From assembly GCA_005116745.1 (NCBI GenBank), contig SWDS01000010.1, positions 614,116 through 678,115 of the forward strand: 64,000 nt of DNA, in the 5' to 3' direction. Positions 1 to 64,000 of this stretch are shown in pieces. The translations under genes and the position numbers were made by a program. The DNA is from Nitrospira sp. Lineage in GTDB: Bacteria > Nitrospirota > Nitrospiria > Nitrospirales > Nitrospiraceae. The notes under the pieces are model-generated. The model saw only the letters and a list, made by a program, of their open reading frames with translations, was not told the DNA's origin and made no database searches. Each line of letters begins with the position of its first letter. Positions within the stretch are counted from its first letter, which is position 1.

Positions 1-44
1 GTCGCCGAATAGGGCAACCCACCGACATAGATCTTCGAACCCAT
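1..44 (-). CDS. RRM-type RNA-binding protein, N-terminal fragment
   Basis: Only the first 14 codons lie in the window and the gene runs off the left edge. The peptide begins MGSKIYVGGLPYS, which carries the RNP2 motif (KIYVGGLPY) that opens RNA-recognition-motif proteins. Small single-RRM proteins of this kind are common in Nitrospirota and Cyanobacteria and are usually linked to cold or stress responses (family knowledge). A strong Shine-Dalgarno (GGAGG, about 52-57) precedes the ATG at 42-44. The remaining domain cannot be seen. Confidence 0.8.
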   Translation of the reverse strand, partial: MGSKIYVGGLPYSA

Positions 45-270
45 CGGGGTTCCTCCTTTAAAATAATGACATTGTCTTGAACACGAGGAACGGGGAAGGA
101 GCGGGCCGAAGACGCGATCGATGCAGCGACTTAGGTCTGACTTCCGACAAGATTCCCGGACAAGGCAACATCGGCATTGTGGGTCTCCTCTGATGAACAC
201 TCGGTATCGCCGAGACCCAGGGCGACATGAGCCTGTGTAACCCTAGCACAGGACCACTTGGATTACAACA

Positions 271-1068
271 TCACTCCCCGACTCGAACCAAGAGCCCGTG
301 CTCCTTACAATAGGCGATCGTCCTATAGAACCATGCAACGACGACCACAAGGAACGCCCCGTTCAGACACACGGCCCAGGCAAGATTCCCAAGGGGCGAG
401 GCCCCTCCACTCAAGACGGTCCGCATGCCCTCAAAGATATGTGCCGCTGGATTTGCCCATGCAATCATCTGCAGCCATGTGGGCAAGACCTCCAGTGGAT
501 AGAAGACACAGGAGATCGGCTGAAAGAGAAACACCATGCTCCAAGCAAGTACTTCGGCTTCTTGTCCGAATCTCATAATCAGTGAGGTCGTCAACACGCC
601 GATAATCCAACCGGTAATGACCAAATTGAGCACGAACGGCATGAGCCATATTCCGACAATCAGGATGTTGTACGAATAAAAAAGAAGAGCACTACCCGCC
701 ATGACAATCGACACGACCGTCACTTTCATTATGCTCATGGCCATCGTGGCGGTCAGAAACTCGCTCGGTTTCAGCGGGCTGGCAAACAGGTTCATCAAGT
801 TACGCGCCCAGAGCTCTTCGAGAAAGGCAATCGTGATCCCCTGTTGCGATCGGAACAACATGTCCCAGAGAATCAATGCGCCCAAAAAAAAGGTCACGAA
901 TCCTGGAACCTGGCTTTGGTATCGAGCGAGGTAGAGCGTGATAAACCCCCAGATCACGAGATCCAGAAAGGGCCAGTAGAAGATTTCCATAATGCGGGGC
1001 AAACTACGTCGATAGAGATAGAGATGCCGGACGAGCAATGCCGTGACGCGGTACAGTTTCATTGGCAC
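271..1068 (-). CDS. ABC-2 type transporter permease
   Basis: A 265-residue integral membrane protein with about six hydrophobic segments and the layout of ABC-2 exporters. A conserved amphipathic region near the middle is followed by a segment containing FYPLEVLPTW and NPAAHIFEGMR, typical of the fifth helix and following loop. It should form the membrane part of an exporter with the ATPase at 1466-2209. The start may be GTG at 1068 or ATG at 1062; both overlap the end of the upstream gene (stop at 1059), which implies translational coupling. The substrate cannot be told from sequence. Confidence 0.85.
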   Translation of the reverse strand: MPMKLYRVTALLVRHLYLYRRSLPRIMEIFYWPFLDLVIWGFITLYLARYQSQVPGFVTFFLGALILWDMLFRSQQGITIAFLEELWARNLMNLFASPLKPSEFLTATMAMSIMKVTVVSIVMAGSALLFYSYNILIVGIWLMPFVLNLVITGWIIGVLTTSLIMRFGQEAEVLAWSMVFLFQPISCVFYPLEVLPTWLQMIAWANPAAHIFEGMRTVLSGGASPLGNLAWAVCLNGAFLVVVVAWFYRTIAYCKEHGLLVRVGE

Positions 1069-1469
1069 GTCTTCTGGTCATGTCCATCGTGACAGCCACC
1101 GCATCCCTGATGCATACCGAGAAGGTTCTCCCTGAGATGCCGGACTCCCGCAGCCAGGTGTGTCCCTGCCCGTTGACCGTCTGGCATCCGCCGCAGCCCA
1201 AGGCCAGCCAGCACCGTTGGCATCCCCAGGAGCCCCATTACGAACACGGACGTTATGCGCTCAAAGCCACCCATCCACCACACAAGAGCAATCACCAAGA
1301 CAAGCGGCACACATCCTCCCACCACACTCATGAACACCACGCGCCAACCACACGTGCCGCGGCTCAGCCCAACCAGGCTGATCGCCAACCAAAAGACCCC
1401 CCAGGCCGCGCTGAGTACCAGCCCTCCGGTCATGAATCCGGCAACACTATTGACTACTATATCTGTCAT
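1059..1469 (-). CDS. Small membrane protein with C-terminal CxxCH motif
   Basis: A 136-residue protein with three hydrophobic segments in its first 95 residues, then a polar tail ending in QGCGGCHDGHDQKTCQ. The tail holds a CGGCH sequence, the minimal covalent haem-attachment motif, plus extra His and Cys residues that could also bind metal. It is coupled to both neighbours: its start overlaps the ATPase stop by 4 bp and its stop lies inside the permease start. I recognise no family. It may be an accessory subunit of this exporter, and haem binding is only a possibility. Confidence 0.65.
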   Translation of the reverse strand: MTDIVVNSVAGFMTGGLVLSAAWGVFWLAISLVGLSRGTCGWRVVFMSVVGGCVPLVLVIALVWWMGGFERITSVFVMGLLGMPTVLAGLGLRRMPDGQRAGTHLAAGVRHLRENLLGMHQGCGGCHDGHDQKTCQ

Positions 1470-2209
1470 GATGCCTGCCGCTGCTCCCGTGCAAACTTCA
1501 AGAAGACCTCCTCCAAATCCGCTTTCCCGAATCGATCGATAATTTCCCGTGCCGTTCCCTCTGCCACAATGCGTCCACGCTGAAGAAAAATAATGCGATC
1601 CGACATTTCTTCCATCTCACGCATGTTATGAGACGTATAGAGGATGCTCAGTCCGGATGCTCGCCGTTCTTCTTTCAGCAACAACCTGATCTTCTCCGCA
1701 ATATCGGGATCCAAACTCGCCGTCGGCTCGTCAAGAAACAGAATGCGCGGTTCTGTCAGGAACGCCTTTGCCAATGTCAGTCTCGTCATCTGCCCTGACG
1801 ACAGCTTGCGGGTAATCTTGCTGCGAAACTCTTCCATCTCCAGTTTTTTGATGATGTCGTTCACGCGCCGCGCTCTATCTGAAATCCCGTAGAGACGCGC
1901 AACAACGCTTAAATTCTCTTCTACCGTGAGCGCCTGAGGCATAGAGATGTAGGTGGACGAGAAGTTGACCTGCTGCAGAATCTCTTCGCGATGAGTCGAG
2001 AGATCCAGCCCGAACATGTGGATGGAACCAGCCGTCGGGGTCACGAGTCCCAAGAGCATCTGAATGGTGGTGGTCTTCCCGGCTCCGTTCGGGCCCAAGA
2101 GTCCGAGAATTTCCCCCTGTCTGATCTCAAAAGAAACCTCATTGACCGCCACAAAGTCGCCGAACCGCTTGGTCAGAGTTGACGCTTTCAGTACTGGGAT
2201 AGCCATCAC
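1466..2209 (-). CDS. ABC transporter ATP-binding protein
   Basis: A 247-residue ABC ATPase of the ABC-2 exporter type. Visible motifs are Walker A GPNGAGKTT, signature LSSGQ, Walker B RILFLDEPT followed by the D-loop ASLDP, and the switch histidine in TSH. It powers the permease at 271-1068. The start is either ATG at 2206 or GTG at 2209. The gene follows the hexaheme cytochrome gene after 18 bp, so the cytochrome and the exporter are probably co-transcribed. Confidence 0.92.
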   Translation of the reverse strand: MMAIPVLKASTLTKRFGDFVAVNEVSFEIRQGEILGLLGPNGAGKTTTIQMLLGLVTPTAGSIHMFGLDLSTHREEILQQVNFSSTYISMPQALTVEENLSVVARLYGISDRARRVNDIIKKLEMEEFRSKITRKLSSGQMTRLTLAKAFLTEPRILFLDEPTASLDPDIAEKIRLLLKEERRASGLSILYTSHNMREMEEMSDRIIFLQRGRIVAEGTAREIIDRFGKADLEEVFLKFAREQRQAS

Positions 2210-2227
2210 GTGGGTGGATTCAGTCGA

Positions 2228-2938
2228 TCAATTGAACAACAAGGTGCCGGTGATCTTCTCCGGGATATGACAGGTCTCGCATTTTCGGTCCAACACGTTC
2301 CCGCCATACTGCGCCTTCCCATCATGGCAGCGGAAACAGTCACTGAGTGCCCTCTCGCGAAGATAGGAGCCCTCCGGATGAGTCGGGTGCCACGGCTGGC
2401 TGTCGGCCGAGACATGTCCGCGTGGAATGACAATGGGATACCCCTTGATGGGGGCATCGTGCACAACCCCAGAATGACAGGTCGTACAACCTTCATCCTG
2501 TCCACGGACGCTGAACGCCTCCATATGTTGGCGATGCTTCATGACCAACCCCACCTCATTCACTGGTGATGGAAGATCCCGCGGCGCCGTCTCGGACACA
2601 CGCAGGATATGACGGTGGCAACTGAGACAGACTCCGGAATCCACCTTGGCCTTGAGATTGTGCGCGTCGGTCGGCGTTCCAAAGACGTAGATGGCTGTAT
2701 CTCTGACTCCCGCCACGACCTTATCGGACAACCAGCCTTGCACACCAGGCCTCACATGACAGGCAACACAGGTAACGTCTTTATGAGAAGACTTGGCCCA
2801 GCTCTCATACGCAGGGGCAATCGTGTGGCATCCTGCGCAGAACGTCGGGTGATCAGTAAGCGGTATCGCGGTTCCAACCAGAGCCATCGCTCCGATGACG
2901 AGGATCAACAGCAGCGTGGCCTTAGGCTTCCAGCTCAT
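2228..2938 (-). CDS. Hexaheme c-type cytochrome, NapC/NrfH-like
   Basis: A 236-residue protein with one N-terminal membrane helix and six CxxCH motifs (CAGCH, CVACH, CLSCH, CTTCH, CFRCH, CETCH). The first pair, within FCAGCHTI and CVACHVRPG, has the NapC/NirT/NrfH pattern of membrane-anchored quinol-linked cytochromes. The C-terminal part adds two more haems than a usual tetrahaem NapC. It probably carries electrons between the quinone pool and a periplasmic partner (inference). Its start lies 17 bp inside mobB, so the two genes are coupled. Confidence 0.88.
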   Translation of the reverse strand: MSWKPKATLLLILVIGAMALVGTAIPLTDHPTFCAGCHTIAPAYESWAKSSHKDVTCVACHVRPGVQGWLSDKVVAGVRDTAIYVFGTPTDAHNLKAKVDSGVCLSCHRHILRVSETAPRDLPSPVNEVGLVMKHRQHMEAFSVRGQDEGCTTCHSGVVHDAPIKGYPIVIPRGHVSADSQPWHPTHPEGSYLRERALSDCFRCHDGKAQYGGNVLDRKCETCHIPEKITGTLLFN

Positions 2939-3440
2939 GCTCCCGTCGTCTACGGGGGAAATGTTTGATCAAAATGGCGGCGACCCCAGCCACATCGTCC
3001 AGATGAAGCACCGGCACAGGCAGGGTAATCGGCTTGTCGGAGACCACCGCCAGAAGACCGTCAGGAGAGTATGAAATTTCACCGAGCTGATCACGAACGA
3101 TGATGATCTTCGGGTACCCTTCGCTTTTCCACCCTTCGGCGATAATGAGGTCGTAGGACGCATCCACGAAACGATCTCGTACTTCCTCCACCTTCAGCTG
3201 TTCAGACACATCGGCAAACAAGGCAAGGCTCCCCTTCGAGACCACCACGACACTACTGGCGCCGGCACGTTTATGACGCCAACTATCCTTTCCTTCCGTA
3301 TCAAGATCAAACCCGTGGCCGGCATGCTTCACCGTCGCCACCCGGTACCCGGCCTTGACCAACTCGGGGATGAGGCGTTCGATCAAGGTCGTTTTGCCGC
3401 TGTTCGACCGACCGATAAACGAAACAATTGGAATGGACAT
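2922..3440 (-). CDS. mobB: Molybdopterin-guanine dinucleotide biosynthesis protein B
   Basis: A 172-residue P-loop GTPase of the MobB family. The N-terminus IVSFIGRSNSGKTTLIERL contains Walker A, followed by the family's VKHAGHGFDLD segment and GASSVVVVS. MobB supports MobA in attaching GMP to molybdopterin to make the MGD cofactor of DMSO-reductase-family enzymes. It sits directly after moeA and near tatC, a sensible set for maturing a Tat-exported molybdoenzyme; in Nitrospira a likely client would be nitrite oxidoreductase (inference). Confidence 0.93.
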   Translation of the reverse strand: MSIPIVSFIGRSNSGKTTLIERLIPELVKAGYRVATVKHAGHGFDLDTEGKDSWRHKRAGASSVVVVSKGSLALFADVSEQLKVEEVRDRFVDASYDLIIAEGWKSEGYPKIIIVRDQLGEISYSPDGLLAVVSDKPITLPVPVLHLDDVAGVAAILIKHFPRRRREHELEA

Positions 3441-3464
3441 GTGTGACCGTTATGTGCGGTTAAT

Positions 3465-4763
3465 CTAGCAGCAGGAGAGCCGATGGGCCTCGGTATGCCC
3501 ATGCTCGGTTTTCGCAGGCCATGCCTCACCGCTCAATAACTGAACCGACACCTCGTCGCCAGGATTGAGCCGCTCAACGTCCACCGGCACATCGATGAGA
3601 CAATTCGCCTTGACCATAGAGGTGAGCATACCGGACCCCTGGGCTCCAGTCGTTCGAACCTTGAACACACCGTCTTCGCTCGTGAGTATGCCGCGCAGGA
3701 AATGCCGACGATCGCCACGCTTGGAAAATCGTTCCTGGAATTTGGCTTGAACCACCGGACGCCCATAGCTCCGACACCCGCTCATTTTGAGTAACGCGGG
3801 TCTCACCAACTGCTCGAAGGTCACCATTGAGGAAACTGGGTTGCCTGGGAGACCGAATGCGAGCTTGCCCTGGATCTTCCCGAAGGCCAGCGGCTGCCCA
3901 GGCCGGATGGCGAGTTTCCAGAAATTCATCTCGGCGCCGAGCTCACGGAACACCGCTTTGGTGAAATCATAGTCCCCCATCGAGACGCCGCCTGACAACA
4001 CCAGAATATCCGCATTCAGCCCCTGAGAAATTTTTTCTTTGAGCGCCGCCGGTGTATCGCGAGCGATGCCGAGTAAGAACGGAATGCCTCCCGCTTCCTG
4101 CACAGCCGCAGCGATCCCATAGCTGTTCGAGTTGATGATCTTCTCCTCGCTGAACCGCTCATCCAAGTCAGCCAGCTCATCACCGGTCGATAGAATCGCC
4201 ACCCGTGGCCGCTGGTGGACAAACACAAACGACTTGGCAAGGATCGCCAACATCCCGACCTCGCCAGGACGAATTCTGGTGCCTTTGGCGATGATGCAGT
4301 CCCCTTTCTTCACGTCTTCTCCCTGCGGCCTAATGTTAGCCCCCTTGGGCTCCGCCAGAAACACGCGGACCAAATCAGGCGCCTGTTCCGTATCCTCGAC
4401 TTTTATGACCGTATCCGCCCCTCGGGGGATCGGGGCCCCGGTCATGATCCGGATGGCCTGACCAGGACCGACGGCTTTTGAAGGCATGGTCCCGGCAGGA
4501 ACATCCTCAATGACCGAGAGCGTGACTGGTTTCTGAATGGCGTGCTCCTGCTTGATATCTTCCCATCTGACGGCAAACCCATCCATGGCTGAGTTATCCC
4601 ACGGCGGATTATCGCGCTCAGCGACAATGTCTTCACCGAGGACACGGCCCAAGGCGTCTAGAATCGAGACTTTTTCAAGACCCAACGACGGCGCAGCATC
4701 GAGCACCACCTTTTGCGCATCGTAGAGTTGGGTCAATCCGGTCATCGGATCCGCAGCGTTCAC
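3465..4763 (-). CDS. moeA: Molybdopterin molybdenumtransferase MoeA
   Basis: A 432-residue MoeA, full length for the family. It shows the N-terminal DNPPWDNSAMDGFAV signature, the IMTGAPIPRGADTV motif, and the MoaB/MogA-like core with STGDEL and LSGGVSMGDYD. MoeA inserts molybdate into adenylylated molybdopterin. The start is GTG at 4763, whose first G is the last base of the mrp stop codon (TAGTG), so translation is tightly coupled. The last 15 or so residues end in LSCC, which is not a family feature. Confidence 0.95.
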   Translation of the reverse strand: MNAADPMTGLTQLYDAQKVVLDAAPSLGLEKVSILDALGRVLGEDIVAERDNPPWDNSAMDGFAVRWEDIKQEHAIQKPVTLSVIEDVPAGTMPSKAVGPGQAIRIMTGAPIPRGADTVIKVEDTEQAPDLVRVFLAEPKGANIRPQGEDVKKGDCIIAKGTRIRPGEVGMLAILAKSFVFVHQRPRVAILSTGDELADLDERFSEEKIINSNSYGIAAAVQEAGGIPFLLGIARDTPAALKEKISQGLNADILVLSGGVSMGDYDFTKAVFRELGAEMNFWKLAIRPGQPLAFGKIQGKLAFGLPGNPVSSMVTFEQLVRPALLKMSGCRSYGRPVVQAKFQERFSKRGDRRHFLRGILTSEDGVFKVRTTGAQGSGMLTSMVKANCLIDVPVDVERLNPGDEVSVQLLSGEAWPAKTEHGHTEAHRLSCC

Positions 4764-5731
4764 TAATGATCTCCCTTCAGCAATCCTGTCGTCGTCCGCC
4801 CCACTTTCAGCAACGAGGCACTCTTTTTACAGAAGGCTTCAACCTGATTGGCGATCTGGTGGTACGCTTCTGCCGTCGGCGAGTCAGAGTTGAACAGGGC
4901 AAAGGGTTCACCCGCATCTGACTGTGTCACCACATCGGGATCGAGTGGAATCCGTCCCAAAAATGGGACGCCCATATCAAGCGCGGACGCTTCCCCACCA
5001 CCCTTTCTGAAGACATCAATCTGAGCATGACAATGTGGACACTCGAGCCCACTCATGTTTTCCACGATCCCGACGATCGGCACCTCGCTATCCTTACAAA
5101 ACGTCACCGACTTTCGGGAATCAAGCAGCGCCACTTCCTGTGGCGTCGTGACAATCACGGCGCCGCTCACCGAGCCGAGCAGATCAATGGTCGTGACCGA
5201 CTCGTTTCCGGTTCCCGGCGGGAGATCGATCAGGAGAAAGTTCAAATCCTGCCAATCGACCCCTCCGAGCAGCTGATTGATGAATTCGTACTTGTAGGCA
5301 TCGCGCCAGATAATTGGGTCATCCGAGTTCTGCAACAGAAACGACATCGAGGCGATCTTCAAATTGTAGGCTTGAAAGGGAATAATCCCCCCGGACGTGC
5401 TGACCTTGAGCTTCTGACCTTCCGCACCAACCATTTTCGGAATGTTCGGACCATGAATATCCATATCACAGATTCCGACATGCCATCCCTTGAGCGCGAG
5501 GCTCACCGCAATGTTGGTCGTGCAGGTGCTTTTCCCCACACCGCCCTTATTGCTCATGATGAGCACTTTGTGCTCGATGCGCTCCATCCGCTTGGCGACC
5601 AGCCATCGGCTATGTCCTTCTTTATCCTTCTGGCATCGCTCGTTTTCGTCGCAGATAGCACAGGCCCACATATACGTACAAGCATCGCTATTCCCGCTTC
5701 CGGTATTGATAACATTGAGTTCACGTGCCAT
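4763..5731 (-). CDS. mrp: Mrp/NBP35-type Fe-S cluster carrier ATPase
   Basis: A 322-residue P-loop ATPase of the Mrp/ApbC/NBP35 family: deviant Walker A NKGGVGKST at 61-69, DMDIHGPNIP, LLIDLPPGTG, and a C-terminal CPHC that in the family binds the transient Fe-S cluster at the dimer interface. The N-terminus also carries C18, C24, C27 and C33; the CX2CX5C part resembles the stable cluster site of Nbp35. I chose ATG 5731 over the longer frame to 5815 because the extra residues overlap tatC and look non-coding, although no strong Shine-Dalgarno is present. Confidence 0.92.
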   Translation of the reverse strand: MARELNVINTGSGNSDACTYMWACAICDENERCQKDKEGHSRWLVAKRMERIEHKVLIMSNKGGVGKSTCTTNIAVSLALKGWHVGICDMDIHGPNIPKMVGAEGQKLKVSTSGGIIPFQAYNLKIASMSFLLQNSDDPIIWRDAYKYEFINQLLGGVDWQDLNFLLIDLPPGTGNESVTTIDLLGSVSGAVIVTTPQEVALLDSRKSVTFCKDSEVPIVGIVENMSGLECPHCHAQIDVFRKGGGEASALDMGVPFLGRIPLDPDVVTQSDAGEPFALFNSDSPTAEAYHQIANQVEAFCKKSASLLKVGRTTTGLLKGDH

Positions 5732-5774
5732 AGGATTTCTTTTCTGCGACCATTGCTGTCGCTCGCCCTCGTCG

Positions 5775-6800
5775 TTAGTGGTGTCGCCCTCCGGGAACGC
5801 CGACATAATCATCACCCGAAGATTTCGGCATCGACATGCCCGAAGTAGTTCCCCCGGCCCCTACCCCGGCCATGGCGACTGTCGGAACACCTGCCTGCTG
5901 ATTTTCAGCAGCTGCCTTCTTGCCAAATACCTTCGCGCCGAAGATGCCGACCCAGTAAAGAAGAAACATGGGGCCAGCCATCAACATCTGATTAAAGGGG
6001 TCCGGCGTAGGCGTCAGAATCGCGGCGATGATAAACGATCCTAACAACGCCCACTTCCAATACTGAATCAGGAACGGCGCATCGACCCAGCCCAACTTGG
6101 CCATGAGAGTGATGGCCAGCGGCACTTCAAAAATTAGTCCAAAGACCGTCAAGAACCACAGGGCAAACCCGACATACTGGGCGATCGAGATTTGCGGCAC
6201 GAATCCCGCGTTCACTCCGTACGAAATCAAAAAATTCAAGGCGAAGGGAAGAATGAAAAAAAACGAGAACCCGACCCCGGCGTAGAAGGCCAACGCGCTC
6301 ACACAGACAAACGGCCCGACAAACCGTCGCTCCTGAGCATGCAGTCCCGGAACGACGAACCGCCAGATCTCATACAGGAGATACGGCATGGCAAGCACAA
6401 TAGCAAACAGCCCCGCGACCTTGACGTTCTGCCAGAGGGCCTCCGCCGGCGCAAGAAAGACAAACGGCACCGTTGGCAAATCGGTCGGTTCCCAAGTTAA
6501 TTGGCTCGGCACGAACATGTTCTGGAGCGGAACCCGCAGCCATTTGACCAGCGCATCGGCATAAAAAAACGTCCCCATGAACACGACCGCCAGGGCGATC
6601 ACCGCACGGGTGAGCCGGACCTGGAACTCCACGAGGTGTTCCATAACCGGCATCTTCTTGTCTTCCAGCGGCTTGAAGACTGAATCTTGCAGCCACTGGC
6701 TCAGCTTATTCAGCACAGAGCCTCGTACATTTTTGAATCTGTCGATCCGCCAATCTTGATGATCAAGCCTCTGGCAATCACCAGATCGACGGATCAACAA
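5775..6800 (-). CDS. tatC: Twin-arginine translocase subunit TatC
   Basis: A six-helix TatC, the receptor subunit for folded proteins with twin-arginine signals. The conserved start MPVMEHLVEFQVRLTRAV and the block FGLIFEVPLAITLMAKLG, followed by LTPTPDPFNQMLMAGP, are diagnostic. The true start is uncertain. The frame opens at TTG 6800 behind an AGGGG, but the first 30 or so residues look unlike TatC; a GTG about 28 codons in (SVLNKLSQWL) also follows a GAGG. The C-terminal 45 residues are a Gly/Ser-rich tail beyond the normal family end. Confidence 0.93.
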   Translation of the reverse strand: MLIRRSGDCQRLDHQDWRIDRFKNVRGSVLNKLSQWLQDSVFKPLEDKKMPVMEHLVEFQVRLTRAVIALAVVFMGTFFYADALVKWLRVPLQNMFVPSQLTWEPTDLPTVPFVFLAPAEALWQNVKVAGLFAIVLAMPYLLYEIWRFVVPGLHAQERRFVGPFVCVSALAFYAGVGFSFFFILPFALNFLISYGVNAGFVPQISIAQYVGFALWFLTVFGLIFEVPLAITLMAKLGWVDAPFLIQYWKWALLGSFIIAAILTPTPDPFNQMLMAGPMFLLYWVGIFGAKVFGKKAAAENQQAGVPTVAMAGVGAGGTTSGMSMPKSSGDDYVGVPGGRHH

Positions 6801-6815
6801 ATACCCCTGTGCGTC

Positions 6816-8324
6816 TTACTTCGGATTCACCGCCACAAACAGGCTGTTCCCTTGCCGATTGACCAACAGCACGGCAAGTTCGTCTTTCTTGATATTTTCT
6901 GCGACCTTTTGATAATCGCCCAACGTCTTGATGGGCTCATGATTGACTTCTTGAATCACATCACCACGCTGGAGCCCGGCTGCCTCTCCCGGCCCACCCG
7001 GTTCCACGGAGGTGATCACGACTCCGGCCGTTTTCGCGGAAATATTCAACTGACTCATCAACGCATTATCCAACGTTTGGACACGCAACGACGCGAGTAC
7101 ATTGTCCGGAAGCTTCATCGTGTCGCCCGCATCCTTCGGCGGAGACGGCTCTTTCTTGGCCAGCAGTTCATCCGATGGGCGTTCGGCAACCTTCACCGCG
7201 ATCAGTTGCTCCTTGCCTTCGCGCAACACCTTGACCTGCGCGTCTTTTCCGACCATCGTTCGCGCGACAAGATTGCGCAGCTGGCTGACACTCTGCACTT
7301 CCTTGCCATTAAAGGCCACGACGACATCGCCTCGCTTGACTCCTGCGGCATGGGATGGGCCATTCTCATTGACATCGCTGATCAAGACCCCCTTCCGCTG
7401 CTCCGGGAGTTTGAACGATTTCGCCAAGGCCGGCGTAATTTCTTGGATCGCAACACCCATCCATCCTCGTACGACCTTGCCTGTTTTCTGCAGACTGTCC
7501 ACGATATCGAGCGCGATGCTGCTGGGAATCGCAAACCCGATCCCTTCCGACCCGCCGGTGCGCGAGAAAATCGCGGTGTTGATCCCGATCAGATCTCCAT
7601 TCATGTTGACGAGCGCTCCACCCGAATTCCCAGGATTGATGGCCGCGTCGGTCTGAATGAAATCTTCATAGTCCGCAATGCCGACATTGCCACGCCCAAG
7701 GGCGCTGATGATGCCGAGCGTGACGGTCGAGCTCAGGCCAAACGGACTTCCCACCGCCAGCACCAGATCACCGACTTGTAACTTTTCATACTCCGCCCAT
7801 TTCATCGACGGCAGATCCTTGGCCTCAATCTTGATGACCGCCAAATCCGTCTTTGGATCGGTGCCCACCACCTTTGCCGAAAACTCGCGCCGATCGCTAA
7901 GGGTCACCGTAATCTGCGTGGCTCCTTCAACGACGTGATTATTGGTCACGATGAACCCGTTGGCATCAAAGATGACTCCGGATCCAGCACTCTGATCCGG
8001 GCGGCCATGCGGCGCGGGTGGACCATGCGGGCCTGGCGGGGGGGTTGGCAATTCTCCACCTCCCGGCTCATCACCAGGAGGAGGCGTGCCGAACGGATTA
8101 GGCGGCATTCCTCCGCGTCTCCGGCTTCCCTCTCCTCCACCCGTCACCGCGATATTTACGACAGCCGGAGTGGTCTTTTTCACGATCTCCGAAAAGCCTT
8201 GAGCCCATGCCGGAGGGACGCCAGCAGCTGAGACAGGTGACACGCATCCGCTTCCGACAAGAGCACACAGGGCCAAGCCACCACCAAGAAGCACGTTTGT
8301 CGTTTGCTGAGTCCAATTGACCAT
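6816..8324 (-). CDS. degP: Periplasmic serine protease, DegP/HtrA family
   Basis: A 502-residue HtrA protease with a signal peptide, trypsin-like domain and two PDZ domains. The catalytic triad is visible as H in NNHVVEG, D in TDLAVIKI and S in [10 protein letters not shown] Pro/Gly-rich insert lies between the signal region and the first catalytic block. I chose ATG 8324 over the open frame to 8396 because a GGAGG lies 8-9 bp upstream and the next residues form a clean signal peptide. The signal ends in VGSGC, a poor lipobox, and an AWA-Q cleavage site follows. It degrades or refolds damaged envelope proteins. Confidence 0.94.
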
Positions 8325-8573
8325 ATCTGAATTCCTCCAGGATGTGACTCTCATCGAGAGTGCTATTGGGAACGAGCATCTCCACACATCGAACACTTCA
8401 TCTTACACTACTCTTTCAACGGGCTTCAAAGAGGAAAAGTCCTTTTATTACGGGCAAAGTCTGTCATGAGAGAAATCTAATCAAAGAAGTTCCCACCTCC
8501 TCAAAGACTTCCATTCTGCTCATAGCAAGTCAGACAGCCAGACGGTTGCCTTTCATCTGATGTTTCCAGTACG

Positions 8574-10448
8574 GTGGCGGACGACCGCAGCGAAATGGTC
8601 GCCATAGGTCATGCGGTGATTCCGACAGAACGACTCAATCATATCAGGCTTGTCACAGGGACGTGGATTCTATGCGTGCTGCTCCTTGCCGCGTGTGTCA
8701 AACCTCTTGAATTTCCCCCACTAGGGGACCCGTTGCCCGTCAGCGCCAAGCTGGACATTGCCACACCGATCAAAGACCTGACGATTCGCTACAGCGATTC
8801 CTGCGGACAGCTCCAGGAAATTCCGCTGGGCGATCGACTCCAGGAGGCCGTACGGGAAGGCCTTCGGCGAACGTTCAACACGACGGTTGACGGCGGCGCC
8901 GGCGATACCGCCCCACCTGATTATGTCATTCACGTTGATCTCGTCGATTCATCGTTCGACCTCAACAAGGAGGCCTTGTACGATCGGGCCCCTGCCGTCT
9001 TACACCTCAACGCCATCGCTCGCATCCACGATCGAAAGGGAGCGTTGCTCCGTCAGACGGACATCAAAATTGACCGCCAGGAACGGCTGCGACTTGAACA
9101 GCTCTCCAAGAACTGCAACTATCTGATCGACCCCTTCATCCGCGATACCGTCATCGATTTTGCGACACGTGTCTCGCTCGATGCCAGACAAGCCGTGACC
9201 GGCCAGGAAACCGCCTCCTCGACCGAGTTGAGTCCGATACCGGGGGGAAGCGTGGGCGCATCCTCGGCGTCACCATCACAGGCTCTTCGATTTAAGGCCA
9301 TGCTGCTCGACGAGAACAGTAATCTGATTCTTGAAGGAGGCGAGCATGTGCGGGTGCGTGTGGATATTATCAATGCGGGAACGAGAGTGATTGAGAGCGC
9401 CTCTGCTTCGCTCACCGGAACCCCGGTTGTCATCGAGCAATTCCCCGCCACGACACTGCCGATCCCGCCGCTCCAACCGGGCCAAACAAAATCGCTCGAG
9501 TTCATCGCGACCCTCCCCCCGACCAAGCAGGCACAACAGGCCGCGATCCATGTCACCGTCGCCGAATCGGGAGGAGCCGAGGCGCCGTCCCAAACCCTGT
9601 CGTTGACCATTCAGCCAGCCGGAATCGGCAACGACGGCGTCAACCAAATTCCCGCACCGGCGCCGGGCTTTCACCAGCCTCAGACCTACCTCGTCTCGAT
9701 CGGGGTCGGCGCCTATCGCGATCCCAAGCTCACGCCCCGCCGCTACGCCGCGACAGATGCGGAGACCGTCGCCGCTTATTTTCAGTCGGTCGGTGGCGTC
9801 CCCCCGTCCAACCTCCGGCTGTTGCACAACCAGAAGGCACTCCGCGCCGATATCCACGAAGCACTGTACGGCTGGCTCCCACAACATGCGGCCAAGGATG
9901 CCGTCGTGATCGTCTATTTTTCGGGACAGGCGATGGTCACGCCGTCCGGCGACATCTTGCTGACCCTGTATGACGGAAAGGCTGGGGACTCGACGCGACT
10001 TTACCCACTCACTGATCTGGAGTCCGCCTTCGCCAGACTCAAGGCCAAACAGATCATTTTCCTGTTTGACGGCATGGTCTCCAGACTGCGCGGCGATACC
10101 AAGGGGAAGCCCGCATCACCCCGCTGGGAACTTGGTGGAGGACATACGGTCGGACTGATCGGAGGCGAAGACATGACGAAGGGGCTGGAAGACGACCAAC
10201 ACCACCATGGCCTCTTCACCTACTACCTCTTGAAAGGGCTCCGAGGAGAGGCCGACACCAACCGCAACGGAACTGTCACATTCGGAGAACTCGCCGGCTA
10301 CGTGCGTCAGAAAGTCGCCTGGGCGGCAAAGACTCAATTCAATCAAGAGCAACGGCCCCTGCTGCTTCCCCCGCTCAAACCAGACGACCCAGCTGCCTCA
10401 CTCGTCCTGACCACACTTCCTTCGCTCACCTCTTCAGAAGCGCCCTAA
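8574..10448 (+). CDS. Lipoprotein with C-terminal caspase-like domain lacking catalytic dyad
   Basis: A 624-residue predicted lipoprotein (lipobox LLLAAC). The N-terminal third is unassigned, residues about 230-350 look like a beta-rich domain, and from about 372 a caspase-fold (peptidase C14) domain begins with YLVSIGVGAYRDPKL. The usual SGHG histidine is replaced (YFSGQ, Gln452) and the usual LDxC cysteine is replaced (LFDGM, Met501). It should therefore be a pseudo-enzyme. The end keeps the EF-hand-like ADTNRNGTVTFGEL typical of bacterial caspases. The start is GTG 8574 or ATG 8595; neither has a clear Shine-Dalgarno. It is convergent with a second caspase-like gene. Confidence 0.82.
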   Translation: MADDRSEMVAIGHAVIPTERLNHIRLVTGTWILCVLLLAACVKPLEFPPLGDPLPVSAKLDIATPIKDLTIRYSDSCGQLQEIPLGDRLQEAVREGLRRTFNTTVDGGAGDTAPPDYVIHVDLVDSSFDLNKEALYDRAPAVLHLNAIARIHDRKGALLRQTDIKIDRQERLRLEQLSKNCNYLIDPFIRDTVIDFATRVSLDARQAVTGQETASSTELSPIPGGSVGASSASPSQALRFKAMLLDENSNLILEGGEHVRVRVDIINAGTRVIESASASLTGTPVVIEQFPATTLPIPPLQPGQTKSLEFIATLPPTKQAQQAAIHVTVAESGGAEAPSQTLSLTIQPAGIGNDGVNQIPAPAPGFHQPQTYLVSIGVGAYRDPKLTPRRYAATDAETVAAYFQSVGGVPPSNLRLLHNQKALRADIHEALYGWLPQHAAKDAVVIVYFSGQAMVTPSGDILLTLYDGKAGDSTRLYPLTDLESAFARLKAKQIIFLFDGMVSRLRGDTKGKPASPRWELGGGHTVGLIGGEDMTKGLEDDQHHHGLFTYYLLKGLRGEADTNRNGTVTFGELAGYVRQKVAWAAKTQFNQEQRPLLLPPLKPDDPAASLVLTTLPSLTSSEAP

Positions 10449-10540
10449 CCCGCACAATCCCAGACGATTCCTCTGATACGTAGCTCAACCAACAGCGCTG
10501 CTCGCCGCCCGTATGAGTACGCGAGTCTTTTTGCAGCATG

Positions 10541-11938
10541 CTAAGGCACGGAAATGCGATCAGCTTGACTGACAGTGGCTTGGGCGCGAGGATCGGTGCC
10601 GCCGAGTTCCAAATACCGGCGAAAGGCCTCCACCGACTGAGCCTGATCATTGAGATGATCGGCATACAGTGCCCCCAATGCGAAGTACACATCCCGATAG
10701 GTGTTGTTCACAACCAAAGCTTGTCGGAGAGCCGCTTCAGCTTCCGCAAACTCGCCGCGTTTTTCGTGAATCAATCCCAGCGTATAAAACGAATCGGGGT
10801 TTCCCGGCGCATACTTTACTGCAAGGAGGCCGGTCGCCAAGGCCTCGTCGAGATTCGGCACCACTTCCAATCGAACATAACTCTTCAGCACGTACGCATT
10901 CCCATAGGTCGGATCGTAACTGATCGCGCGATCCAGTTGTTCTAAGGCTTCTTCTCCTGATTTCCCTTCCTGCAACAGCGCGAGGGCTCGTTCGTAGTGA
11001 GCCTTCGCCTCCCGTTGCCGCTCAGAAGGAGTCCGAGGACCGGCACCAAGCATAAACGCCGACCTCCGTCCTTCGACCAACGCCGTGTCTCCATCCCCCT
11101 CGATGCGGAGACTAGATGGACGTTGCGTACCATTGGAGGCCTCCTCAACCTGTCGCACCACATAGGTCCCCAACTCAGAAGCCATGAGCCAGCCGTTTCC
11201 GTCCAGATCGGCAGTACCAGACAGTCCGATCAATAGTGTCTGCACAAAACGACTACTTTTCTCAGCGCGAACAGCGGTCTCTCCTTTACCTGCTGCGCTG
11301 ATGACTTGGACCGCACGCCGATCCGTATCCGATTCTGGAGCCACACGCCCTTCCAATGACAGTCCCGATGGCTTAGTTGTTTCCCATCCGAATACCGGCG
11401 CATCGAGAATGAGGAGCGTGTGTTTGGAAGCCGACCGCCTCGTAAATTCTTTTAAGTGCTCAACCGTGATCGACTTCGTGGCATTGTTGACCGGCGCATC
11501 AAACGGCACGAGATACCCTCGATCGTACCCATCAGGATCCTGCATAGACCCAGCATGGCCCGTAAAGAACACAACGAGCCGATCCATGCGCCCAACTTTT
11601 CTCGGCAACAGGTCGTTGAACAACTGCTGCAGGCGTCGCGAGCTTGCATCCTTGTCGTAGAACTCGACCACCTCGTCGAACCCTAACCGCCGAAACGCCT
11701 CAGCCACCTTCTTGGCATCACTGATCGCTCCCGGGACAGGAGGAGCCAAAACGTAGTTCTCGATCCCAATAATGATCGCCCACGACTTGTAGTACAGGCC
11801 TTCCGGCTTGCCCGATTGAGCCTCAGCCGTCGACAGGGCGACGACTAAAAACAGCCCAAACACATGAACGCCCCGTACGAGCAGCCTCAAGAGCCCACGC
11901 AACAAGTACTTCTTCCTATAATGCTGTTCGCTGGTCAT
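10541..11938 (-). CDS. Secreted caspase-like protein with TPR repeats, catalytic Cys missing
   Basis: A 465-residue protein with a signal peptide ending near AEA-Q, a caspase-fold domain (about 50-270) and three to four TPR repeats (about 310-455). The domain starts SWAIIIGIENY and keeps the catalytic histidine (FFTGHAG, His128), but the LDAC cysteine position is proline (LILDAP, Pro181). It ends with the EF-hand-like ADLDGNGWLMASEL. It is probably non-proteolytic and may act as a periplasmic scaffold or peptide binder (inference). It faces the other caspase-like gene tail to tail across 92 bp. Confidence 0.85.
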   Translation of the reverse strand: MTSEQHYRKKYLLRGLLRLLVRGVHVFGLFLVVALSTAEAQSGKPEGLYYKSWAIIIGIENYVLAPPVPGAISDAKKVAEAFRRLGFDEVVEFYDKDASSRRLQQLFNDLLPRKVGRMDRLVVFFTGHAGSMQDPDGYDRGYLVPFDAPVNNATKSITVEHLKEFTRRSASKHTLLILDAPVFGWETTKPSGLSLEGRVAPESDTDRRAVQVISAAGKGETAVRAEKSSRFVQTLLIGLSGTADLDGNGWLMASELGTYVVRQVEEASNGTQRPSSLRIEGDGDTALVEGRRSAFMLGAGPRTPSERQREAKAHYERALALLQEGKSGEEALEQLDRAISYDPTYGNAYVLKSYVRLEVVPNLDEALATGLLAVKYAPGNPDSFYTLGLIHEKRGEFAEAEAALRQALVVNNTYRDVYFALGALYADHLNDQAQSVEAFRRYLELGGTDPRAQATVSQADRISVP

Positions 11939-12097
11939 CGAGTCAGCCTATCTCCGGCCTAGACAGGTGTCAAGAAACAGAATCGAGAGAAGCCTCTAGC
12001 AGGCTACGGAGCAACTGTATGGTTGCAGGCATCCCCGACTTTCTCCATAATTGCGCAGCCGATGATGGACCGTGCTGAGGAAGGAGACGCGACCGCC

Positions 12098-13987
12098 ATG
12101 AGCGAAAAGATTGAGACCCTGTTGAAGGAAAGTCGGACGTACCAGCCGACCGCTAAGACGATAGCCGAAGCCTATATCAAAGACTACGAGACCGAGTACA
12201 AACAATCCATCGCCGATCCTGAAGCGTTTTGGAACCGTGAAGCCAAGGAGCTGGAATGGTTTTCTCCTTGGGGCAAGGTCCTGGAGTGGAACTATCCATG
12301 GGCGAAATGGTTTGTCGGCGCACGATGCAACATCGCCTACAACTGTTTGGACCGCCACATGAAGACCTGGCGCAAGAACAAAGTGGCCCTGATCTGGGTG
12401 GGAGAAAACGATCAGGAACGCATCTTCACCTATGCTGAGCTGTACCGACAAGTGAACCGCTGCGCCAACGCCCTCAAAAAGCTTGGCATCGAGCAAGGCG
12501 ATCGTGTCACCATCTATTTACCGAAGATCCCCGAACAAGTCATCGCCATGCTGGCCTGCGCCAGAATCGGCGCGATCCACAGCGTCGTCTATTCAGGGTT
12601 CAGCGCCCCTGCCCTCGCCAACCGTATCAACGATGCCGAGGCCAAGCTGGTAATCACCGCAGATGTCGGGTTCGACCGCGGCAAGACCATCCAATTAAAG
12701 CCAGTGGTGGACGAGGCCATCAAAACCTGCCCGACGATCGACCATGTGGTGGTCGTACGCCGCGAGGTCCAGGGTCCAGCTCTTTCCGCCCCAAAGGAAA
12801 TTGACTGGAAAGAGTGGCTTGAATGTGAGCGACCAGTTTGTGAAGCAGCACAGCTGGATGCCGAAGCCCCGCTCTATATCCTCTACACGTCCGGGACAAC
12901 CGGGAAACCCAAGGGGGTCGTCCATGTCCATGGAGGGTACATGGTCGGCACCTATACCACGACGAAGTATGTGTTCGACCTGAAAGATGATGACGTGTAC
13001 TTCTGCGTGGCTGATCCAGGGTGGGTCACAGGCCACAGCTATATCGTCTATGGTCCACTGCTCAATGGCGCAACCATTCTGACTGCGGAAGGGAAACCAG
13101 ATTATCCCAATCCTGGGCGCTGGTGGGATCTCATCGAGCGGTATGGGGTCTCGATTTTCTATACGACGCCGACCGCGATCCGCCTGCTCATGCGCTACGG
13201 CGAAGATTGGCCGAAGAAATTTGATCTCTCGACGCTCCGTATCCTCGGGAGTGTTGGAGAACCGATCAATCCAGAAGCCTGGGAATGGTATCACCGCGTG
13301 ACGGGCGGGGACAAACCGATCATGGACACCTGGTGGCAGACAGAAACGGGATCGATCTTGATTACCCCACTTCCCACCGTGCCGCTGAAACCAGGCTCGG
13401 CCACGCGCCCATTTTTTGGCATTGAAGCCGATGTCGTCGATCGCGAGGGCAACAGCCTCCCCGCCAACGCCGGTGGCTTCGCCGTCATCAAGAAACCCTG
13501 GCCCTCCATGATGCGCACGATCTACAAAGATCCTGAGCGGTACAAGACCTATTGGAATACGATTCCCAACTGCTATACCGCCGGTGACATCTGCCACAAA
13601 GACGCAGATGGGTATATGTGGTTCATGGGTCGAGCAGATGACGTCATCAAGGTAGCGGGCAATCGGCTTGGAACCGCCGAAGTGGAAAGCGCGTTGGTCA
13701 GCCACCCTGCCGTTGCGGAGGCTGCCGTCATCGGCAAACCCCATAAGACGGTCGGTGAATCCATTAAGGCCTTTATCATTTTGAAGCAGGGAGAAGAGGA
13801 AAGTCCGGCACTGATCAAATCGATCAAAGATCAGGTCTTGAAAGAGCTGGGGAAAATCGGCGTGCCATCGGAAATTGACATTGTGTCGTCGCTACCAAAA
13901 ACTCGCTCCGGAAAAATCATGCGCCGTGTGCTGAAAGCGAAAGAACTCGGACAAGACCCAGGGGATATTTCAACCATCGAGGAGTGA
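12098..13987 (+). CDS. acs: Acetyl-CoA synthetase
   Basis: A 629-residue AMP-forming acetate-CoA ligase that activates acetate through acetyl-AMP. Visible motifs are the P-loop-like YTSGTTGKPKGV, the WWQTETG core, the hinge GRADDVIKVAGNRLG, and C-terminal KTRSGKIMRR, whose lysine is the usual acetylation switch. I chose ATG 12098 because GGAG lies about 11 bp upstream and MSEKIETLL matches family N-termini; the frame is open upstream to 12023. Its last 15 codons are duplicated at 15203-15250. Confidence 0.95.
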   Translation: MSEKIETLLKESRTYQPTAKTIAEAYIKDYETEYKQSIADPEAFWNREAKELEWFSPWGKVLEWNYPWAKWFVGARCNIAYNCLDRHMKTWRKNKVALIWVGENDQERIFTYAELYRQVNRCANALKKLGIEQGDRVTIYLPKIPEQVIAMLACARIGAIHSVVYSGFSAPALANRINDAEAKLVITADVGFDRGKTIQLKPVVDEAIKTCPTIDHVVVVRREVQGPALSAPKEIDWKEWLECERPVCEAAQLDAEAPLYILYTSGTTGKPKGVVHVHGGYMVGTYTTTKYVFDLKDDDVYFCVADPGWVTGHSYIVYGPLLNGATILTAEGKPDYPNPGRWWDLIERYGVSIFYTTPTAIRLLMRYGEDWPKKFDLSTLRILGSVGEPINPEAWEWYHRVTGGDKPIMDTWWQTETGSILITPLPTVPLKPGSATRPFFGIEADVVDREGNSLPANAGGFAVIKKPWPSMMRTIYKDPERYKTYWNTIPNCYTAGDICHKDADGYMWFMGRADDVIKVAGNRLGTAEVESALVSHPAVAEAAVIGKPHKTVGESIKAFIILKQGEEESPALIKSIKDQVLKELGKIGVPSEIDIVSSLPKTRSGKIMRRVLKAKELGQDPGDISTIEE

Positions 13988-14215
13988 CGGGATTGGGACG
14001 GGGCGGTCGAAAACCAGGGGAGCCGATCTATTTGCGACGGCACTTGATCGTGCTTGCCCTGGCAGTGGGTCTGCCCGTGGTGCTGTTGCAGCTCTACAAG
14101 ATCTACGTGGGCCCAGTGAGCTTCGGTGCGCAGATGGGATTTGGAATTCTCGTCTCAATCTTCGCCGGTATCATCCTCTACTACACCTACAGATCATCGG
14201 CACAGAATCAGCCGT
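13940..14215. repeat. Direct repeat, copy 1 (acs 3' end plus small membrane gene)
   Basis: This 276-bp block recurs at 15203-15478 with a constant offset of 1,263 bp and about 94% identity by eye; a central stretch of over 100 bp is identical. It covers the last 15 codons of acs and the complete small membrane gene. The copies diverge abruptly on both sides. Confidence 0.9.
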
Positions 14216-14217
14216 AG
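13993..14217 (+). CDS. Small two-helix membrane protein downstream of acs (copy 1)
   Basis: A 74-residue protein with two membrane helices (around LIVLALAVGLPVVLLQLY and MGFGILVSIFAGIILYYT). TTG 13993 has a GAGGAG 8 bp upstream; GTG 13984, which overlaps the acs stop, is the alternative. It follows acs directly and is probably co-transcribed. I recognise no named family. A near-identical copy lies at 15256-15480, differing mainly in the second helix and last residues. Confidence 0.75.
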   Translation: MGRGGRKPGEPIYLRRHLIVLALAVGLPVVLLQLYKIYVGPVSFGAQMGFGILVSIFAGIILYYTYRSSAQNQP

Positions 14218-14337
14218 AAAGCGTCTGGTTCTTCCCCAGGGGATGATGTAGAAAGCAATTTTCTTGTTTCAGACCAGCGAGAAGTTCGCCACCTTCCCCA
14301 CACCACCCACAGAGTATCAGAATAGACTGAGCTCACC

Positions 14338-14763
14338 TTAGTCCCAACACAGAAGATGAAAGGGCACCTCCCGCTGAATTGCCTGAAAGTCTGCGTGATT
14401 GGTCGTAATAACACTGGCCCCAATACTTCGGGCAGACAGGGCAATCAACACATCGAATGCCAGCTCGCGCACCTTGACGGCCTCATAGTGCTCGCGTCGC
14501 TTGAGTCGATTGAGGATTTCTGCGGCCTTCAGCCACTGTTGCTCAGTGGGCGTCAACACCTGGCACTGCCGACTCAATTCAAAGACAAACTTCCGTTCAG
14601 TAGCCGTTCGAACCCCCCGGAGTAATTCGTGGAGCACAACGGAAGAACAGCGGATAATGAAAGGAGATTGCAGCAAGCGAAACGTGAAGCGACCGGATCG
14701 GAAATTCTCAATGTAGATTGCGGTATCGAGCAGCGCGAACTTAGTGGTCTTCGTCGAATGCAT
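14338..14763 (-). CDS. vapC: VapC-type PIN-domain toxin
   Basis: A 141-residue PIN-domain ribonuclease. Acidic active-site residues are visible: D in FALLDTAIYI, E in VLHELLRG, D in AFDVLIALSA, and the TTNHADF block near the end. Such toxins usually cleave tRNA or rRNA and are neutralised by the antitoxin. It overlaps the 3' end of vapB by 23 bp, the usual antitoxin-first order. The module sits between the two copies of a 276-bp direct repeat. Confidence 0.9.
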   Translation of the reverse strand: MHSTKTTKFALLDTAIYIENFRSGRFTFRLLQSPFIIRCSSVVLHELLRGVRTATERKFVFELSRQCQVLTPTEQQWLKAAEILNRLKRREHYEAVKVRELAFDVLIALSARSIGASVITTNHADFQAIQREVPFHLLCWD

Positions 14764-14935
14764 CGGGCTTACCTACACCACTGTAGCGCTGAAGAATACG
14801 ATCGTGCACAGCCTTTTCAGTGACCAAATCCAACGCGCGCTGCAGCGTTTCACTCGTCGTCTTGGCGCCGAGTGCTTTTTGGGCTCGCCGCAATTGCGTG
14901 GGATCTAGCCTGGCGGAAACTTGGATAAGTGCCAT
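14741..14935 (-). CDS. vapB: VapB-type antitoxin
   Basis: A 64-residue antitoxin beginning MALIQVSARLDPTQ. Its N-terminal half suits a DNA-binding domain of the VapB type (AQKALGAKTTSETLQRAL) and its acidic C-terminus (DAFDEDH) suits toxin wrapping. ATG 14935 is preferred over 14956 because GAGGT lies 6-7 bp upstream. Inverted copies of TGTCNGAC surround the start and probably serve as the autoregulatory operator. Confidence 0.85.
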   Translation of the reverse strand: MALIQVSARLDPTQLRRAQKALGAKTTSETLQRALDLVTEKAVHDRILQRYSGVGKPDAFDEDH

Positions 14936-14977
14936 GTCTGACCTCTTGTCGGACAATGTACCAAATTCTGTCAGACA
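14935..14977. promoter_or_regulatory. Putative VapB operator repeats
   Basis: Related sequences TGTCTGACC (from 14935), TGTCGGACA (14947-14955) and TGTCAGACA (14969-14977) lie over and just upstream of the vapB start. The last two are 22 bp apart. Spaced near-palindromic repeats at this place are typical of toxin-antitoxin autoregulation. Confidence 0.45.
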
Positions 14978-15202
14978 TCGTCAAGGCGGTTACACCGTTC
15001 GCACTGGAGGCAGGTTGTGGGGGAATGAAAGGAACTGCCTTCTCAAGTCATACCGCAGCCGAGGCGTCACATCAAAATCAGGCCCAAAGGTGCGGCGCAG
15101 GGAAGAGAATACCGGCTGGCAATCATGTCTGAGCTGAGCAGTGAGAGCAGAACACACCGAATCGTTTCCATCATGCACGATACAAGATCCGACCCCAAGC
15201 TT

Positions 15203-15250
15203 AAAGAACTTGGGCAAAACCCAGGGGATATTTCAACCATTGAGGAGTGA
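15203..15250 (+). pseudogene. Remnant of the acs 3' end
   Basis: Fifteen codons reading KELGQNPGDISTIEE plus stop, matching the C-terminus of acs with one change (Asp to Asn). No acs sequence precedes it. Either a tandem duplication included only the tail, or a second acs copy was lost upstream. Confidence 0.8.
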
Positions 15251-15478
15251 CTGCATTGGGACGGGGCGGTCGAAAACCAGGAGAGCCGATCTATTTGCGA
15301 CGGCACTTGATCGTGCTTGCCCTGGCAGTGGGTCTGCCCGTGGTGCTGTTGCAGCTCTACAAGATCTACGTGGGCCCAGTGAGCTTCGGTGCGCAGATGG
15401 GATTTGGAATTCTCGTCTCAATCCTGGCCGGCATCGTCCTCTACTACACCTATCGATCATCCGCTCAGAACCAGCCGT
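15203..15478. repeat. Direct repeat, copy 2
   Basis: Second copy of the block at 13940-14215. It starts abruptly with AAAGAACTTGGGCAAAACCC, matching the tail of acs, and ends after the stop region of the small membrane gene. Most differences are silent or conservative, so both copies may be expressed. Confidence 0.9.
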
Positions 15479-15480
15479 AA
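15256..15480 (+). CDS. Small two-helix membrane protein (copy 2)
   Basis: A 74-residue near-duplicate of 13993-14217 with the same two membrane helices and the same C-terminus (SSAQNQP). TTG 15256 has GAGGAG 8 bp upstream; GTG 15247 is the alternative. There is no upstream acs gene to drive it, so any expression needs its own promoter or readthrough; none is evident. Confidence 0.7.
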   Translation: MGRGGRKPGEPIYLRRHLIVLALAVGLPVVLLQLYKIYVGPVSFGAQMGFGILVSILAGIVLYYTYRSSAQNQP

Positions 15481-15578
15481 GAGAAACTTGACTGTCGAAT
15501 CGGCCCTCGGGATGCCCAAAGAAAACTTGGCTGCCTGCTTCAATTCCTTGTCTTATTGAGTTCTTAACCTTGTTGTTG

Positions 15579-15606
15579 CGCATAATTGTGCGTTATATTA
15601 TACGCA
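15579..15606. promoter_or_regulatory. Putative operator of the Phd/RelE module
   Basis: Two overlapping inverted repeats lie 24-51 bp before the antitoxin start: CGCA-N6-TGCG (15579-15592) and TGCGT-N8-ACGCA (15589-15606). The AT-rich centre holds a plausible -10 element. The layout fits autorepression by the antitoxin. Confidence 0.5.
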
Positions 15607-15629
15607 TCACTCAAACCCTGAGGTAACCC

Positions 15630-15923
15630 ATGGCCGTAGCCTACAAGAAAGAAGAAATCCTCAGCGCATCTCGAGTCGCGCGCTCCTTTGGGAAAGTATT
15701 GACCGATCTGAAGGCTCAGCATCGGCGGCGGGTGGTCGTCCTCAAAAACAATCAAGTAGAAGCAGTGATTGTGCCGGTGGATGACTATGAAAAGATGGCA
15801 GAGGCGCTCGATCTCTTAGAGCACATGGAGATCCATAAAATTGTCACACGGCGGGCACGCAAGAAAGGGAAGAAACCCGTCCCACTGGAGGCGTTGCTGA
15901 AGGAGCAACGGCTTGCGGTATAG
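15630..15923 (+). CDS. Phd/YefM-family antitoxin
   Basis: A 97-residue antitoxin. The N-terminal SASRVARSFGKVLTDL and VVVLKNNQVEAVIVPVDDYEKM match the Phd/YefM DNA-binding fold, and the C-terminal basic region should contact the toxin. ATG 15630 has GAGGT upstream. The toxin frame begins before this gene ends. Phd/YefM antitoxins repress their own promoter, consistent with the inverted repeats upstream. Confidence 0.88.
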   Translation: MAVAYKKEEILSASRVARSFGKVLTDLKAQHRRRVVVLKNNQVEAVIVPVDDYEKMAEALDLLEHMEIHKIVTRRARKKGKKPVPLEALLKEQRLAV

Positions 15924-16224
15924 CGTCGTCCTGACTGCCTCAGCTGCCGAGGACTTCCGACATCTTGATGGATCGCTGAAAGAACCGGTTGCGAAGCAGC
16001 TCAAAAAACTCGAGACTTCACCACGCCTCGGCGAACATCTTGGCAATCGGGCAGGACTCGACCTCACCGGCTACTACAAACTCTACGCAGCGAAGAAATC
16101 CATCCGTATCGTGTATCGGATCATCGACCAAGAAGTCCTGGTGGAAGTCGTCGCCATTGGAAGGCGAGAATATCTCGCAGTCTATCAGGAAGCCCTCAAA
16201 CGGTTACAACACCGGAAACGATAG
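15913..16224 (+). CDS. RelE/ParE-family toxin
   Basis: A 103-residue RelE-fold toxin starting at TTG 15913, 11 bp inside the antitoxin gene. Diagnostic features are the AAEDFRHLD start helix, LTGYYKLYAAKKSIRIVYRI in the beta sheet and the final VEVVAIGRRE strand. RelE members cleave mRNA in the ribosome and ParE members poison gyrase; the arginine-rich strand and YR motif suggest RelE, but this is not certain. Confidence 0.87.
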   Translation: MRYSVVLTASAAEDFRHLDGSLKEPVAKQLKKLETSPRLGEHLGNRAGLDLTGYYKLYAAKKSIRIVYRIIDQEVLVEVVAIGRREYLAVYQEALKRLQHRKR

Positions 16225-16385
16225 GAAAGCTGTTCCTTCGAGACTTAATAGGGCGATCACGGTCTCTGCCTCATTGCCCAACCGCCTCTTGCATATCCAC
16301 GGCCTCTCGCATCTATCACGCTCGGCCACATCATGTGGTAAGCACAGAAGGCGCTTTCCTGCAGGATTCAGGATCGACCCCAATT

Positions 16386-17447
16386 TCAATTCTTCCTTTC
16401 ATGGCTCTCATATCGAGCAATGTGAGCTGAAAACTCTTGTAGCTCGTTAAGGCTGTCCGTGTCTGGTAGTGGAAAATCATCGCAGGGTAAGCCCTCCGTC
16501 ATCGGGTATACAAGCGATTCGCAAGATCGCCGGGGCCAACGTGATAAACGAGACCGCTCGAACGTGGTTTCAACAGTGTAGTGCAATGTTGGGGCGAAGG
16601 CAGACCACCGGTCATCCAGGCACGACCTCTGTTCAGTATCTATGATCTCAATGTGCTCCAACTTCCTATTACTCCGTGTCAGCCACGCTGAGCGTAGCAG
16701 CTCCACTGCATCCTTACCCGAAGCTGGGGCGCCATACCCAAAGATCGTCAAAGTAAAAGCCTCTGCGAATAAGGCTTTAGCTGCGTCCCAGCTTCGACGG
16801 ATATATAAACTACTCGAATAGTCCTTCCGCTCAATTGGATAGAGTAAAGGTACCTCTGTCAGTGTCTTGAGGCAATCTGGACAGTGTTCGCCTCGAGCAC
16901 CCCAGCGGTCGTTGGTCAGGCACATTCCGATACGGACATTGCCATGGAGAAAGAAAATTTCTGGCAGAGGTACCGCGACGCGGTTTCTCTGATAAGCGTC
17001 GAATAGGAACGGGTCCCAGTTGAATGTAAATACGGCGTCTGTTGGTCTTAGTGAGACCAGAAGACGGTCATAGAGAGTTGCCTGGCTTGGAAGCGAGAGC
17101 GCAGCAAAATAGGCGTCGATGCACCGTTCGATTTCTCTTATCAGCTTCGAGGGAGAACGCTCCAAGGCTAACCGGCCATAGATGGCCTCAAAGTTCGTTT
17201 CCTTCTCATACGTTCGACCCGCTTTCTCAACCAACGACTGCAATCCGACGATTTCAACCAGGTCAGTCATTAACGGTATCCGCCGGCCAGCGGCGTCGCC
17301 GCTCGGAAATGCCGCCCGGCTCGCGCCTGCGCCCAGTAGCACAACATGGGGGCCGAGGTCTCGGGGACCTTCTATCAGCTGCTGACTTGTCACAAACATC
17401 GGTGATACTGATTGTCGTTGACCCGCAGGAACTCTGGTGAAGCCCAA
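16386..17447 (-). CDS. SIR2-like NADase-type protein
   Basis: A 353-residue SIR2-like protein. The NAD-binding loop LLGAGASRAAFP (GAGAS at 39-43), FTFNWDPFLF with the conserved Asn143, and FFLHGN with the catalytic-type His168 are clear; IFGYGAPASGKDA follows. A Cys set (C176, C189, C192) may form a zinc knuckle. SIR2-like domains of this kind act as NAD-depleting effectors in several anti-phage systems (family knowledge). The frame opens at TTG 17447 and an ATG lies at 17399; neither has a good Shine-Dalgarno. The two-helix protein at 17516-17839 lies 68 bp upstream on the same strand. Confidence 0.78.
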   Translation of the reverse strand: MGFTRVPAGQRQSVSPMFVTSQQLIEGPRDLGPHVVLLGAGASRAAFPSGDAAGRRIPLMTDLVEIVGLQSLVEKAGRTYEKETNFEAIYGRLALERSPSKLIREIERCIDAYFAALSLPSQATLYDRLLVSLRPTDAVFTFNWDPFLFDAYQRNRVAVPLPEIFFLHGNVRIGMCLTNDRWGARGEHCPDCLKTLTEVPLLYPIERKDYSSSLYIRRSWDAAKALFAEAFTLTIFGYGAPASGKDAVELLRSAWLTRSNRKLEHIEIIDTEQRSCLDDRWSAFAPTLHYTVETTFERSRLSRWPRRSCESLVYPMTEGLPCDDFPLPDTDSLNELQEFSAHIARYESHERKN

Positions 17448-17515
17448 CGTTCTAACTCAGAAGCGTAGTGCTGGCCTGTCTGCGGAGAGTTCCTCGTGAA
17501 CGATTGGTTGGGCCT

Positions 17516-17839
17516 TTAAAACCCAGGAGCACTTTTCGATCTTTCCTTTTCAAGCAACGATATTGCTAGCTGCGCTTGGTCTTTCCATTCCTTCGCCTGT
17601 GCTTCATTGAAAGAATTTTTCGCCCTCAAATCTTTAACTTCCGACTCAAGGCCATTGACATAGAGAAAGGTGGCAATCCCACTTAGGCTAGCCAAGGCGA
17701 CACCAGTAACGCCAACAATCTTTTCCAAGATACCATATGATTGGATCCAGCCTACCCAGACAAGAAGCGTAGCTCCCCAAAGGTACATCAATCCGAGGCC
17801 AATCAAGCCCGCGTAACGCTCTGGAATGAGTTGACTCAT
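17516..17839 (-). CDS. Two-helix membrane protein with C-terminal coiled coil
   Basis: A 107-residue protein with two membrane helices (about 10-33 and 38-62) and a charged helical tail likely to form a coiled coil (LESEVKDLRAKNSFNEAQ onward). ATG 17839 has AAGGA 8 bp upstream. I recognise no family. Its position just before the SIR2-like gene suggests a membrane sensor or anchor partner, as in other effector-plus-membrane-protein pairs, but this is inference. Confidence 0.7.
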   Translation of the reverse strand: MSQLIPERYAGLIGLGLMYLWGATLLVWVGWIQSYGILEKIVGVTGVALASLSGIATFLYVNGLESEVKDLRAKNSFNEAQAKEWKDQAQLAISLLEKERSKSAPGF

Positions 17840-18055
17840 TTCTGTGTCCTTCTATATGGCCCAACAATTTTTAAATGCACTTTCAAGATCGACCAACGAT
17901 TGAGGACCAGAGTACGATTTTGAGAAATGGTTGCGCCATTTAGAAATCCGTAAAGACACTACCTCGTTTTGTTCTGCCTCGTATCATCAGGATCCTACAT
18001 GAATATACAAGAGTGTAATATTGAGAGAACGGCTTTCTTCATTTGAAGCTGATGG

Positions 18056-18709
18056 TCAAATCAGCCCGCGCTTCTGCAGGTAGTCTGTATCGATGCTGAT
18101 AGTGGGTTTCGGCAGCTGGCCACGTTCTTGGAGCAGACGCTCGACGTACTTGCCGATGAGGTCGGATTCAAGATTCACAGTATCGTTCACCTGCTTAAGG
18201 CCCAGTATCGTCACCTTCGCCGTGTGCGGAATGATGGCGACGCTGAACCCATGCTCGGTCACCGCATTGATCGTGAGACTGATGCCATCGACGGTAATGG
18301 AGCCCTTTGTGACGCAATAGCGCAGGATCTCCGGAGGCGCTCCGATGGTGAACACGATGGCATTGCTGTCCTGCTGCCGGCTGCGAATGACACCCACCCC
18401 ATCCACATGACCGGCCACCAGATGCCCGCCGATGCGTTCGTTGAGCTTCATGGCCCGTTCGAGATTGACCGGCATGCCCACGGCGAAGCCGCCGAGCGTC
18501 GACACCGAGAGTGTTTCAGGCGAGACTTCTACGGAGAAATCGCGCTCGCTTCTCGAGACGACCGTGAGACAGATTCCATTCACGCTCACGCTGTCACCGA
18601 TCTTCAGGTCGTCCATCACGGTCGAGGCCAGAATCGTGAGCCTGGCTCCCGCAAGCGTTTTCCTCAGGACAGTCACAGCGCCCATTTCTTCAACAATGCC
18701 AGAGAACAT
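18056..18709 (-). CDS. ribE: Riboflavin synthase, alpha chain
   Basis: A 217-residue riboflavin synthase with two tandem lumazine-binding barrels. The start MFSGIVEEMG, the SVNGICLTV block in barrel one, and the equivalent TVDGISLTI in barrel two are diagnostic. It dismutates two 6,7-dimethyl-8-ribityllumazine molecules into riboflavin. It lies at the end of a minus-strand run that also holds ribD, separated from it by three genes not obviously related to flavins. No FMN riboswitch was seen upstream. Confidence 0.95.
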   Translation of the reverse strand: MFSGIVEEMGAVTVLRKTLAGARLTILASTVMDDLKIGDSVSVNGICLTVVSRSERDFSVEVSPETLSVSTLGGFAVGMPVNLERAMKLNERIGGHLVAGHVDGVGVIRSRQQDSNAIVFTIGAPPEILRYCVTKGSITVDGISLTINAVTEHGFSVAIIPHTAKVTILGLKQVNDTVNLESDLIGKYVERLLQERGQLPKPTISIDTDYLQKRGLI

Positions 18710-18806
18710 ACAAAAGCCCTCGGATGATGGCCGCCGGTCATGAACCGTACATCAATGACTCCAGCGACCGAAAAAGTTTTCGCGGTCCCATTATAGCGAC
18801 TTCGTC

Positions 18807-19976
18807 CTAATTCTTCCTCATGGCCAACCAGAAAACAACAGCTGCGGCAAGCTGCATACCGGCAATGACCATAAAGGCACTGCCATAACTCATTCGCGCG
18901 ATCAGCAACCCAGCCAAGAGCGGTCCGCTTGCATGCCCGATATCCATGATTGTCCCTTGCATACCCATACCAGCCCCCAGCCTCTTAAACTCGGAACTGT
19001 CCGCCACAAGAGCTGAGGAGGACGATGAAACCACGGCTTCACCGAAGCCGAATCCCGCAGACAGCAGGAGCAAGACGGGAAACATCGCTACGTGCGGGAT
19101 ACAAACAAAGGTTCCAGCGCAAATGATGAGGCCAAGGATAATCAGCGGCTGGCGACCGACTCGATCTGAAATCCGTCCCATAATCGGCTTGGCAAAGAAC
19201 GACGTGCCGGCTTGGACAGAAAACAACAGACCAACTTCACTAGGGTTCAATCCTGCTGAGACTCCGTACAGCGGCAAAAACGCCATCAAGGCTCCGTTCG
19301 CGATCATCTTGGCGGCATCGGTCATGCTGGTGATCAGGACTTTGTTATTTTTGGCGACAGCGGCAAACCCCTTCCACATTTCGGACAGCACCACCGCCGT
19401 CCCCTGTTCCTTCCTCTGCGGCACTGCGACGTTGAGATGAAGGCTATAGAACAACACCATGCCGATGCAGCCAAAGACGCCGGCTGTGACAAACGCCGTG
19501 GAGAACCCTGCCGCATGGACGAGATACCCGCCGAGAAAGGGGCCCAAGAGCGAACCGGACTGCGTGCAGGCCGTATAGGTCCCCAGCGCCGCGCCGCGCC
19601 GTTCCCGATAGAGCTCCGCGACGGTGGCGAGGGCGCTTGGAGCGAAGATGGCTGTCGCGAAGCCATGAAGAAACCGTAGCGCCGTCAGCGCGTCCAGGTT
19701 CGTAATGAAGGGATAGAGAAACGGCGGCAAGCCGAACGCCACCACGCCGATCCGCAGCAACAAGCGCCTTCCATAGATATCGGAGAGCGCGCCGGAAGGC
19801 AGCTTCAGCAAGACGCCTGTTAAGGTTGACACGGATACGATCAGACCGATCCGTTCCGGGCTCGCGCCGAGCGATTCAGCGAATAAGGAGAGGGCGGGCA
19901 TCCGCACCATGTTGTAACTGATGAAGGAAAAGATGCCGACTGTGCAGATTAGAGCGAAACTACGTGATGTCGTCAT
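18807..19976 (-). CDS. Major facilitator superfamily transporter
   Basis: A 389-residue twelve-helix MFS protein. The loop 2-3 motif GALSDIYGRRLLLR and its second-half equivalent GRISDRVGRQPLI are present. The sequence fits the drug/proton antiporter-like group, but the substrate cannot be assigned. Its start overlaps the stop of the upstream gene by 4 bp. Placement between ribD and ribE raises the possibility of a flavin-related substrate, without direct support. Confidence 0.9.
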   Translation of the reverse strand: MTTSRSFALICTVGIFSFISYNMVRMPALSLFAESLGASPERIGLIVSVSTLTGVLLKLPSGALSDIYGRRLLLRIGVVAFGLPPFLYPFITNLDALTALRFLHGFATAIFAPSALATVAELYRERRGAALGTYTACTQSGSLLGPFLGGYLVHAAGFSTAFVTAGVFGCIGMVLFYSLHLNVAVPQRKEQGTAVVLSEMWKGFAAVAKNNKVLITSMTDAAKMIANGALMAFLPLYGVSAGLNPSEVGLLFSVQAGTSFFAKPIMGRISDRVGRQPLIILGLIICAGTFVCIPHVAMFPVLLLLSAGFGFGEAVVSSSSSALVADSSEFKRLGAGMGMQGTIMDIGHASGPLLAGLLIARMSYGSAFMVIAGMQLAAAVVFWLAMRKN

Positions 19977-20788
19977 GGGAAGGATCTGTTGTGTGGAAGC
20001 ACCTTGTCAGTGTCTGGGTCAGTGCTCAGCGCATGTTTCAGGAAGGCCACCTGCGCTTCAGGTAACGACGGTGGCTTCGCTGCTTCAGATAACACCCGCT
20101 GAGAGTCTTGCCTCATCGCAACACCCAATCGATTGACGGTCTCGACTCCCCTTTGCAATCGGCTTGTGACAATCTTGTCAACCAGTGGATGGAGAAGAGA
20201 CACCACCCCAGAGAGAAACCAATTGTCCAATTTGGTGTAGGCAACCAAGGTGCTGTCCGTCGCTTCATTGCCGCTCGCATCTCGCATCGCACTGATCCTG
20301 AGAAAGACGACCGCTTTTCCCGTCACATGAGGAAGTACCCGGCTTTCATGAGTCCCCTCAAGAAAGTAAATACGCGATGCGGGATCTTCGTACACCAGCT
20401 CAACAATCCCTTTCGTCCCATCGCCGTCATCGCCCCAGAATCGGCCTGGGCCTCGTGACTCCGACTGGTACCGGCCGAGATTGAGTCGCCGCATCAATGC
20501 AGCAGTAAATGGAGGGTGATCCAGGAGATGCTGATACATCGCTTCAGATAAGGCGGCTCGAATAGGCCCTACTTTGCTCTCCGTCGTATGGCCCTGAACA
20601 ATGGGTTGTAGCCTGCAAGTCCAGGCCGGATCCACTCGTTCAACAGGAAATGTCAGCCCAGCATGATCACGCAATAAGGAACACGATTCGGTCCTCCCCT
20701 GCTCAGGAGAGAGGCACAGTCCCACTCCGAGTCCAGCGATCACTATTCCAATGAGATATCGTTGTGTGACCCGCCACACGGAGCTCAT
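19973..20788 (-). CDS. Secreted protein of unknown function
   Basis: A 271-residue protein with an N-terminal signal or anchor helix (YLIGIVIAGLGVGLCL). The mature part has segments such as AVVFLRISAMRDASG and WFLSGVVSLLHPLVDKIV, but I recognise no family. It overlaps both neighbours by 4 bp, between the esterase and the MFS gene, and so belongs to the same transcript. Confidence 0.75.
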   Translation of the reverse strand: MSSVWRVTQRYLIGIVIAGLGVGLCLSPEQGRTESCSLLRDHAGLTFPVERVDPAWTCRLQPIVQGHTTESKVGPIRAALSEAMYQHLLDHPPFTAALMRRLNLGRYQSESRGPGRFWGDDGDGTKGIVELVYEDPASRIYFLEGTHESRVLPHVTGKAVVFLRISAMRDASGNEATDSTLVAYTKLDNWFLSGVVSLLHPLVDKIVTSRLQRGVETVNRLGVAMRQDSQRVLSEAAKPPSLPEAQVAFLKHALSTDPDTDKVLPHNRSFP

Positions 20789-22074
20789 GGGGTGAGCTTT
20801 TCAACGGCTATGGTGAGATGGACGGAAAAAAGCTGTTGAGGATCCCCTCGTAGCCTGGCCTGCCGTAATAACGTTTCAACCGACGGCGACACAACGCCAC
20901 TGAATGAGAGACGCCCATTGGTGACAACCATGAGCGGCTTGGAGAAGTCGATGAGTTGATTATTCAAGAACAGGCTGTACCGTTGGACCCGATCAGCAGT
21001 GACCTCAATCCGATTGGTTTCTACGATCGCTGCGTCTACCTTGGCATATTCCCGACGCTTAATTCGTTCATCTCGCTTGTCGACCAAGTCCTGCGAGAAC
21101 GCTGCGATTGGGTCAGTCGAGTCGATCCGAATCCAGCTGAAGGATTGAAAGTGGCTGGCATCGCGCACGACGGTCAGTTTTGTAGATAATGGCTCGCGGC
21201 GCTGGCTATCAAACCAGGCGATCAGATCAGGCAGCTCTTCTTTTGGAAAATAGTGACCTCCTGCGATGGGATGCTCGCGCTCATGTTCGCGGTACACGTG
21301 CGGATAGCCGAGTGTCTCCAACTCCCGGACGATCGACCGGCTCAGCTTCACAGGCATCACCTGATCTTTCGCTCCATGGATGATATACATAGGCGTATTG
21401 CGAAGATTCCCCAAGAACGGCAGTAACACATCATCCAATCCGCTGGCCATTGGCGCAAGGCCGGCAAACAGCGGCGCATGATGCATCCCGATCACCCACG
21501 CTCCGATCCCTCCATTCGACATGCCTGTGAGAAAGATCCGATTCGGATCGATATGGTACTGCCGTCGGACTTCCCGGATCGTTTCCAAGACCAACTCCTC
21601 GGCAGGTCTAGTAAACCACGCGCCGGACGGGTAGGTCGGACAGGCCAATAGATAGCCCTCGCCCAACCTCGCTCGCCACCGCTCCAAATACTCTTCACCA
21701 GTAAAACCATATCCATGCAGACACACAATGAGGGCATAGCTCTTGGAAGTCTGATACGACGCGGGAATAGACAAAGACAGCGGGTAGGTTCGCCCACGAA
21801 CGATGATCTGTTCACGAGGAAGAATCTCGACGGGTTGACGTTGGTACGCTCCATCCCTCTTGATGATCTGAGAAACTACTTCGACTGAAGCCTTGTCATC
21901 AGCCAGGATAGCCTGCAAGAGACGTTCAGCTTCGTTCGCCTCACCCGTATCCAGAAATCGATAGACGAGTGAATCGAGACTCTCGCTCGGTTGAACCGAC
22001 GATTCCGCAAAGCCGAGCGCACCATTGCCTGCCAAGAGCACCGACAGGATGATAGTCCATAGCCAGAGGATCAC
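20785..22074 (-). CDS. Secreted alpha/beta-hydrolase (esterase-like)
   Basis: A 429-residue protein with a signal peptide, about 90 residues of unassigned sequence, then an alpha/beta-hydrolase domain. Visible features are the oxyanion block LIVCLHGYGFTG, nucleophile elbow GMSNGG, the acid region IIHGAKDQVMPV, and a His near HPIAGGHYF. It resembles PHB-depolymerase/esterase-type polypeptides found in secreted hydrolases. About 140 C-terminal residues form an extra domain. It overlaps ribD and the next gene by 4 bp each, an odd place for an esterase. Confidence 0.85.
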   Translation of the reverse strand: MILWLWTIILSVLLAGNGALGFAESSVQPSESLDSLVYRFLDTGEANEAERLLQAILADDKASVEVVSQIIKRDGAYQRQPVEILPREQIIVRGRTYPLSLSIPASYQTSKSYALIVCLHGYGFTGEEYLERWRARLGEGYLLACPTYPSGAWFTRPAEELVLETIREVRRQYHIDPNRIFLTGMSNGGIGAWVIGMHHAPLFAGLAPMASGLDDVLLPFLGNLRNTPMYIIHGAKDQVMPVKLSRSIVRELETLGYPHVYREHEREHPIAGGHYFPKEELPDLIAWFDSQRREPLSTKLTVVRDASHFQSFSWIRIDSTDPIAAFSQDLVDKRDERIKRREYAKVDAAIVETNRIEVTADRVQRYSLFLNNQLIDFSKPLMVVTNGRLSFSGVVSPSVETLLRQARLRGDPQQLFSVHLTIAVEKLTP

Positions 22075-23189
22075 AAATCTCCTTCCACCACAACATCATG
22101 ACCGACGGACCTGGTCACGACATGTCGTAATGCTATCGCACCGGCCAGTCGTGCTGGACTCGCTCCCCCAATAAGCCCTTTGGCATTCTGTCCGCCGAGC
22201 AGTCGTGGCGCCATATAGAGGCGAATGTGATCAACCAGCTTTGCCTTCAACATCGCTGCATTGACCTCGCTCCCCCCTTCCACGAGGAGGGACATAATAC
22301 CGCGCCGACCGAGCTCCCTGAGCAGAGCGGATAATGAAACATGGCCCTGCAGAGCGGGCAAGGTGAGAATCTCGATACCTTTCTTTTGCAGGGCCGATCG
22401 TCGAGCTGCCGGAGCTGCAGCCGTTGTGACAATGATCGTCTTAGCCTTGTCCTGTTGCGCCAAGACCTGTGCCTTGAGGGGAGTACGCAAGCGACTATCG
22501 ACCACAATGCGAAGAGGCTGTTGCAATGCTAGTTTTTCAAGTCGCCGTCCCGTTCTCGTAGTCAACGAGGGATTATCCGCCAGAACCGTTCCGACTCCAA
22601 TCAAAACGGCGTCCACACTGCCGCGAAGTTGATGGACTTCCCGGCGGGACGCCGTACTTGTAATCCATCGTGACTCCCCTGTTGCCGTGGCCAGTTTTCC
22701 GTCAAGCGTCATTCCCGCCTTGAGTGTCACATAGGGACGGCTCGTTTTCATCCAGTGGCAGTAGGCTTTGTTGAGTTCCTCCGCCTCTCTCTGAGCAACC
22801 CCAACCGTGACTGAGAGCCCCGCTCGCCGAAGCGCGGCAGCTCCTTTTCCCTTTACGGAGGGATTCGGATCCTGCATCGCAATCACCACACGGCGGACAC
22901 CAGAGTGAAGAATTTCAGGGACACAAGGCGGAGTACGTTTTTTGAGATGGCAGCACGGTTCCAGCGTCACATAGAGCGTGCCGCCTCGTGCCTGCTTTCC
23001 TGCCTGCCGGAGTGCGAGAATTTCTGCGTGTGGAGTTCCGGGTCGGAGGTGAAACCCCTGCCCGATGATTCTGCCTTGACGAACCACGACGGCTCCAACC
23101 ATCGGATTCGGACTTGTCGTTCCCTGGCCCTTCGCCGCGAGACGAAGCGCCAGGGTCATATAGTGGAGATCTTGTGTGCGGTCCGTCAC
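22071..23189 (-). CDS. ribD: Bifunctional riboflavin biosynthesis protein RibD
   Basis: A 372-residue fusion of a zinc deaminase and a reductase, acting in steps two and three of riboflavin synthesis. The deaminase shows HAEILAL and TLEPCCHLKKRTPPC zinc-binding motifs. The reductase begins near RPYVTLKAGMTLDGK and ends with LLVEGGSEVNAAML. The start overlaps the ppdK stop by 4 bp. Confidence 0.95.
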   Translation of the reverse strand: MTDRTQDLHYMTLALRLAAKGQGTTSPNPMVGAVVVRQGRIIGQGFHLRPGTPHAEILALRQAGKQARGGTLYVTLEPCCHLKKRTPPCVPEILHSGVRRVVIAMQDPNPSVKGKGAAALRRAGLSVTVGVAQREAEELNKAYCHWMKTSRPYVTLKAGMTLDGKLATATGESRWITSTASRREVHQLRGSVDAVLIGVGTVLADNPSLTTRTGRRLEKLALQQPLRIVVDSRLRTPLKAQVLAQQDKAKTIIVTTAAAPAARRSALQKKGIEILTLPALQGHVSLSALLRELGRRGIMSLLVEGGSEVNAAMLKAKLVDHIRLYMAPRLLGGQNAKGLIGGASPARLAGAIALRHVVTRSVGHDVVVEGDL

Positions 23190-26029
23190 CGTTTCTTGCG
23201 GCTGCCTGAAGGCGTCTTGGGCGCCGGCTTGGTCCGCTTCACAGACTTAGATACCTTCGATACCTTCGCGGATTTCACCGTTTTGACACGCGCCGTCACG
23301 GCTTTCTTGGGTGCTGCTGGTGGCCTGGCATCCGCTTCGGCGATCGCCGCCTGTGCCGCCGCCAGCCGCGCAATAGCCACACGGTAGGGCGAACAACTCA
23401 CATAGTCCAACCCGAGCTGATGGCAAAACTCGACGGATCGTGGATCGCCGCCGTGTTCGCCGCAGATGCCGAGCTTGATCCCCGGCCGTGACGTCCGCCC
23501 TCCTGCGATGGCCGTCTTCATCAACGACCCCACACCTTCCCGGTCGAGCGTGGCGAATGGATCCGCGTCCATGATCTTCACCGTTCGATAGTGGTCGATG
23601 AACTTCGCGGCGTCATCGCGGGAAAATCCAAAGGTCGTCTGAGTCAGATCGTTCGTCCCGAACGAGAAGAACTCGGCCTCTTCGGCAATCCGTTCGGCGG
23701 TCACGGCTGCGCGCGGCAATTCGATCATCGTCCCGACAAGATACGAGAGCTTCACGTTATAGCGCTTCATGGTCTCTTGCGCGACTTCGCGGATGAGATC
23801 CTTCTGCGACTTCATTTCCGCCACCATGCCTACCAGCGGAATCATGATCTCCGGAACAATCTTCTTGCCTTCCTTCGCCAACTCACAAGCCGCCTCGATA
23901 ATGGCGCGCGCCTGCATCCGCGTGATCTCGGGCATCGTAATACCCAGCCGGCACCCGCGCAGCCCCAGCATCGGATTGAATTCATGCAACTCTTCGACAC
24001 GCGCCAGCAACCGACGCTGCTCTTCCAGTTTGGCGCCATCCTCGCCGGTCAACTCAAGCTGGGCGATCTCCACCATCAACTCTTCACGCTTCGGCAAAAA
24101 CTCATGCAACGGCGGATCGAGCAGGCGAATGGTGACCGGAAACCCCTCCATCTCACGATACAGCCCGATGAAGTCCTGCTTCTGCAAGGGCAACAGCTGC
24201 TCCAGATACTTTTCCCGATCCTCTTTCGTCCTAGCCAGAATCATCTTCTGCATGATCGGAATACGGTCCTCAGCAAAGAACATATGCTCCGTGCGGCAGA
24301 GCCCGATGCCCTCGGCGCCGAACCCTCTGGCAATCTTGGCTTGGTCGGGCACATCGGCATTCGCCCGCACTTTCATCGTCCGCACACTGTCCGCCCATGA
24401 GAGGATGGTGGAGAAGAGCTGATATTTTTGCGACTTCTTCGCATCCAGCTTCCCCTGCACCACCTGAATGATCTCAGATTCCATGACGGGAATGTCGCCG
24501 TCGTACACATTCCCAGTCGATCCGTTCACAGACAGATAGTCGCCTTCCCGAAACACTTTCGACCCGATCCGCACCGATTGGGCATCGATGACTTCCACCG
24601 CTTCACACCCGGCCACGCACACTTTGCCCATCTGTCGCGCTACCACCGCCGCATGGGACGTCATCCCGCCTCGCGCCGTCACAAACCCAGACGCGGCGTT
24701 CATGCCATGGATATCATCGGGGCTGGTTTCGTCACGAACCAGCACCACCCGCTGCCCCGCTGCCTTCATCTCAACGGCTCGATCCGGCGTCAGGGCGACC
24801 TTTCCAGCCGCTGCTCCAGGTCCGGCCGGCAATCCCTTGCCTAATGGGGTTGAACCCGCTTCAGATTGGGTATCGAAGATCGGATAGAGATACTGCGCAA
24901 GCTGATCCGGACCGACCCGCTGCACCGCCTCGCGCTTGGTGATCAAGCCTTCATTGACCATTTCAACGGCAATACGCACGGCAGAAATACCGGTGCGTTT
25001 CCCGACACGCGTCTGCAACATATAGAGCGTGCCTTCCTGGATCGTGAATTCCAGGTCGAGCATGTCGCGGTAATGTTTTTCCAATCGCTTGTAGGTGTGT
25101 TCAAGTTCTTTATAGGCGGGAGGCACGGTCCGAGCCAACTCCGTAACCGGCAGCGGCGTCCGAATTCCGGCAACCACATCCTCGCCTTGCGCGTTCATCA
25201 AACACTCGCCGAAAAACTTCCGCTCACCCGTATTGGGATCGCGCGTAAACGCCACCCCGGTACCGCTGGTGTCGCCCATGTTCCCGAACACCATGGCCAC
25301 AACGTTGATTGCCGTCCCCCAGTGATCCGGGATACTGTTCAGCCGGCGGTAAGTGATCGCGCGCGCGCCATTCCAAGATGAAAACACCGCGTCGATCGCC
25401 AGCTTCAACTGCGCATTCGGATCATCAGGAAAGGTCGTGCCCGTTTCTTCCCTGACCAACGATTTGAACCGTTCCACGAGATCGCGCAGCGCGCGCGCAT
25501 CAAGCTGTGTCTCGTGTTTCACGCCCATTTCTTCTTTCTTGAGATTTAGAATCGCTTCGAAGTGTTCGCGTGGCACACCCATCACGATACTACCGAACAT
25601 CGCCACAAATCGCCGATAGCTATCCTGAGCGAACCGGTCATTTCTGGTCTTGACCGCCAACCCTTCCACGGTCTTCGTAGTGAGACCGACGTTCAGTACC
25701 GTGTCCATCATGCCAGGCATCGAGGCCCGAGCCCCGGATCGGACTGAAACCAGCAACGGCCGTTCAGGATTCCCAAACCCCATTCCCATTGAGCGCTCGA
25801 CACGTTTGAGTGCCTGCAAGGTGGCGTCCCACATGCCGGGTGGATACTTCTTACCGATTTTGTAATATTCGATGCAGGCTTCTGTCGAAATCGTAAAACC
25901 CGGTGGGACCGAGATCCCCAGATTGGTCATCTCAGCCAATCCTGCGCCCTTGCCCCCCAGCAGCTCCTTCATGTTCGACGTACCCTCGGCCTTGCCATCG
26001 CCGAAATAGTAGACGTATTTTTTTGCCAC
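23186..26029 (-). CDS. ppdK: Pyruvate, phosphate dikinase
   Basis: A 947-residue PPDK that interconverts pyruvate, ATP and phosphate with PEP, AMP and pyrophosphate. Domains in order: ATP-grasp (GGKGAGLAEM onward), the phosphohistidine swivel with GGMTSHAAVVARQMGK, and the PEP-binding TIM barrel ending with CGEHGGDP. I chose GTG 26029 because AAGGAG lies 6-7 bp upstream and AKKYVYYFG matches family starts; the open frame to 26140 overlaps the upstream gene. The C-terminus has a Lys/Pro/Ala-rich tail of about 50 residues not seen in most homologues. It fits gluconeogenesis in an autotroph. Confidence 0.95.
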   Translation of the reverse strand: MAKKYVYYFGDGKAEGTSNMKELLGGKGAGLAEMTNLGISVPPGFTISTEACIEYYKIGKKYPPGMWDATLQALKRVERSMGMGFGNPERPLLVSVRSGARASMPGMMDTVLNVGLTTKTVEGLAVKTRNDRFAQDSYRRFVAMFGSIVMGVPREHFEAILNLKKEEMGVKHETQLDARALRDLVERFKSLVREETGTTFPDDPNAQLKLAIDAVFSSWNGARAITYRRLNSIPDHWGTAINVVAMVFGNMGDTSGTGVAFTRDPNTGERKFFGECLMNAQGEDVVAGIRTPLPVTELARTVPPAYKELEHTYKRLEKHYRDMLDLEFTIQEGTLYMLQTRVGKRTGISAVRIAVEMVNEGLITKREAVQRVGPDQLAQYLYPIFDTQSEAGSTPLGKGLPAGPGAAAGKVALTPDRAVEMKAAGQRVVLVRDETSPDDIHGMNAASGFVTARGGMTSHAAVVARQMGKVCVAGCEAVEVIDAQSVRIGSKVFREGDYLSVNGSTGNVYDGDIPVMESEIIQVVQGKLDAKKSQKYQLFSTILSWADSVRTMKVRANADVPDQAKIARGFGAEGIGLCRTEHMFFAEDRIPIMQKMILARTKEDREKYLEQLLPLQKQDFIGLYREMEGFPVTIRLLDPPLHEFLPKREELMVEIAQLELTGEDGAKLEEQRRLLARVEELHEFNPMLGLRGCRLGITMPEITRMQARAIIEAACELAKEGKKIVPEIMIPLVGMVAEMKSQKDLIREVAQETMKRYNVKLSYLVGTMIELPRAAVTAERIAEEAEFFSFGTNDLTQTTFGFSRDDAAKFIDHYRTVKIMDADPFATLDREGVGSLMKTAIAGGRTSRPGIKLGICGEHGGDPRSVEFCHQLGLDYVSCSPYRVAIARLAAAQAAIAEADARPPAAPKKAVTARVKTVKSAKVSKVSKSVKRTKPAPKTPSGSRKKR

Positions 26030-26058
26030 GTGACTTCTCCTTCTCGGAAGAGTGCGTA

Positions 26059-26550
26059 TCAATGAACAGGCGACGCACGACGACCGTCGGTTGATTCCAG
26101 ACGGAGCCGATAGCGATTCACCAAGAACCACTTCGCCCATACGCCACCGATGATAATAACGGCGACAAACAGCATCAGTATCAATAACCGGTAGTCAGCT
26201 TGAATACCTTGATCGACGTAGTATTGGCCGTCAGGCCCCTTTTTGAGTTTCGTGTCGGGCTGAAGAGAATGGGTCGTTCCACTCGGGTCGGAGAGATTCA
26301 GCCATTCCGAACAGAGTCGAACGGGTTCATTCGCTCCAGGCATTGATTGCCACGTGATTCGAAGGCACACGTCCTGCTTCGCGTTGAAGAAATCGGGCGT
26401 CTTCATCAAATCGTCCAGATTGATGCCGCTGAGCGCGAACCCGCCGAGAAGAATAGCATTGCAGAGCACCATCAGAACCAGTGAGACGGCAAGAGAAAAT
26501 CGTCGGATCTTGTCCGCCCGACGGCACTCGTCCGTCATCGGCTGATCCAT
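26059..26550 (-). CDS. Two-helix membrane protein of unknown function
   Basis: A 163-residue protein with membrane helices near residues 18-42 and 122-145 and a soluble loop between them, likely extracytoplasmic, holding two cysteines (DVCLRITWQ and VRLCSEW) that might form a disulphide. It lies between glyS and ppdK with short gaps and is probably co-transcribed. I recognise no family. Confidence 0.72.
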   Translation of the reverse strand: MDQPMTDECRRADKIRRFSLAVSLVLMVLCNAILLGGFALSGINLDDLMKTPDFFNAKQDVCLRITWQSMPGANEPVRLCSEWLNLSDPSGTTHSLQPDTKLKKGPDGQYYVDQGIQADYRLLILMLFVAVIIIGGVWAKWFLVNRYRLRLESTDGRRASPVH

Positions 26551-26609
26551 GGCGACTCCAGATAGTTCCGATCCTCGCGAGAGACAGTCCGTGTTCCGTC
26601 CGAGTCGAC

Positions 26610-28787
26610 CTATCGCCCTTCGACCACAACCTGGGAAAAGTCGGCGAATGACATGAACAACTCATCGACCTCTTTGAGCAATGTCAGCCGATTGCTGCGG
26701 ATCGCCTGATCGTCTGCGTTGACCATCACAGCGTCGAAAAATGCATCAATGACCGGCCTCAGCCCTACCAAGGCATTCAATGCCTCGTGATAGTCCCCCA
26801 TCGACAGGGCGAACCCCATCTTCGCTCCTTCTTCGGCGACTGCCTGATGAAGCGCCGATTCTGAGGGATGCTGAAACTTCGCCGCATCGACCGGCTGGCG
26901 AACCCACTGCTCTTTTTCCACCAACCGATGCGCCCGCTTGAAACCGACGATCAACGGATCGAACTCCGGCTTTCTCGTCACGGCTTCAAGCGCGTTCATC
27001 TTCTGCACAAGGTCGCCAAGATCCACCGACGTATCATAGGCTGACTTCAACACCGAGTCGATGACGTCGTCACGCAGACCCCGCACGATCCGGACATAGT
27101 GCCGAACTCGCTCAAAGACAAACTCCGTGATTTGCCGGAGGCCTTCCCGCTCAAATCCGGATACATTCTTAAACCCATCGTTCGATACACCGTTCATCGC
27201 CTGACTGATGTACGTCCCCAGATTGACTCGAAGCTGCCCTTCAAGGAGAACCCGGACAATCGCGGTCGCATGCCGCCGCAACGCAAACGGATCTTCCGAG
27301 CCGGTCGGCACCATGCCGACATGGAAAAACGCAGCGATGGTATCGAGCCGGTCGGCCAAAGACAGGACTTGCCCCGCCACCGTTTTGGGCAACTCCCCTT
27401 CAATCGCGCGTGGAAGATACTGTTCTCGAACCGCCTGGCTCACGGCCTCCAATTCACCATCATGCTTCGCATACTCGCCCCCCATCACACCCTGTAGTTC
27501 AGGAAACTCACCGACAACCCCGGTCAGCAGATCAGCTTTTGCGAGCGATGCCGCACGGATGCAGGTCTGACGAAGTTCTTCGTCCTCCGGAGATAGATGG
27601 GCCGCAAGCGCTTCCGCGAGTTTCTTGACTCGCTCCTGCTTCTGCGCCATCGTACCGAGCTTGTGATGGAAGGTGACGCCCGTGAGTTTCCGCCCCCGTT
27701 CCTCCAGTGTGACTTTCCGATCTTCGTCAAAAAAGAACTTCGCATCCGCCAACCGCGCCGCCAGCACCCGCTCGTTCCCCGCTCGAATGAGCGCCATGTT
27801 TTTGGGTTCATTGTTGGCAATCGCAATAAAATTTGGCGCCAGATTGCCAGACTTCTTATCTCTGGCCGAGAAGAACCCCTGGTGTTCTTTCATCGACGTG
27901 ATGAGAATTTCAGAAGGAACCGCTAAGTACTCCGGTTTGAAGCGGCCAAGGACGGCACAGGGCCACTCCGTGGTATACACCGCCTCATCGAGCAAGGTGT
28001 CATCTGCATTCAATCCAACACCAGCCTTGACACAGAGCCGGTCGATTTGTTGCTGAATCGCCGTTCGGCGGCGGTCGGGATCAAGCATCACCCCTCGCTT
28101 TTCAAGACCCTTGCTATAGGTCTTGAAATCCCTCACGGTGATGGGCTTTTTGCCACCCATCACGCGATGACCGGACGTCCGATTCCCGGCATGGATCCCG
28201 GCGATCTGTACCGGCACGACCTTGCCCCCGAATAGTGCCACGATCCATCGAACCGGCCTGGCGAAGCGTACGCCCGTGTCGTTCCACTTCATGGCCTTCG
28301 GGAAAGACAGCGTTTCGAAAAGGTGAGGCAGCAACTCCGGAAGAAGGATTGCGGTCTTGCGTCCGGCATCGCGCTTGACCGCGAACAGATACTCGCCCTT
28401 CGGCGTGCTCCGTATCTCCAGACCTTCGACCGGTACACCTTGTCCAGCGGCAAATCCTATCGCCGCTTTTGTGGGTTGGCCAGCCTGGTCGAAGGCCACC
28501 ATTTTCGATGGTCCCATCGTTTCTTTGACCACCGCAGTTTGGTGCGCAAGCAACTCGTCCACGATCACGACAAGCCGTCGAGGCGTCCCATAGGTCTTGA
28601 TGGACCCGCACGACAACCGGGCATCCTGAAAGAGGCGGGTGGCTGATTCTCGAAGGGCCGTCAGGGCCGGCGCGACACATTCAAACGGCAGCTCTTCCAT
28701 GCCAATTTCGAACAACAGCTCGGCGGTAGGATTGGAACGACGAGTTGTGTGTTGACGGGGTTTCTTTTTCACGACCAGGCGCTTCAT
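26610..28787 (-). CDS. glyS: Glycyl-tRNA synthetase, beta subunit
   Basis: A 725-residue GlyS, the tRNA-recognition subunit of the alpha2-beta2 bacterial enzyme. The start of the family domain [13 protein letters not shown] and the block [15 protein letters not shown] are diagnostic; the C-terminus has the anticodon-binding-like helical domain. A Lys/Arg-rich leader of about 20 residues precedes the domain. It overlaps glyQ by 4 bp. Confidence 0.96.
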
Positions 28788-29686
28788 CGATGTGCGACCT
28801 GCGTCTTCATCAGTGGATGTCCCATCGCGACTCGCTCATCGCGATAGCGCTCGGCACATTGCCTGGCCAGTGCCCGCACCCGCGCAATGTACCCCGTTCG
28901 TTCAGCCACACTGATCGCCCCACGGGCATCGAGGAGGTTGAACAGATGAGATGATTTGATGCAGAAGTCATAGGCCGGCAGCGTCAAACGCCGGTCGGTC
29001 TGCGCGAGCAATCGCTTACATTCCGCTTCGTTCGCCTGGAAGCCCTGCATGAGCATCGTGACGTCCGCTTCCTCGAAATTGTAGCGCGACCCCTGCACCT
29101 CGGTTTCGTGATGAATGTCTCGATACGACACCGTGTCAGTCCAAGCAAGATCAAAGACGTTATCTACTCCCTGCAGATACATCGCAATACGCTCTGTCCC
29201 GTAGGTGATTTCGCCTGTGATCGGGCTGAGTTCAATTCCGCCAATCTCCTGAAAGTACGTAAACTGGGTGATCTCCATCCCATCCAGTCTCACTTCCCAT
29301 CCCAGTCCCCACGCCCCCAGCGTCGGAGACTCCCAGTCATCTTGGATGAAGCGAATATCGTGCTCCTTGGGATTGATCCCCAGCCGTGCCAGACTTTCTA
29401 GATACAGCTCTTGAATATTATCCGGTGACGGCTTCAGCACAACTTGGTACTGATAATAATGCTGAAGGCGGTTGGGGTTTTCCCCATAGCGGCCATCCGT
29501 AGGGCGTCGGCATGGCTGCACATAGGCCGCCCGCCATGGCTCAGGTCCGAGTGCGCGCAGAAACGTGGCCGGATGAAAGGTCCCCGCGCCCATTTCCATG
29601 TCATAGGGTTGATGAATCACACAGCCGTGATCGGCCCAGAAGCGATGGAGGGTCAGAATAAGTTCTTGAAACGTCACAGAGCCCAC
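28784..29686 (-). CDS. glyQ: Glycyl-tRNA synthetase, alpha subunit
   Basis: A 300-residue GlyQ, the catalytic subunit. Diagnostic blocks are [37 protein letters not shown], and the [17 protein letters not shown] segment. Translation may start at GTG 29686 or at a second GTG three codons later (29677), which would give the more usual MTFQ start. It is the first gene of the long minus-strand run; the 660-bp gap upstream must hold its promoter. Confidence 0.96.
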
Positions 29687-30037
29687 AGCCTAATCGGGAG
29701 AGACGATTCGATGTTGACGCTAGATAACGTCCCAAGCTAGCAAGAATGCTTTTGCCCTGTCAAGGAACAAGCCCTCTAGATCAATCACTTGCAGATTCGT
29801 GAGCTGCGAAAGGCACAGGCAAGTTTAGAACATACTCTAGATCGTCTCTTAACCCTCGATCACCGTAGAAGATGCTCGGTTATCGGGCAGCGCAGTCCCC
29901 TTCGCACCAGCACCACCATGCGCACTAGAGAAGAGAAGGTCTGGATAATTCCTGAATTCGATTAACCGGAGCACAAACCACAGGCACTCTTGCTGATTGT
30001 TGTCTGAGGCTTTGGATGAATTAGACCTTCCCTAACT

Positions 30038-30075
30038 GTATCTTTTCTGATCCACGTCAGTATCTGATCAGATAC
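30038..30075. promoter_or_regulatory. Tandem enhancer site for the cytochrome operon
   Basis: Two sites on one face of the helix: GTATCTTTTCTGATCC (30038-30053, one mismatch in the right half) and the perfect palindrome GTATCTGATCAGATAC (30060-30075). Their starts are 22 bp apart. They lie 74-111 bp upstream of the sigma-54 promoter, the usual place for an enhancer-binding activator. Confidence 0.75.
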
Positions 30076-30148
30076 AACGGCCCATAATGATTATTGGGAT
30101 TCTTGTGCAAATCCAAACAAATGTGTCAGTCAGCTTCACCTTACCACG

Positions 30149-30164
30149 TGGCAAGGTGCTTGCT
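30149..30164 (+). promoter_or_regulatory. Sigma-54 promoter of the cytochrome operon
   Basis: TGGCAAGGTGCTTGCT has GG and GC exactly 10 bp apart and matches the -24/-12 consensus TGGCAC-N5-TTGCW at nearly every position. Transcription would start near 30176, leaving a leader of about 170 bases before the ATG at 30346. Confidence 0.82.
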
Positions 30165-30345
30165 CTATTCTCTTCCTTATTGAGTCCTACTGAATCCCGA
30201 CTAGAGATTCAGTGAGCAAACAAAACGATCAGCTCAGAATCGCCTCATGCTGCTCACAGCAAGCTTGCTGCACATGGGGAATCCTCTCATGCACATGGGC
30301 GACCGACTCGATTAGAACGAGGATTCCTAAGAACAGGAGGAAGAT

Positions 30346-32784
30346 ATGGCCATACGACCGACACACACCGTGCTCACTCTTCTACTTGGCCTGGTGGTGT
30401 TTGCCAGCTCGTTAGTGCTCCACGGTGAAAGAGCTACCGCTGCGAGTAACACTGCCAGCACGTCATCGTTTCACTATAGCAAGAATCTGACGGATGCCGA
30501 GCGTGTCGGTGCTGAGATTTGGTTCAATGCCACGTCCGGCAACGCCCGGTTCTTTACCTATGTCTATCAACAGCGGCTCGGTGTCATGATCGATTGGTAT
30601 CGGGTCTTGCGAAGTGACTCACGTGATGACCGCTTCTATCGATGGGGACTCATGAACGATCCGGACTGCTGTACGCCTGGCGATCCCAACTGTCCGGCAA
30701 AAAGTTATGATGAAACCTATGGGTTCGACTATTGTCCGGGTGACGACGAATTGCTCAAGCATGTCGGAAAGACCGGTTATCGCGATCCTGCCTGTGATCT
30801 GAAAGACGTCCCGCTCGCCAAGGATGATCCGCACGGGCCAAAAGATATGCGACAGTCAACCTGCGATCTTGAATTCGGGACCTCGACCGGCGCGCTGGGG
30901 CTTCGAAAATTCCCCAATCCAAAGTTCGATAAGGTGAAATGGCTGAAAATTAACGGTGGACAGCTCGATTCATGGGACGGCTATACCGCCAAGGTGACGC
31001 CGCGTAAGGACCGTGAAGCACCCGCCAAGAGTCATCTCATTGACGGCTCGATTGAACCCCCCTATCGCATCGGCATGTCCTGTGGTGCCTGCCATATTGC
31101 ATTCGATCCTATTCGCCCTCCCAAAGATCCGGCCCACCCGGCATGGGAAAACCTCTCCGGAACAGTCGGCAATCAGTACGGTCGCTTTGCACAGATCTTG
31201 GGGTCCGGCATGGCAGCAAACACCATTGAGTACCAAATCTATGGGCATTCACGTCCTGGTGCCGTCGATACCTCAGCCATTCCAAACGATCAAGTCAATA
31301 ACGCGGGCACAATGAACGCCCTGATCAACCTGGCCCGTCGTCCGACCTTTGAAGAGGACATTATTAAATGGCGTAAGACCAACCAGTGTCCGGCTGGAGG
31401 AAACGAGCGAACCTGTTGGTGCGAGCCGGGCAAGGACGGCAAGTGTTGGGAGCGAGGCCGGAAGAAGGAGTTCGTCCAGCATATCTTAAAAGGTGGAGAA
31501 GACAGCATCGGTGCCCTCGAAGCGATCCAGCGCGTCTATTTCAACATCGGCAGCTGCTCCGAGGAAGGATGGGTGAATCACCTCACCGACATGCGACAGC
31601 TCGATCCCACCATGCGCGGATTCGGCCAATCGCCATTCGACATCGGACAAGTCCGTCGGGACTGTCCGCAATTCCGGGCCATTGAGGATCGTTTGGGCGA
31701 ACTCGCTCAGTTCTTGTTTACCGGAGCCCCAGCCGACCTCTACCAAGCCCGCGGCTTGAAGAACAACGCCGCACTCGTTGAGCAACTCAATAAAGAATTT
31801 GGGAAGGGCGCAGTTGAACAGGGCCGCGCGGTGTTTGCGAGCAAGTGTGCCTCCTGCCACTCCAGCCAAAGCCCGCCGTTCGAAAATAAAGATTTTCGAA
31901 CCGTTTCCACCGACCCGAAAGACAAGGGCATGCGTCTCGATTGGCTCGGAAACGACAAGCTCATCCCTGTCAGCGAGATTGGCACGAACCGTTCGCGTTC
32001 CCTCCACTCAAATCATATGCAGGGTCGCGTTTGGGAAGAATACGGGTCAGAAACTTTGCGCGCAAAACCCGGAGACCCACAGCTCAAGGAGCCTTCTGAC
32101 GGTGGACGGGGTTATTACCGAAACATCTCCTTGCTCAGTGTCTGGGCCTATGCCCCCTTCATGCACAACAACGCCGTCGGTCCGGAAGTCTGCGGCGGGC
32201 CTGTCGACGAGCACTACCATTCACCGTATGTCGATAACGCAGGAACGCGGCTCACTAGCCCTCCACCCTGCGTGCTGTTTGATCCGAGCGTCGAGGGACG
32301 ATTCACGCTCTACAAAGCGTCAATGAAAGAGTTGCTGAATCCTGCTCAACGAATTCCAAAGGTGACCGGATTCAACTCGGAGGTGACCATTCGCCTGTTT
32401 CCAAAGCTGGGGGACGGCAAGATTGATCGGTTTATCGACACCGCCATTCGCTTTCCAGTCGGCACGCCGGCTGCCCGTATCGGGAACTTCCGTCACAAGG
32501 AGCTGGTGGGAGATCTCGTCATGGCACGAGTCGACTTTGATAAGCTGAAAGCCAAATATGTCGGCCGGTACGGCGCAGAGAAGGGTGAACAGATTGCCAA
32601 GACGATCCAAGAAAAGGGCACGGAGTTGCTGGCCAAGCCAGGGTCGCTCCTCGAAGCCGGAGCGGAGCTGCGGGAGGTCTACAGCAACAGTCTGGCCGTC
32701 ATTGAAAATGATGGACACAGATTCGGCGAGGATCTCTCGGATAAAGACAAGAATGCACTGACCGCATTTCTTGCAACGCTCTGA
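30346..32784 (+). CDS. Large periplasmic di-heme cytochrome c, RoxA/MauG-like
   Basis: An 812-residue exported protein with a signal peptide ending near ATA-AS. It has two CxxCH motifs, C246-GAC-H250 and C501-ASC-H505, in the spacing of the RoxA/cytochrome-c-peroxidase-like di-haem proteins. The segment GYYRNISLLSVWAYAPFMHNN in its last third matches the conserved substrate-side block of that group. It is much longer than CcpA peroxidases. An AGGAGG precedes the ATG. It is the first gene of a five-gene operon behind a sigma-54 promoter. The redox substrate is unknown; rubber oxygenation as in RoxA is not implied. Confidence 0.85.
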   Translation: MAIRPTHTVLTLLLGLVVFASSLVLHGERATAASNTASTSSFHYSKNLTDAERVGAEIWFNATSGNARFFTYVYQQRLGVMIDWYRVLRSDSRDDRFYRWGLMNDPDCCTPGDPNCPAKSYDETYGFDYCPGDDELLKHVGKTGYRDPACDLKDVPLAKDDPHGPKDMRQSTCDLEFGTSTGALGLRKFPNPKFDKVKWLKINGGQLDSWDGYTAKVTPRKDREAPAKSHLIDGSIEPPYRIGMSCGACHIAFDPIRPPKDPAHPAWENLSGTVGNQYGRFAQILGSGMAANTIEYQIYGHSRPGAVDTSAIPNDQVNNAGTMNALINLARRPTFEEDIIKWRKTNQCPAGGNERTCWCEPGKDGKCWERGRKKEFVQHILKGGEDSIGALEAIQRVYFNIGSCSEEGWVNHLTDMRQLDPTMRGFGQSPFDIGQVRRDCPQFRAIEDRLGELAQFLFTGAPADLYQARGLKNNAALVEQLNKEFGKGAVEQGRAVFASKCASCHSSQSPPFENKDFRTVSTDPKDKGMRLDWLGNDKLIPVSEIGTNRSRSLHSNHMQGRVWEEYGSETLRAKPGDPQLKEPSDGGRGYYRNISLLSVWAYAPFMHNNAVGPEVCGGPVDEHYHSPYVDNAGTRLTSPPPCVLFDPSVEGRFTLYKASMKELLNPAQRIPKVTGFNSEVTIRLFPKLGDGKIDRFIDTAIRFPVGTPAARIGNFRHKELVGDLVMARVDFDKLKAKYVGRYGAEKGEQIAKTIQEKGTELLAKPGSLLEAGAELREVYSNSLAVIENDGHRFGEDLSDKDKNALTAFLATL

Positions 32785-32812
32785 TGTCATGAACCGGAAA
32801 GAGGTGATCACG

Positions 32813-33733
32813 ATGAAACGCGCACGATGGTTGCTGTCGGTAGGATTAGCCATGAGCCAAACGGTGCTCCTTGGCTGTCCGGGTAACCCGGATCCCCCGC
32901 AAATTCCCTATGCTCAAAGCGGGGAACACTATTCCGACAAGATGGACCTTGCCCGGCTGGAACACGAGTTCCCGCTGACACCAGCCGATCTGATGAAGAT
33001 CACACCGGAGAATCTCAAGGGCGCGACACAGGAACAGGTGGATCAAATCTATGCCCGCCTGACCGCCGGACCGATTCCAGATGGCGCCTACGACGGGCAG
33101 ATGTTTTTCCCCAAGGGATCGAGCGAACGGGCCCGGCTGGCCGAGATCGTCGGAGGAGGCATCAAAGGTTTCATCGTCGATCGCAAGGCCGCCACGCTTG
33201 AACACATCGGCGAATTTATCTGGAAAGGGAAGGTCTTCTATCGCAGCGAAGGCGTCCTCCGGAATCGCATTCAGGATCTATTGATTCTGAAACCGATCGT
33301 CGGTCCGAACGTGGAAAAGATCCAAAAAATCGAGGTCGACGGAAAAGATGCCTGGCTGCTGTTCCCCGCCAAACTTTATTGCGGCCAGAGTCTGCTGGAT
33401 GGGCGTCGAGAATCGGTCATTATCGACTACGCGTTTACAGACGACCTGCCGGGCTACCGCGAAATGCCGGATGTATTGGCCGGACGGGAAGGGTTGGAAA
33501 TACGAGACGAAATCCGGATGGTCCGCCCGGGATTCTATCTGGGACGGGCCTATATCAAGAAAGTCTTTGCCTTGAACTTCACGCTCTACAACAAGACCGT
33601 GGCAGAGAAGGAATCTCCGGCGTTTGCCAGTTCTGGCTCGGTGGCAGAGGACTGCTGGGTCGGCAATCAGCGTCTACCTGCCATGACCAACAAGCCGAGC
33701 ACTCAACAGGCTCGGGTAGCGGAAACCCATTGA
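32813..33733 (+). CDS. Lipoprotein of unknown function in the cytochrome operon
   Basis: A 306-residue predicted lipoprotein with a canonical lipobox (VLLGC). I chose ATG 32813 over 32771 because GAGGTGATCACG precedes it and the signal starts cleanly. The mature part has no haem motif and no family I recognise; LLILKPIVGPNVEKIQ and LPGYREMPDVLAGREGLEIR suggest a compact alpha/beta domain. It lies 28 bp after the first cytochrome and 24 bp before the second. Confidence 0.78.
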   Translation: MKRARWLLSVGLAMSQTVLLGCPGNPDPPQIPYAQSGEHYSDKMDLARLEHEFPLTPADLMKITPENLKGATQEQVDQIYARLTAGPIPDGAYDGQMFFPKGSSERARLAEIVGGGIKGFIVDRKAATLEHIGEFIWKGKVFYRSEGVLRNRIQDLLILKPIVGPNVEKIQKIEVDGKDAWLLFPAKLYCGQSLLDGRRESVIIDYAFTDDLPGYREMPDVLAGREGLEIRDEIRMVRPGFYLGRAYIKKVFALNFTLYNKTVAEKESPAFASSGSVAEDCWVGNQRLPAMTNKPSTQQARVAETH

Positions 33734-33757
33734 ATGCAGGTATGAGTCAGCCAAACC

Positions 33758-35698
33758 ATGCAACGGACAGTGGCGAAACAGTGGGCGACACAATTGGGAT
33801 GCCTGGTCATGATGACGGTATTGGTTTCAGGATGCGATCAACAAGACAGGGGAACGTCTAACAGCAGCACCTCTACCCCGCATACCCAATCCTCTACCCC
33901 TGCGCCTGCTGCCTCCACGGCACCTCCGTGGGTGATTGATCCGACTGAACCAGGGACCAACCTCCCTCCGGTCGGACGGTCTCTGTTTGACTTCCTGATT
34001 ACGAAAGAAGTGAACGGCAAAAAGATCTATGACATTCCATTCCCGTTTTCTACGTTCGTGGCACAGATTGAATCTCAACTCCACTCAAAAGACACCGCGC
34101 CCGTTCTGAAGCGATTGCTAATTCCTGTCAACCGTTCCCTGCAACGGCGAGCGAGCAATGGCGCCTACTTTACCTATCCCAGGGCGGTACTTGCCGTCGA
34201 TACCGAAGTCACTTCGACCTTGAGCCTGCCTGGTATGCAGCTCAAAGACCGACTGTTCATCGGCTATCATGAAAAAACCGGGGTCTTGGAAATCGTCAGT
34301 TATAACGAAGCGGCTGGCCGGTTTGAGTTTCAGATTGTGAGTGACTATCGAGCCGGGGGAACACCAACGGTTCGATACGCCAATCGTGCCCTCTGCATGG
34401 CCTGCCATCAAAATCAAAGCCCCATCTTCGCCCGTCCCATGTGGGACGAAACGAACGTCAATCCAAAAATCGCCGCCTTGCTGGCGCATCAACACCGTCA
34501 GTACCACGGCTTCCCCATTCGACAAGGGACGGGAACATTGCAGGCCTTCGATGACGCGACCGATCGAGCCAATGACATATCGCTGGCCCAGCGGCTCTGG
34601 CGGGAGGGATGCGAGCAGACAGCCCATCCGGAACAGGCCATGACCTGTCGTGCCGAACTACTCACGTGGGTCCTCCAATATGGACTGTCAAGGGGATCGA
34701 TACCGGATTGGCACACAACGGATGAGAAACCACCGTCCTTCCTTGCCGCCTGGCGCGCACGATGGCCACAAGGATTGGCCATTCCCAATCCGGATATCCC
34801 CAATCGTAATCCCTTTCGATATGTCGCGGTGAGTGAATTTCCAGGGCTCAGCGAGGTGCAGGCGACTGCGCTTGAGGGACGAGAACCACGATCCTTATTC
34901 CGTGGCCCCTACGAACCGACACAGCCTCGCGAACCGCTTGAGATCTGGTCCATCCCGGATACTCCGCAGACGCTTGAGCGAGTCTTGGCTACGTTTGTAC
35001 AGTTTTTCACAAAGACGGATCTCACTCGACTGGAACAGCTGATCCAGCGTCAGCCTAAACGGCTCCGACAAGCTGTGAGCGCGTTAGTACAGGACACCGT
35101 GCTGGGGCAGACCGATGTGTTGGCGAACCAGCCTTTTCGCCGAATGACAGTCCTGGCTGCGCTCGATCGGCAATTGGGAGGTCCGGTCGTCTCACGCTGC
35201 TGCCTGGATGATCGCGGCCTGCCACCGCCAGTGGACGATGAGATGGCCTCCCATCACGCAACCAATGAAAGTCACGAAACTGCATGGAGCAGCGAGCACA
35301 AGACCTTCCATCAGTATTGCGGAACTTGCCACCATGGAGCAGAGAGCTTTCCCCCAAACTTTCTCCATGGATCTCCCGCTGAAGTCAAAGCCAATTTGAC
35401 GCAATGTGCCGATCGCATTTTCGTGCGCTTAAGTATGTGGGACGTTCCAAGCCAAGAGCAGCTTGAGGCGCCGATGCCGCCAGCTATGCACCTGCTCCAT
35501 CACCGAATCAGTCTGGACCAGTGGAAGCATCATCCCGATTTGCAGACACTGCGTCAGGAAGTAGTGGCTGCAATTCAGCACACACGAGGCGCAACATTCC
35601 GCCCAGAACACTTACTTCAGCAGGACTACGACACCTTACCGGCGTGCCTCGCACCGAGACATGAGCCGACAGAAGCAATGGGAGCACAGCATGGATAG
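33758..35698 (+). CDS. Di-heme cytochrome c lipoprotein
   Basis: A 646-residue predicted lipoprotein (lipobox LVSGC) with a Ser/Thr/Pro-rich linker of about 35 residues after the lipid anchor. Two haem motifs are visible: C213-MAC-H (in LCMACHQNQSPIFARPMW) and C521-GTC-H. The two haem regions are over 300 residues apart, longer than in the other three cytochromes here. The final part lacks the LRAPYLHNG block of its neighbours, so it may be an electron-transfer partner and not the catalytic subunit (inference). Confidence 0.82.
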   Translation: MQRTVAKQWATQLGCLVMMTVLVSGCDQQDRGTSNSSTSTPHTQSSTPAPAASTAPPWVIDPTEPGTNLPPVGRSLFDFLITKEVNGKKIYDIPFPFSTFVAQIESQLHSKDTAPVLKRLLIPVNRSLQRRASNGAYFTYPRAVLAVDTEVTSTLSLPGMQLKDRLFIGYHEKTGVLEIVSYNEAAGRFEFQIVSDYRAGGTPTVRYANRALCMACHQNQSPIFARPMWDETNVNPKIAALLAHQHRQYHGFPIRQGTGTLQAFDDATDRANDISLAQRLWREGCEQTAHPEQAMTCRAELLTWVLQYGLSRGSIPDWHTTDEKPPSFLAAWRARWPQGLAIPNPDIPNRNPFRYVAVSEFPGLSEVQATALEGREPRSLFRGPYEPTQPREPLEIWSIPDTPQTLERVLATFVQFFTKTDLTRLEQLIQRQPKRLRQAVSALVQDTVLGQTDVLANQPFRRMTVLAALDRQLGGPVVSRCCLDDRGLPPPVDDEMASHHATNESHETAWSSEHKTFHQYCGTCHHGAESFPPNFLHGSPAEVKANLTQCADRIFVRLSMWDVPSQEQLEAPMPPAMHLLHHRISLDQWKHHPDLQTLRQEVVAAIQHTRGATFRPEHLLQQDYDTLPACLAPRHEPTEAMGAQHG

Positions 35699-35722
35699 GT
35701 CGAAGGCCAACGTTGCCACAAG

Positions 35723-37261
35723 ATGGGTGAACCCATGACCACCGAACAACGACATTGTCATTGGTGGAAGGTGATCGGCCTCGCCGCCCTGCTTCTCATC
35801 ATCACAGTCGGCGGCTTGCTGGCAGCCAGGTTTCTGGTGGATGAACCGGTCCGCTATGCCGAGGATGAAGATCACTTTAAGTACGGGTCGCTTGGTGGTG
35901 AACGGGAAGCCGGCTTTCCCTACTGGATCTGGAAAGCACTGCCTCGCGTCTGTGCGGCACAGTTGCCGGAAGGGCAACGCTCTCCAGGGCAGGAGTACAC
36001 AGCGCTGGGGTTCATTTACGAAGGAGAAAAGCCGCTACCCGTCGGCATGTCGATGCGTCGACATATGGGAGTTGATCGTGTTTTTCTGAATTGTGCGAGT
36101 TGCCACGCCAGTACGGTGCGTGAAACGCCTGCCAGTGAGCCTCGAATCTATACCGGCATGCCGGCCCATCGGCTCAATCTCATGGCGTTCGAGCGATTCC
36201 TGTTTGACTGTGCCAAGAGTGCAGCCTTCACTCCCGATCTCATTGTTCCAGCGATCCAAGAATTAGGTGGTGAGCTAAATCTTCTTGATCAATTTCTTGT
36301 CTATCCCACGGCCGTACATCTCATGAGGGCCAGACTCGTCACGCTGGATCAGCGGCTGTCGTTCATGCTCGACAAGGGACCGGAACGTGAGTGGGGACCA
36401 GGCCGGGTCGATACCTGGGCATTTGGCAAGGCCCTCTTGAACTTTAGGATGGACCAGGCCCCGGATCGCGAACACATCGGGGTTGCAGATTTCCCGTCAA
36501 TTTGGCTGCAGGAGCCCCGCCAAGGCATGCAGCTCCATTGGGATGGGAATAACACCAGCGTTGAAGAACGCAACCGGAGCGCGGCGTTCGGGACGGGCGC
36601 CACGCCTCCGACGCTCGATCGCCTGGCCATGAAGCGTCTGGAAGACTGGTTGCTCAGGCGCGAGCCGCCGGCCTATCCCTTTCCCGTTGATACAAACCTC
36701 GCTGCCAAGGGTGCACCGATCTACAAGCAGTATTGCTCCGGCTGTCATGGCGAGAGCGGGAGAAATTTCGGCGGCGAGTCGGTGGGCACAGTCGTCCCAA
36801 TCAGTGAGATCAAGACCGATCGCCACAAGCTCGATTCCTATACGCTTGAGCTCGCCGTCAATCAGAACCTCCTGTATGCGGGTACCAACGATCCGACCGA
36901 ACGCTTCTCGCATTTCCGCAAAACGAACGGCTACGCAAACATGCCATTGGACGGCATTTGGCTACGCGCCCCATACCTGCACAACGGATCAGTTCCGACA
37001 TTGAGAGATCTCTTAGAGCCTCGCAGTAAACGGCCCACGAAATTCTACCGTGGATACGATGTCTACGATCAACAGCGGGTGGGATTCGTCTCGACGGTGA
37101 GCGAAGAGCGAGGTCAGCAGTTTTTTCTGTTCGACACAACCGATGACAAGGGGCGTTCGCAACCGGGGAATGGCCGCGATGGACATGAAGGGGCTCGGTA
37201 CGGGACCGAGCTTTCTGACGCAGAGAAAGCCGCTCTCGTTGAATACCTCAAGACGTTCTAA
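35723..37261 (+). CDS. Membrane-anchored di-heme cytochrome c, RoxA-like
   Basis: A 512-residue protein with one N-terminal membrane helix (VIGLAALLLIITVGGLLAA) and two haem sites, C124-ASC-H and C338-SGC-H. It ends with the conserved block DGIWLRAPYLHNGSVPTLRD and FYRGYDVYD, typical of RoxA-related di-haem proteins. It is a paralogue of the next gene; both share FKYGSLG/FKYGSIG and PYWIW near the N-terminus. The start could be ATG 35723 or an ATG four codons later. Confidence 0.85.
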   Translation: MGEPMTTEQRHCHWWKVIGLAALLLIITVGGLLAARFLVDEPVRYAEDEDHFKYGSLGGEREAGFPYWIWKALPRVCAAQLPEGQRSPGQEYTALGFIYEGEKPLPVGMSMRRHMGVDRVFLNCASCHASTVRETPASEPRIYTGMPAHRLNLMAFERFLFDCAKSAAFTPDLIVPAIQELGGELNLLDQFLVYPTAVHLMRARLVTLDQRLSFMLDKGPEREWGPGRVDTWAFGKALLNFRMDQAPDREHIGVADFPSIWLQEPRQGMQLHWDGNNTSVEERNRSAAFGTGATPPTLDRLAMKRLEDWLLRREPPAYPFPVDTNLAAKGAPIYKQYCSGCHGESGRNFGGESVGTVVPISEIKTDRHKLDSYTLELAVNQNLLYAGTNDPTERFSHFRKTNGYANMPLDGIWLRAPYLHNGSVPTLRDLLEPRSKRPTKFYRGYDVYDQQRVGFVSTVSEERGQQFFLFDTTDDKGRSQPGNGRDGHEGARYGTELSDAEKAALVEYLKTF

Positions 37262-37280
37262 GGAAAGGAGTGTGGTCACG

Positions 37281-38777
37281 ATGAGAACGCTGAAGATCAT
37301 CCTCCTGCTGTTGGTCGTCCTTGGTCTAGTTGGCGCCTACGTCGGATGGTACAAGTTCTTCCGCGATGAAGGTATTCCTGAATGGATCACGAAGGACCCG
37401 GACATGCGGTTCAAGTACGGGTCGATTGGCGCTGAACATGACGTGGGTCTCCCCTACTGGATCTGGTACGTGATCCCGCGGGTCTTTGGGGATAAGTTCC
37501 CAGGGCCAGGCGGCTACACGTCTCTGGGCATTCAATGGGAAGAAGGCCAAGAGATCCCGATCGGTTTCACCAAGCGTGTCATCGGGTTTGCGCGTATCGG
37601 CAACACCTGCTCCTCCTGCCATGTCGCCAGCTGGCGAGCGAAACCGAGCGACAAGCCCACGTTCGTCATTGCCGGCCCGAATCACACCCTTAACTTAGAA
37701 GCGTTCTTCCGTCTGCTCGTCGACGTCGCCAAGGACCCGCGCTTCAATTCGGACGTCTTGATGGGTGAAATTCGACTCGTCGCGGATCTGAGCTGGATCG
37801 ACAAGTTGATCTATAGGTACCTGCTGATTCCCATTACGAAGAAGCGACTGCTCGAGCGTGAGCAGCAATTCGCCTGGATCTATCGTAAAGACTTTCCGGA
37901 ATGGGGGCGCGGCCGCGACGATGCGATGAACCTGACAAAGTACTTCATGATTGAAGAGCCGATGGATAACAGCTTCGGACCGACCGATATGCCCTCAATT
38001 TGGAACCTCCAGAAGTACAAACCGGAAAAGGGCCACTTCATGAACCTCGCCGGCGACAGTCATGATGCCAGGTCGGTCATTATGGATTCAGCCCTGGGGT
38101 TGGTTGGAGCGCGCCCCAAGAGCAAGACGGAATTTCTCGGGCATATTGATTGGTTTGAGGACTATCTCGGGAAATATCCGCCTCCTAAGTATCCATTTCC
38201 CATCAACCAGGCCAAAGCGGCGGCGGGCAAGGCTGTCTTCGATCAGGCCTGTGCCTCCTGTCATGCCAGTGAACGAACAGGAACTCGTGTGCCGATCGCC
38301 GAAGTCGGAACCGACCGAGGACGGCTTGATACGTGGAGTAAAGAGGCAGCGATCAAGGCGAACAAGGTCGTTCGCGAGTTTGGACTGGAACGCAAAGGAC
38401 TCGTCGAGGAACCATTGATCGGCTATGTCGCGTCCTTCCTCGACGGCATCTGGCTCCGAGCGCCCTATCTCCATCACGGCGCCGTGCCGACACTGCGCGA
38501 CCTTTTGGAGCCGGTCGAGAAACGACCCAAGAGCTTCTTCCGTGGGTATACCGTGTATAACCCGATCAAAGTTGGTTTCGTGACGACCAAGCAGGAGGCA
38601 GACACGATTGGGCTCACGGATGACCGTGAACGGGAGCAGTTACGCGAGGACGTTGAGCGACTGGGAACCAGGTTCGATGTGAGCCAACGCGCCAGTAGCA
38701 ACCAGGGCCACACGTTTGGCACCGAGCTGCCTGATAAAGACAAAGATGCCTTGGTGGAGTATCTAAAAATGCTGTAA
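37281..38777 (+). CDS. Membrane-anchored di-heme cytochrome c, RoxA-like (paralogue)
   Basis: A 498-residue paralogue of the preceding gene with an N-terminal membrane helix and haem sites C110-SSC-H and C324-ASC-H. The block DGIWLRAPYLHHGAVPTLRD and FFRGYTVYN recur. I chose ATG 37281 because AAAGGAG lies 10 bp upstream and the helix follows at once; the open frame to 37143 overlaps the upstream gene. It is the last gene of the operon and is followed by a nested hairpin. Confidence 0.88.
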   Translation: MRTLKIILLLLVVLGLVGAYVGWYKFFRDEGIPEWITKDPDMRFKYGSIGAEHDVGLPYWIWYVIPRVFGDKFPGPGGYTSLGIQWEEGQEIPIGFTKRVIGFARIGNTCSSCHVASWRAKPSDKPTFVIAGPNHTLNLEAFFRLLVDVAKDPRFNSDVLMGEIRLVADLSWIDKLIYRYLLIPITKKRLLEREQQFAWIYRKDFPEWGRGRDDAMNLTKYFMIEEPMDNSFGPTDMPSIWNLQKYKPEKGHFMNLAGDSHDARSVIMDSALGLVGARPKSKTEFLGHIDWFEDYLGKYPPPKYPFPINQAKAAAGKAVFDQACASCHASERTGTRVPIAEVGTDRGRLDTWSKEAAIKANKVVREFGLERKGLVEEPLIGYVASFLDGIWLRAPYLHHGAVPTLRDLLEPVEKRPKSFFRGYTVYNPIKVGFVTTKQEADTIGLTDDREREQLREDVERLGTRFDVSQRASSNQGHTFGTELPDKDKDALVEYLKML

Positions 38778-38800
38778 CCCCACAAACCAAGCACGGAAAA

Positions 38801-38862
38801 CCTACGCACTGACAGCCACGCTGAAGCAGAGAGCGTGCGCTTTACCATCACTTGCACGTAGG
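38801..38862 (+). terminator. Nested hairpin after the cytochrome operon
   Basis: Outer arms CCTACG (38801-38806) and CGTAGG (38857-38862) enclose an inner stem CACGCT (38817-38822) with AGCGTG (38832-38837). No T-run follows, so it is not a classical intrinsic terminator. It could end or protect the transcript, or form a small structured RNA. Confidence 0.4.
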
Positions 38863-38943
38863 CGGTCGTCCAACCCGCCCATCATCTGACTCAACTCTCA
38901 ACATATTTCCACTGCAGATCAGACGCATGATCGGATACCGAAC

Positions 38944-38981
38944 GTATCTGATTCGATACAACGTAGAATCTATTTCGATAC
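38944..38981. promoter_or_regulatory. Tandem enhancer site for the M48 peptidase gene
   Basis: GTATCTGATTCGATAC (38944-38959) and GAATCTATTTCGATAC (38966-38981) are 22 bp apart start to start, the same phasing as at 30038 and 48168. A further GATAC half-site lies at 38934-38938. The pair ends 96 bp before the -24 element. Confidence 0.75.
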
Positions 38982-39076
38982 AGGCTCCCGCATTTTCGTT
39001 GCATCAGGACAACAGTCAGCCTGCATAAGCCATTGTGATTTAAGCGGCTGTTTCATCTTACTACAGGCGATACTGG

Positions 39077-39092
39077 AGGCATGTGTATTGCT
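39077..39092 (+). promoter_or_regulatory. Sigma-54 promoter of the M48 peptidase gene
   Basis: AGGCATGTGTATTGCT has GG and GC 10 bp apart and a consensus TTGCT at -12; only the first T of the -24 element differs. The predicted start site is near 39104, about 85 bases before the ATG at 39189. Confidence 0.75.
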
Positions 39093-39188
39093 ACTTATGC
39101 TGATCACAACTAGTGAAATAAATACCTACGTTACGAAAATTACGTGTTCACAACAGTCAATAAACATTCTATTATTGGGAGGTGTCCG

Positions 39189-40121
39189 ATGAAGTATGGA
39201 TCGATCCTAGGGCTTGCAAGTGCGACTATGTTCCTCTTCATGACTGCCTGTGATCAGCTCCCCATTGCAGGAGGCGGGATAGCGGGCTTGTCCACGGCTG
39301 GGCAATCCACCCTTAACTCTCCCGTATTGCTGGACAAGCTTGGAAAGATTTTCTACGCCGACGCAACGAATGGGCGGGAAAAGTATACGGCGGAAGCTAG
39401 CAAGGAAGATAAAAAAGTGACAGATCAAATGACTGGCATTTTTGACCTGTTGATCGATGCTGCAAAGCACAACCAAAAATACGGCGCAGTCGCTAATGAA
39501 ATGGCTTGGCAGCTCACTACCATAAAAGACAAAGCAATAATCAATGCCAAAGCAGTTCCCGGCGGTGGAATCATAATTTATGACGGAGTATTCAAGCCCG
39601 CACAAAACGAAGCTGGATTGGCTGCCCTACTGGGACATGAAATGGTCCATGTGCTCGCTCGGCATGGACTCAAACGACTCGCTGGTTCTGCGGCTACAGC
39701 GGCCGCGACTATAGGGCCCCTGATCGCGTCGGGCGTAACACTAGGCAACATGGATCCCGAAGTTATCGGGCCAGTGGCTGGTGCGTTGGGAGTCGGGGCC
39801 GCCTACGGAGTGCATCAGCAATGGGAGCAATTGCAGGAACATGATGCCGACTGTGATGGCCTGTTATTGGCCGCCGAAGCTGGGTACAATCCAGAAGAGA
39901 TCAATACGTTTTGGGGAAACATGGCGAAACTAACAGAAGAGCAAAAAAAGACGATCCAGTTCCTGGCCGATCACCCTATGAACGACGATCGTCTTGCCCA
40001 TATCAAAAAGGAGTGCCTGCCTAACGCCGGGACAGCGTATAACAATCGGGTTCAAAAACTACAGGCAACGGGCCAGAAAAAGCCGAATTCTATTGAGCCA
40101 TTACCAGGCGTTGCAGGATGA
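39189..40121 (+). CDS. M48-family zinc metallopeptidase lipoprotein
   Basis: A 310-residue M48 peptidase with a lipoprotein-like signal (LFMTAC). The zinc motif HExxH is present as LGHEMVHVLARHG, and the third ligand region is LQEHDADCDGLLLA followed by AGYNPEE, as in LoiP/BepA-type envelope proteases. I chose ATG 39189 over 39144 because GGGAGG lies just upstream. It probably acts in envelope quality control at the inner or outer membrane. A sigma-54 promoter with the shared operator pair precedes it. Confidence 0.9.
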   Translation: MKYGSILGLASATMFLFMTACDQLPIAGGGIAGLSTAGQSTLNSPVLLDKLGKIFYADATNGREKYTAEASKEDKKVTDQMTGIFDLLIDAAKHNQKYGAVANEMAWQLTTIKDKAIINAKAVPGGGIIIYDGVFKPAQNEAGLAALLGHEMVHVLARHGLKRLAGSAATAAATIGPLIASGVTLGNMDPEVIGPVAGALGVGAAYGVHQQWEQLQEHDADCDGLLLAAEAGYNPEEINTFWGNMAKLTEEQKKTIQFLADHPMNDDRLAHIKKECLPNAGTAYNNRVQKLQATGQKKPNSIEPLPGVAG

Positions 40122-40159
40122 TGGCGCCAACGTGTGAGAACGGGTGGAGCTAGGCGAAA

Positions 40160-41116
40160 ATGAGCTTACCGGAGAGCCTGTCTCCACTCGCACAAGGATC
40201 CAAGCGCAGCGGTTCAATCCATATCTGGACGCGCGTAATGAGGACGTTCGCACTGGCTGTAATAGCCGGTGCGTGCTTCGCCTGCAGCATGGGGTTTGCC
40301 GAACAGCCAGTCTTGAGAAGCAGTCAAAGCCGAATCGCAATGACAGGACAGTCGCTCCTGGTTGGAGATCGACCCGAAACGCCTGGATATGGACTCCATA
40401 GCTATGTGCTGTTCAAGCAGGAGCCAACCGATGAGAACAGGCCCCTCTACCTTGCGATCATTCTAGCCTGTTTGAAGGGAGTCCCAGACCTCGGAAGACT
40501 GGAAGAGAAATACCATGACAAACAGATGCTCAATGCGCTGTGGATCCCGGTTACCGAAGATGTCACGGATTCTGCAGTACCTTCGCCTGAGCTGCCCGAA
40601 AATGAGCAATTCAAGTCGAGGGCAAAGGAGATTCTTAAGCGGTACAACTACCCACGGGCAAAAGCGATTCTCAATCGGCTTTCCACCATCCAGAGGAATG
40701 ACGGACCCTATCTGGCATCCGGCTTTGAGCCAGCTTTACATGGCAACACACCACGGCTTTTCTTGTTTCAAGATTTGTCAGCGGTTCGCCTCGTGTCGAG
40801 TCAGGCCGATCAGACTGAACTAGCCTTTGCGTGGGTTCTCCACTTTATCAGTCGAGTCAGTGATCCCCGGTCCAAATCCTGGGACAGTGACGCGTTAACA
40901 ACATTCAGCGACAAGCTGCGGAGGAATATACAACCCGCATTCGAAAAGTATGGTGTAAGAGCAGACCAGTTAGATCTAAAAAAATATATCGTCTTTCCGC
41001 CACCAGATGACGGAAGACAACGAACCTTGCTGGTCCCCTCCTGGGTAGCCCAAGGGAATGATAGCAGTCCCAGCCCCATCCCTATTCTGGAGCGATCGCA
41101 TTTCGAACCAATGTGA
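40160..41116 (+). CDS. Exported protein of unknown function
   Basis: A frame of 318 residues from ATG 40160. An internal ATG at 40238 gives a cleaner signal peptide (FALAVIAGACFACSMGFA), so the protein may be 292 residues. The mature part has YLAIILACLKGVPDL and LFLFQDLSAVRLV, but I recognise no family. It follows the M48 gene by 38 bp and is probably in the same transcript. Its last 35 bp overlap the 3' end of the TIR-STAND gene on the other strand. Confidence 0.72.
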   Translation: MSLPESLSPLAQGSKRSGSIHIWTRVMRTFALAVIAGACFACSMGFAEQPVLRSSQSRIAMTGQSLLVGDRPETPGYGLHSYVLFKQEPTDENRPLYLAIILACLKGVPDLGRLEEKYHDKQMLNALWIPVTEDVTDSAVPSPELPENEQFKSRAKEILKRYNYPRAKAILNRLSTIQRNDGPYLASGFEPALHGNTPRLFLFQDLSAVRLVSSQADQTELAFAWVLHFISRVSDPRSKSWDSDALTTFSDKLRRNIQPAFEKYGVRADQLDLKKYIVFPPPDDGRQRTLLVPSWVAQGNDSSPSPIPILERSHFEPM

Positions 41117-44006
41117 GTTTTCTTTCCGAGTCAATCTTCGCCAGTGCGTCAAAGAGAAGAAGCCTGCGGCGGACAATGCCCGGTTCATGAGTGACCAGAC
41201 GGGCTGCCTCGTAGGCTTCGACCGCGAGGTCAAGATATTGGTCGGGCTTTAGAAGTGCGAGTCCGCTATAGCTCAACCCCATCGCGTCAAGCACGCGGTA
41301 GTATCGAGGCGTTCGTCTGAGAACCTCTTCAGCTTGCTCCAGTGCAGTATCAAAGAATGTGATTGCTTCAATCGTATTGCCCTGTCGTTGTCTAATGACT
41401 CCGTTGAGCGCGTGCGCTTCTGGGCTGAAGAGCAAGGTGTCATAGCGCAATGCCACCTCGACAATGGTCTTGGCCTCACCCAACTCGTCGTCCAGGAGTA
41501 ACGCCGTGGCCAGCTCAATACAGGTCGTATGCTGCAGTCGAACGCTCTGAGTAATCTCTGCCAGTTTCATAGCCTTGGTGAGATCTTTAGCAGCGAGGGC
41601 GTATCTGCGCCTGCCGATATTGAGACTTCCCAGGTTTCGCCACGCAGCGGATTCGCCAAGTTGGAATCCTATCGATTGGGCCATCCGGCAAGCTCGGATA
41701 CACTCCTCTTCCGCTCGCTCGCCATCACCCAATGCGTCATAATGCTGACCAAGGTTCACCAGCGCACCGACTTCGAAATCCCGCTGGTGGTTGTCGCGCG
41801 CAAGCTCCCGCGCGTGTTCGCTGGCTGACATCGCAGCGCTAGCCTGGCCCAAAGCAGCAAACACTTCACCGATGGTGTTCCAGATAAGAGCTTCTTTCGC
41901 ATCACCTTCAATCGCGTGCGCTAATTCGAGGGCTGCCCTACAGTAGAGCGTGGCTCCAACAAGATCTCCCGATTCTTGTTTGCAAATGGCAAGAACCGCA
42001 AGGTAGTGGCATTCCCCGCTCAAATCATCGCGCGCCTCTCGGACACACTCCAACCCTTTCTCATAGTAGGCGACTGCACGCTCAAGATCTCCGAGTCGGT
42101 GGTAGATCCGCGCGAGCTTATCAAGTATGCGGCGGACCAGTTGACGGTCTTCAAGTTTGTCGACTAGTTGTTCATAGCGTTGTGCCAGCTCCTGGTAACG
42201 CCTATTCCCAAACAGATGGGACTCAAGCCGTTGCAGAACGCCGACCGCGGCTACATAGTCTCTTTTTGTGTAGCAATGAGTAAATTCAAGAGCGAGCGAT
42301 TTGGCTTCCGCTGTGGAGTCGGCAGAGTCCACTTGTCGAATGTAATCAGCATGCTGCGCACTCAATATGAATCGGTCGAGGTGAACACCTTCAGGGCTGT
42401 CCACGGCTAAGGAGACACCATCTGCGAGTTGAGAAACGATATATCGTCGATCCGCCTTTCGTAGAGAGTAGCAGCCGTTATCTTTTTCGATGAGCTGCAT
42501 ATTCACCAGCCGATTCAGGACCTGTTCAACATCGATGTCCGGATGGTAACGCTGGCATACCGAGACTACAGCGGCAGTGGTGACCGCAGTTTCTGATGCC
42601 GACAACACCTGCATCACGATCTTCGACCTATCATCAAGACAGGCGTAGCTTTCTCCGATGAGTACATTCAAGACGGCTTCTGGAAGAAAGCGAGTTTCAT
42701 CTTGCAGAATGTCGAGTGGAGAAATGGAGAGATCTTCTTCAAGTATCATGTATAGGGTCTCGATCGCTCGAGGGTTGCCTTGCATGCGCAGGCAAAGTTC
42801 CTTCACGATCGTGTCGTTGGCGTCTCGCAGACCAACAGTCCCATCACGATCTAACTTCCGGAGTAATTGCATCGCTTCCAATTCTGGAAGACCTTCCTTG
42901 AGGTTTAGCTTCCGCACCTTCTGATCCGGTGGTAAATCAAGGTGTAGCACCCAGGAGGAGGTCACAATCACTTTCAGTTTATGAGTTGTGGCGCTGAGAA
43001 TAGTCCGTAAGGCATCGCGCAGGTTTGGATCGGTCAGACTTCTGGCCTCCAAATCAATCAACTTGTCGAGATGGTCAATCAGGACCACCACGCGACGATC
43101 CGTTAAGCCAGAGAGTACATCCGCAATCGCGGAAGCGAGATACTTCTCCTGAGAGTGCAGACGAGGTGCAGTGGGCATTGAGCTACGGATTTTATCAAAC
43201 ACATTAAGCCAACCCGATTCGGAATGGTCTTGCTGGTTGAGATAGGCAATGGCATGGATGGGAACCTGGCACTCTGGACTAGTCCGGATTCCACACTGAA
43301 TTTGGTCAAGAGCATGGTGGGCAAGCGCTGTCTTCCCTGATCCTGCCCTGCCCCAAATCCAGAGTACCGCACTGTCTTCATTGGAAATGAAGTCTTTGAT
43401 CTTTTGTTGCTGTTCGCGGCATCCTACAAAGTCGGCTGATGCTTGAAGCCGAGGTTCATTGATCACGATCAGCCCAGTTGTGCCAGGAGATGCAGGCGTA
43501 GTGACATCGACGGGCTCAATCGTCATAGAAGGCGGGAGACGTTCTCCCCGCTTTCGTGCCAGATAGACGCAAAGTTTTTTCAGGCCACCTTCGAAATCGG
43601 TCCAGCAGTCGATGTAGTGAGTATCCTGAATTTGAAACGGAAGTTCCCTTGCTGGAAGGTCGACCTCTGAACAAAGGCGCAGAGGAATAATCGGTTTCTT
43701 ATTGTTGCGAGCGACGGCTATTTCACTGCGACAGTAGGAACTCATGACACTGTCTCTGCTGACGAGAAAGAGCATGGCGCTGCACATGCTGATTGCCTTT
43801 TGAATCTCGGGCGCAACAGCATCCCCCGGTTCTATGTCGCGTTCATCGATCCACACGCGAACGCTCGGGGAACTCTTCTCAACTCCTTCCTGAATCTTCT
43901 GAGCGTGCTTGCGATCAACACGAGCGTAGCTGATAAAGTAGCTGACTATTCCACCATCGTGGTCCTGAGGCTTGTTGCGTTCGTTATCGAGAGAGTCATC
44001 AGTCAT
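41082..44006 (-). CDS. TIR-STAND-TPR protein
   Basis: A 974-residue three-part protein. A TIR domain (about 21-155) starts YFISYARVDRKHA and keeps the NADase-type glutamate in SSYCRSEIAVA (Glu95). A STAND-type NTPase follows, with P-loop GRAGSGKT (219-226), Walker B VVVLIDHLDKL (Asp311) and a helical/winged-helix region to about 570. The last 380 residues are TPR repeats. This is the design of inducible immune receptors: TPR senses, STAND oligomerises, TIR destroys NAD. It lies 99 bp after the Ras-like GTPase gene on the same strand. No clear Shine-Dalgarno precedes ATG 44006. Confidence 0.88.
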   Translation of the reverse strand: MTDDSLDNERNKPQDHDGGIVSYFISYARVDRKHAQKIQEGVEKSSPSVRVWIDERDIEPGDAVAPEIQKAISMCSAMLFLVSRDSVMSSYCRSEIAVARNNKKPIIPLRLCSEVDLPARELPFQIQDTHYIDCWTDFEGGLKKLCVYLARKRGERLPPSMTIEPVDVTTPASPGTTGLIVINEPRLQASADFVGCREQQQKIKDFISNEDSAVLWIWGRAGSGKTALAHHALDQIQCGIRTSPECQVPIHAIAYLNQQDHSESGWLNVFDKIRSSMPTAPRLHSQEKYLASAIADVLSGLTDRRVVVLIDHLDKLIDLEARSLTDPNLRDALRTILSATTHKLKVIVTSSWVLHLDLPPDQKVRKLNLKEGLPELEAMQLLRKLDRDGTVGLRDANDTIVKELCLRMQGNPRAIETLYMILEEDLSISPLDILQDETRFLPEAVLNVLIGESYACLDDRSKIVMQVLSASETAVTTAAVVSVCQRYHPDIDVEQVLNRLVNMQLIEKDNGCYSLRKADRRYIVSQLADGVSLAVDSPEGVHLDRFILSAQHADYIRQVDSADSTAEAKSLALEFTHCYTKRDYVAAVGVLQRLESHLFGNRRYQELAQRYEQLVDKLEDRQLVRRILDKLARIYHRLGDLERAVAYYEKGLECVREARDDLSGECHYLAVLAICKQESGDLVGATLYCRAALELAHAIEGDAKEALIWNTIGEVFAALGQASAAMSASEHARELARDNHQRDFEVGALVNLGQHYDALGDGERAEEECIRACRMAQSIGFQLGESAAWRNLGSLNIGRRRYALAAKDLTKAMKLAEITQSVRLQHTTCIELATALLLDDELGEAKTIVEVALRYDTLLFSPEAHALNGVIRQRQGNTIEAITFFDTALEQAEEVLRRTPRYYRVLDAMGLSYSGLALLKPDQYLDLAVEAYEAARLVTHEPGIVRRRLLLFDALAKIDSERKLTLVRNAIAPE

Positions 44007-44105
44007 CTGGCAAACACTGTCGGCAATTTGCTGATTAAAGGTATCCCGTCGTCGTCCGGCGTCCTTGTGGGCACTACGTGCTCATGTTGCTGTCGACCTG
44101 TGTCA

Positions 44106-45119
44106 TCAAGATTTTGAGAGTAGCGGGTGGAGACTATGCCGCTTTTCTTGCATCATTTGGATATAGGCCCTGCGGCTGAGCGCACCTCTCTTGATCACCA
44201 GCAATTTCTGGTGACCGATCGCAATGGCTGTGGCTTCGAGATCGAGACGAACCTTAGACGGCCCAACCTCTTCCCCCAGCTTTGCAGTGAATTCCCCACT
44301 CTCATACTGGTCCCACCATGATGTCGCGTGTGACACATAATCTTTCAGAAAGTGCGATCGTACAACCCAGAGACCAAGACTCTGCTGATCAAGCACCGGG
44401 GTTATCAAATCGTGAGCCCATTCAGGCACCTCATGGATCGACCGAAAGGTATGCTCCCCTGGGAATCGCTCAAGCACCAAACTATCCAATGCTCTGAACA
44501 AATCGTCGAACAGGGTATGTTCTTCTTGAGAAAGAGTCGATGCCTCTGGTGAGTCAGAGGGACCGCCGCTGGTTCGCTCTTCATAATTTTTTAAATTGAT
44601 CGCCGTAGCATCATCGTCCCTCGCGAGTATCTGTTTTGCTAGGCACTCGAACGCCTCATTCACTCCCTCGCCAGTCTTGGCACTGGTTTCAAAAATGTTG
44701 GTCCCCTCACCAAAGATTTCAAGGGCACGGTTGGTTACTGCGGGAGAGGGAAAGACGTCCTGCTTGTTGATCAGGAGCACAAATGGAATTTCTTCTTTCT
44801 TCGAATCCTCAGGCAGGAGATCTTTTACACCGTTGAGTGTGTCGGGACGTGTGACATCCGCCACCAACATATGCCCATCTGCTCCACCAAGGTCCAAAGT
44901 AGAGTATTGCAATCCTGGATCGTCCTTCCCTTGGAGATCCCAGATATTCAACTTAACTAGTTTGTCATCGCAGGTGATGCACGTGTCATACATGCGGCCG
45001 CCGAGCGTGGTTGTGTAGCCTTCCTCAAACTTGTCGTATGTGAATCGTCTCACGAGGGAAGTCTTCCCGACAGCGCTGGCTCCCAGCACGCAGATTTTTA
45101 TACTCAGAGAATCTGTCAC
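44106..45119 (-). CDS. Ras-like small GTPase with C-terminal sensor-like domain
   Basis: A 337-residue protein. Residues 5-165 form a Ras/Rab-like GTPase: G1 GASAVGKT (13-20), G3 WDLQGKD (60-66), G4 NKQD (118-121), G5 TSAKTGEG (145-152). The G3 glutamine of Ras (DTAGQ) is replaced by Lys65, so slow intrinsic hydrolysis is likely. After an acidic linker, residues about 205-320 resemble the N-terminal sensor-like domain of some histidine kinases (VPEWAHDLI, FLKDYVSHATSWWDQYESG, LEATAIAIGHQKLLVI). The start overlaps the upstream stop by 4 bp. It fits the poorly known prokaryotic Ras-superfamily groups (Rup/MglA-like). Confidence 0.88.
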   Translation of the reverse strand: MTDSLSIKICVLGASAVGKTSLVRRFTYDKFEEGYTTTLGGRMYDTCITCDDKLVKLNIWDLQGKDDPGLQYSTLDLGGADGHMLVADVTRPDTLNGVKDLLPEDSKKEEIPFVLLINKQDVFPSPAVTNRALEIFGEGTNIFETSAKTGEGVNEAFECLAKQILARDDDATAINLKNYEERTSGGPSDSPEASTLSQEEHTLFDDLFRALDSLVLERFPGEHTFRSIHEVPEWAHDLITPVLDQQSLGLWVVRSHFLKDYVSHATSWWDQYESGEFTAKLGEEVGPSKVRLDLEATAIAIGHQKLLVIKRGALSRRAYIQMMQEKRHSLHPLLSKS

Positions 45120-46813
45120 GGTATGGCCCCCCTCGATCCAGCATCTTTGATGGCGATCTGAAACGACACCCGTCGCTGCCGTAAGGGATTGGAACCTTGA
45201 ATTTCGTCCGTTCCAAGACGTTCTACAGACTCTGCAACTGATTGGAAATCGATGGCAGGAAACCGTTCGACTGTGAGAGTGGACAGGATCCTCTGTATAC
45301 GGGCAAGTGCAAGACGGCGATTCGTGTCAGCTGCGCCCTCTTCGCTGGTGTTGCCATGAATCTCCACTCGCATCCGATAACCAAGTTGCTGAGCCAGGGC
45401 ATCGCTCTCTCGAAGCGCCTGGAGCAACGCCCGAAAGGCAGGCTCAGCCTCTGATGCAAGTGACGCGCTGCCTGCCTCAAAATCAAAATGGTGGGCTTCA
45501 ATCTCCTGAACGAGTTGATTGAGCCGCTCGCGGGTTCGTCGGTTAAGTAGTTCAGGCGCTAGCGAGAGATAGGGTTCAAGTCGAAAGTCTATCGCTTCGG
45601 CCGACAGCCCCACCTCCTGAGCGATTTTTTGTGGTTCATAGGAGAGTGGATCCCGCAACCCGTACACAATGGTTTTCCCATTCTTTCCGTCAGCGGTTTG
45701 TGTATGTGTAATCTGAATCCCTGGCTTCCCCCTCGCCTTTTCAAGAAAGTGAGCCCACCGCAGCTGTTCCTCGTCCACTCGCCGTTGGTCAAGATAGTTT
45801 GTGACGCCCCACCAGCCAAGCGCTGACAGTAGGAGCATCAGCGTAACCACGAACGCTGGTGACCATCCGCCACTGGTTGAGCCGGTCTCATTTCGGGAGT
45901 CGTTCTCCTCCTGGAGGAGGCAGGACTCCAGGTGCGGTCGCGCGGCCTCAAACGGCTGCTTGTCGCCTCGGAAGGTCTGAAGGGCCTCGTTCAACTCGAA
46001 GTGGATAGAATCCAGTGCATCCTGAAGCTTTGGCCTGAGCGATAGTGATGGCAGACCACGGACAACTGCAGCTAAGACCGCCTTCGGGCCTTGCTCGATC
46101 AACACCGTCTTGCCATCGTCCATTTTGATTTCTCTCATGGACGAGTCTTTCGAGGCCTGAAACTCATCCTGGGCAAATTTCTGCACAGCCGTCTTGATTT
46201 TTGAAAACATACTGGTAATCAAGTCTTCATGGCCCGACTCAAAGGCTGGTACATTGGCGATGCGGACATCCGCCAGATGTATTCCATCTTCCCTAGAAAA
46301 GAGAAACACCCGTTCCACTTGATACCCAAAGGTGTGCGACAGGAGAACTTCCCCGAACGATCTGCTGGTTCTCCACGCCTCCCAGCGCCAGGTTATTCCT
46401 CGCCAAGACAGACCACTGTGGTCCAGCGTTCGATTCACGGACTGCACTATATCCTGCACAGCAGTCTCGATGGCTTTCCGAATGGCTGGCATCATCACGG
46501 GGGAAATCGCGACGACAATGTCCGGTGCCGAGCCTTTGAGGACACGCGCAACGACATTGGCGATGATGGGCACCAAGGATTTCTTCAGATACTCATCCTG
46601 TTTGGTCCGTTGACGGATAGCATCCGGCAAGACGTTGGCGACAACGGAGGCGTCGATGACCTTATTTTTGACGCGATCGTCGAGTTGGTTGAGATCGCAT
46701 TCGAGTCGGTCGAGTCGGTCTCGTTCCGCCTCAAGGAGCAATTCCTGGAGTTCTTCTAGATTGCCGTTCGGATATGGAGCTGTCGATGTGCTACGTTCGG
46801 GAAAGTCAGGCAT
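45116..46813 (-). CDS. Single-pass membrane protein with OmpA-like periplasmic domain
   Basis: A 565-residue protein: a cytoplasmic region of about 317 residues, one membrane helix (about 318-340), and a periplasmic OmpA-like domain (about 435-560). The cytoplasmic half has a coiled-coil start, a segment YQVERVFLFSREDGIHLADV suggesting a roadblock/longin-like fold, and VLIEQGPKAVLAAVVRG. The OmpA motif reads HGNTSEEGAADTNRRLALAR, where the peptidoglycan-binding aspartate of GHTD is serine. GGGAG lies 8 bp upstream of ATG 46813. It is coupled to the GTPase gene and is the obvious membrane anchor or effector for it. Confidence 0.85.
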   Translation of the reverse strand: MPDFPERSTSTAPYPNGNLEELQELLLEAERDRLDRLECDLNQLDDRVKNKVIDASVVANVLPDAIRQRTKQDEYLKKSLVPIIANVVARVLKGSAPDIVVAISPVMMPAIRKAIETAVQDIVQSVNRTLDHSGLSWRGITWRWEAWRTSRSFGEVLLSHTFGYQVERVFLFSREDGIHLADVRIANVPAFESGHEDLITSMFSKIKTAVQKFAQDEFQASKDSSMREIKMDDGKTVLIEQGPKAVLAAVVRGLPSLSLRPKLQDALDSIHFELNEALQTFRGDKQPFEAARPHLESCLLQEENDSRNETGSTSGGWSPAFVVTLMLLLSALGWWGVTNYLDQRRVDEEQLRWAHFLEKARGKPGIQITHTQTADGKNGKTIVYGLRDPLSYEPQKIAQEVGLSAEAIDFRLEPYLSLAPELLNRRTRERLNQLVQEIEAHHFDFEAGSASLASEAEPAFRALLQALRESDALAQQLGYRMRVEIHGNTSEEGAADTNRRLALARIQRILSTLTVERFPAIDFQSVAESVERLGTDEIQGSNPLRQRRVSFQIAIKDAGSRGAIP

Positions 46814-46934
46814 GGCCTTGCTCCCGTGGTCAAGCGGATTTCAGGCGCGATGATAGTCTGTGGCTTTCAGCCGATCGTTCCCTGTGCTCGGAATCGCACT
46901 TCCCTGCCGACTCTGTTTCCAGGCCTTGTGTCCA

Positions 46935-47561
46935 TTACTTGCCACGAGTTTGGGCGAGGTCTTCACCTAACGACTGGGCGGATTTGGTGAACAATTCTGC
47001 GAGTGCGGCACGCGTGACTTTTTCCCGCCGCAACTCCCTCAAGGCTGACTCCATGACACCTGAGAGCTCTTTGTTTTTCTGGTGCATCTCAGCCAACAGA
47101 GCCTGCTGTTGATCGGCAATCTGCTGACGCAATTCACGGCTTTCGGTCGAAGCCTGTTGGTGCAGCTGAGCGGTACTGGCCGAGACCGTCTTCCCCAATT
47201 CGTTCAGGTCGCGCAACAGACCGGCGCTCGACTGAGCCCGGCCCTCGTGCTCGCTTTTGATCTGGGCCGTGAGCGCCTCGACATGTCGCTTCATGGACGA
47301 TTCAAGCGAGTCACATCGACTGTTCAATTCCTGTTTCCATTCGCCGGCGACACGCGTGAGCGATTCTTCAAGATGGGCAATGCGCTGCGCATGTTCACGG
47401 AATTGCGCGCCGAAGAGCAATTCCTGGACCTTGGCAAGCCCATCGGGCTGGTTCCGGTTCTCTTCTGGGAATGGCTTGCGGCTGTCGTCATGGGAACTGG
47501 TTTCTTTGTTGGCATGCAGGGACGGCTTCGGTGCATCTCGTTCCGTCGCAGTGGGTTTCAT
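46935..47561 (-). CDS. Coiled-coil protein
   Basis: A 208-residue soluble protein, almost wholly helical after a polar, disordered first 40 residues. Heptad-like stretches run from about 45 to 190 (AQRIAHLEESLTRVAGEW, LRQQIADQQQALLAEMHQ). No membrane segment or enzyme motif is seen. GGAGGA precedes ATG 47561. It is the gene before the OmpA-like protein (121 bp gap) and probably a structural part of the same complex (inference). Confidence 0.75.
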   Translation of the reverse strand: MKPTATERDAPKPSLHANKETSSHDDSRKPFPEENRNQPDGLAKVQELLFGAQFREHAQRIAHLEESLTRVAGEWKQELNSRCDSLESSMKRHVEALTAQIKSEHEGRAQSSAGLLRDLNELGKTVSASTAQLHQQASTESRELRQQIADQQQALLAEMHQKNKELSGVMESALRELRREKVTRAALAELFTKSAQSLGEDLAQTRGK

Positions 47562-47704
47562 GGTCGTCCTCCTTCACGTCGTGCCACGGTGCGGCTTGTA
47601 CTGACCCGCCGGCGCCTCAGACAGACTTGCGTAGGAATACTGTCAGTGTTGGATACTAGCACTCTCGGACAGCGAGGTCTAGCCTAGGAATGTAGGATCA
47701 GTGC

Positions 47705-47752
47705 CCTGATCAGGCGCGTACAAACCAAAGGGACTGCTTGCCTAGCGCTAGG
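47705..47752. promoter_or_regulatory. Two perfect palindromes upstream of the GTPase cluster
   Basis: CCTGATCAGG (47705-47714) and CCTAGCGCTAGG (47741-47752) lie in the 253-bp gap before the coiled-coil gene. They could be regulator sites or weak hairpins. No T-run accompanies them, so the gap does not clearly stop transcription coming from the sigma-54 promoter at 48043. Confidence 0.35.
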
Positions 47753-47814
47753 GCCTCAGCGAGCTGGTAAGAGACACAGCCACTCTATCGAGAACTATCC
47801 AGGCCCTCAAGTCC

Positions 47815-47982
47815 TCAGCACAGTCCCGCGTTTCTGGTAAGGCCATCCTTCATTGCCGAGAATTTTTGCAACAGATCCGTATACAAGAGCTTGAGCAGGC
47901 CATTCTCCTGCTCCAATTTTCTCAGCCGCTTCGCATCGAACTTATTCATGGTTTGGTTTTCCTTCGATACTGACCGACGCAT
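47815..47982 (-). CDS. Short leucine-zipper protein, IS3 OrfA-like
   Basis: A 55-residue protein starting MRRSVSKENQTMNKFDAK. The core KRLRKLEQENGLLKLLYTDL closely resembles the leucine zipper of IS3-family OrfA, but the helix-turn-helix that precedes it in OrfA is absent and no OrfB or inverted repeats are nearby. ATG 47982 is set by a GGAGG 7-8 bp upstream; the frame is open to 48057, but that start lies within the sigma-54 promoter. It may be a domesticated zipper that oligomerises or interferes with a DNA-binding partner, or a decayed transposase piece. Confidence 0.6.
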   Translation of the reverse strand: MRRSVSKENQTMNKFDAKRLRKLEQENGLLKLLYTDLLQKFSAMKDGLTRNAGLC

Positions 47983-48042
47983 GACGAACCTCCTCACGAT
48001 AGATGGATAGTTGGAGAACATCTCTTGATGAAAACTACAAAG

Positions 48043-48058
48043 CAAACTGGATGCCACG
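48043..48058 (-). promoter_or_regulatory. Sigma-54 promoter of the leucine-zipper gene
   Basis: Read on the minus strand, TGGCATCCAGTTTGCT matches TGGCAC-N5-TTGCW with one deviation and exact GG-N10-GC spacing. Transcription would start near 48032, about 50 bases before the ATG at 47982, and could continue into the coiled-coil/GTPase/TIR cluster. Confidence 0.82.
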
Positions 48059-48167
48059 CAAAAATACTGATGCCGCCATACTTCAAAACCATTGTAAGAG
48101 CAGATAGTTACAGAACTTGATAGAACACGAGAGGGTACAGAACGGATGGATGACTGAATCAGATGTG

Positions 48168-48205
48168 GTATCGAATTAGATACAGGGATGGATCAGAAAC
48201 AATAC
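48168..48205. promoter_or_regulatory. Tandem enhancer site for the leucine-zipper gene
   Basis: GTATCGAATTAGATAC (48168-48183) and the weaker GGATCAGAAACAATAC (48190-48205) are 22 bp apart start to start. The nearer one lies 110 bp upstream of the -24 element. This repeats the arrangement found before the cytochrome operon and the M48 gene. Confidence 0.7.
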
Positions 48206-48268
48206 AGGCGAGCATCGACTATTGTGAAGAACGCCCTCGCTGTAACGGAAAATAGTACAGCAAACCAA

Positions 48269-51921
<3,653 letters not shown>

Positions 51922-52011
51922 ATGCGGCACCAGGGATGATGGGCGGTCCTCACACGAATCCATCTCTCTAAGCAATTTCTCAGTTCACAGCACCGATGGG
52001 AGGAGCGCCTG

Positions 52012-53211
52012 ATGAACTTGCACAAGAAAACGATCGACGATGTGCAGCTTCGTGGCAAGCGCGTGATCATCCGCGCTGATTTCAACGTGCCGCTCGATGA
52101 ATCGTTGCAAATTACTGACGACACCCGCATTCGCTCGACCCTGCCGACCATCAATCGCGTCGTCGATGAAGGCGCCAAAGTCATTCTTTGCTCTCACCTC
52201 GGTCGACCGAAGGCTGCCTTTGAGCCAAAATACAGCCTCGCCTCTGTCGCAAAACGGCTAGGACGACTACTCGGGAAAGAGGTGGTCTTCGCTCCGGACT
52301 GTATCGGCCCAGCCGTCGAGAAGCTGGTCGCCAAGATGAAAGACGGAGATGTCCTCTTGCTGGAAAATCTTCGTTTTCATGCCGGGGAGGAAAAAAACGA
52401 CGACACCTTCGCCAAAGCCCTGGCCTCGCTTGGCGATGTCTTCATCAATGACGCATTTGGAGCAGCACACCGGGCCCATGCATCGACGGTTGGGATTACA
52501 AAGTACATTAAAGATGCGGCAGCAGGTGCGCTACTCAAGAAGGAAATTGAATATCTCGAAGGCGCCGTCGCCAATCCCGTGCGCCCGTTTGCCGCGATTC
52601 TGGGAGGCGCCAAGGTGTCCGGAAAAATCGGCGTCATTGAGAATCTCGGGAAGAAGGTCGATAAGGTCATCATCGGCGGCGGCATGGCGTTTACCTTCTT
52701 AAAGGCCAAAGGCATGGAGATCGGCAATTCCCTCTGTGAAATGGACATGTTGGATTTTGCCCGAGGAATCGAAGAGCATGCGCTCTCACGAGGAGTCAAA
52801 TTCTACCTGCCCGTCGATTGTGTTGTCGCAGCCAGCCGAGAGATTGGCGCTGAAACAAAAATCGTCCCCGTGCAGGAAATCCCCAAAGGATGGTATGCCC
52901 TCGACATTGGCCCAGCTTCCGTAAAACTGTTCAATGAAGCGGTCCAAAATGCAAAAACTATTCTGTGGAACGGACCCATGGGTGTGTTTGAAATCGACGC
53001 CTACGCCCGAGGCACGATGGCGATGGCTCACGCCATCGCTGATGCCTATGCGCTCACCATCGTCGGCGGCGGCGAGACGGCGCTGGCCGTTCATCGGTCC
53101 GGCGAATCCGAGAACATGTCGTTCATCTCGACCGGAGGTGGCGCGGCGCTGGAATTGCTAGAAGGCAAAATCCTTCCAGGTCTCGCGGCACTGCCTGATC
53201 GTCCAAGCTAA
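52012..53211 (+). CDS. pgk: Phosphoglycerate kinase
   Basis: A 399-residue PGK, full length. Visible signatures: RVIIRADFNVPLD near the start, HLGRPK, the hinge and nucleotide-binding AILGGAKVSGKIGVIENL, and the C-terminal GGGETALAVHR and STGGGAALELLEG. It transfers phosphate between 1,3-bisphosphoglycerate and ADP. GGGAGG precedes ATG 52012. Confidence 0.97.
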   Translation: MNLHKKTIDDVQLRGKRVIIRADFNVPLDESLQITDDTRIRSTLPTINRVVDEGAKVILCSHLGRPKAAFEPKYSLASVAKRLGRLLGKEVVFAPDCIGPAVEKLVAKMKDGDVLLLENLRFHAGEEKNDDTFAKALASLGDVFINDAFGAAHRAHASTVGITKYIKDAAAGALLKKEIEYLEGAVANPVRPFAAILGGAKVSGKIGVIENLGKKVDKVIIGGGMAFTFLKAKGMEIGNSLCEMDMLDFARGIEEHALSRGVKFYLPVDCVVAASREIGAETKIVPVQEIPKGWYALDIGPASVKLFNEAVQNAKTILWNGPMGVFEIDAYARGTMAMAHAIADAYALTIVGGGETALAVHRSGESENMSFISTGGGAALELLEGKILPGLAALPDRPS

Positions 53212-53251
53212 TCAATACTTTTCAGAAAGTAACAGAGATTCGAGAGTCACT

Positions 53252-54034
53252 GTGCGTACTATCCTGATCGTCGGCAACTGGAAGATGAACAAGACCGCGT
53301 CTGAAGCGACTGTCTTCATGCGCGACCTGCTCGCTCGTGTTCCTGCTCAGTCTGCAAACCTTGAGCTCGTCGTGGCCCCCCCGTTTACTGCGCTGGAATC
53401 AGTTCGCCTGGCGTTGGGCGCCTCGTCTCCGATTCAACTTGGAGCGCAGGATCTGTTCTGGGAGGATCACGGTGCCTACACGGGAGAAGTCTCTGCACCG
53501 ATGCTGAAGAATCTCGGTTGTCGCTATGTCATTGTTGGGCATTCAGAGCGGCGAACGCTCTTTGGTGAACGGGGAGACCTGACCCAGAAGAAAATTCAAG
53601 CGGCGCTCAAGCACGGGTTGCGCCCCATCCTCTGCATCGGTGAAACACTTGCACAACGAGACAACGGCACGACCGACCACGTACTGACACAGCAAGTGCA
53701 CGACGGTCTGTCCGGCCTTGCCACGGAGGCGTTGGCCACCATTACCATCGCGTATGAACCAGTCTGGGCCATCGGTACGGGAAAGTCGGCGACGGTTGAG
53801 CAAGCCATTGCCGCCCACCGGACGATTCGGCAAGTCCTTGCCACCGTAGCCTCTGCCGCAGTTGCCGACTGCACCAGAATTCTCTATGGAGGAAGCGTCA
53901 CGCCACACAATATAGAATCGTTACTGGCCTCGGACCAGATCGACGGCGCACTCATCGGTGGCGCTTGTCTCCAAGTCGAGTCCTTTGCTACAATTGCAAC
54001 AGTCGCTTCTGTTGCGCGATCCACCGGAGTCTGA
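53252..54034 (+). CDS. tpiA: Triosephosphate isomerase
   Basis: A 260-residue TIM barrel that interconverts dihydroxyacetone phosphate and glyceraldehyde-3-phosphate. Catalytic residues appear in GNWKMNKT (Lys), IVGHSERR (His) and AYEPVWAIGTGK (Glu); the phosphate loop is LYGGSVTPHN. The start is GTG 53252. It sits 40 bp after pgk and is probably co-transcribed. Confidence 0.97.
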   Translation: MRTILIVGNWKMNKTASEATVFMRDLLARVPAQSANLELVVAPPFTALESVRLALGASSPIQLGAQDLFWEDHGAYTGEVSAPMLKNLGCRYVIVGHSERRTLFGERGDLTQKKIQAALKHGLRPILCIGETLAQRDNGTTDHVLTQQVHDGLSGLATEALATITIAYEPVWAIGTGKSATVEQAIAAHRTIRQVLATVASAAVADCTRILYGGSVTPHNIESLLASDQIDGALIGGACLQVESFATIATVASVARSTGV

Positions 54035-54040
54035 GATCTC

Positions 54041-54397
54041 ATGCTGTATACGTTGCTGGTTATTGTCCATGTTTTTATCTGCTTCCTGATGATTGGAGCG
54101 ATTCTTCTCCAATCAGGAAAGGGGGCGGAAATCGGTGCCTCGTTTGGTGGATCCAGTCAGACGGTGTTCGGTAGCCGTGGCCCAGCAAACTTTTTGAGCA
54201 AGCTGACGGTCGTTGTGGCGGCCGTGTTCATGGTGACATCGCTCAGTCTGGCGATTTTAGCCAAGCAACGAAACTTCTCTTCGACCGTCATCGATATGCA
54301 GCCTAAGAGCGAACCCACAGCTCCCCCGGCTGCTTCACCCGCTCAACCTTCAGGAGATTCGCATCCTTCTGGGGAAACTCCAGCGGCAGGCCACTGA
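54041..54397 (+). CDS. secG: Preprotein translocase subunit SecG
   Basis: A 118-residue SecG with two membrane helices (about 1-22 and 52-72) separated by the conserved loop LLQSGKGAEIGASFGGSSQT, then FGSRGPANFLSKLT. It assists SecYE-mediated export. The C-terminal 45 residues are Pro/Ala/Ser-rich and extend beyond the core. It starts 6 bp after tpiA, the common tpiA-secG order. Confidence 0.95.
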   Translation: MLYTLLVIVHVFICFLMIGAILLQSGKGAEIGASFGGSSQTVFGSRGPANFLSKLTVVVAAVFMVTSLSLAILAKQRNFSSTVIDMQPKSEPTAPPAASPAQPSGDSHPSGETPAAGH

Positions 54398-54490
54398 CCT
54401 CATTCTTCGTCAGGGCGTCATTCGGCAATCGAGCGAGCCTCGGTTCAATTTGACTTGATTGACGGTTGATGCCTTTCGGCCTGCAAGGTG

Positions 54491-55405
54491 TCAGATACGA
54501 GTCAGCCAGGACTCGTGCGCGAGGTCTTCCCCTCGCACGATTGAAAAGAAGGTGTCTTGGAGGGCACGTGTAATCCGTCCAGGGGCACCATTTCCGATGC
54601 GCCGGTTGTCGATTTCTCGTACCGGGGTCAACTCTGCAGCGGTTCCCGTCACAAATACTTCGTCAGCAATATACATTTCATCCCGCGTGAATCGTTCCTC
54701 CACCACGACGATGTTCCGTTCTTGAGCCAATTGGATGACGGAGTTTCGCGTAATCCCTTCAAGCACCGACGTCAACGGCGTCGTCTTGAGGACGCCCCGT
54801 CGAACGATGAACACATTCTCTCCTGTTCCCTCAGCAACATAACCTTCCGGATCAAGAAGAATCGCCTCGTCATATCCATCGGCCTTCGCCTGCCGTTTAG
54901 CCATAATGGAGTTCACATAGTACCCGGATATTTTCCCCTTGGTCATGGACACATTCACATGGTGCCTCGTAAAGGACGAGATGCAGGCACGCATCCCATT
55001 GGCCAATGCATCATCCCCCAAATAGGCGCCCCACCTCCAGGCAGCAATGCCCACCCGAATCGGATTCTCCCCTGGATGGATGCCCATCGCCCCATACCCA
55101 ACATAGACCAACGGACGAATGTAACAGGCATCGAGACGATTGACTCGAACGGTTTCAATAATGGCCTCGGTGATCTGCTTTTTGTCATACGGCATCGCCA
55201 TCATGCCGATATGGGCCGAATCAAACAGTCGATCGACATGCTCCTGAAGCCGGAAGATGGCGGATCCCGATTGTCCCTTGTAGCACCGAATACCTTCAAA
55301 CGCAGCAAGGCCATAGTGCAGCGAATGGGTGAGAATATGGACATTGGCCTCCTCCCACCTCACGAATTTCCCATCCATCCAGATCTTTTCAACTGGTTCC
55401 AACAT
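54491..55405 (-). CDS. ilvE: Branched-chain amino acid aminotransferase
   Basis: A 304-residue PLP-dependent fold-type IV aminotransferase that makes Val, Leu and Ile from their keto acids. Diagnostic segments are HSLHYGLAAFEGIRCY, the PLP lysine region MTKGKISGYYVNSIMAKR, GYVAEGTGENVFIVR and FVTGTAAELTPV. I chose ATG 55405 with GGAG upstream; the longer frame to 55525 adds a non-family sequence. Confidence 0.95.
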   Translation of the reverse strand: MLEPVEKIWMDGKFVRWEEANVHILTHSLHYGLAAFEGIRCYKGQSGSAIFRLQEHVDRLFDSAHIGMMAMPYDKKQITEAIIETVRVNRLDACYIRPLVYVGYGAMGIHPGENPIRVGIAAWRWGAYLGDDALANGMRACISSFTRHHVNVSMTKGKISGYYVNSIMAKRQAKADGYDEAILLDPEGYVAEGTGENVFIVRRGVLKTTPLTSVLEGITRNSVIQLAQERNIVVVEERFTRDEMYIADEVFVTGTAAELTPVREIDNRRIGNGAPGRITRALQDTFFSIVRGEDLAHESWLTRI

Positions 55406-55439
55406 TGAAGACGATCTCCAGCGAGCGATAGTACTCAAT

Positions 55440-55457
55440 CCCGCCTGCGGGGGCGGG
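55440..55457. other. GC-rich hairpin between pilZ and ilvE
   Basis: CCCGCC (55440-55445) pairs with GGCGGG (55452-55457) around a six-base loop. It lies 35 bp upstream of ilvE on the minus strand. No T-run follows, so it may be a weak terminator after the PilZ gene or a leader structure of ilvE. Confidence 0.35.
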
Positions 55458-55545
55458 CGTGACGGACTATAGCGTGAGGTCAAACGTGGGTCAAGCAACC
55501 AGGACGGTGATTGACTCCGAACCATTCACATCGTGATGGAAACAC

Positions 55546-55890
55546 TTACGTGGAGGCGCAATAGGCACGCAGGCGGGCACTCAGAAACGTTCCAACTCGC
55601 TCTTCTCCCACGGGACTCAAGGTTACGACCTTGCCACCGAACAACAGGCCGCGCACCCATCGAACCACGACGCGCTGAATTTCGACTGGCTCATCCTTAT
55701 CGGGAAGGGTGAGCCGGACAACCAGTTCCATTCCAGGGGCTACTTGATGATCCCCCAGGACGCGAAACCCGTTACGACAGAGGTTTATCACCGTTCCTTT
55801 CCCGAGGAAATCTCCCCCCAGATAATACACAACACAGCGAACGGGAATCCGATGATAGGTACGGATCACAAACTTGTTGATGTGAGCCAT
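55546..55890 (-). CDS. PilZ-domain protein
   Basis: A 114-residue single PilZ domain from ATG 55890. YHRIPVRC provides the RxxxR-like c-di-GMP motif in reduced form (R-IPVR), and INLCRNGFRV replaces the usual D/NxSxxG, so c-di-GMP binding is uncertain. The open frame reaches 55977, but MAHINKFV is the more natural start. It has no obvious operon partner. Confidence 0.78.
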   Translation of the reverse strand: MAHINKFVIRTYHRIPVRCVVYYLGGDFLGKGTVINLCRNGFRVLGDHQVAPGMELVVRLTLPDKDEPVEIQRVVVRWVRGLLFGGKVVTLSPVGEERVGTFLSARLRAYCAST

Positions 55891-56110
55891 GATCTTGTTG
55901 TCATCTCCCGATTTTGTTTCGTGGAAATACCAGAAACATGCCCTCGCAATGGTAGCGCTCAGCATACGTGTCGGCACGATCGCTCTCCTAGTCCTCTAAA
56001 GAGGGGCCCATGTCTATATCAACGACTCGCTTGTTGCTCCTGGTATGTCTTGACACCTCTCTCATCCCCATGTTAAATGAACCGTTCTTCACGCTCGGAA
56101 AAGGAATAAT

Positions 56111-56425
56111 ATGTACGCGATTGTTGAAACAGGTGGAAAGCAATATCGAGTCGAGGCTGGGGCAACGGTTCAGGTCGAACGGCTGCCAGGAGACGTCGGG
56201 GCTGAGGTAGAACTCGGCCAGGTCCGTCTCGTGCATGGTGACGCTGGTATTCTACTTGGACAGCCTCTCATTAACGGGGCCAAGGTCACGGCTGAAATCG
56301 TGCAGCAAGGTCGAACCCGATCAATTACCGTTTTTAAGAAAAAGCGCCGCAAGGGCTATCGCCGCACCCGTGGACACCGACAAGGATTCACCAAGCTGTT
56401 GATTACGAATATTGCAACAGCCTAA
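56111..56425 (+). CDS. rplU: 50S ribosomal protein L21
   Basis: A 104-residue L21 starting MYAIVETGGKQYRVEAG with the C-terminal KKRRKGYRRTRGHRQGFT, both diagnostic. It is the first gene of rplU-rpmA-obg, a widely conserved order. GGAA-type Shine-Dalgarno sequence lies upstream. Confidence 0.98.
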   Translation: MYAIVETGGKQYRVEAGATVQVERLPGDVGAEVELGQVRLVHGDAGILLGQPLINGAKVTAEIVQQGRTRSITVFKKKRRKGYRRTRGHRQGFTKLLITNIATA

Positions 56426-56446
56426 AGACATAAGAAGGACTTACTC

Positions 56447-56710
56447 ATGGCAACAAATAAAGGTGGCGGATCTTCACGTAACGGTCGTGACAGCAATCCT
56501 CAATATTTGGGGGTCAAGGCCTATGGTGGTGAGACCGTAACAGCCGGCAGCATTATCGTCCGCCAACGCGGCACCAAATTTTTCCCTGGATTCAATGTGG
56601 ACCTTGGAAGAGACCATACCCTATTCGCTACTATGGGCGGTGTGGTCAAGTTCGAAGGTGGACGTGGCAGACGAAAAGTCAGTGTATATCCTATTCCGGC
56701 CAAGTCCTAA
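56447..56710 (+). CDS. rpmA: 50S ribosomal protein L27
   Basis: An 87-residue L27. The start [17 protein letters not shown] and [20 protein letters not shown] are diagnostic; the flexible N-terminus reaches the peptidyl-transferase centre. It lies 21 bp after rplU. Confidence 0.98.
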
Positions 56711-56830
56711 TTCGCTTTCCTGCCTCTTCCGTTACGATCACACTGGCTAAATTCTCTCTGCCTCTCGCTCAGAGTCGGGTGTACTTTCCTACTCGTCGTG
56801 ACCGAGCAGGCTACCGAACGTTGAGAGATT

Positions 56831-57856
56831 ATGTTTATCGATGAAGCACACATTGCGGTACGAGCCGGTCGTGGCGGAAACGGCATCTGCAGTTTCCGCA
56901 GAGAGATGTTTGTTCCGCGTGGAGGCCCAGACGGTGGAGATGGAGGCACCGGTGGCGACATCGTCATGACCGCATCTCATCGCTTGACGACCCTACTTGA
57001 CCTCCGCTACCTCAACCACTATGAGGCTGAAAACGGGCGACACGGTGGAGGATCCAATTGCACGGGTCGTTCCGGAGAAGATCGGACCATCACGGTTCCA
57101 GTTGGCACCATTGTCTCCGATGACCAAACGAACGAAACACTCGTGGATTTCATCGAAGATGGCCAAACGGCTGTCATCGCCCACGGAGGGCGAGGCGGGA
57201 AAGGCAACAGCAACTTCGCAACCTCCGTCAATCGAGTGCCGACGAAGTGTACTCCCGGAACTCCTGGCGAAGAACGAACCTTGCGACTTGAGCTGAAACT
57301 GCTCGCCGACGTCGGACTGGTTGGTTTTCCCAACGCCGGCAAATCGACGCTCATTGCAGCCATCTCAGCGGCCCGGCCCAAGATTGCTGACTATCCCTTC
57401 ACGACGTTGATCCCCAATCTCGGCATTGTCCGGTTGGGATCCGAAGGAAGTTTTGTCGTGGCCGATATTCCCGGCCTGATTGAAGGCGCCCACGAGGGGA
57501 AAGGCCTGGGCATACAGTTTCTCCGCCACATCGAACGAACCGCGTTCTTGCTCCACTTGATCGATGTCTCAGAATGGGCCCCTGATGATCCCCTAGCCAG
57601 CTTTGAGACCTTGCGACGAGAACTTGCCGCCTATGACGGAGGGCTCACCACACGCCCTTTCGCCGTCGTGCCAACCAAGATCGATGTGATGGGCACAAGC
57701 GAACGGCTGGCTCAGCTGCAGACCTATTGTCACCTCAACGGCTATCCGTGCTTGCCGATTTCCGCCGCCACGAATCACGGGCTTGCTGACTTGATCACCT
57801 ACCTCGGGAAACAGGTCATGCGTGTACGGAAGACGCCATGCGAGACCAGCTCCTAG
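56831..57856 (+). CDS. obg: GTPase Obg (CgtA)
   Basis: A 341-residue Obg: glycine-rich N-terminal domain (VRAGRGGNGICSFRRE onward), then the G domain with GFPNAGKSTLI, switch DYPFTTL, and VADIPGLIEGAHEGKGLG. It acts in late assembly of the 50S subunit and in stress control. The short C-terminus lacks a TGS-like extension. Its end overlaps proB by 19 bp. Confidence 0.97.
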   Translation: MFIDEAHIAVRAGRGGNGICSFRREMFVPRGGPDGGDGGTGGDIVMTASHRLTTLLDLRYLNHYEAENGRHGGGSNCTGRSGEDRTITVPVGTIVSDDQTNETLVDFIEDGQTAVIAHGGRGGKGNSNFATSVNRVPTKCTPGTPGEERTLRLELKLLADVGLVGFPNAGKSTLIAAISAARPKIADYPFTTLIPNLGIVRLGSEGSFVVADIPGLIEGAHEGKGLGIQFLRHIERTAFLLHLIDVSEWAPDDPLASFETLRRELAAYDGGLTTRPFAVVPTKIDVMGTSERLAQLQTYCHLNGYPCLPISAATNHGLADLITYLGKQVMRVRKTPCETSS

Positions 57857-58959
57857 GACACGCGAAGCGGATCGTCGTCAAGATCGGCAGCAGCCTGATC
57901 GCGTCGCGTGCGGAAGGTCTGCGCCCCCAACACATTGAGCGATTGGCTGATGACATCGCAATACTCCGAACCGCAGGTCGGGAAATCCTGGTGGTCACTT
58001 CCGGTGCCATCATCTCCGGTATCCGAAAGTTGGAACTGAAGGAGTATCCCAAGAGCCTCCCCATCAAGCAAGCGGCCGCAGCCGTGGGGCAGAGCCGGCT
58101 CATGTGGGCCTATGAAAAAGCGTTTGAACGTCTCAATATTCACGTGGCGCAGATTCTGCTCACCCACCAGGATCTCGCTGATCGCCGCCGATTTCTGAAT
58201 GCTCGCCATACACTCGCGGCACTCATCGGTTTCAGCATCGTGCCCATCATCAATGAAAACGACACCGTCGCGGTCGATGAAATCAGGGTCGGTGATAACG
58301 ACACTCTCGCGAGCGAAGTGGCTCACCTGGCCGATGCGGACTTGCTGGTGATTCTCTCTGACGTTGACGGACTGTATACGGAAGATCCACGCAAGAACCC
58401 GTCGGCGACCTTGATTCCGCTGATTGCCGAGATTACCGAAGATATCGAGCGCCTGGCAGGAGTGTCCAGCACCTTTGAAGGGACCGGCGGAATGGCGACC
58501 AAGCTTCGAGCCGCCAAGAAAGTCGGTGAGTACGGAATTCCGACATTAGTGCTCAATGGCGAACGGGCCGGACTTCTCCCAACAGTCCTTAGCGGAGAAC
58601 CCGGTGGCAGTCTCTTTCTCGCCAGGGAGCGTCGGCTGACCAGTCGTAAACATTGGATCGCCTTTACGCTGCGCCCTCACGGCCAGATCCATCTCGACCA
58701 GGGGGCGGTAGATGCCTTGACCAAGCGAGGCAAAAGCCTGCTGGCATCCGGGATCCTCCAGGTGACGGGATCATTTGAAGCCGGCGATCCGGTCAGCTGC
58801 CTCGATACGGACGGAAAAGAATTCGCAAAAGGCCTGGTAAACGTGTCGTCCGACTTATTAGGGCAGATGAAAGGTCTCAAGACCACGGACATTCAGGCAC
58901 AGTTTGGACCTCAAGAGTATGAGGAAGTTATTCACCGAGACAACCTAGTCATCCTCTAG
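57838..58959 (+). CDS. proB: Glutamate 5-kinase
   Basis: A 373-residue ProB with an amino-acid-kinase domain (VVKIGSSLIAS, VTSGAIISG, NENDTVAVDEI, GTGGMATKLRAA) and a C-terminal PUA domain. It performs the first step of proline synthesis. ATG 57838 lies inside obg, so translation is coupled. Confidence 0.97.
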   Translation: MRDQLLGHAKRIVVKIGSSLIASRAEGLRPQHIERLADDIAILRTAGREILVVTSGAIISGIRKLELKEYPKSLPIKQAAAAVGQSRLMWAYEKAFERLNIHVAQILLTHQDLADRRRFLNARHTLAALIGFSIVPIINENDTVAVDEIRVGDNDTLASEVAHLADADLLVILSDVDGLYTEDPRKNPSATLIPLIAEITEDIERLAGVSSTFEGTGGMATKLRAAKKVGEYGIPTLVLNGERAGLLPTVLSGEPGGSLFLARERRLTSRKHWIAFTLRPHGQIHLDQGAVDALTKRGKSLLASGILQVTGSFEAGDPVSCLDTDGKEFAKGLVNVSSDLLGQMKGLKTTDIQAQFGPQEYEEVIHRDNLVIL

Positions 58960-58968
58960 TGCGGAGTC

Positions 58969-59739
58969 ATGAATTCTTCGAGCCCCGATCTCCAACACCC
59001 AGCACTCAGCCCGCTTCGCCCGGGCAGCGAGGCGAGCACCAAACTCTCGCCCCTCAAAGTGGGCCTGCTTGGTGGAAGCTTCAACCCTATTCATAATGGT
59101 CACCTGACCATTGCTCAGCATGTCCATGAGCGCATGCAGCTCTCCCAGGTCCTTTTCATACCAACCGGCGATCCACCTCATAAGCGGGATGGCTCACTGG
59201 CTCCGGCGAATGTTCGGCTTGAAATGGTCCGGCTAGCGATTGCTGACAACCCGCTGTTCACAGTATCGGACATCGAGATACAGCGAAAGGGAAAATCTTA
59301 CTCGATCGATACTATCCGAGCATTACAACACCACTATGGCCCATCCACGGAACTGTTCTTCATTATAGGACTCGACGCGTTTCTAGACTTCCCGACATGG
59401 AGAGAACCAGAAGAGCTCTTACGGATCTGCCATTTCGTGGTCGTTCCCAGACCGGGGCAATCTTTTCGGGCATTGGCGGGAATGTCACTGCTCCCCACAC
59501 TTGATCCTGATAGATTGACAGGGCTAGACACCGGTACCCGCAACAGACTAGATATCGCCATCCCCTCTGATCCAGGAGTCACCTGCCTCGCCTTTCCACC
59601 CTGTCCCACCTCGGCCTCAGAGATTAGACGGAGAGTCCAGAACAAACTCTCCGTGGTAAATATGTTGCCCCCCCTGATACAATCTTATATACTTCGGCAT
59701 AGTCTTTATCAGGAGGAGAGCGATCACACGCGCATCTAA
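58969..59739 (+). CDS. nadD: Nicotinate-nucleotide adenylyltransferase
   Basis: A 256-residue NadD that adenylates nicotinate mononucleotide in NAD synthesis. It shows LLGGSFNPIHNGHLTIA with the HxGH motif, FIPTGDPPHK, and the C-terminal TSASEIRRRV in place of ISSTxIR. About 29 residues precede the core, more than usual, so translation may begin later. The 3' end overlaps the probable 5' end of rsfS. Confidence 0.95.
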   Translation: MNSSSPDLQHPALSPLRPGSEASTKLSPLKVGLLGGSFNPIHNGHLTIAQHVHERMQLSQVLFIPTGDPPHKRDGSLAPANVRLEMVRLAIADNPLFTVSDIEIQRKGKSYSIDTIRALQHHYGPSTELFFIIGLDAFLDFPTWREPEELLRICHFVVVPRPGQSFRALAGMSLLPTLDPDRLTGLDTGTRNRLDIAIPSDPGVTCLAFPPCPTSASEIRRRVQNKLSVVNMLPPLIQSYILRHSLYQEESDHTRI

Positions 59740-59767
59740 GGCCACCGCCCTCGCTGTAGCCAGGGCC

Positions 59768-60142
59768 ATGCTCGACAAGAAGGCCCTTGATGTCCAAGTC
59801 CTCCATGTCGCCCCGCTCACGTCACTCGCTGATTATTTAGTCATTGGGTCGGCTGAATCCGACCGGCAAACACGCGCGATCGCTGATTCCGTCGCTGATG
59901 TCCTCGCACACGTGGGTCAACGGCCACTAAGTCTTGAAGGCACCACATCGGGCCAGTGGGTCCTGATCGATTTTGGCGATGTGGTCGCCCATGTATTCAG
60001 ACAAGACACGCGCTCGCATTATGCCCTTGAGCGTCTGTGGAGCGATGCGCAGCAGATTCCCCTTCCTGGCGAAGCGTCGGCTCCGATAGCCGCCGCACAG
60101 GGGCGGATGACCCAGAAGGCGATTTCACAGAAGATGGTCTAG
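59768..60142 (+). CDS. rsfS: Ribosomal silencing factor RsfS
   Basis: A 124-residue RsfS from ATG 59768; it binds L14 and blocks subunit joining under starvation. Core motifs: VLHVAPLTSLADYLVIGSAES, RQTRAIADSV, GQWVLIDFGDVVAHVF and YALERLW. The first family helix (SKATALAVARA) is encoded upstream of this ATG in the same open frame, but no ATG, GTG or TTG is available there. An AGGAGG at 59711-59716 stands 6 bp before an ATC at 59723, so the real start may be that ATC. Confidence 0.9.
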   Translation: MLDKKALDVQVLHVAPLTSLADYLVIGSAESDRQTRAIADSVADVLAHVGQRPLSLEGTTSGQWVLIDFGDVVAHVFRQDTRSHYALERLWSDAQQIPLPGEASAPIAAAQGRMTQKAISQKMV

Positions 60143-60145
60143 GCC

Positions 60146-61546
60146 ATGTTCAAGCTGCTGATTACTATTTTCCTCATCAGCGCCGGCGTATTCATCTACA
60201 GCTATTTCCGCGAACTGAATCCAGGGACAATCCTCATCCATACGGCTCCTGGCGCGGAGTTCGAGCTCAGCCCTGTCACGCTTGTCTTGATCTCCATGGC
60301 ATGTGGGGCAGTGATTGCGACCTTCGTCGTGGGGCTCCAGCAAACGGCGCACTTAATCCTGAATTGGCGCAGCAACCGCCTGGTGCGTCGAAAAGAGAAG
60401 GTCGACACCCTCCACCGAGACGGAACCCATGCATTCATGTCAAAACGTACCTTGGACGCCATCACGCTCTTGGAGAAGGCCCTGGCGATCGACCCCAATC
60501 GAGTCGATTCGCTCCTGTGGCTGGGGAATATCTATCGATCAGAGCGGAACGTCCCTGAAGCGATCCGACTCCATCAACATGCGCAACGAGTGGACGATCG
60601 AAACATCGAGGTGTTGTTAGAATTGGGCAAGGATCTGGAGGACGCCAAACGGTACGAGGAGGCGCTTCAGGCACTTCAGCAAATCCTCAAGATCGAACCC
60701 GACAACCTGACCGCGCTCATCCGGAAACGGAATCTCAATACCCGTATGGAGCGGTGGAGCGACGCGCTTGAGATCCAACATCGTTTACTCAAAGCCAATC
60801 TTCCCGCCCCTGAGCAACAAGCCGAAGCCGCTCTGCTTGTCGGATGCATGTATGAAGTCGGGAGGCAACTACTTGAACGTGGGCATCCTGATAAAGCCCG
60901 GCGCTATTTCAGAGGAGCAATTAAGAAAGATCGGAGTTTCCTGCCTGCCTATATCGGAATCGGCGAAATTCTGATCCATGAAGGCAAAACGAAGGATGCC
61001 GTCGAAATCTTGAAAAAAGTCTACTCGCGGACCCGCAGCGTGATCATCCTCCACCGACTGGAAGAGCTGTTTCTGGATCAAGGCGAGCCCAGCGAAATCA
61101 TTCGGGTCTATCAGGAGGCCTTGCAGCAAGACCCGCAGAATCCGGTGCTCCAGTTCTACCTGGGCAAGCTCTACTATCGGCTGGAAATGGTGGATGAGGC
61201 GTTCGATCAGCTGTCGACAATCGAAGGACCACAGGATCATCTCTTGGACTATCACAAGATCATGGCCAACCTGTACTTGCGGAAGCAGCATTTCGAAGAA
61301 ACCATTGTGGAATTGAAGAAGGCCCTCAGCTTCAAGAAACGTGTGGTGGTCCCCTATATCTGCACCCAATGTCAGCAGGAATCCGTCGAATGGTCGGGCC
61401 GCTGCCGCCGCTGCGCCAAATGGAATACCCTCACCGCCCTCCCCTGGCTCGAAGCCGGCCAAACCGCTGCCAGCTCCGCCGGAGAGCCCTCATCTGTCCC
61501 CTCCGTGCCCTACCAAGGCATTGCTTCTCCGTTTGAAACCGTGTAG
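60146..61546 (+). CDS. LapA/LapB-like TPR membrane protein with zinc ribbon
   Basis: A 466-residue protein. The first 75 residues have two membrane helices around PGAEFELSPVTLVLISMACG, resembling LapA (DUF1049). A TPR array follows (about 95-400), and the C-terminus has a rubredoxin-like zinc site C406-TQC and C420-RRC, as in LapB/YciM. LapB controls LpxC stability and so lipopolysaccharide level in Gammaproteobacteria. Here LapA-like and LapB-like parts appear fused. ATG 60146 is 3 bp after rsfS. Confidence 0.85.
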   Translation: MFKLLITIFLISAGVFIYSYFRELNPGTILIHTAPGAEFELSPVTLVLISMACGAVIATFVVGLQQTAHLILNWRSNRLVRRKEKVDTLHRDGTHAFMSKRTLDAITLLEKALAIDPNRVDSLLWLGNIYRSERNVPEAIRLHQHAQRVDDRNIEVLLELGKDLEDAKRYEEALQALQQILKIEPDNLTALIRKRNLNTRMERWSDALEIQHRLLKANLPAPEQQAEAALLVGCMYEVGRQLLERGHPDKARRYFRGAIKKDRSFLPAYIGIGEILIHEGKTKDAVEILKKVYSRTRSVIILHRLEELFLDQGEPSEIIRVYQEALQQDPQNPVLQFYLGKLYYRLEMVDEAFDQLSTIEGPQDHLLDYHKIMANLYLRKQHFEETIVELKKALSFKKRVVVPYICTQCQQESVEWSGRCRRCAKWNTLTALPWLEAGQTAASSAGEPSSVPSVPYQGIASPFETV

Positions 61547-61664
61547 GTTTCCCGCCAGTATCTGCTGATGATTTGACCTGGCAGTTTTGTGGAACCTCTC
61601 TCTTCGATTCAATACATCGGCAGCACAACAATTCATTGTCACATCACGACTTTTTGAGGATCCC

Positions 61665-62657
61665 ATGACCTATTTGACTTTGGCAGACAAGGCCCTCAAT
61701 GACGAACCCCTAACAAGAGACGAGTGCCGTTCCATCTTAAATGCGCCGGATAATGAATTGCTTGCGCTGTTGCACGCAGCCTTTCAAGTCCGATCCAAAT
61801 ACTTTGGCCGTACCGTCCGGCTCCAAATGCTTCAGAATGCCAAGAGCGGAGCCTGCCTAGAAGACTGCCACTACTGTTCGCAGTCGTCCATTTCAACGGC
61901 GCCGATCGAGCGATACAACCTACTCCCGCAGAAGCAGATGATGGAAGGCGCGCGACAAGCAGCCGCCTCCAAAGCCCAGCGCTATTGCATCGTCATCAGC
62001 GGGCGCAGCCCATTGGATCGGGAAATCGACGAAATTGCCGGAGCGGTCCGCTCAATTAAACAGGAAGTTCCGATTCAGATCTGTTGCTCACTCGGTCTGA
62101 TGAGTGAATCTCAAGCCAAACGCCTGAAAGCCGCCGGCGTCGATCGAGTGAACCACAATTTGAACACCAGTGAAGCTTTCCATGCGTCAATCTGCACGAC
62201 CCACACCTTCCAAGACCGGCTGGCAACGATCAAGAATGCGCGTGCAGCGGGACTGGAAATCTGCTCCGGTGGGATCGTCGGCATGGGCGAAACAGACGAA
62301 GACCTGATCGATCTGGCAACGGCCCTGCGGGACGTCAAGCCGGACTCCATTCCCTTGAACATGCTCACCCCAGTCTCCGGTACCCCGTTCGAAGAGGCCG
62401 ATAACCTCACTCCACAACGCTGTTTAAAAGTACTGTGCCTCTTCCGGTTCCTCCACCCTCATACCGAAATTCGCATCGCCGGCGGGCGAGAGCACAACCT
62501 CCGTAGCCTTCAACCATTGGCACTGTATCCTGCCGACTCCGTCTTTGTGAACGGGTACCTCACGACTCCAGGCGCACCAGCTCCCGAAGTCTGGGGCATG
62601 ATCAAAGACTTGGGCTTCACCATCGAAGTGGATTATCAGCAGCCTGTCGCCGGCTGA
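61665..62657 (+). CDS. bioB: Biotin synthase
   Basis: A 330-residue radical-SAM enzyme that inserts sulphur into dethiobiotin. The cluster motif CxxxCxxC appears as CLEDCHYCSQS; further family motifs are YCIVISGRSP, NHNLNTSEAFH and GGIVGMGETDED. I chose ATG 61665 with TGAGGA just upstream; the longer frame to 61587 lacks family sequence. Confidence 0.96.
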   Translation: MTYLTLADKALNDEPLTRDECRSILNAPDNELLALLHAAFQVRSKYFGRTVRLQMLQNAKSGACLEDCHYCSQSSISTAPIERYNLLPQKQMMEGARQAAASKAQRYCIVISGRSPLDREIDEIAGAVRSIKQEVPIQICCSLGLMSESQAKRLKAAGVDRVNHNLNTSEAFHASICTTHTFQDRLATIKNARAAGLEICSGGIVGMGETDEDLIDLATALRDVKPDSIPLNMLTPVSGTPFEEADNLTPQRCLKVLCLFRFLHPHTEIRIAGGREHNLRSLQPLALYPADSVFVNGYLTTPGAPAPEVWGMIKDLGFTIEVDYQQPVAG

Positions 62658-62917
62658 TCGATAGAGTAACCAACCCGACCGGACTCGCTCCAAAGCTGCT
62701 GGAGAGAGTCCCATATAGACAAAACACCAGACGGAGAACACAAGGATTGCCCAGAGCATCGGACGCGAGCTACGCCGAGCGGCCAAAGCGGCACGGAACA
62801 TAGCTAAGATGATGTAGGAAGTCAGGCGCCTTTCTCACCAATATCAATCACGAGCTGCTCAGTGACGGCTGATACTGGTGGTATCGGGGCTGGTCACGCG
62901 AGCCGAGGAAAGCCTAA

Positions 62918-63148
62918 TCAGGAATTCAGTTGCTGCATCCGTTTGATCGAGCAGTACAACGCATAGCCTTGGGCCACCATCCCTGTCACGAGTAACCCCA
63001 ATGCGGTCTGCAGCCAATGCGAGTCAGGATGATCGAGTCCGTACATGCCAATGACGAACCCGATGGCAATGGCGATGATTCCGACAGATCGCGCGATGAC
63101 ACCCCTAAGCCACCAATTATCTGTTGACGGAGTTTTGCTAGGCATCAT
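62918..63148 (-). CDS. Small two-helix membrane protein
   Basis: A 76-residue protein with two membrane helices (GVIARSVGIIAIAIGFVIGM and TALGLLVTGMVAQGYALYC). The Shine-Dalgarno is weak. No family is recognised; it stands alone between bioB and the right-edge gene. The 260 bp between bioB and this gene and the 218 bp after it show no further gene I can support. Confidence 0.6.
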   Translation of the reverse strand: MMPSKTPSTDNWWLRGVIARSVGIIAIAIGFVIGMYGLDHPDSHWLQTALGLLVTGMVAQGYALYCSIKRMQQLNS

Positions 63149-63366
63149 TCTTTCAGTCTACATACTTATAGACAGGGAGTTCAATTGCACCTAGTGGATC
63201 TAGGTACGCATGGACCATCGTGGTGGAACGTCGACATGCTCAACTTGGCAGTTGAAGACAAAATTGACTGCTCAATGGAGGCTCCTAAGGATCCGGCAGA
63301 GTCGTTGATACGCATATGATTGAACAGATCCAGATGTCTTCTCACGAGGCGAAGCCGAACGAGTTA

Positions 63367-64000
63367 TCAAGGCCGGTTGGGTTCGATGATCCGGAACCGG
63401 ACTTCATCGACATAGGAATAGGCGGAGGTCTGTTCTCCGGCAAAGAGGCCGCAACGATAGTACCCGGATGTCCAGCTGGATTTCTGAGGGGTCAGCAGGA
63501 AATACCCTGATCGATCGTTCGTCGTTGTCATGACGCGATCTTGGACTGTCGTCTGCGGATCTTCAGCCATGTCAGATGTTTCCAATCCACATCGTGCGGT
63601 CAGCGGCACGGCATCGAACGAATCCGATACCAGTCTGAAGACCAAGTAGATTTCGGATTGTGTGGTGGGAAATGTATCGCCTGGGTACAGCGGGATGAAC
63701 TCGTGAGCGCCAGTCGGAGAGTCGTCCCGCACGACTTTGGTTGCCGAAATCACAAACCGAAACCAGCTAAAATCCGCATCCCGACCCACGATTGCCGCTC
63801 CAGTATCCAGCGTCTTCTGAGGCTTCAGCCTTTCAACAGCCTTCGCATACAGAGCTTCTTCCGATGGTGCAGATGTAGAGTCACCTGATTGCTTCTCCGC
63901 TTTCACCTCTTCCTCTTTCAGCTTCACCAGTTCAGGAACGTGGGGCCGCACCTTATCCAGCCAGCGAGCAATCTTCTCTTTTGCCAGGATACGGGTACCG
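63367..64000 (-). CDS. Protein of unknown function, N-terminus beyond the window
   Basis: At least 211 residues are visible; the frame stays open to the right edge (LAKEKIARWLDKVRPHVPEL precedes the GTG at 63951), so the gene starts outside. After a charged helical linker the last 140 residues look like a beta-rich domain (FSWFRFVISATKVV, EIYLVFRLVSDSF, YYRCGLFAGEQTS), compatible with an immunoglobulin-like or carbohydrate-binding fold. No family is recognised. Confidence 0.7.
   Translation of the reverse strand, partial: GTRILAKEKIARWLDKVRPHVPELVKLKEEEVKAEKQSGDSTSAPSEEALYAKAVERLKPQKTLDTGAAIVGRDADFSWFRFVISATKVVRDDSPTGAHEFIPLYPGDTFPTTQSEIYLVFRLVSDSFDAVPLTARCGLETSDMAEDPQTTVQDRVMTTTNDRSGYFLLTPQKSSWTSGYYRCGLFAGEQTSAYSYVDEVRFRIIEPNRP

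Follow-up and report, generated by a model that had tools for sequence, protein, structure and literature searches.

Five co-directional genes, designated A to E, lie on the plus strand at positions 30346–38777 of the window, the 64,000-nucleotide stretch of a Nitrospira genome that was analysed:

30346–32784, plus strand: gene A, an 812-aa, apparently exported di-haem protein of the RoxA superfamily, outside curated models
32804–33733, plus strand: gene B, a lipoprotein of about 309 aa without a Pfam match, predicted calycin-like beta-barrel (alternative in-frame ATG at 32789)
33758–35698, plus strand: gene C, a 646-aa lipoprotein with two CxxCH motifs
35735–37261, plus strand: gene D, a 508-aa membrane-anchored RoxA-like di-haem protein (alternative ATG at 35723)
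37281–38777, plus strand: gene E, a 498-aa membrane-anchored RoxA-like di-haem protein

Intergenic gaps span 4–36 bp; the gaps of under 30 bp described in the first-pass annotation hold throughout, except between C and D if the later start of D is used. Two CxxCH motifs are present in each of A, C, D and E and none in B, which carries an LLGC lipobox, bearing out the earlier description of four such haem proteins plus a lipoprotein. The lipobox of C reads VSGC. Lipoboxes, the N-terminal hydrophobic anchors of D and E and the signal-like N-terminus of A were all read directly from the sequence. All four haem proteins had been called RoxA/MauG-like, and this stands for A by profile comparison and for D and E by family models, but not for C.

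Both CxxCH motifs, the His195-type proximal ligand, the H641-type C-terminal ligand and the PYxH motif are kept in D and E, the haem ligands of RoxA being taken from the accessible text of PMC6311187. D has an inter-haem Trp269, Phe285, His416 within PYLHNGSV and His484, while E has a Leu at the Trp position, His398 within PYLHHGAV and His477. Of the catalytic residues and ligands that had been proposed for checking, the RoxA-type ligands were therefore found in both proteins and the W302-equivalent Trp in D, but not in the E of Nitrospira; the F317-equivalent Phe of D is present by one alignment and shifted in another, so that its position in D/E is alignment-dependent. Both proteins passed the cut-off of PF21419. 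Against NF040606, named 'di-heme-cytochrome C peroxidase' by NCBI, D scored 176.2 bits, above the cut-off of 150, and E fell 1.4 bits short at 148.6, with A (34.1 bits) and C outside. We know of no tested function in the NF040606 family.

In a 23-sequence tree D and E grouped with RoxA (support 0.936), separate from the host's own two CCP-type proteins, and PF03150, the CcpA/MauG family of the same di-haem superfamily, matched none of A, C, D and E. Placement among ordinary CcpA peroxidases, which in combination with constitutive expression had been named earlier as the refuting outcome, was thus not obtained. The C-terminal haem of CcpA is His/Met ligated, whereas the ligands kept in D and E are His/His as in RoxA. 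D and E had also been taken for close paralogues with membrane anchors; the anchors are seen, but at 36% identity over 505 aa the two are not close.

Gene A carries haem sites at CGACH (His250) and CASCH (His505), a PFMHNNAV motif at His607 and a C-terminal His791. The A of the window retains the two haem sites and the final His, with PFMHNNAV in place of PYFHNGSV. Its profile matched RoxA (4b2n) at an E-value of 2e-5 and the D/E profile at 98.5% over 90 columns; upon alignment to RoxA the F317-equivalent Phe aligns, while the W302 position is alignment-dependent. Like D and E, A thus sits with RoxA rather than with CcpA/MauG among the di-haem proteins, in its case by profile. RoxA was the best PDB match for A, D and E alike, and two c-type haems are common to these proteins and RoxA, RoxB and RoxC. 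The operon differs in that its best score against the NCBIfam equivalog models of the latter was 67.3 bits (D against RoxC) at cut-offs of 900–1000, that D and E are shorter and membrane-anchored and that A is longer with a cysteine-rich insertion.

C had no family-model match, its profile agreed with those of A or D/E at one CxxCH only and its AlphaFold model was poor (pLDDT 51); C was accordingly dropped as a RoxA/MauG protein. B is strongly conserved, with 68 invariant columns among 15 sequences, and a PDB sequence search with its profile gave nothing significant. The best structural match of its predicted model was 4mve (Z 10.9), with lipid-binding barrels among the lower-ranking matches. 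A calycin-like beta-barrel is therefore predicted for B, although lipid binding would not follow from a shared fold by itself. A plasmid search with B and C returned zero matches at E 1e-5, none was confirmed for B in the viral contigs searched, and a PDB search with protein F10 returned none.

Upstream of A, and again further along the window, the following regulatory features were found:

30038–30075, plus strand: tandem dyad GTATCTTTTCTGATCC-N6-GTATCTGATCAGATAC, putative bEBP activator site, present ahead of the A operon at 13 of 15 Nitrospira loci
30149–30164, plus strand: −24/−12 sigma-54 promoter TGGCAAGGTGCTTGCT upstream of A, GG-N10-GC in 14 of 15 Nitrospira loci
38944–38981, plus strand: second tandem dyad, ahead of an M48 peptidase gene
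39077–39092, plus strand: second −24/−12 element AGGCATGTGTATTGCT, between the second dyad and the M48 gene
39144–40121, plus strand: M48 metallopeptidase lipoprotein, putatively part of the dyad regulon
48168–48205, minus strand: third tandem dyad, with −24/−12 element TGGCATCCAGTTTGCT at 48056–48041, minus strand

The −24/−12 pattern TGGCA-N6-TTGCW is weak on its own, at 27 genome occurrences against 16 for a reversed control, but becomes convincing on account of its conservation jointly with the upstream dyad (consensus GTATC-N6-GATNC-N6-GTATC-N6-GATAC), the centre of which lies about 70–92 bp from it at the A operon. The dyad was found at 15 places in the genome with up to 3 mismatches and a control pattern at 0, and rpoN is present. 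A palindromic repressor site was considered in place of sigma-54 and rejected, as the GCAAG-N3-CTTGC symmetry at the −24/−12 position is gone in two loci (L033 and L034) that retain GG-N10-GC. Sigma-54 control of the operon, as claimed in the first-pass annotation, is thus strongly supported at the level of sequence. Tandem dyads upstream of a −24/−12 promoter and a nearby REC-AAA-HTH activator gene are also features of NtrC-type sigma-54 regulons. The dyad GTATC-N6-GATAC and its target set were absent from the accessible literature text that was searched, and neither the accessible text on sigma-54 regulators at the nxr genes of N. moscoviensis (PMC6606698) nor that tying sigma-54 to the cell exterior (PMC3162934) mentions the operon. 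The same holds for the titles and abstract openings covered by the literature search, where neither operon nor dyad appeared.

The dyad putatively marks a regulon shared by the operon and other genes; most of the latter to which a name could be given encode hydrolases or oxidases. The set comprises a patatin, a phosphoesterase, GMC and copper amine oxidases, subtilases, a papain, a caspase and M48, several being lipoproteins or exported. NtrC-type activators are numerous in the host genome. A REC-AAA-HTH activator gene adjoins A in locus L028 and, by 72% identity, in L032, and a dyad lies beside the candidate activator gene in three genomes (G027, G032 and G034); a link between activator and dyad is putative and is suggested by this adjacency. 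L032 has the activator gene beside A, yet neither dyad nor −24/−12 element, which either weakens the case for that activator or points to a loss within the lineage. Orthologues of the candidate occur in the host genome and 33 of 34 other genomes of the genus, some of them without dyads. Neither element precedes A in any of 6 loci outside Nitrospirota (L035–L040) or 2 rhizobial operons, and sigma-54/dyad control is therefore not part of the conserved system.

The operon is accessory, being found in 10 of 35 genomes of the genus including the host, where it is located in a variable 18-kb segment. The unit is nonetheless spread across phyla: the A-B-C-D-E order recurs in Burkholderiales, and on rhizobial plasmids A, D and E have genes for a GMC oxidoreductase and for a patatin-like lipase as neighbours. 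In the stretches examined A and D/E can also be found unaccompanied by B or C. In half of the ten A-bearing genomes of the genus a DyP-peroxidase/catalase-like cassette replaces D-E. An A-like gene of another genus (L061) neighbours an MPAB_Lcp oxygenase, a GMC protein and a catalase-like protein, and a second genome of that genus (L062) has the MPAB_Lcp neighbour by 66% identity. A galactose-oxidase-like protein is also among the operon-related partners. The GMC, galactose-oxidase-like, DyP and catalase-like partners also fit the making and removal of H2O2, which counts against the oxygenase reading given below. gmcA (PMC7105596), considered for the GMC gene next to the rhizobial operon, was rejected because it is pRL100444 and lies on a different plasmid. 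A search for RoxB reference sequences from Burkholderiales gave none in 399 genomes; a control set was likewise silent, so that this result carries no weight.

D and E were further compared, by published features, to PA2077/PA2078 (FadCcp), the oleate 10S-dioxygenase and 7,10-diol synthase of P. aeruginosa (PMC4496055, accessible text). In both cases RoxA-like di-haem proteins of the periplasm form a tandem pair, with a PY[FL]HNGSV motif as in D and an inter-haem Trp in one partner that is lost in the other (W251 in PA2077, S243 in PA2078), as in Nitrospira D/E. The Pseudomonas proteins are longer (634 and 624 aa) with 43% mutual identity, and counterparts of A, B and C are not described in that text. 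Among the pairs examined from Burkholderiales and Rhizobium, E retains the Trp, unlike PA2077/PA2078, so that a division of steps between D and E may be specific to Nitrospira. For RoxC, oxidation of unsaturated fatty acids has been suggested (PMC10837239, accessible text).

The residue pattern of D/E and the GMC, patatin and MPAB_Lcp neighbours fit oxidation of a hydrophobic organic substrate. The earlier proposal of organic-substrate oxidation agrees with both, the substrate itself being only inferred. We tentatively favour, at somewhat under an even chance, a conditionally expressed, membrane-tethered periplasmic oxygenase system of the RoxA/FadCcp branch that would act on an unsaturated lipid-like substrate. 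Expression would be confined to conditions in which the tandem dyad is occupied by an NtrC-type activator that opens the sigma-54 promoter. D, with its RoxA-type ligands, inter-haem Trp and Phe near the N-terminal haem, would introduce O2 into a C=C bond, and E might convert the resulting hydroperoxide, by analogy with PA2077/PA2078 and oleate. A may be a larger di-haem partner whose substrate is either identical or bulkier, B may present or carry the hydrophobic substrate, and C, also a haem lipoprotein, could perhaps shuttle electrons. Sister lineages carry the DyP/catalase-like cassette where D-E would be. A further reading, in which the dyad regulon is a so far undescribed set of lipid- and protein-attacking enzymes and the A–E proteins form oxylipins or disrupt, by oxidation, the membranes of dying or adjacent cells, is doubtful.

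Detoxification of peroxide or organic hydroperoxides, with D, E and A as membrane-bound peroxidases drawing on respiratory electrons and the DyP/catalase-like cassette as a functional substitute, is unlikely but carries appreciable weight. The name of the D/E family, the replacement of D-E by that cassette and oxidases of H2O2-making families beside A homologues all speak for it. The RoxA-like ligand set with its His/His C-terminal haem, the separate tree branch and missing PF03150 match argue against it, and detoxification leaves lipase and Lcp-type neighbours unexplained. The DyP and F8 sequences have no obvious signal peptide as read by eye, which points to a different compartment from D/E and argues against a substitute role.

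Cleavage of an isoprenoid (a carotenoid, hopanoid precursor, quinone side chain or scavenged polyisoprene) agrees with RoxA as top PDB match and with the latex-clearing/mpaB-type oxygenase beside A-like genes, but is improbable given the low scores against RoxA, RoxB and RoxC and the patatin accompanying the rhizobial version; Nitrospira is moreover an autotroph for which we know of no rubber use. MauG and MbnH are di-haem superfamily proteins that modify proteins, and A or D/E could similarly modify a partner such as B, consistent with its conservation, or C. The chance of this is slight, as MbnH (TIGR04039) reached at most 13.9 bits, far below cut-off, MauG (TIGR03791) was not listed for A–E and A and D/E occur without either partner. 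A respiratory electron conduit tied to nitrite oxidation would suit a nitrite oxidiser that encodes four di-haem proteins and anchors two of these in the membrane, but its chance is slighter still, the operon being accessory and recurring in Burkholderiales and rhizobia and the nameable dyad genes being mostly hydrolases and oxidases.

Known roles among RoxA-like di-haem proteins are those of the rubber oxygenases and the P. aeruginosa oleate pair, with that of RoxC only suggested. The A–E operon extends this group by a conserved system of several genes, one of which may encode a substrate carrier. A form of it linked to a lipase lies on plasmids of Rhizobium leguminosarum, a species in which genes are routinely deleted, and the Nitrospira promoter has a delimited upstream site that is putatively bound by the activator, so that the function of the family becomes testable. 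The dyad regulon, if real, would be a new regulatory layer in an ecologically central nitrifier. If the doubtful reading of a lipid- and protein-attacking regulon is true, an autotrophic nitrite oxidiser would possess an inducible scavenging or attack programme in which haem oxygenase and peroxidase cassettes are exchanged in a modular fashion.

Genes A–E lie in a 3.86-Mb genome whose closest relatives, within a named collection, are Nitrospira. The genes are co-directional, with two CxxCH motifs each in A, C, D and E and none in B; reading of the sequence gave lipoboxes in B and C and a hydrophobic N-terminus in D and E. The operon is located in a variable segment, or island, beside glyQ. Window 29797-47819 is absent from the close relative G007, in whose locus L156 positions 1-1963 correspond to window 27835-29796 and positions 2181-5001 to window 47820-50638. 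Roughly 217 bp bridge the flanks there, and the missing 18-kb stretch holds the operon, an M48 gene, a TIR gene and a Ras-like gene. Features of the window are:

30346-38777, A–E operon
30653-30870, cysteine-rich insertion (CC, C, C, C) of A, conserved in group I and missing in L058-L062
41082-45119, minus strand, 974-aa TIR-NPHP3/NACHT-like-TPR protein adjoining a 337-aa Ras-family small GTPase, same island
46935-47561, first good ORF past the third dyad, start ~480 bp after the promoter
48041-48056, minus strand, -24/-12 element of the third dyad
48168-48205, minus strand, third dyad

D and E matched the RoxA-like family PF21419, scoring 176.2 and 148.6 with NF040606 (cut-off 150), and no operon protein matched PF03150 in the Pfam scan. 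Gene A was too distant to be reached by curated family models. A profile of 19 A sequences had the rubber oxygenase RoxA (4b2n) as top match (E 2e-5), with an alignment colinear across the C-terminal haem, the PYxH motif and the last ligand, and profile comparison of A with D/E gave 98.5% over 90 columns. For C, profile searches and comparisons gave no match beyond one CxxCH. As a role for the operon, peroxide handling is the main rival to oxygenating a lipid-like substrate. In a small tree of 23 sequences, built from the C-terminal part only and with a RoxA row pieced together from fragments, D and E grouped with RoxA (support 0.936), and two CCP-type proteins of the same genome clustered with one MauG-like protein (0.965). 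Residues of the three proteins are:

D: His124, His338, His484; PYLHNGSV (His416); Trp269; Phe285 (placement depends on the alignment)
E: His114, His328, His477; PYLHHGAV (His398); Leu replaces both Trp and Phe (the latter position depending on the alignment)
A: His250, His505, His791; PFMHNNAV (His607)

According to PMC4496055, both members of the P. aeruginosa oleate dioxygenase/diol-synthase pair PA2077/PA2078 carry PYFHNGSVP, with W251 versus S243 at the Trp position, F269/F260 and C-haem ligands H375-H611/H365-H603. In the Burkholderiales and Rhizobium sequences that were compared, E retains the Trp.

Homologues of A formed two groups with ~27% identity between them. Group I (the window and loci L023-L040) carries the cysteine-rich insertion and is accompanied by B, while group II (loci L058-L062, L071 and L072) is accompanied by a GMC oxidoreductase and gave no B match. 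The same tree supported group II at 0.986 and did not recover group I as a clade. A galactose/glyoxal-oxidase-like gene lies 5' of group II A and the GMC oxidoreductase in L058 and L059, where the oxidase beside the di-haem gene is of the copper-radical type; L060 holds fragments only. The AlphaFold model of B (pLDDT 71.8) had 4mve as best match in structure comparison (Z 10.9, 138 residues, rmsd 2.9; next row 6.2), and lower rows (Z <5) include lipocalins and fatty-acid-binding proteins. These matches suggest that B may bind a hydrophobic ligand.

Sigma-54 control of the operon, as proposed in the first-pass annotation, is well supported. Upstream of A, 14 of 15 Nitrospira loci have GG-N10-GC, and 13 of the 15 have the tandem dyad TATC-N6-GAT x2, a putative activator site; this set of loci includes near relatives and leaves out L027 because its contig starts there. 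The inter-dyad spacer is 1 or 2 bases shorter in L025, L031, L033 and L034; upstream of A neither element was found in L032 and no dyad in L029. A dyad with 2 mismatches, together with TGGCATGTGATCTGCA, precedes group II A in L062; in L061 nothing closer was seen than a looser dyad-like stretch, along with TGGCGTATGATCTGCA. An NtrC-type gene directly 5' of A in L028 and L032 is a candidate activator of the dyad; the orthologue of the L028 gene in the window's genome (78% identity) is one among many such activators there.

The dyad occurred at 15 places in this genome at up to 3 mismatches (reversed control 0) and in 25 of 59 genomes, this one included, at up to 1 mismatch (control 0). A -24/-12 element, scored out of 8 within 230 bp either side, reached at least 5 at 46 of 68 distinct sites versus 12% of 3000 random positions and at least 6 at 24 sites versus 4%, some sites being orthologous and hence not all independent; 22 sites had none. 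Other dyad sites were more numerous in A-bearing than in A-less genomes (p 1e-4), also among genomes at least 90% complete (p 1e-3). Putative targets in the window's genome, at sites with a gene-side -24/-12, were the A operon, three lipoproteins (M48, CarboxypepD_reg and patatin, the last with a 3-mismatch dyad and its promoter 227 bp off), a DUF2278/LTD protein, a caspase and proteins without clear family. For another patatin and for a hemopexin protein, both facing a dyad, the gene's side has no -24/-12. Dyad-associated ORFs were chosen by script, and some choices may be incorrect. Of 20 such ORFs scanned in other genomes, 10 had Pfam matches (TIR, papain, copper amine oxidase, two GMC oxidoreductases, two subtilases, matrixin, phosphoesterase and DsbA); five of the 20, including one GMC and one subtilase, scored below 5 for -24/-12. 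Downstream of the operon in L025, a dyad (10048-10085) lies before a MauG/MbnH-like di-haem gene (10562-11983), its -24/-12 facing away from that gene.

The accessory, modular nature of the operon is likewise well supported. A was present in 10 of 35 genomes of the genus. D-E follows C in five of these (G000, the window's own genome, G010, G019, G024 and G034), and the other five carry F8, a DyP-type peroxidase gene and F10 as a cassette (G002, whose stretch stops within the DyP gene, G012, G018, G028 and G031); handles were matched to loci via contig coordinates, and in the stretches examined none of the ten had both. F10 had no Pfam match, and we term it catalase-like only tentatively because its 35% homologue in L061 matched catalase weakly, below cut-off. 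F8-F10 homologues also occur at the Rhizobiaceae-group locus. A short E remnant directly 3' of F10 in L027 and L029 points to differential loss or replacement. L026 (21960-22145), L055 (19678-19836) and L057 (3347-3577) have duplicated 3' ends of F10 or E following the intact gene, as would be expected had DNA entered at the operon end; a T6SS Tle1-like phospholipase gene lies between F10 and its remnant copy in L026 (19987-21519, minus strand). D of L028 (15390-16951) is apparently split by a frame change in the MAG, possibly a pseudogene or assembly error.

Beyond Nitrospira, the full A-B-C-D-E order recurs at L035-L037, three loci of Burkholderiales/Betaproteobacteria. A-B-C was found in L038, where the contig stops, and in L040 (Bdellovibrionaceae bacterium), and A-B in L039 (Rhizobiaceae-group bacterium), in whose genome C was not found. 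Two plasmids, R. johnstonii pRL11 and one of Sinorhizobium, have the genes arranged as NADH:flavin oxidoreductase, D, small membrane protein, E, A, GMC oxidoreductase and patatin-like gene, the Sinorhizobium patatin match being below the Pfam cut-off and the gene split over two ORFs. Genomes G488 and G700 have a D-E pair with no A match in the stretch examined, accompanied in G700 by a B-like ORF (30%); D was found in 4 of 369 genomes of their class, one being the genome on which L037 is centred. The likeliest role of the operon is to oxygenate a lipid-like substrate.
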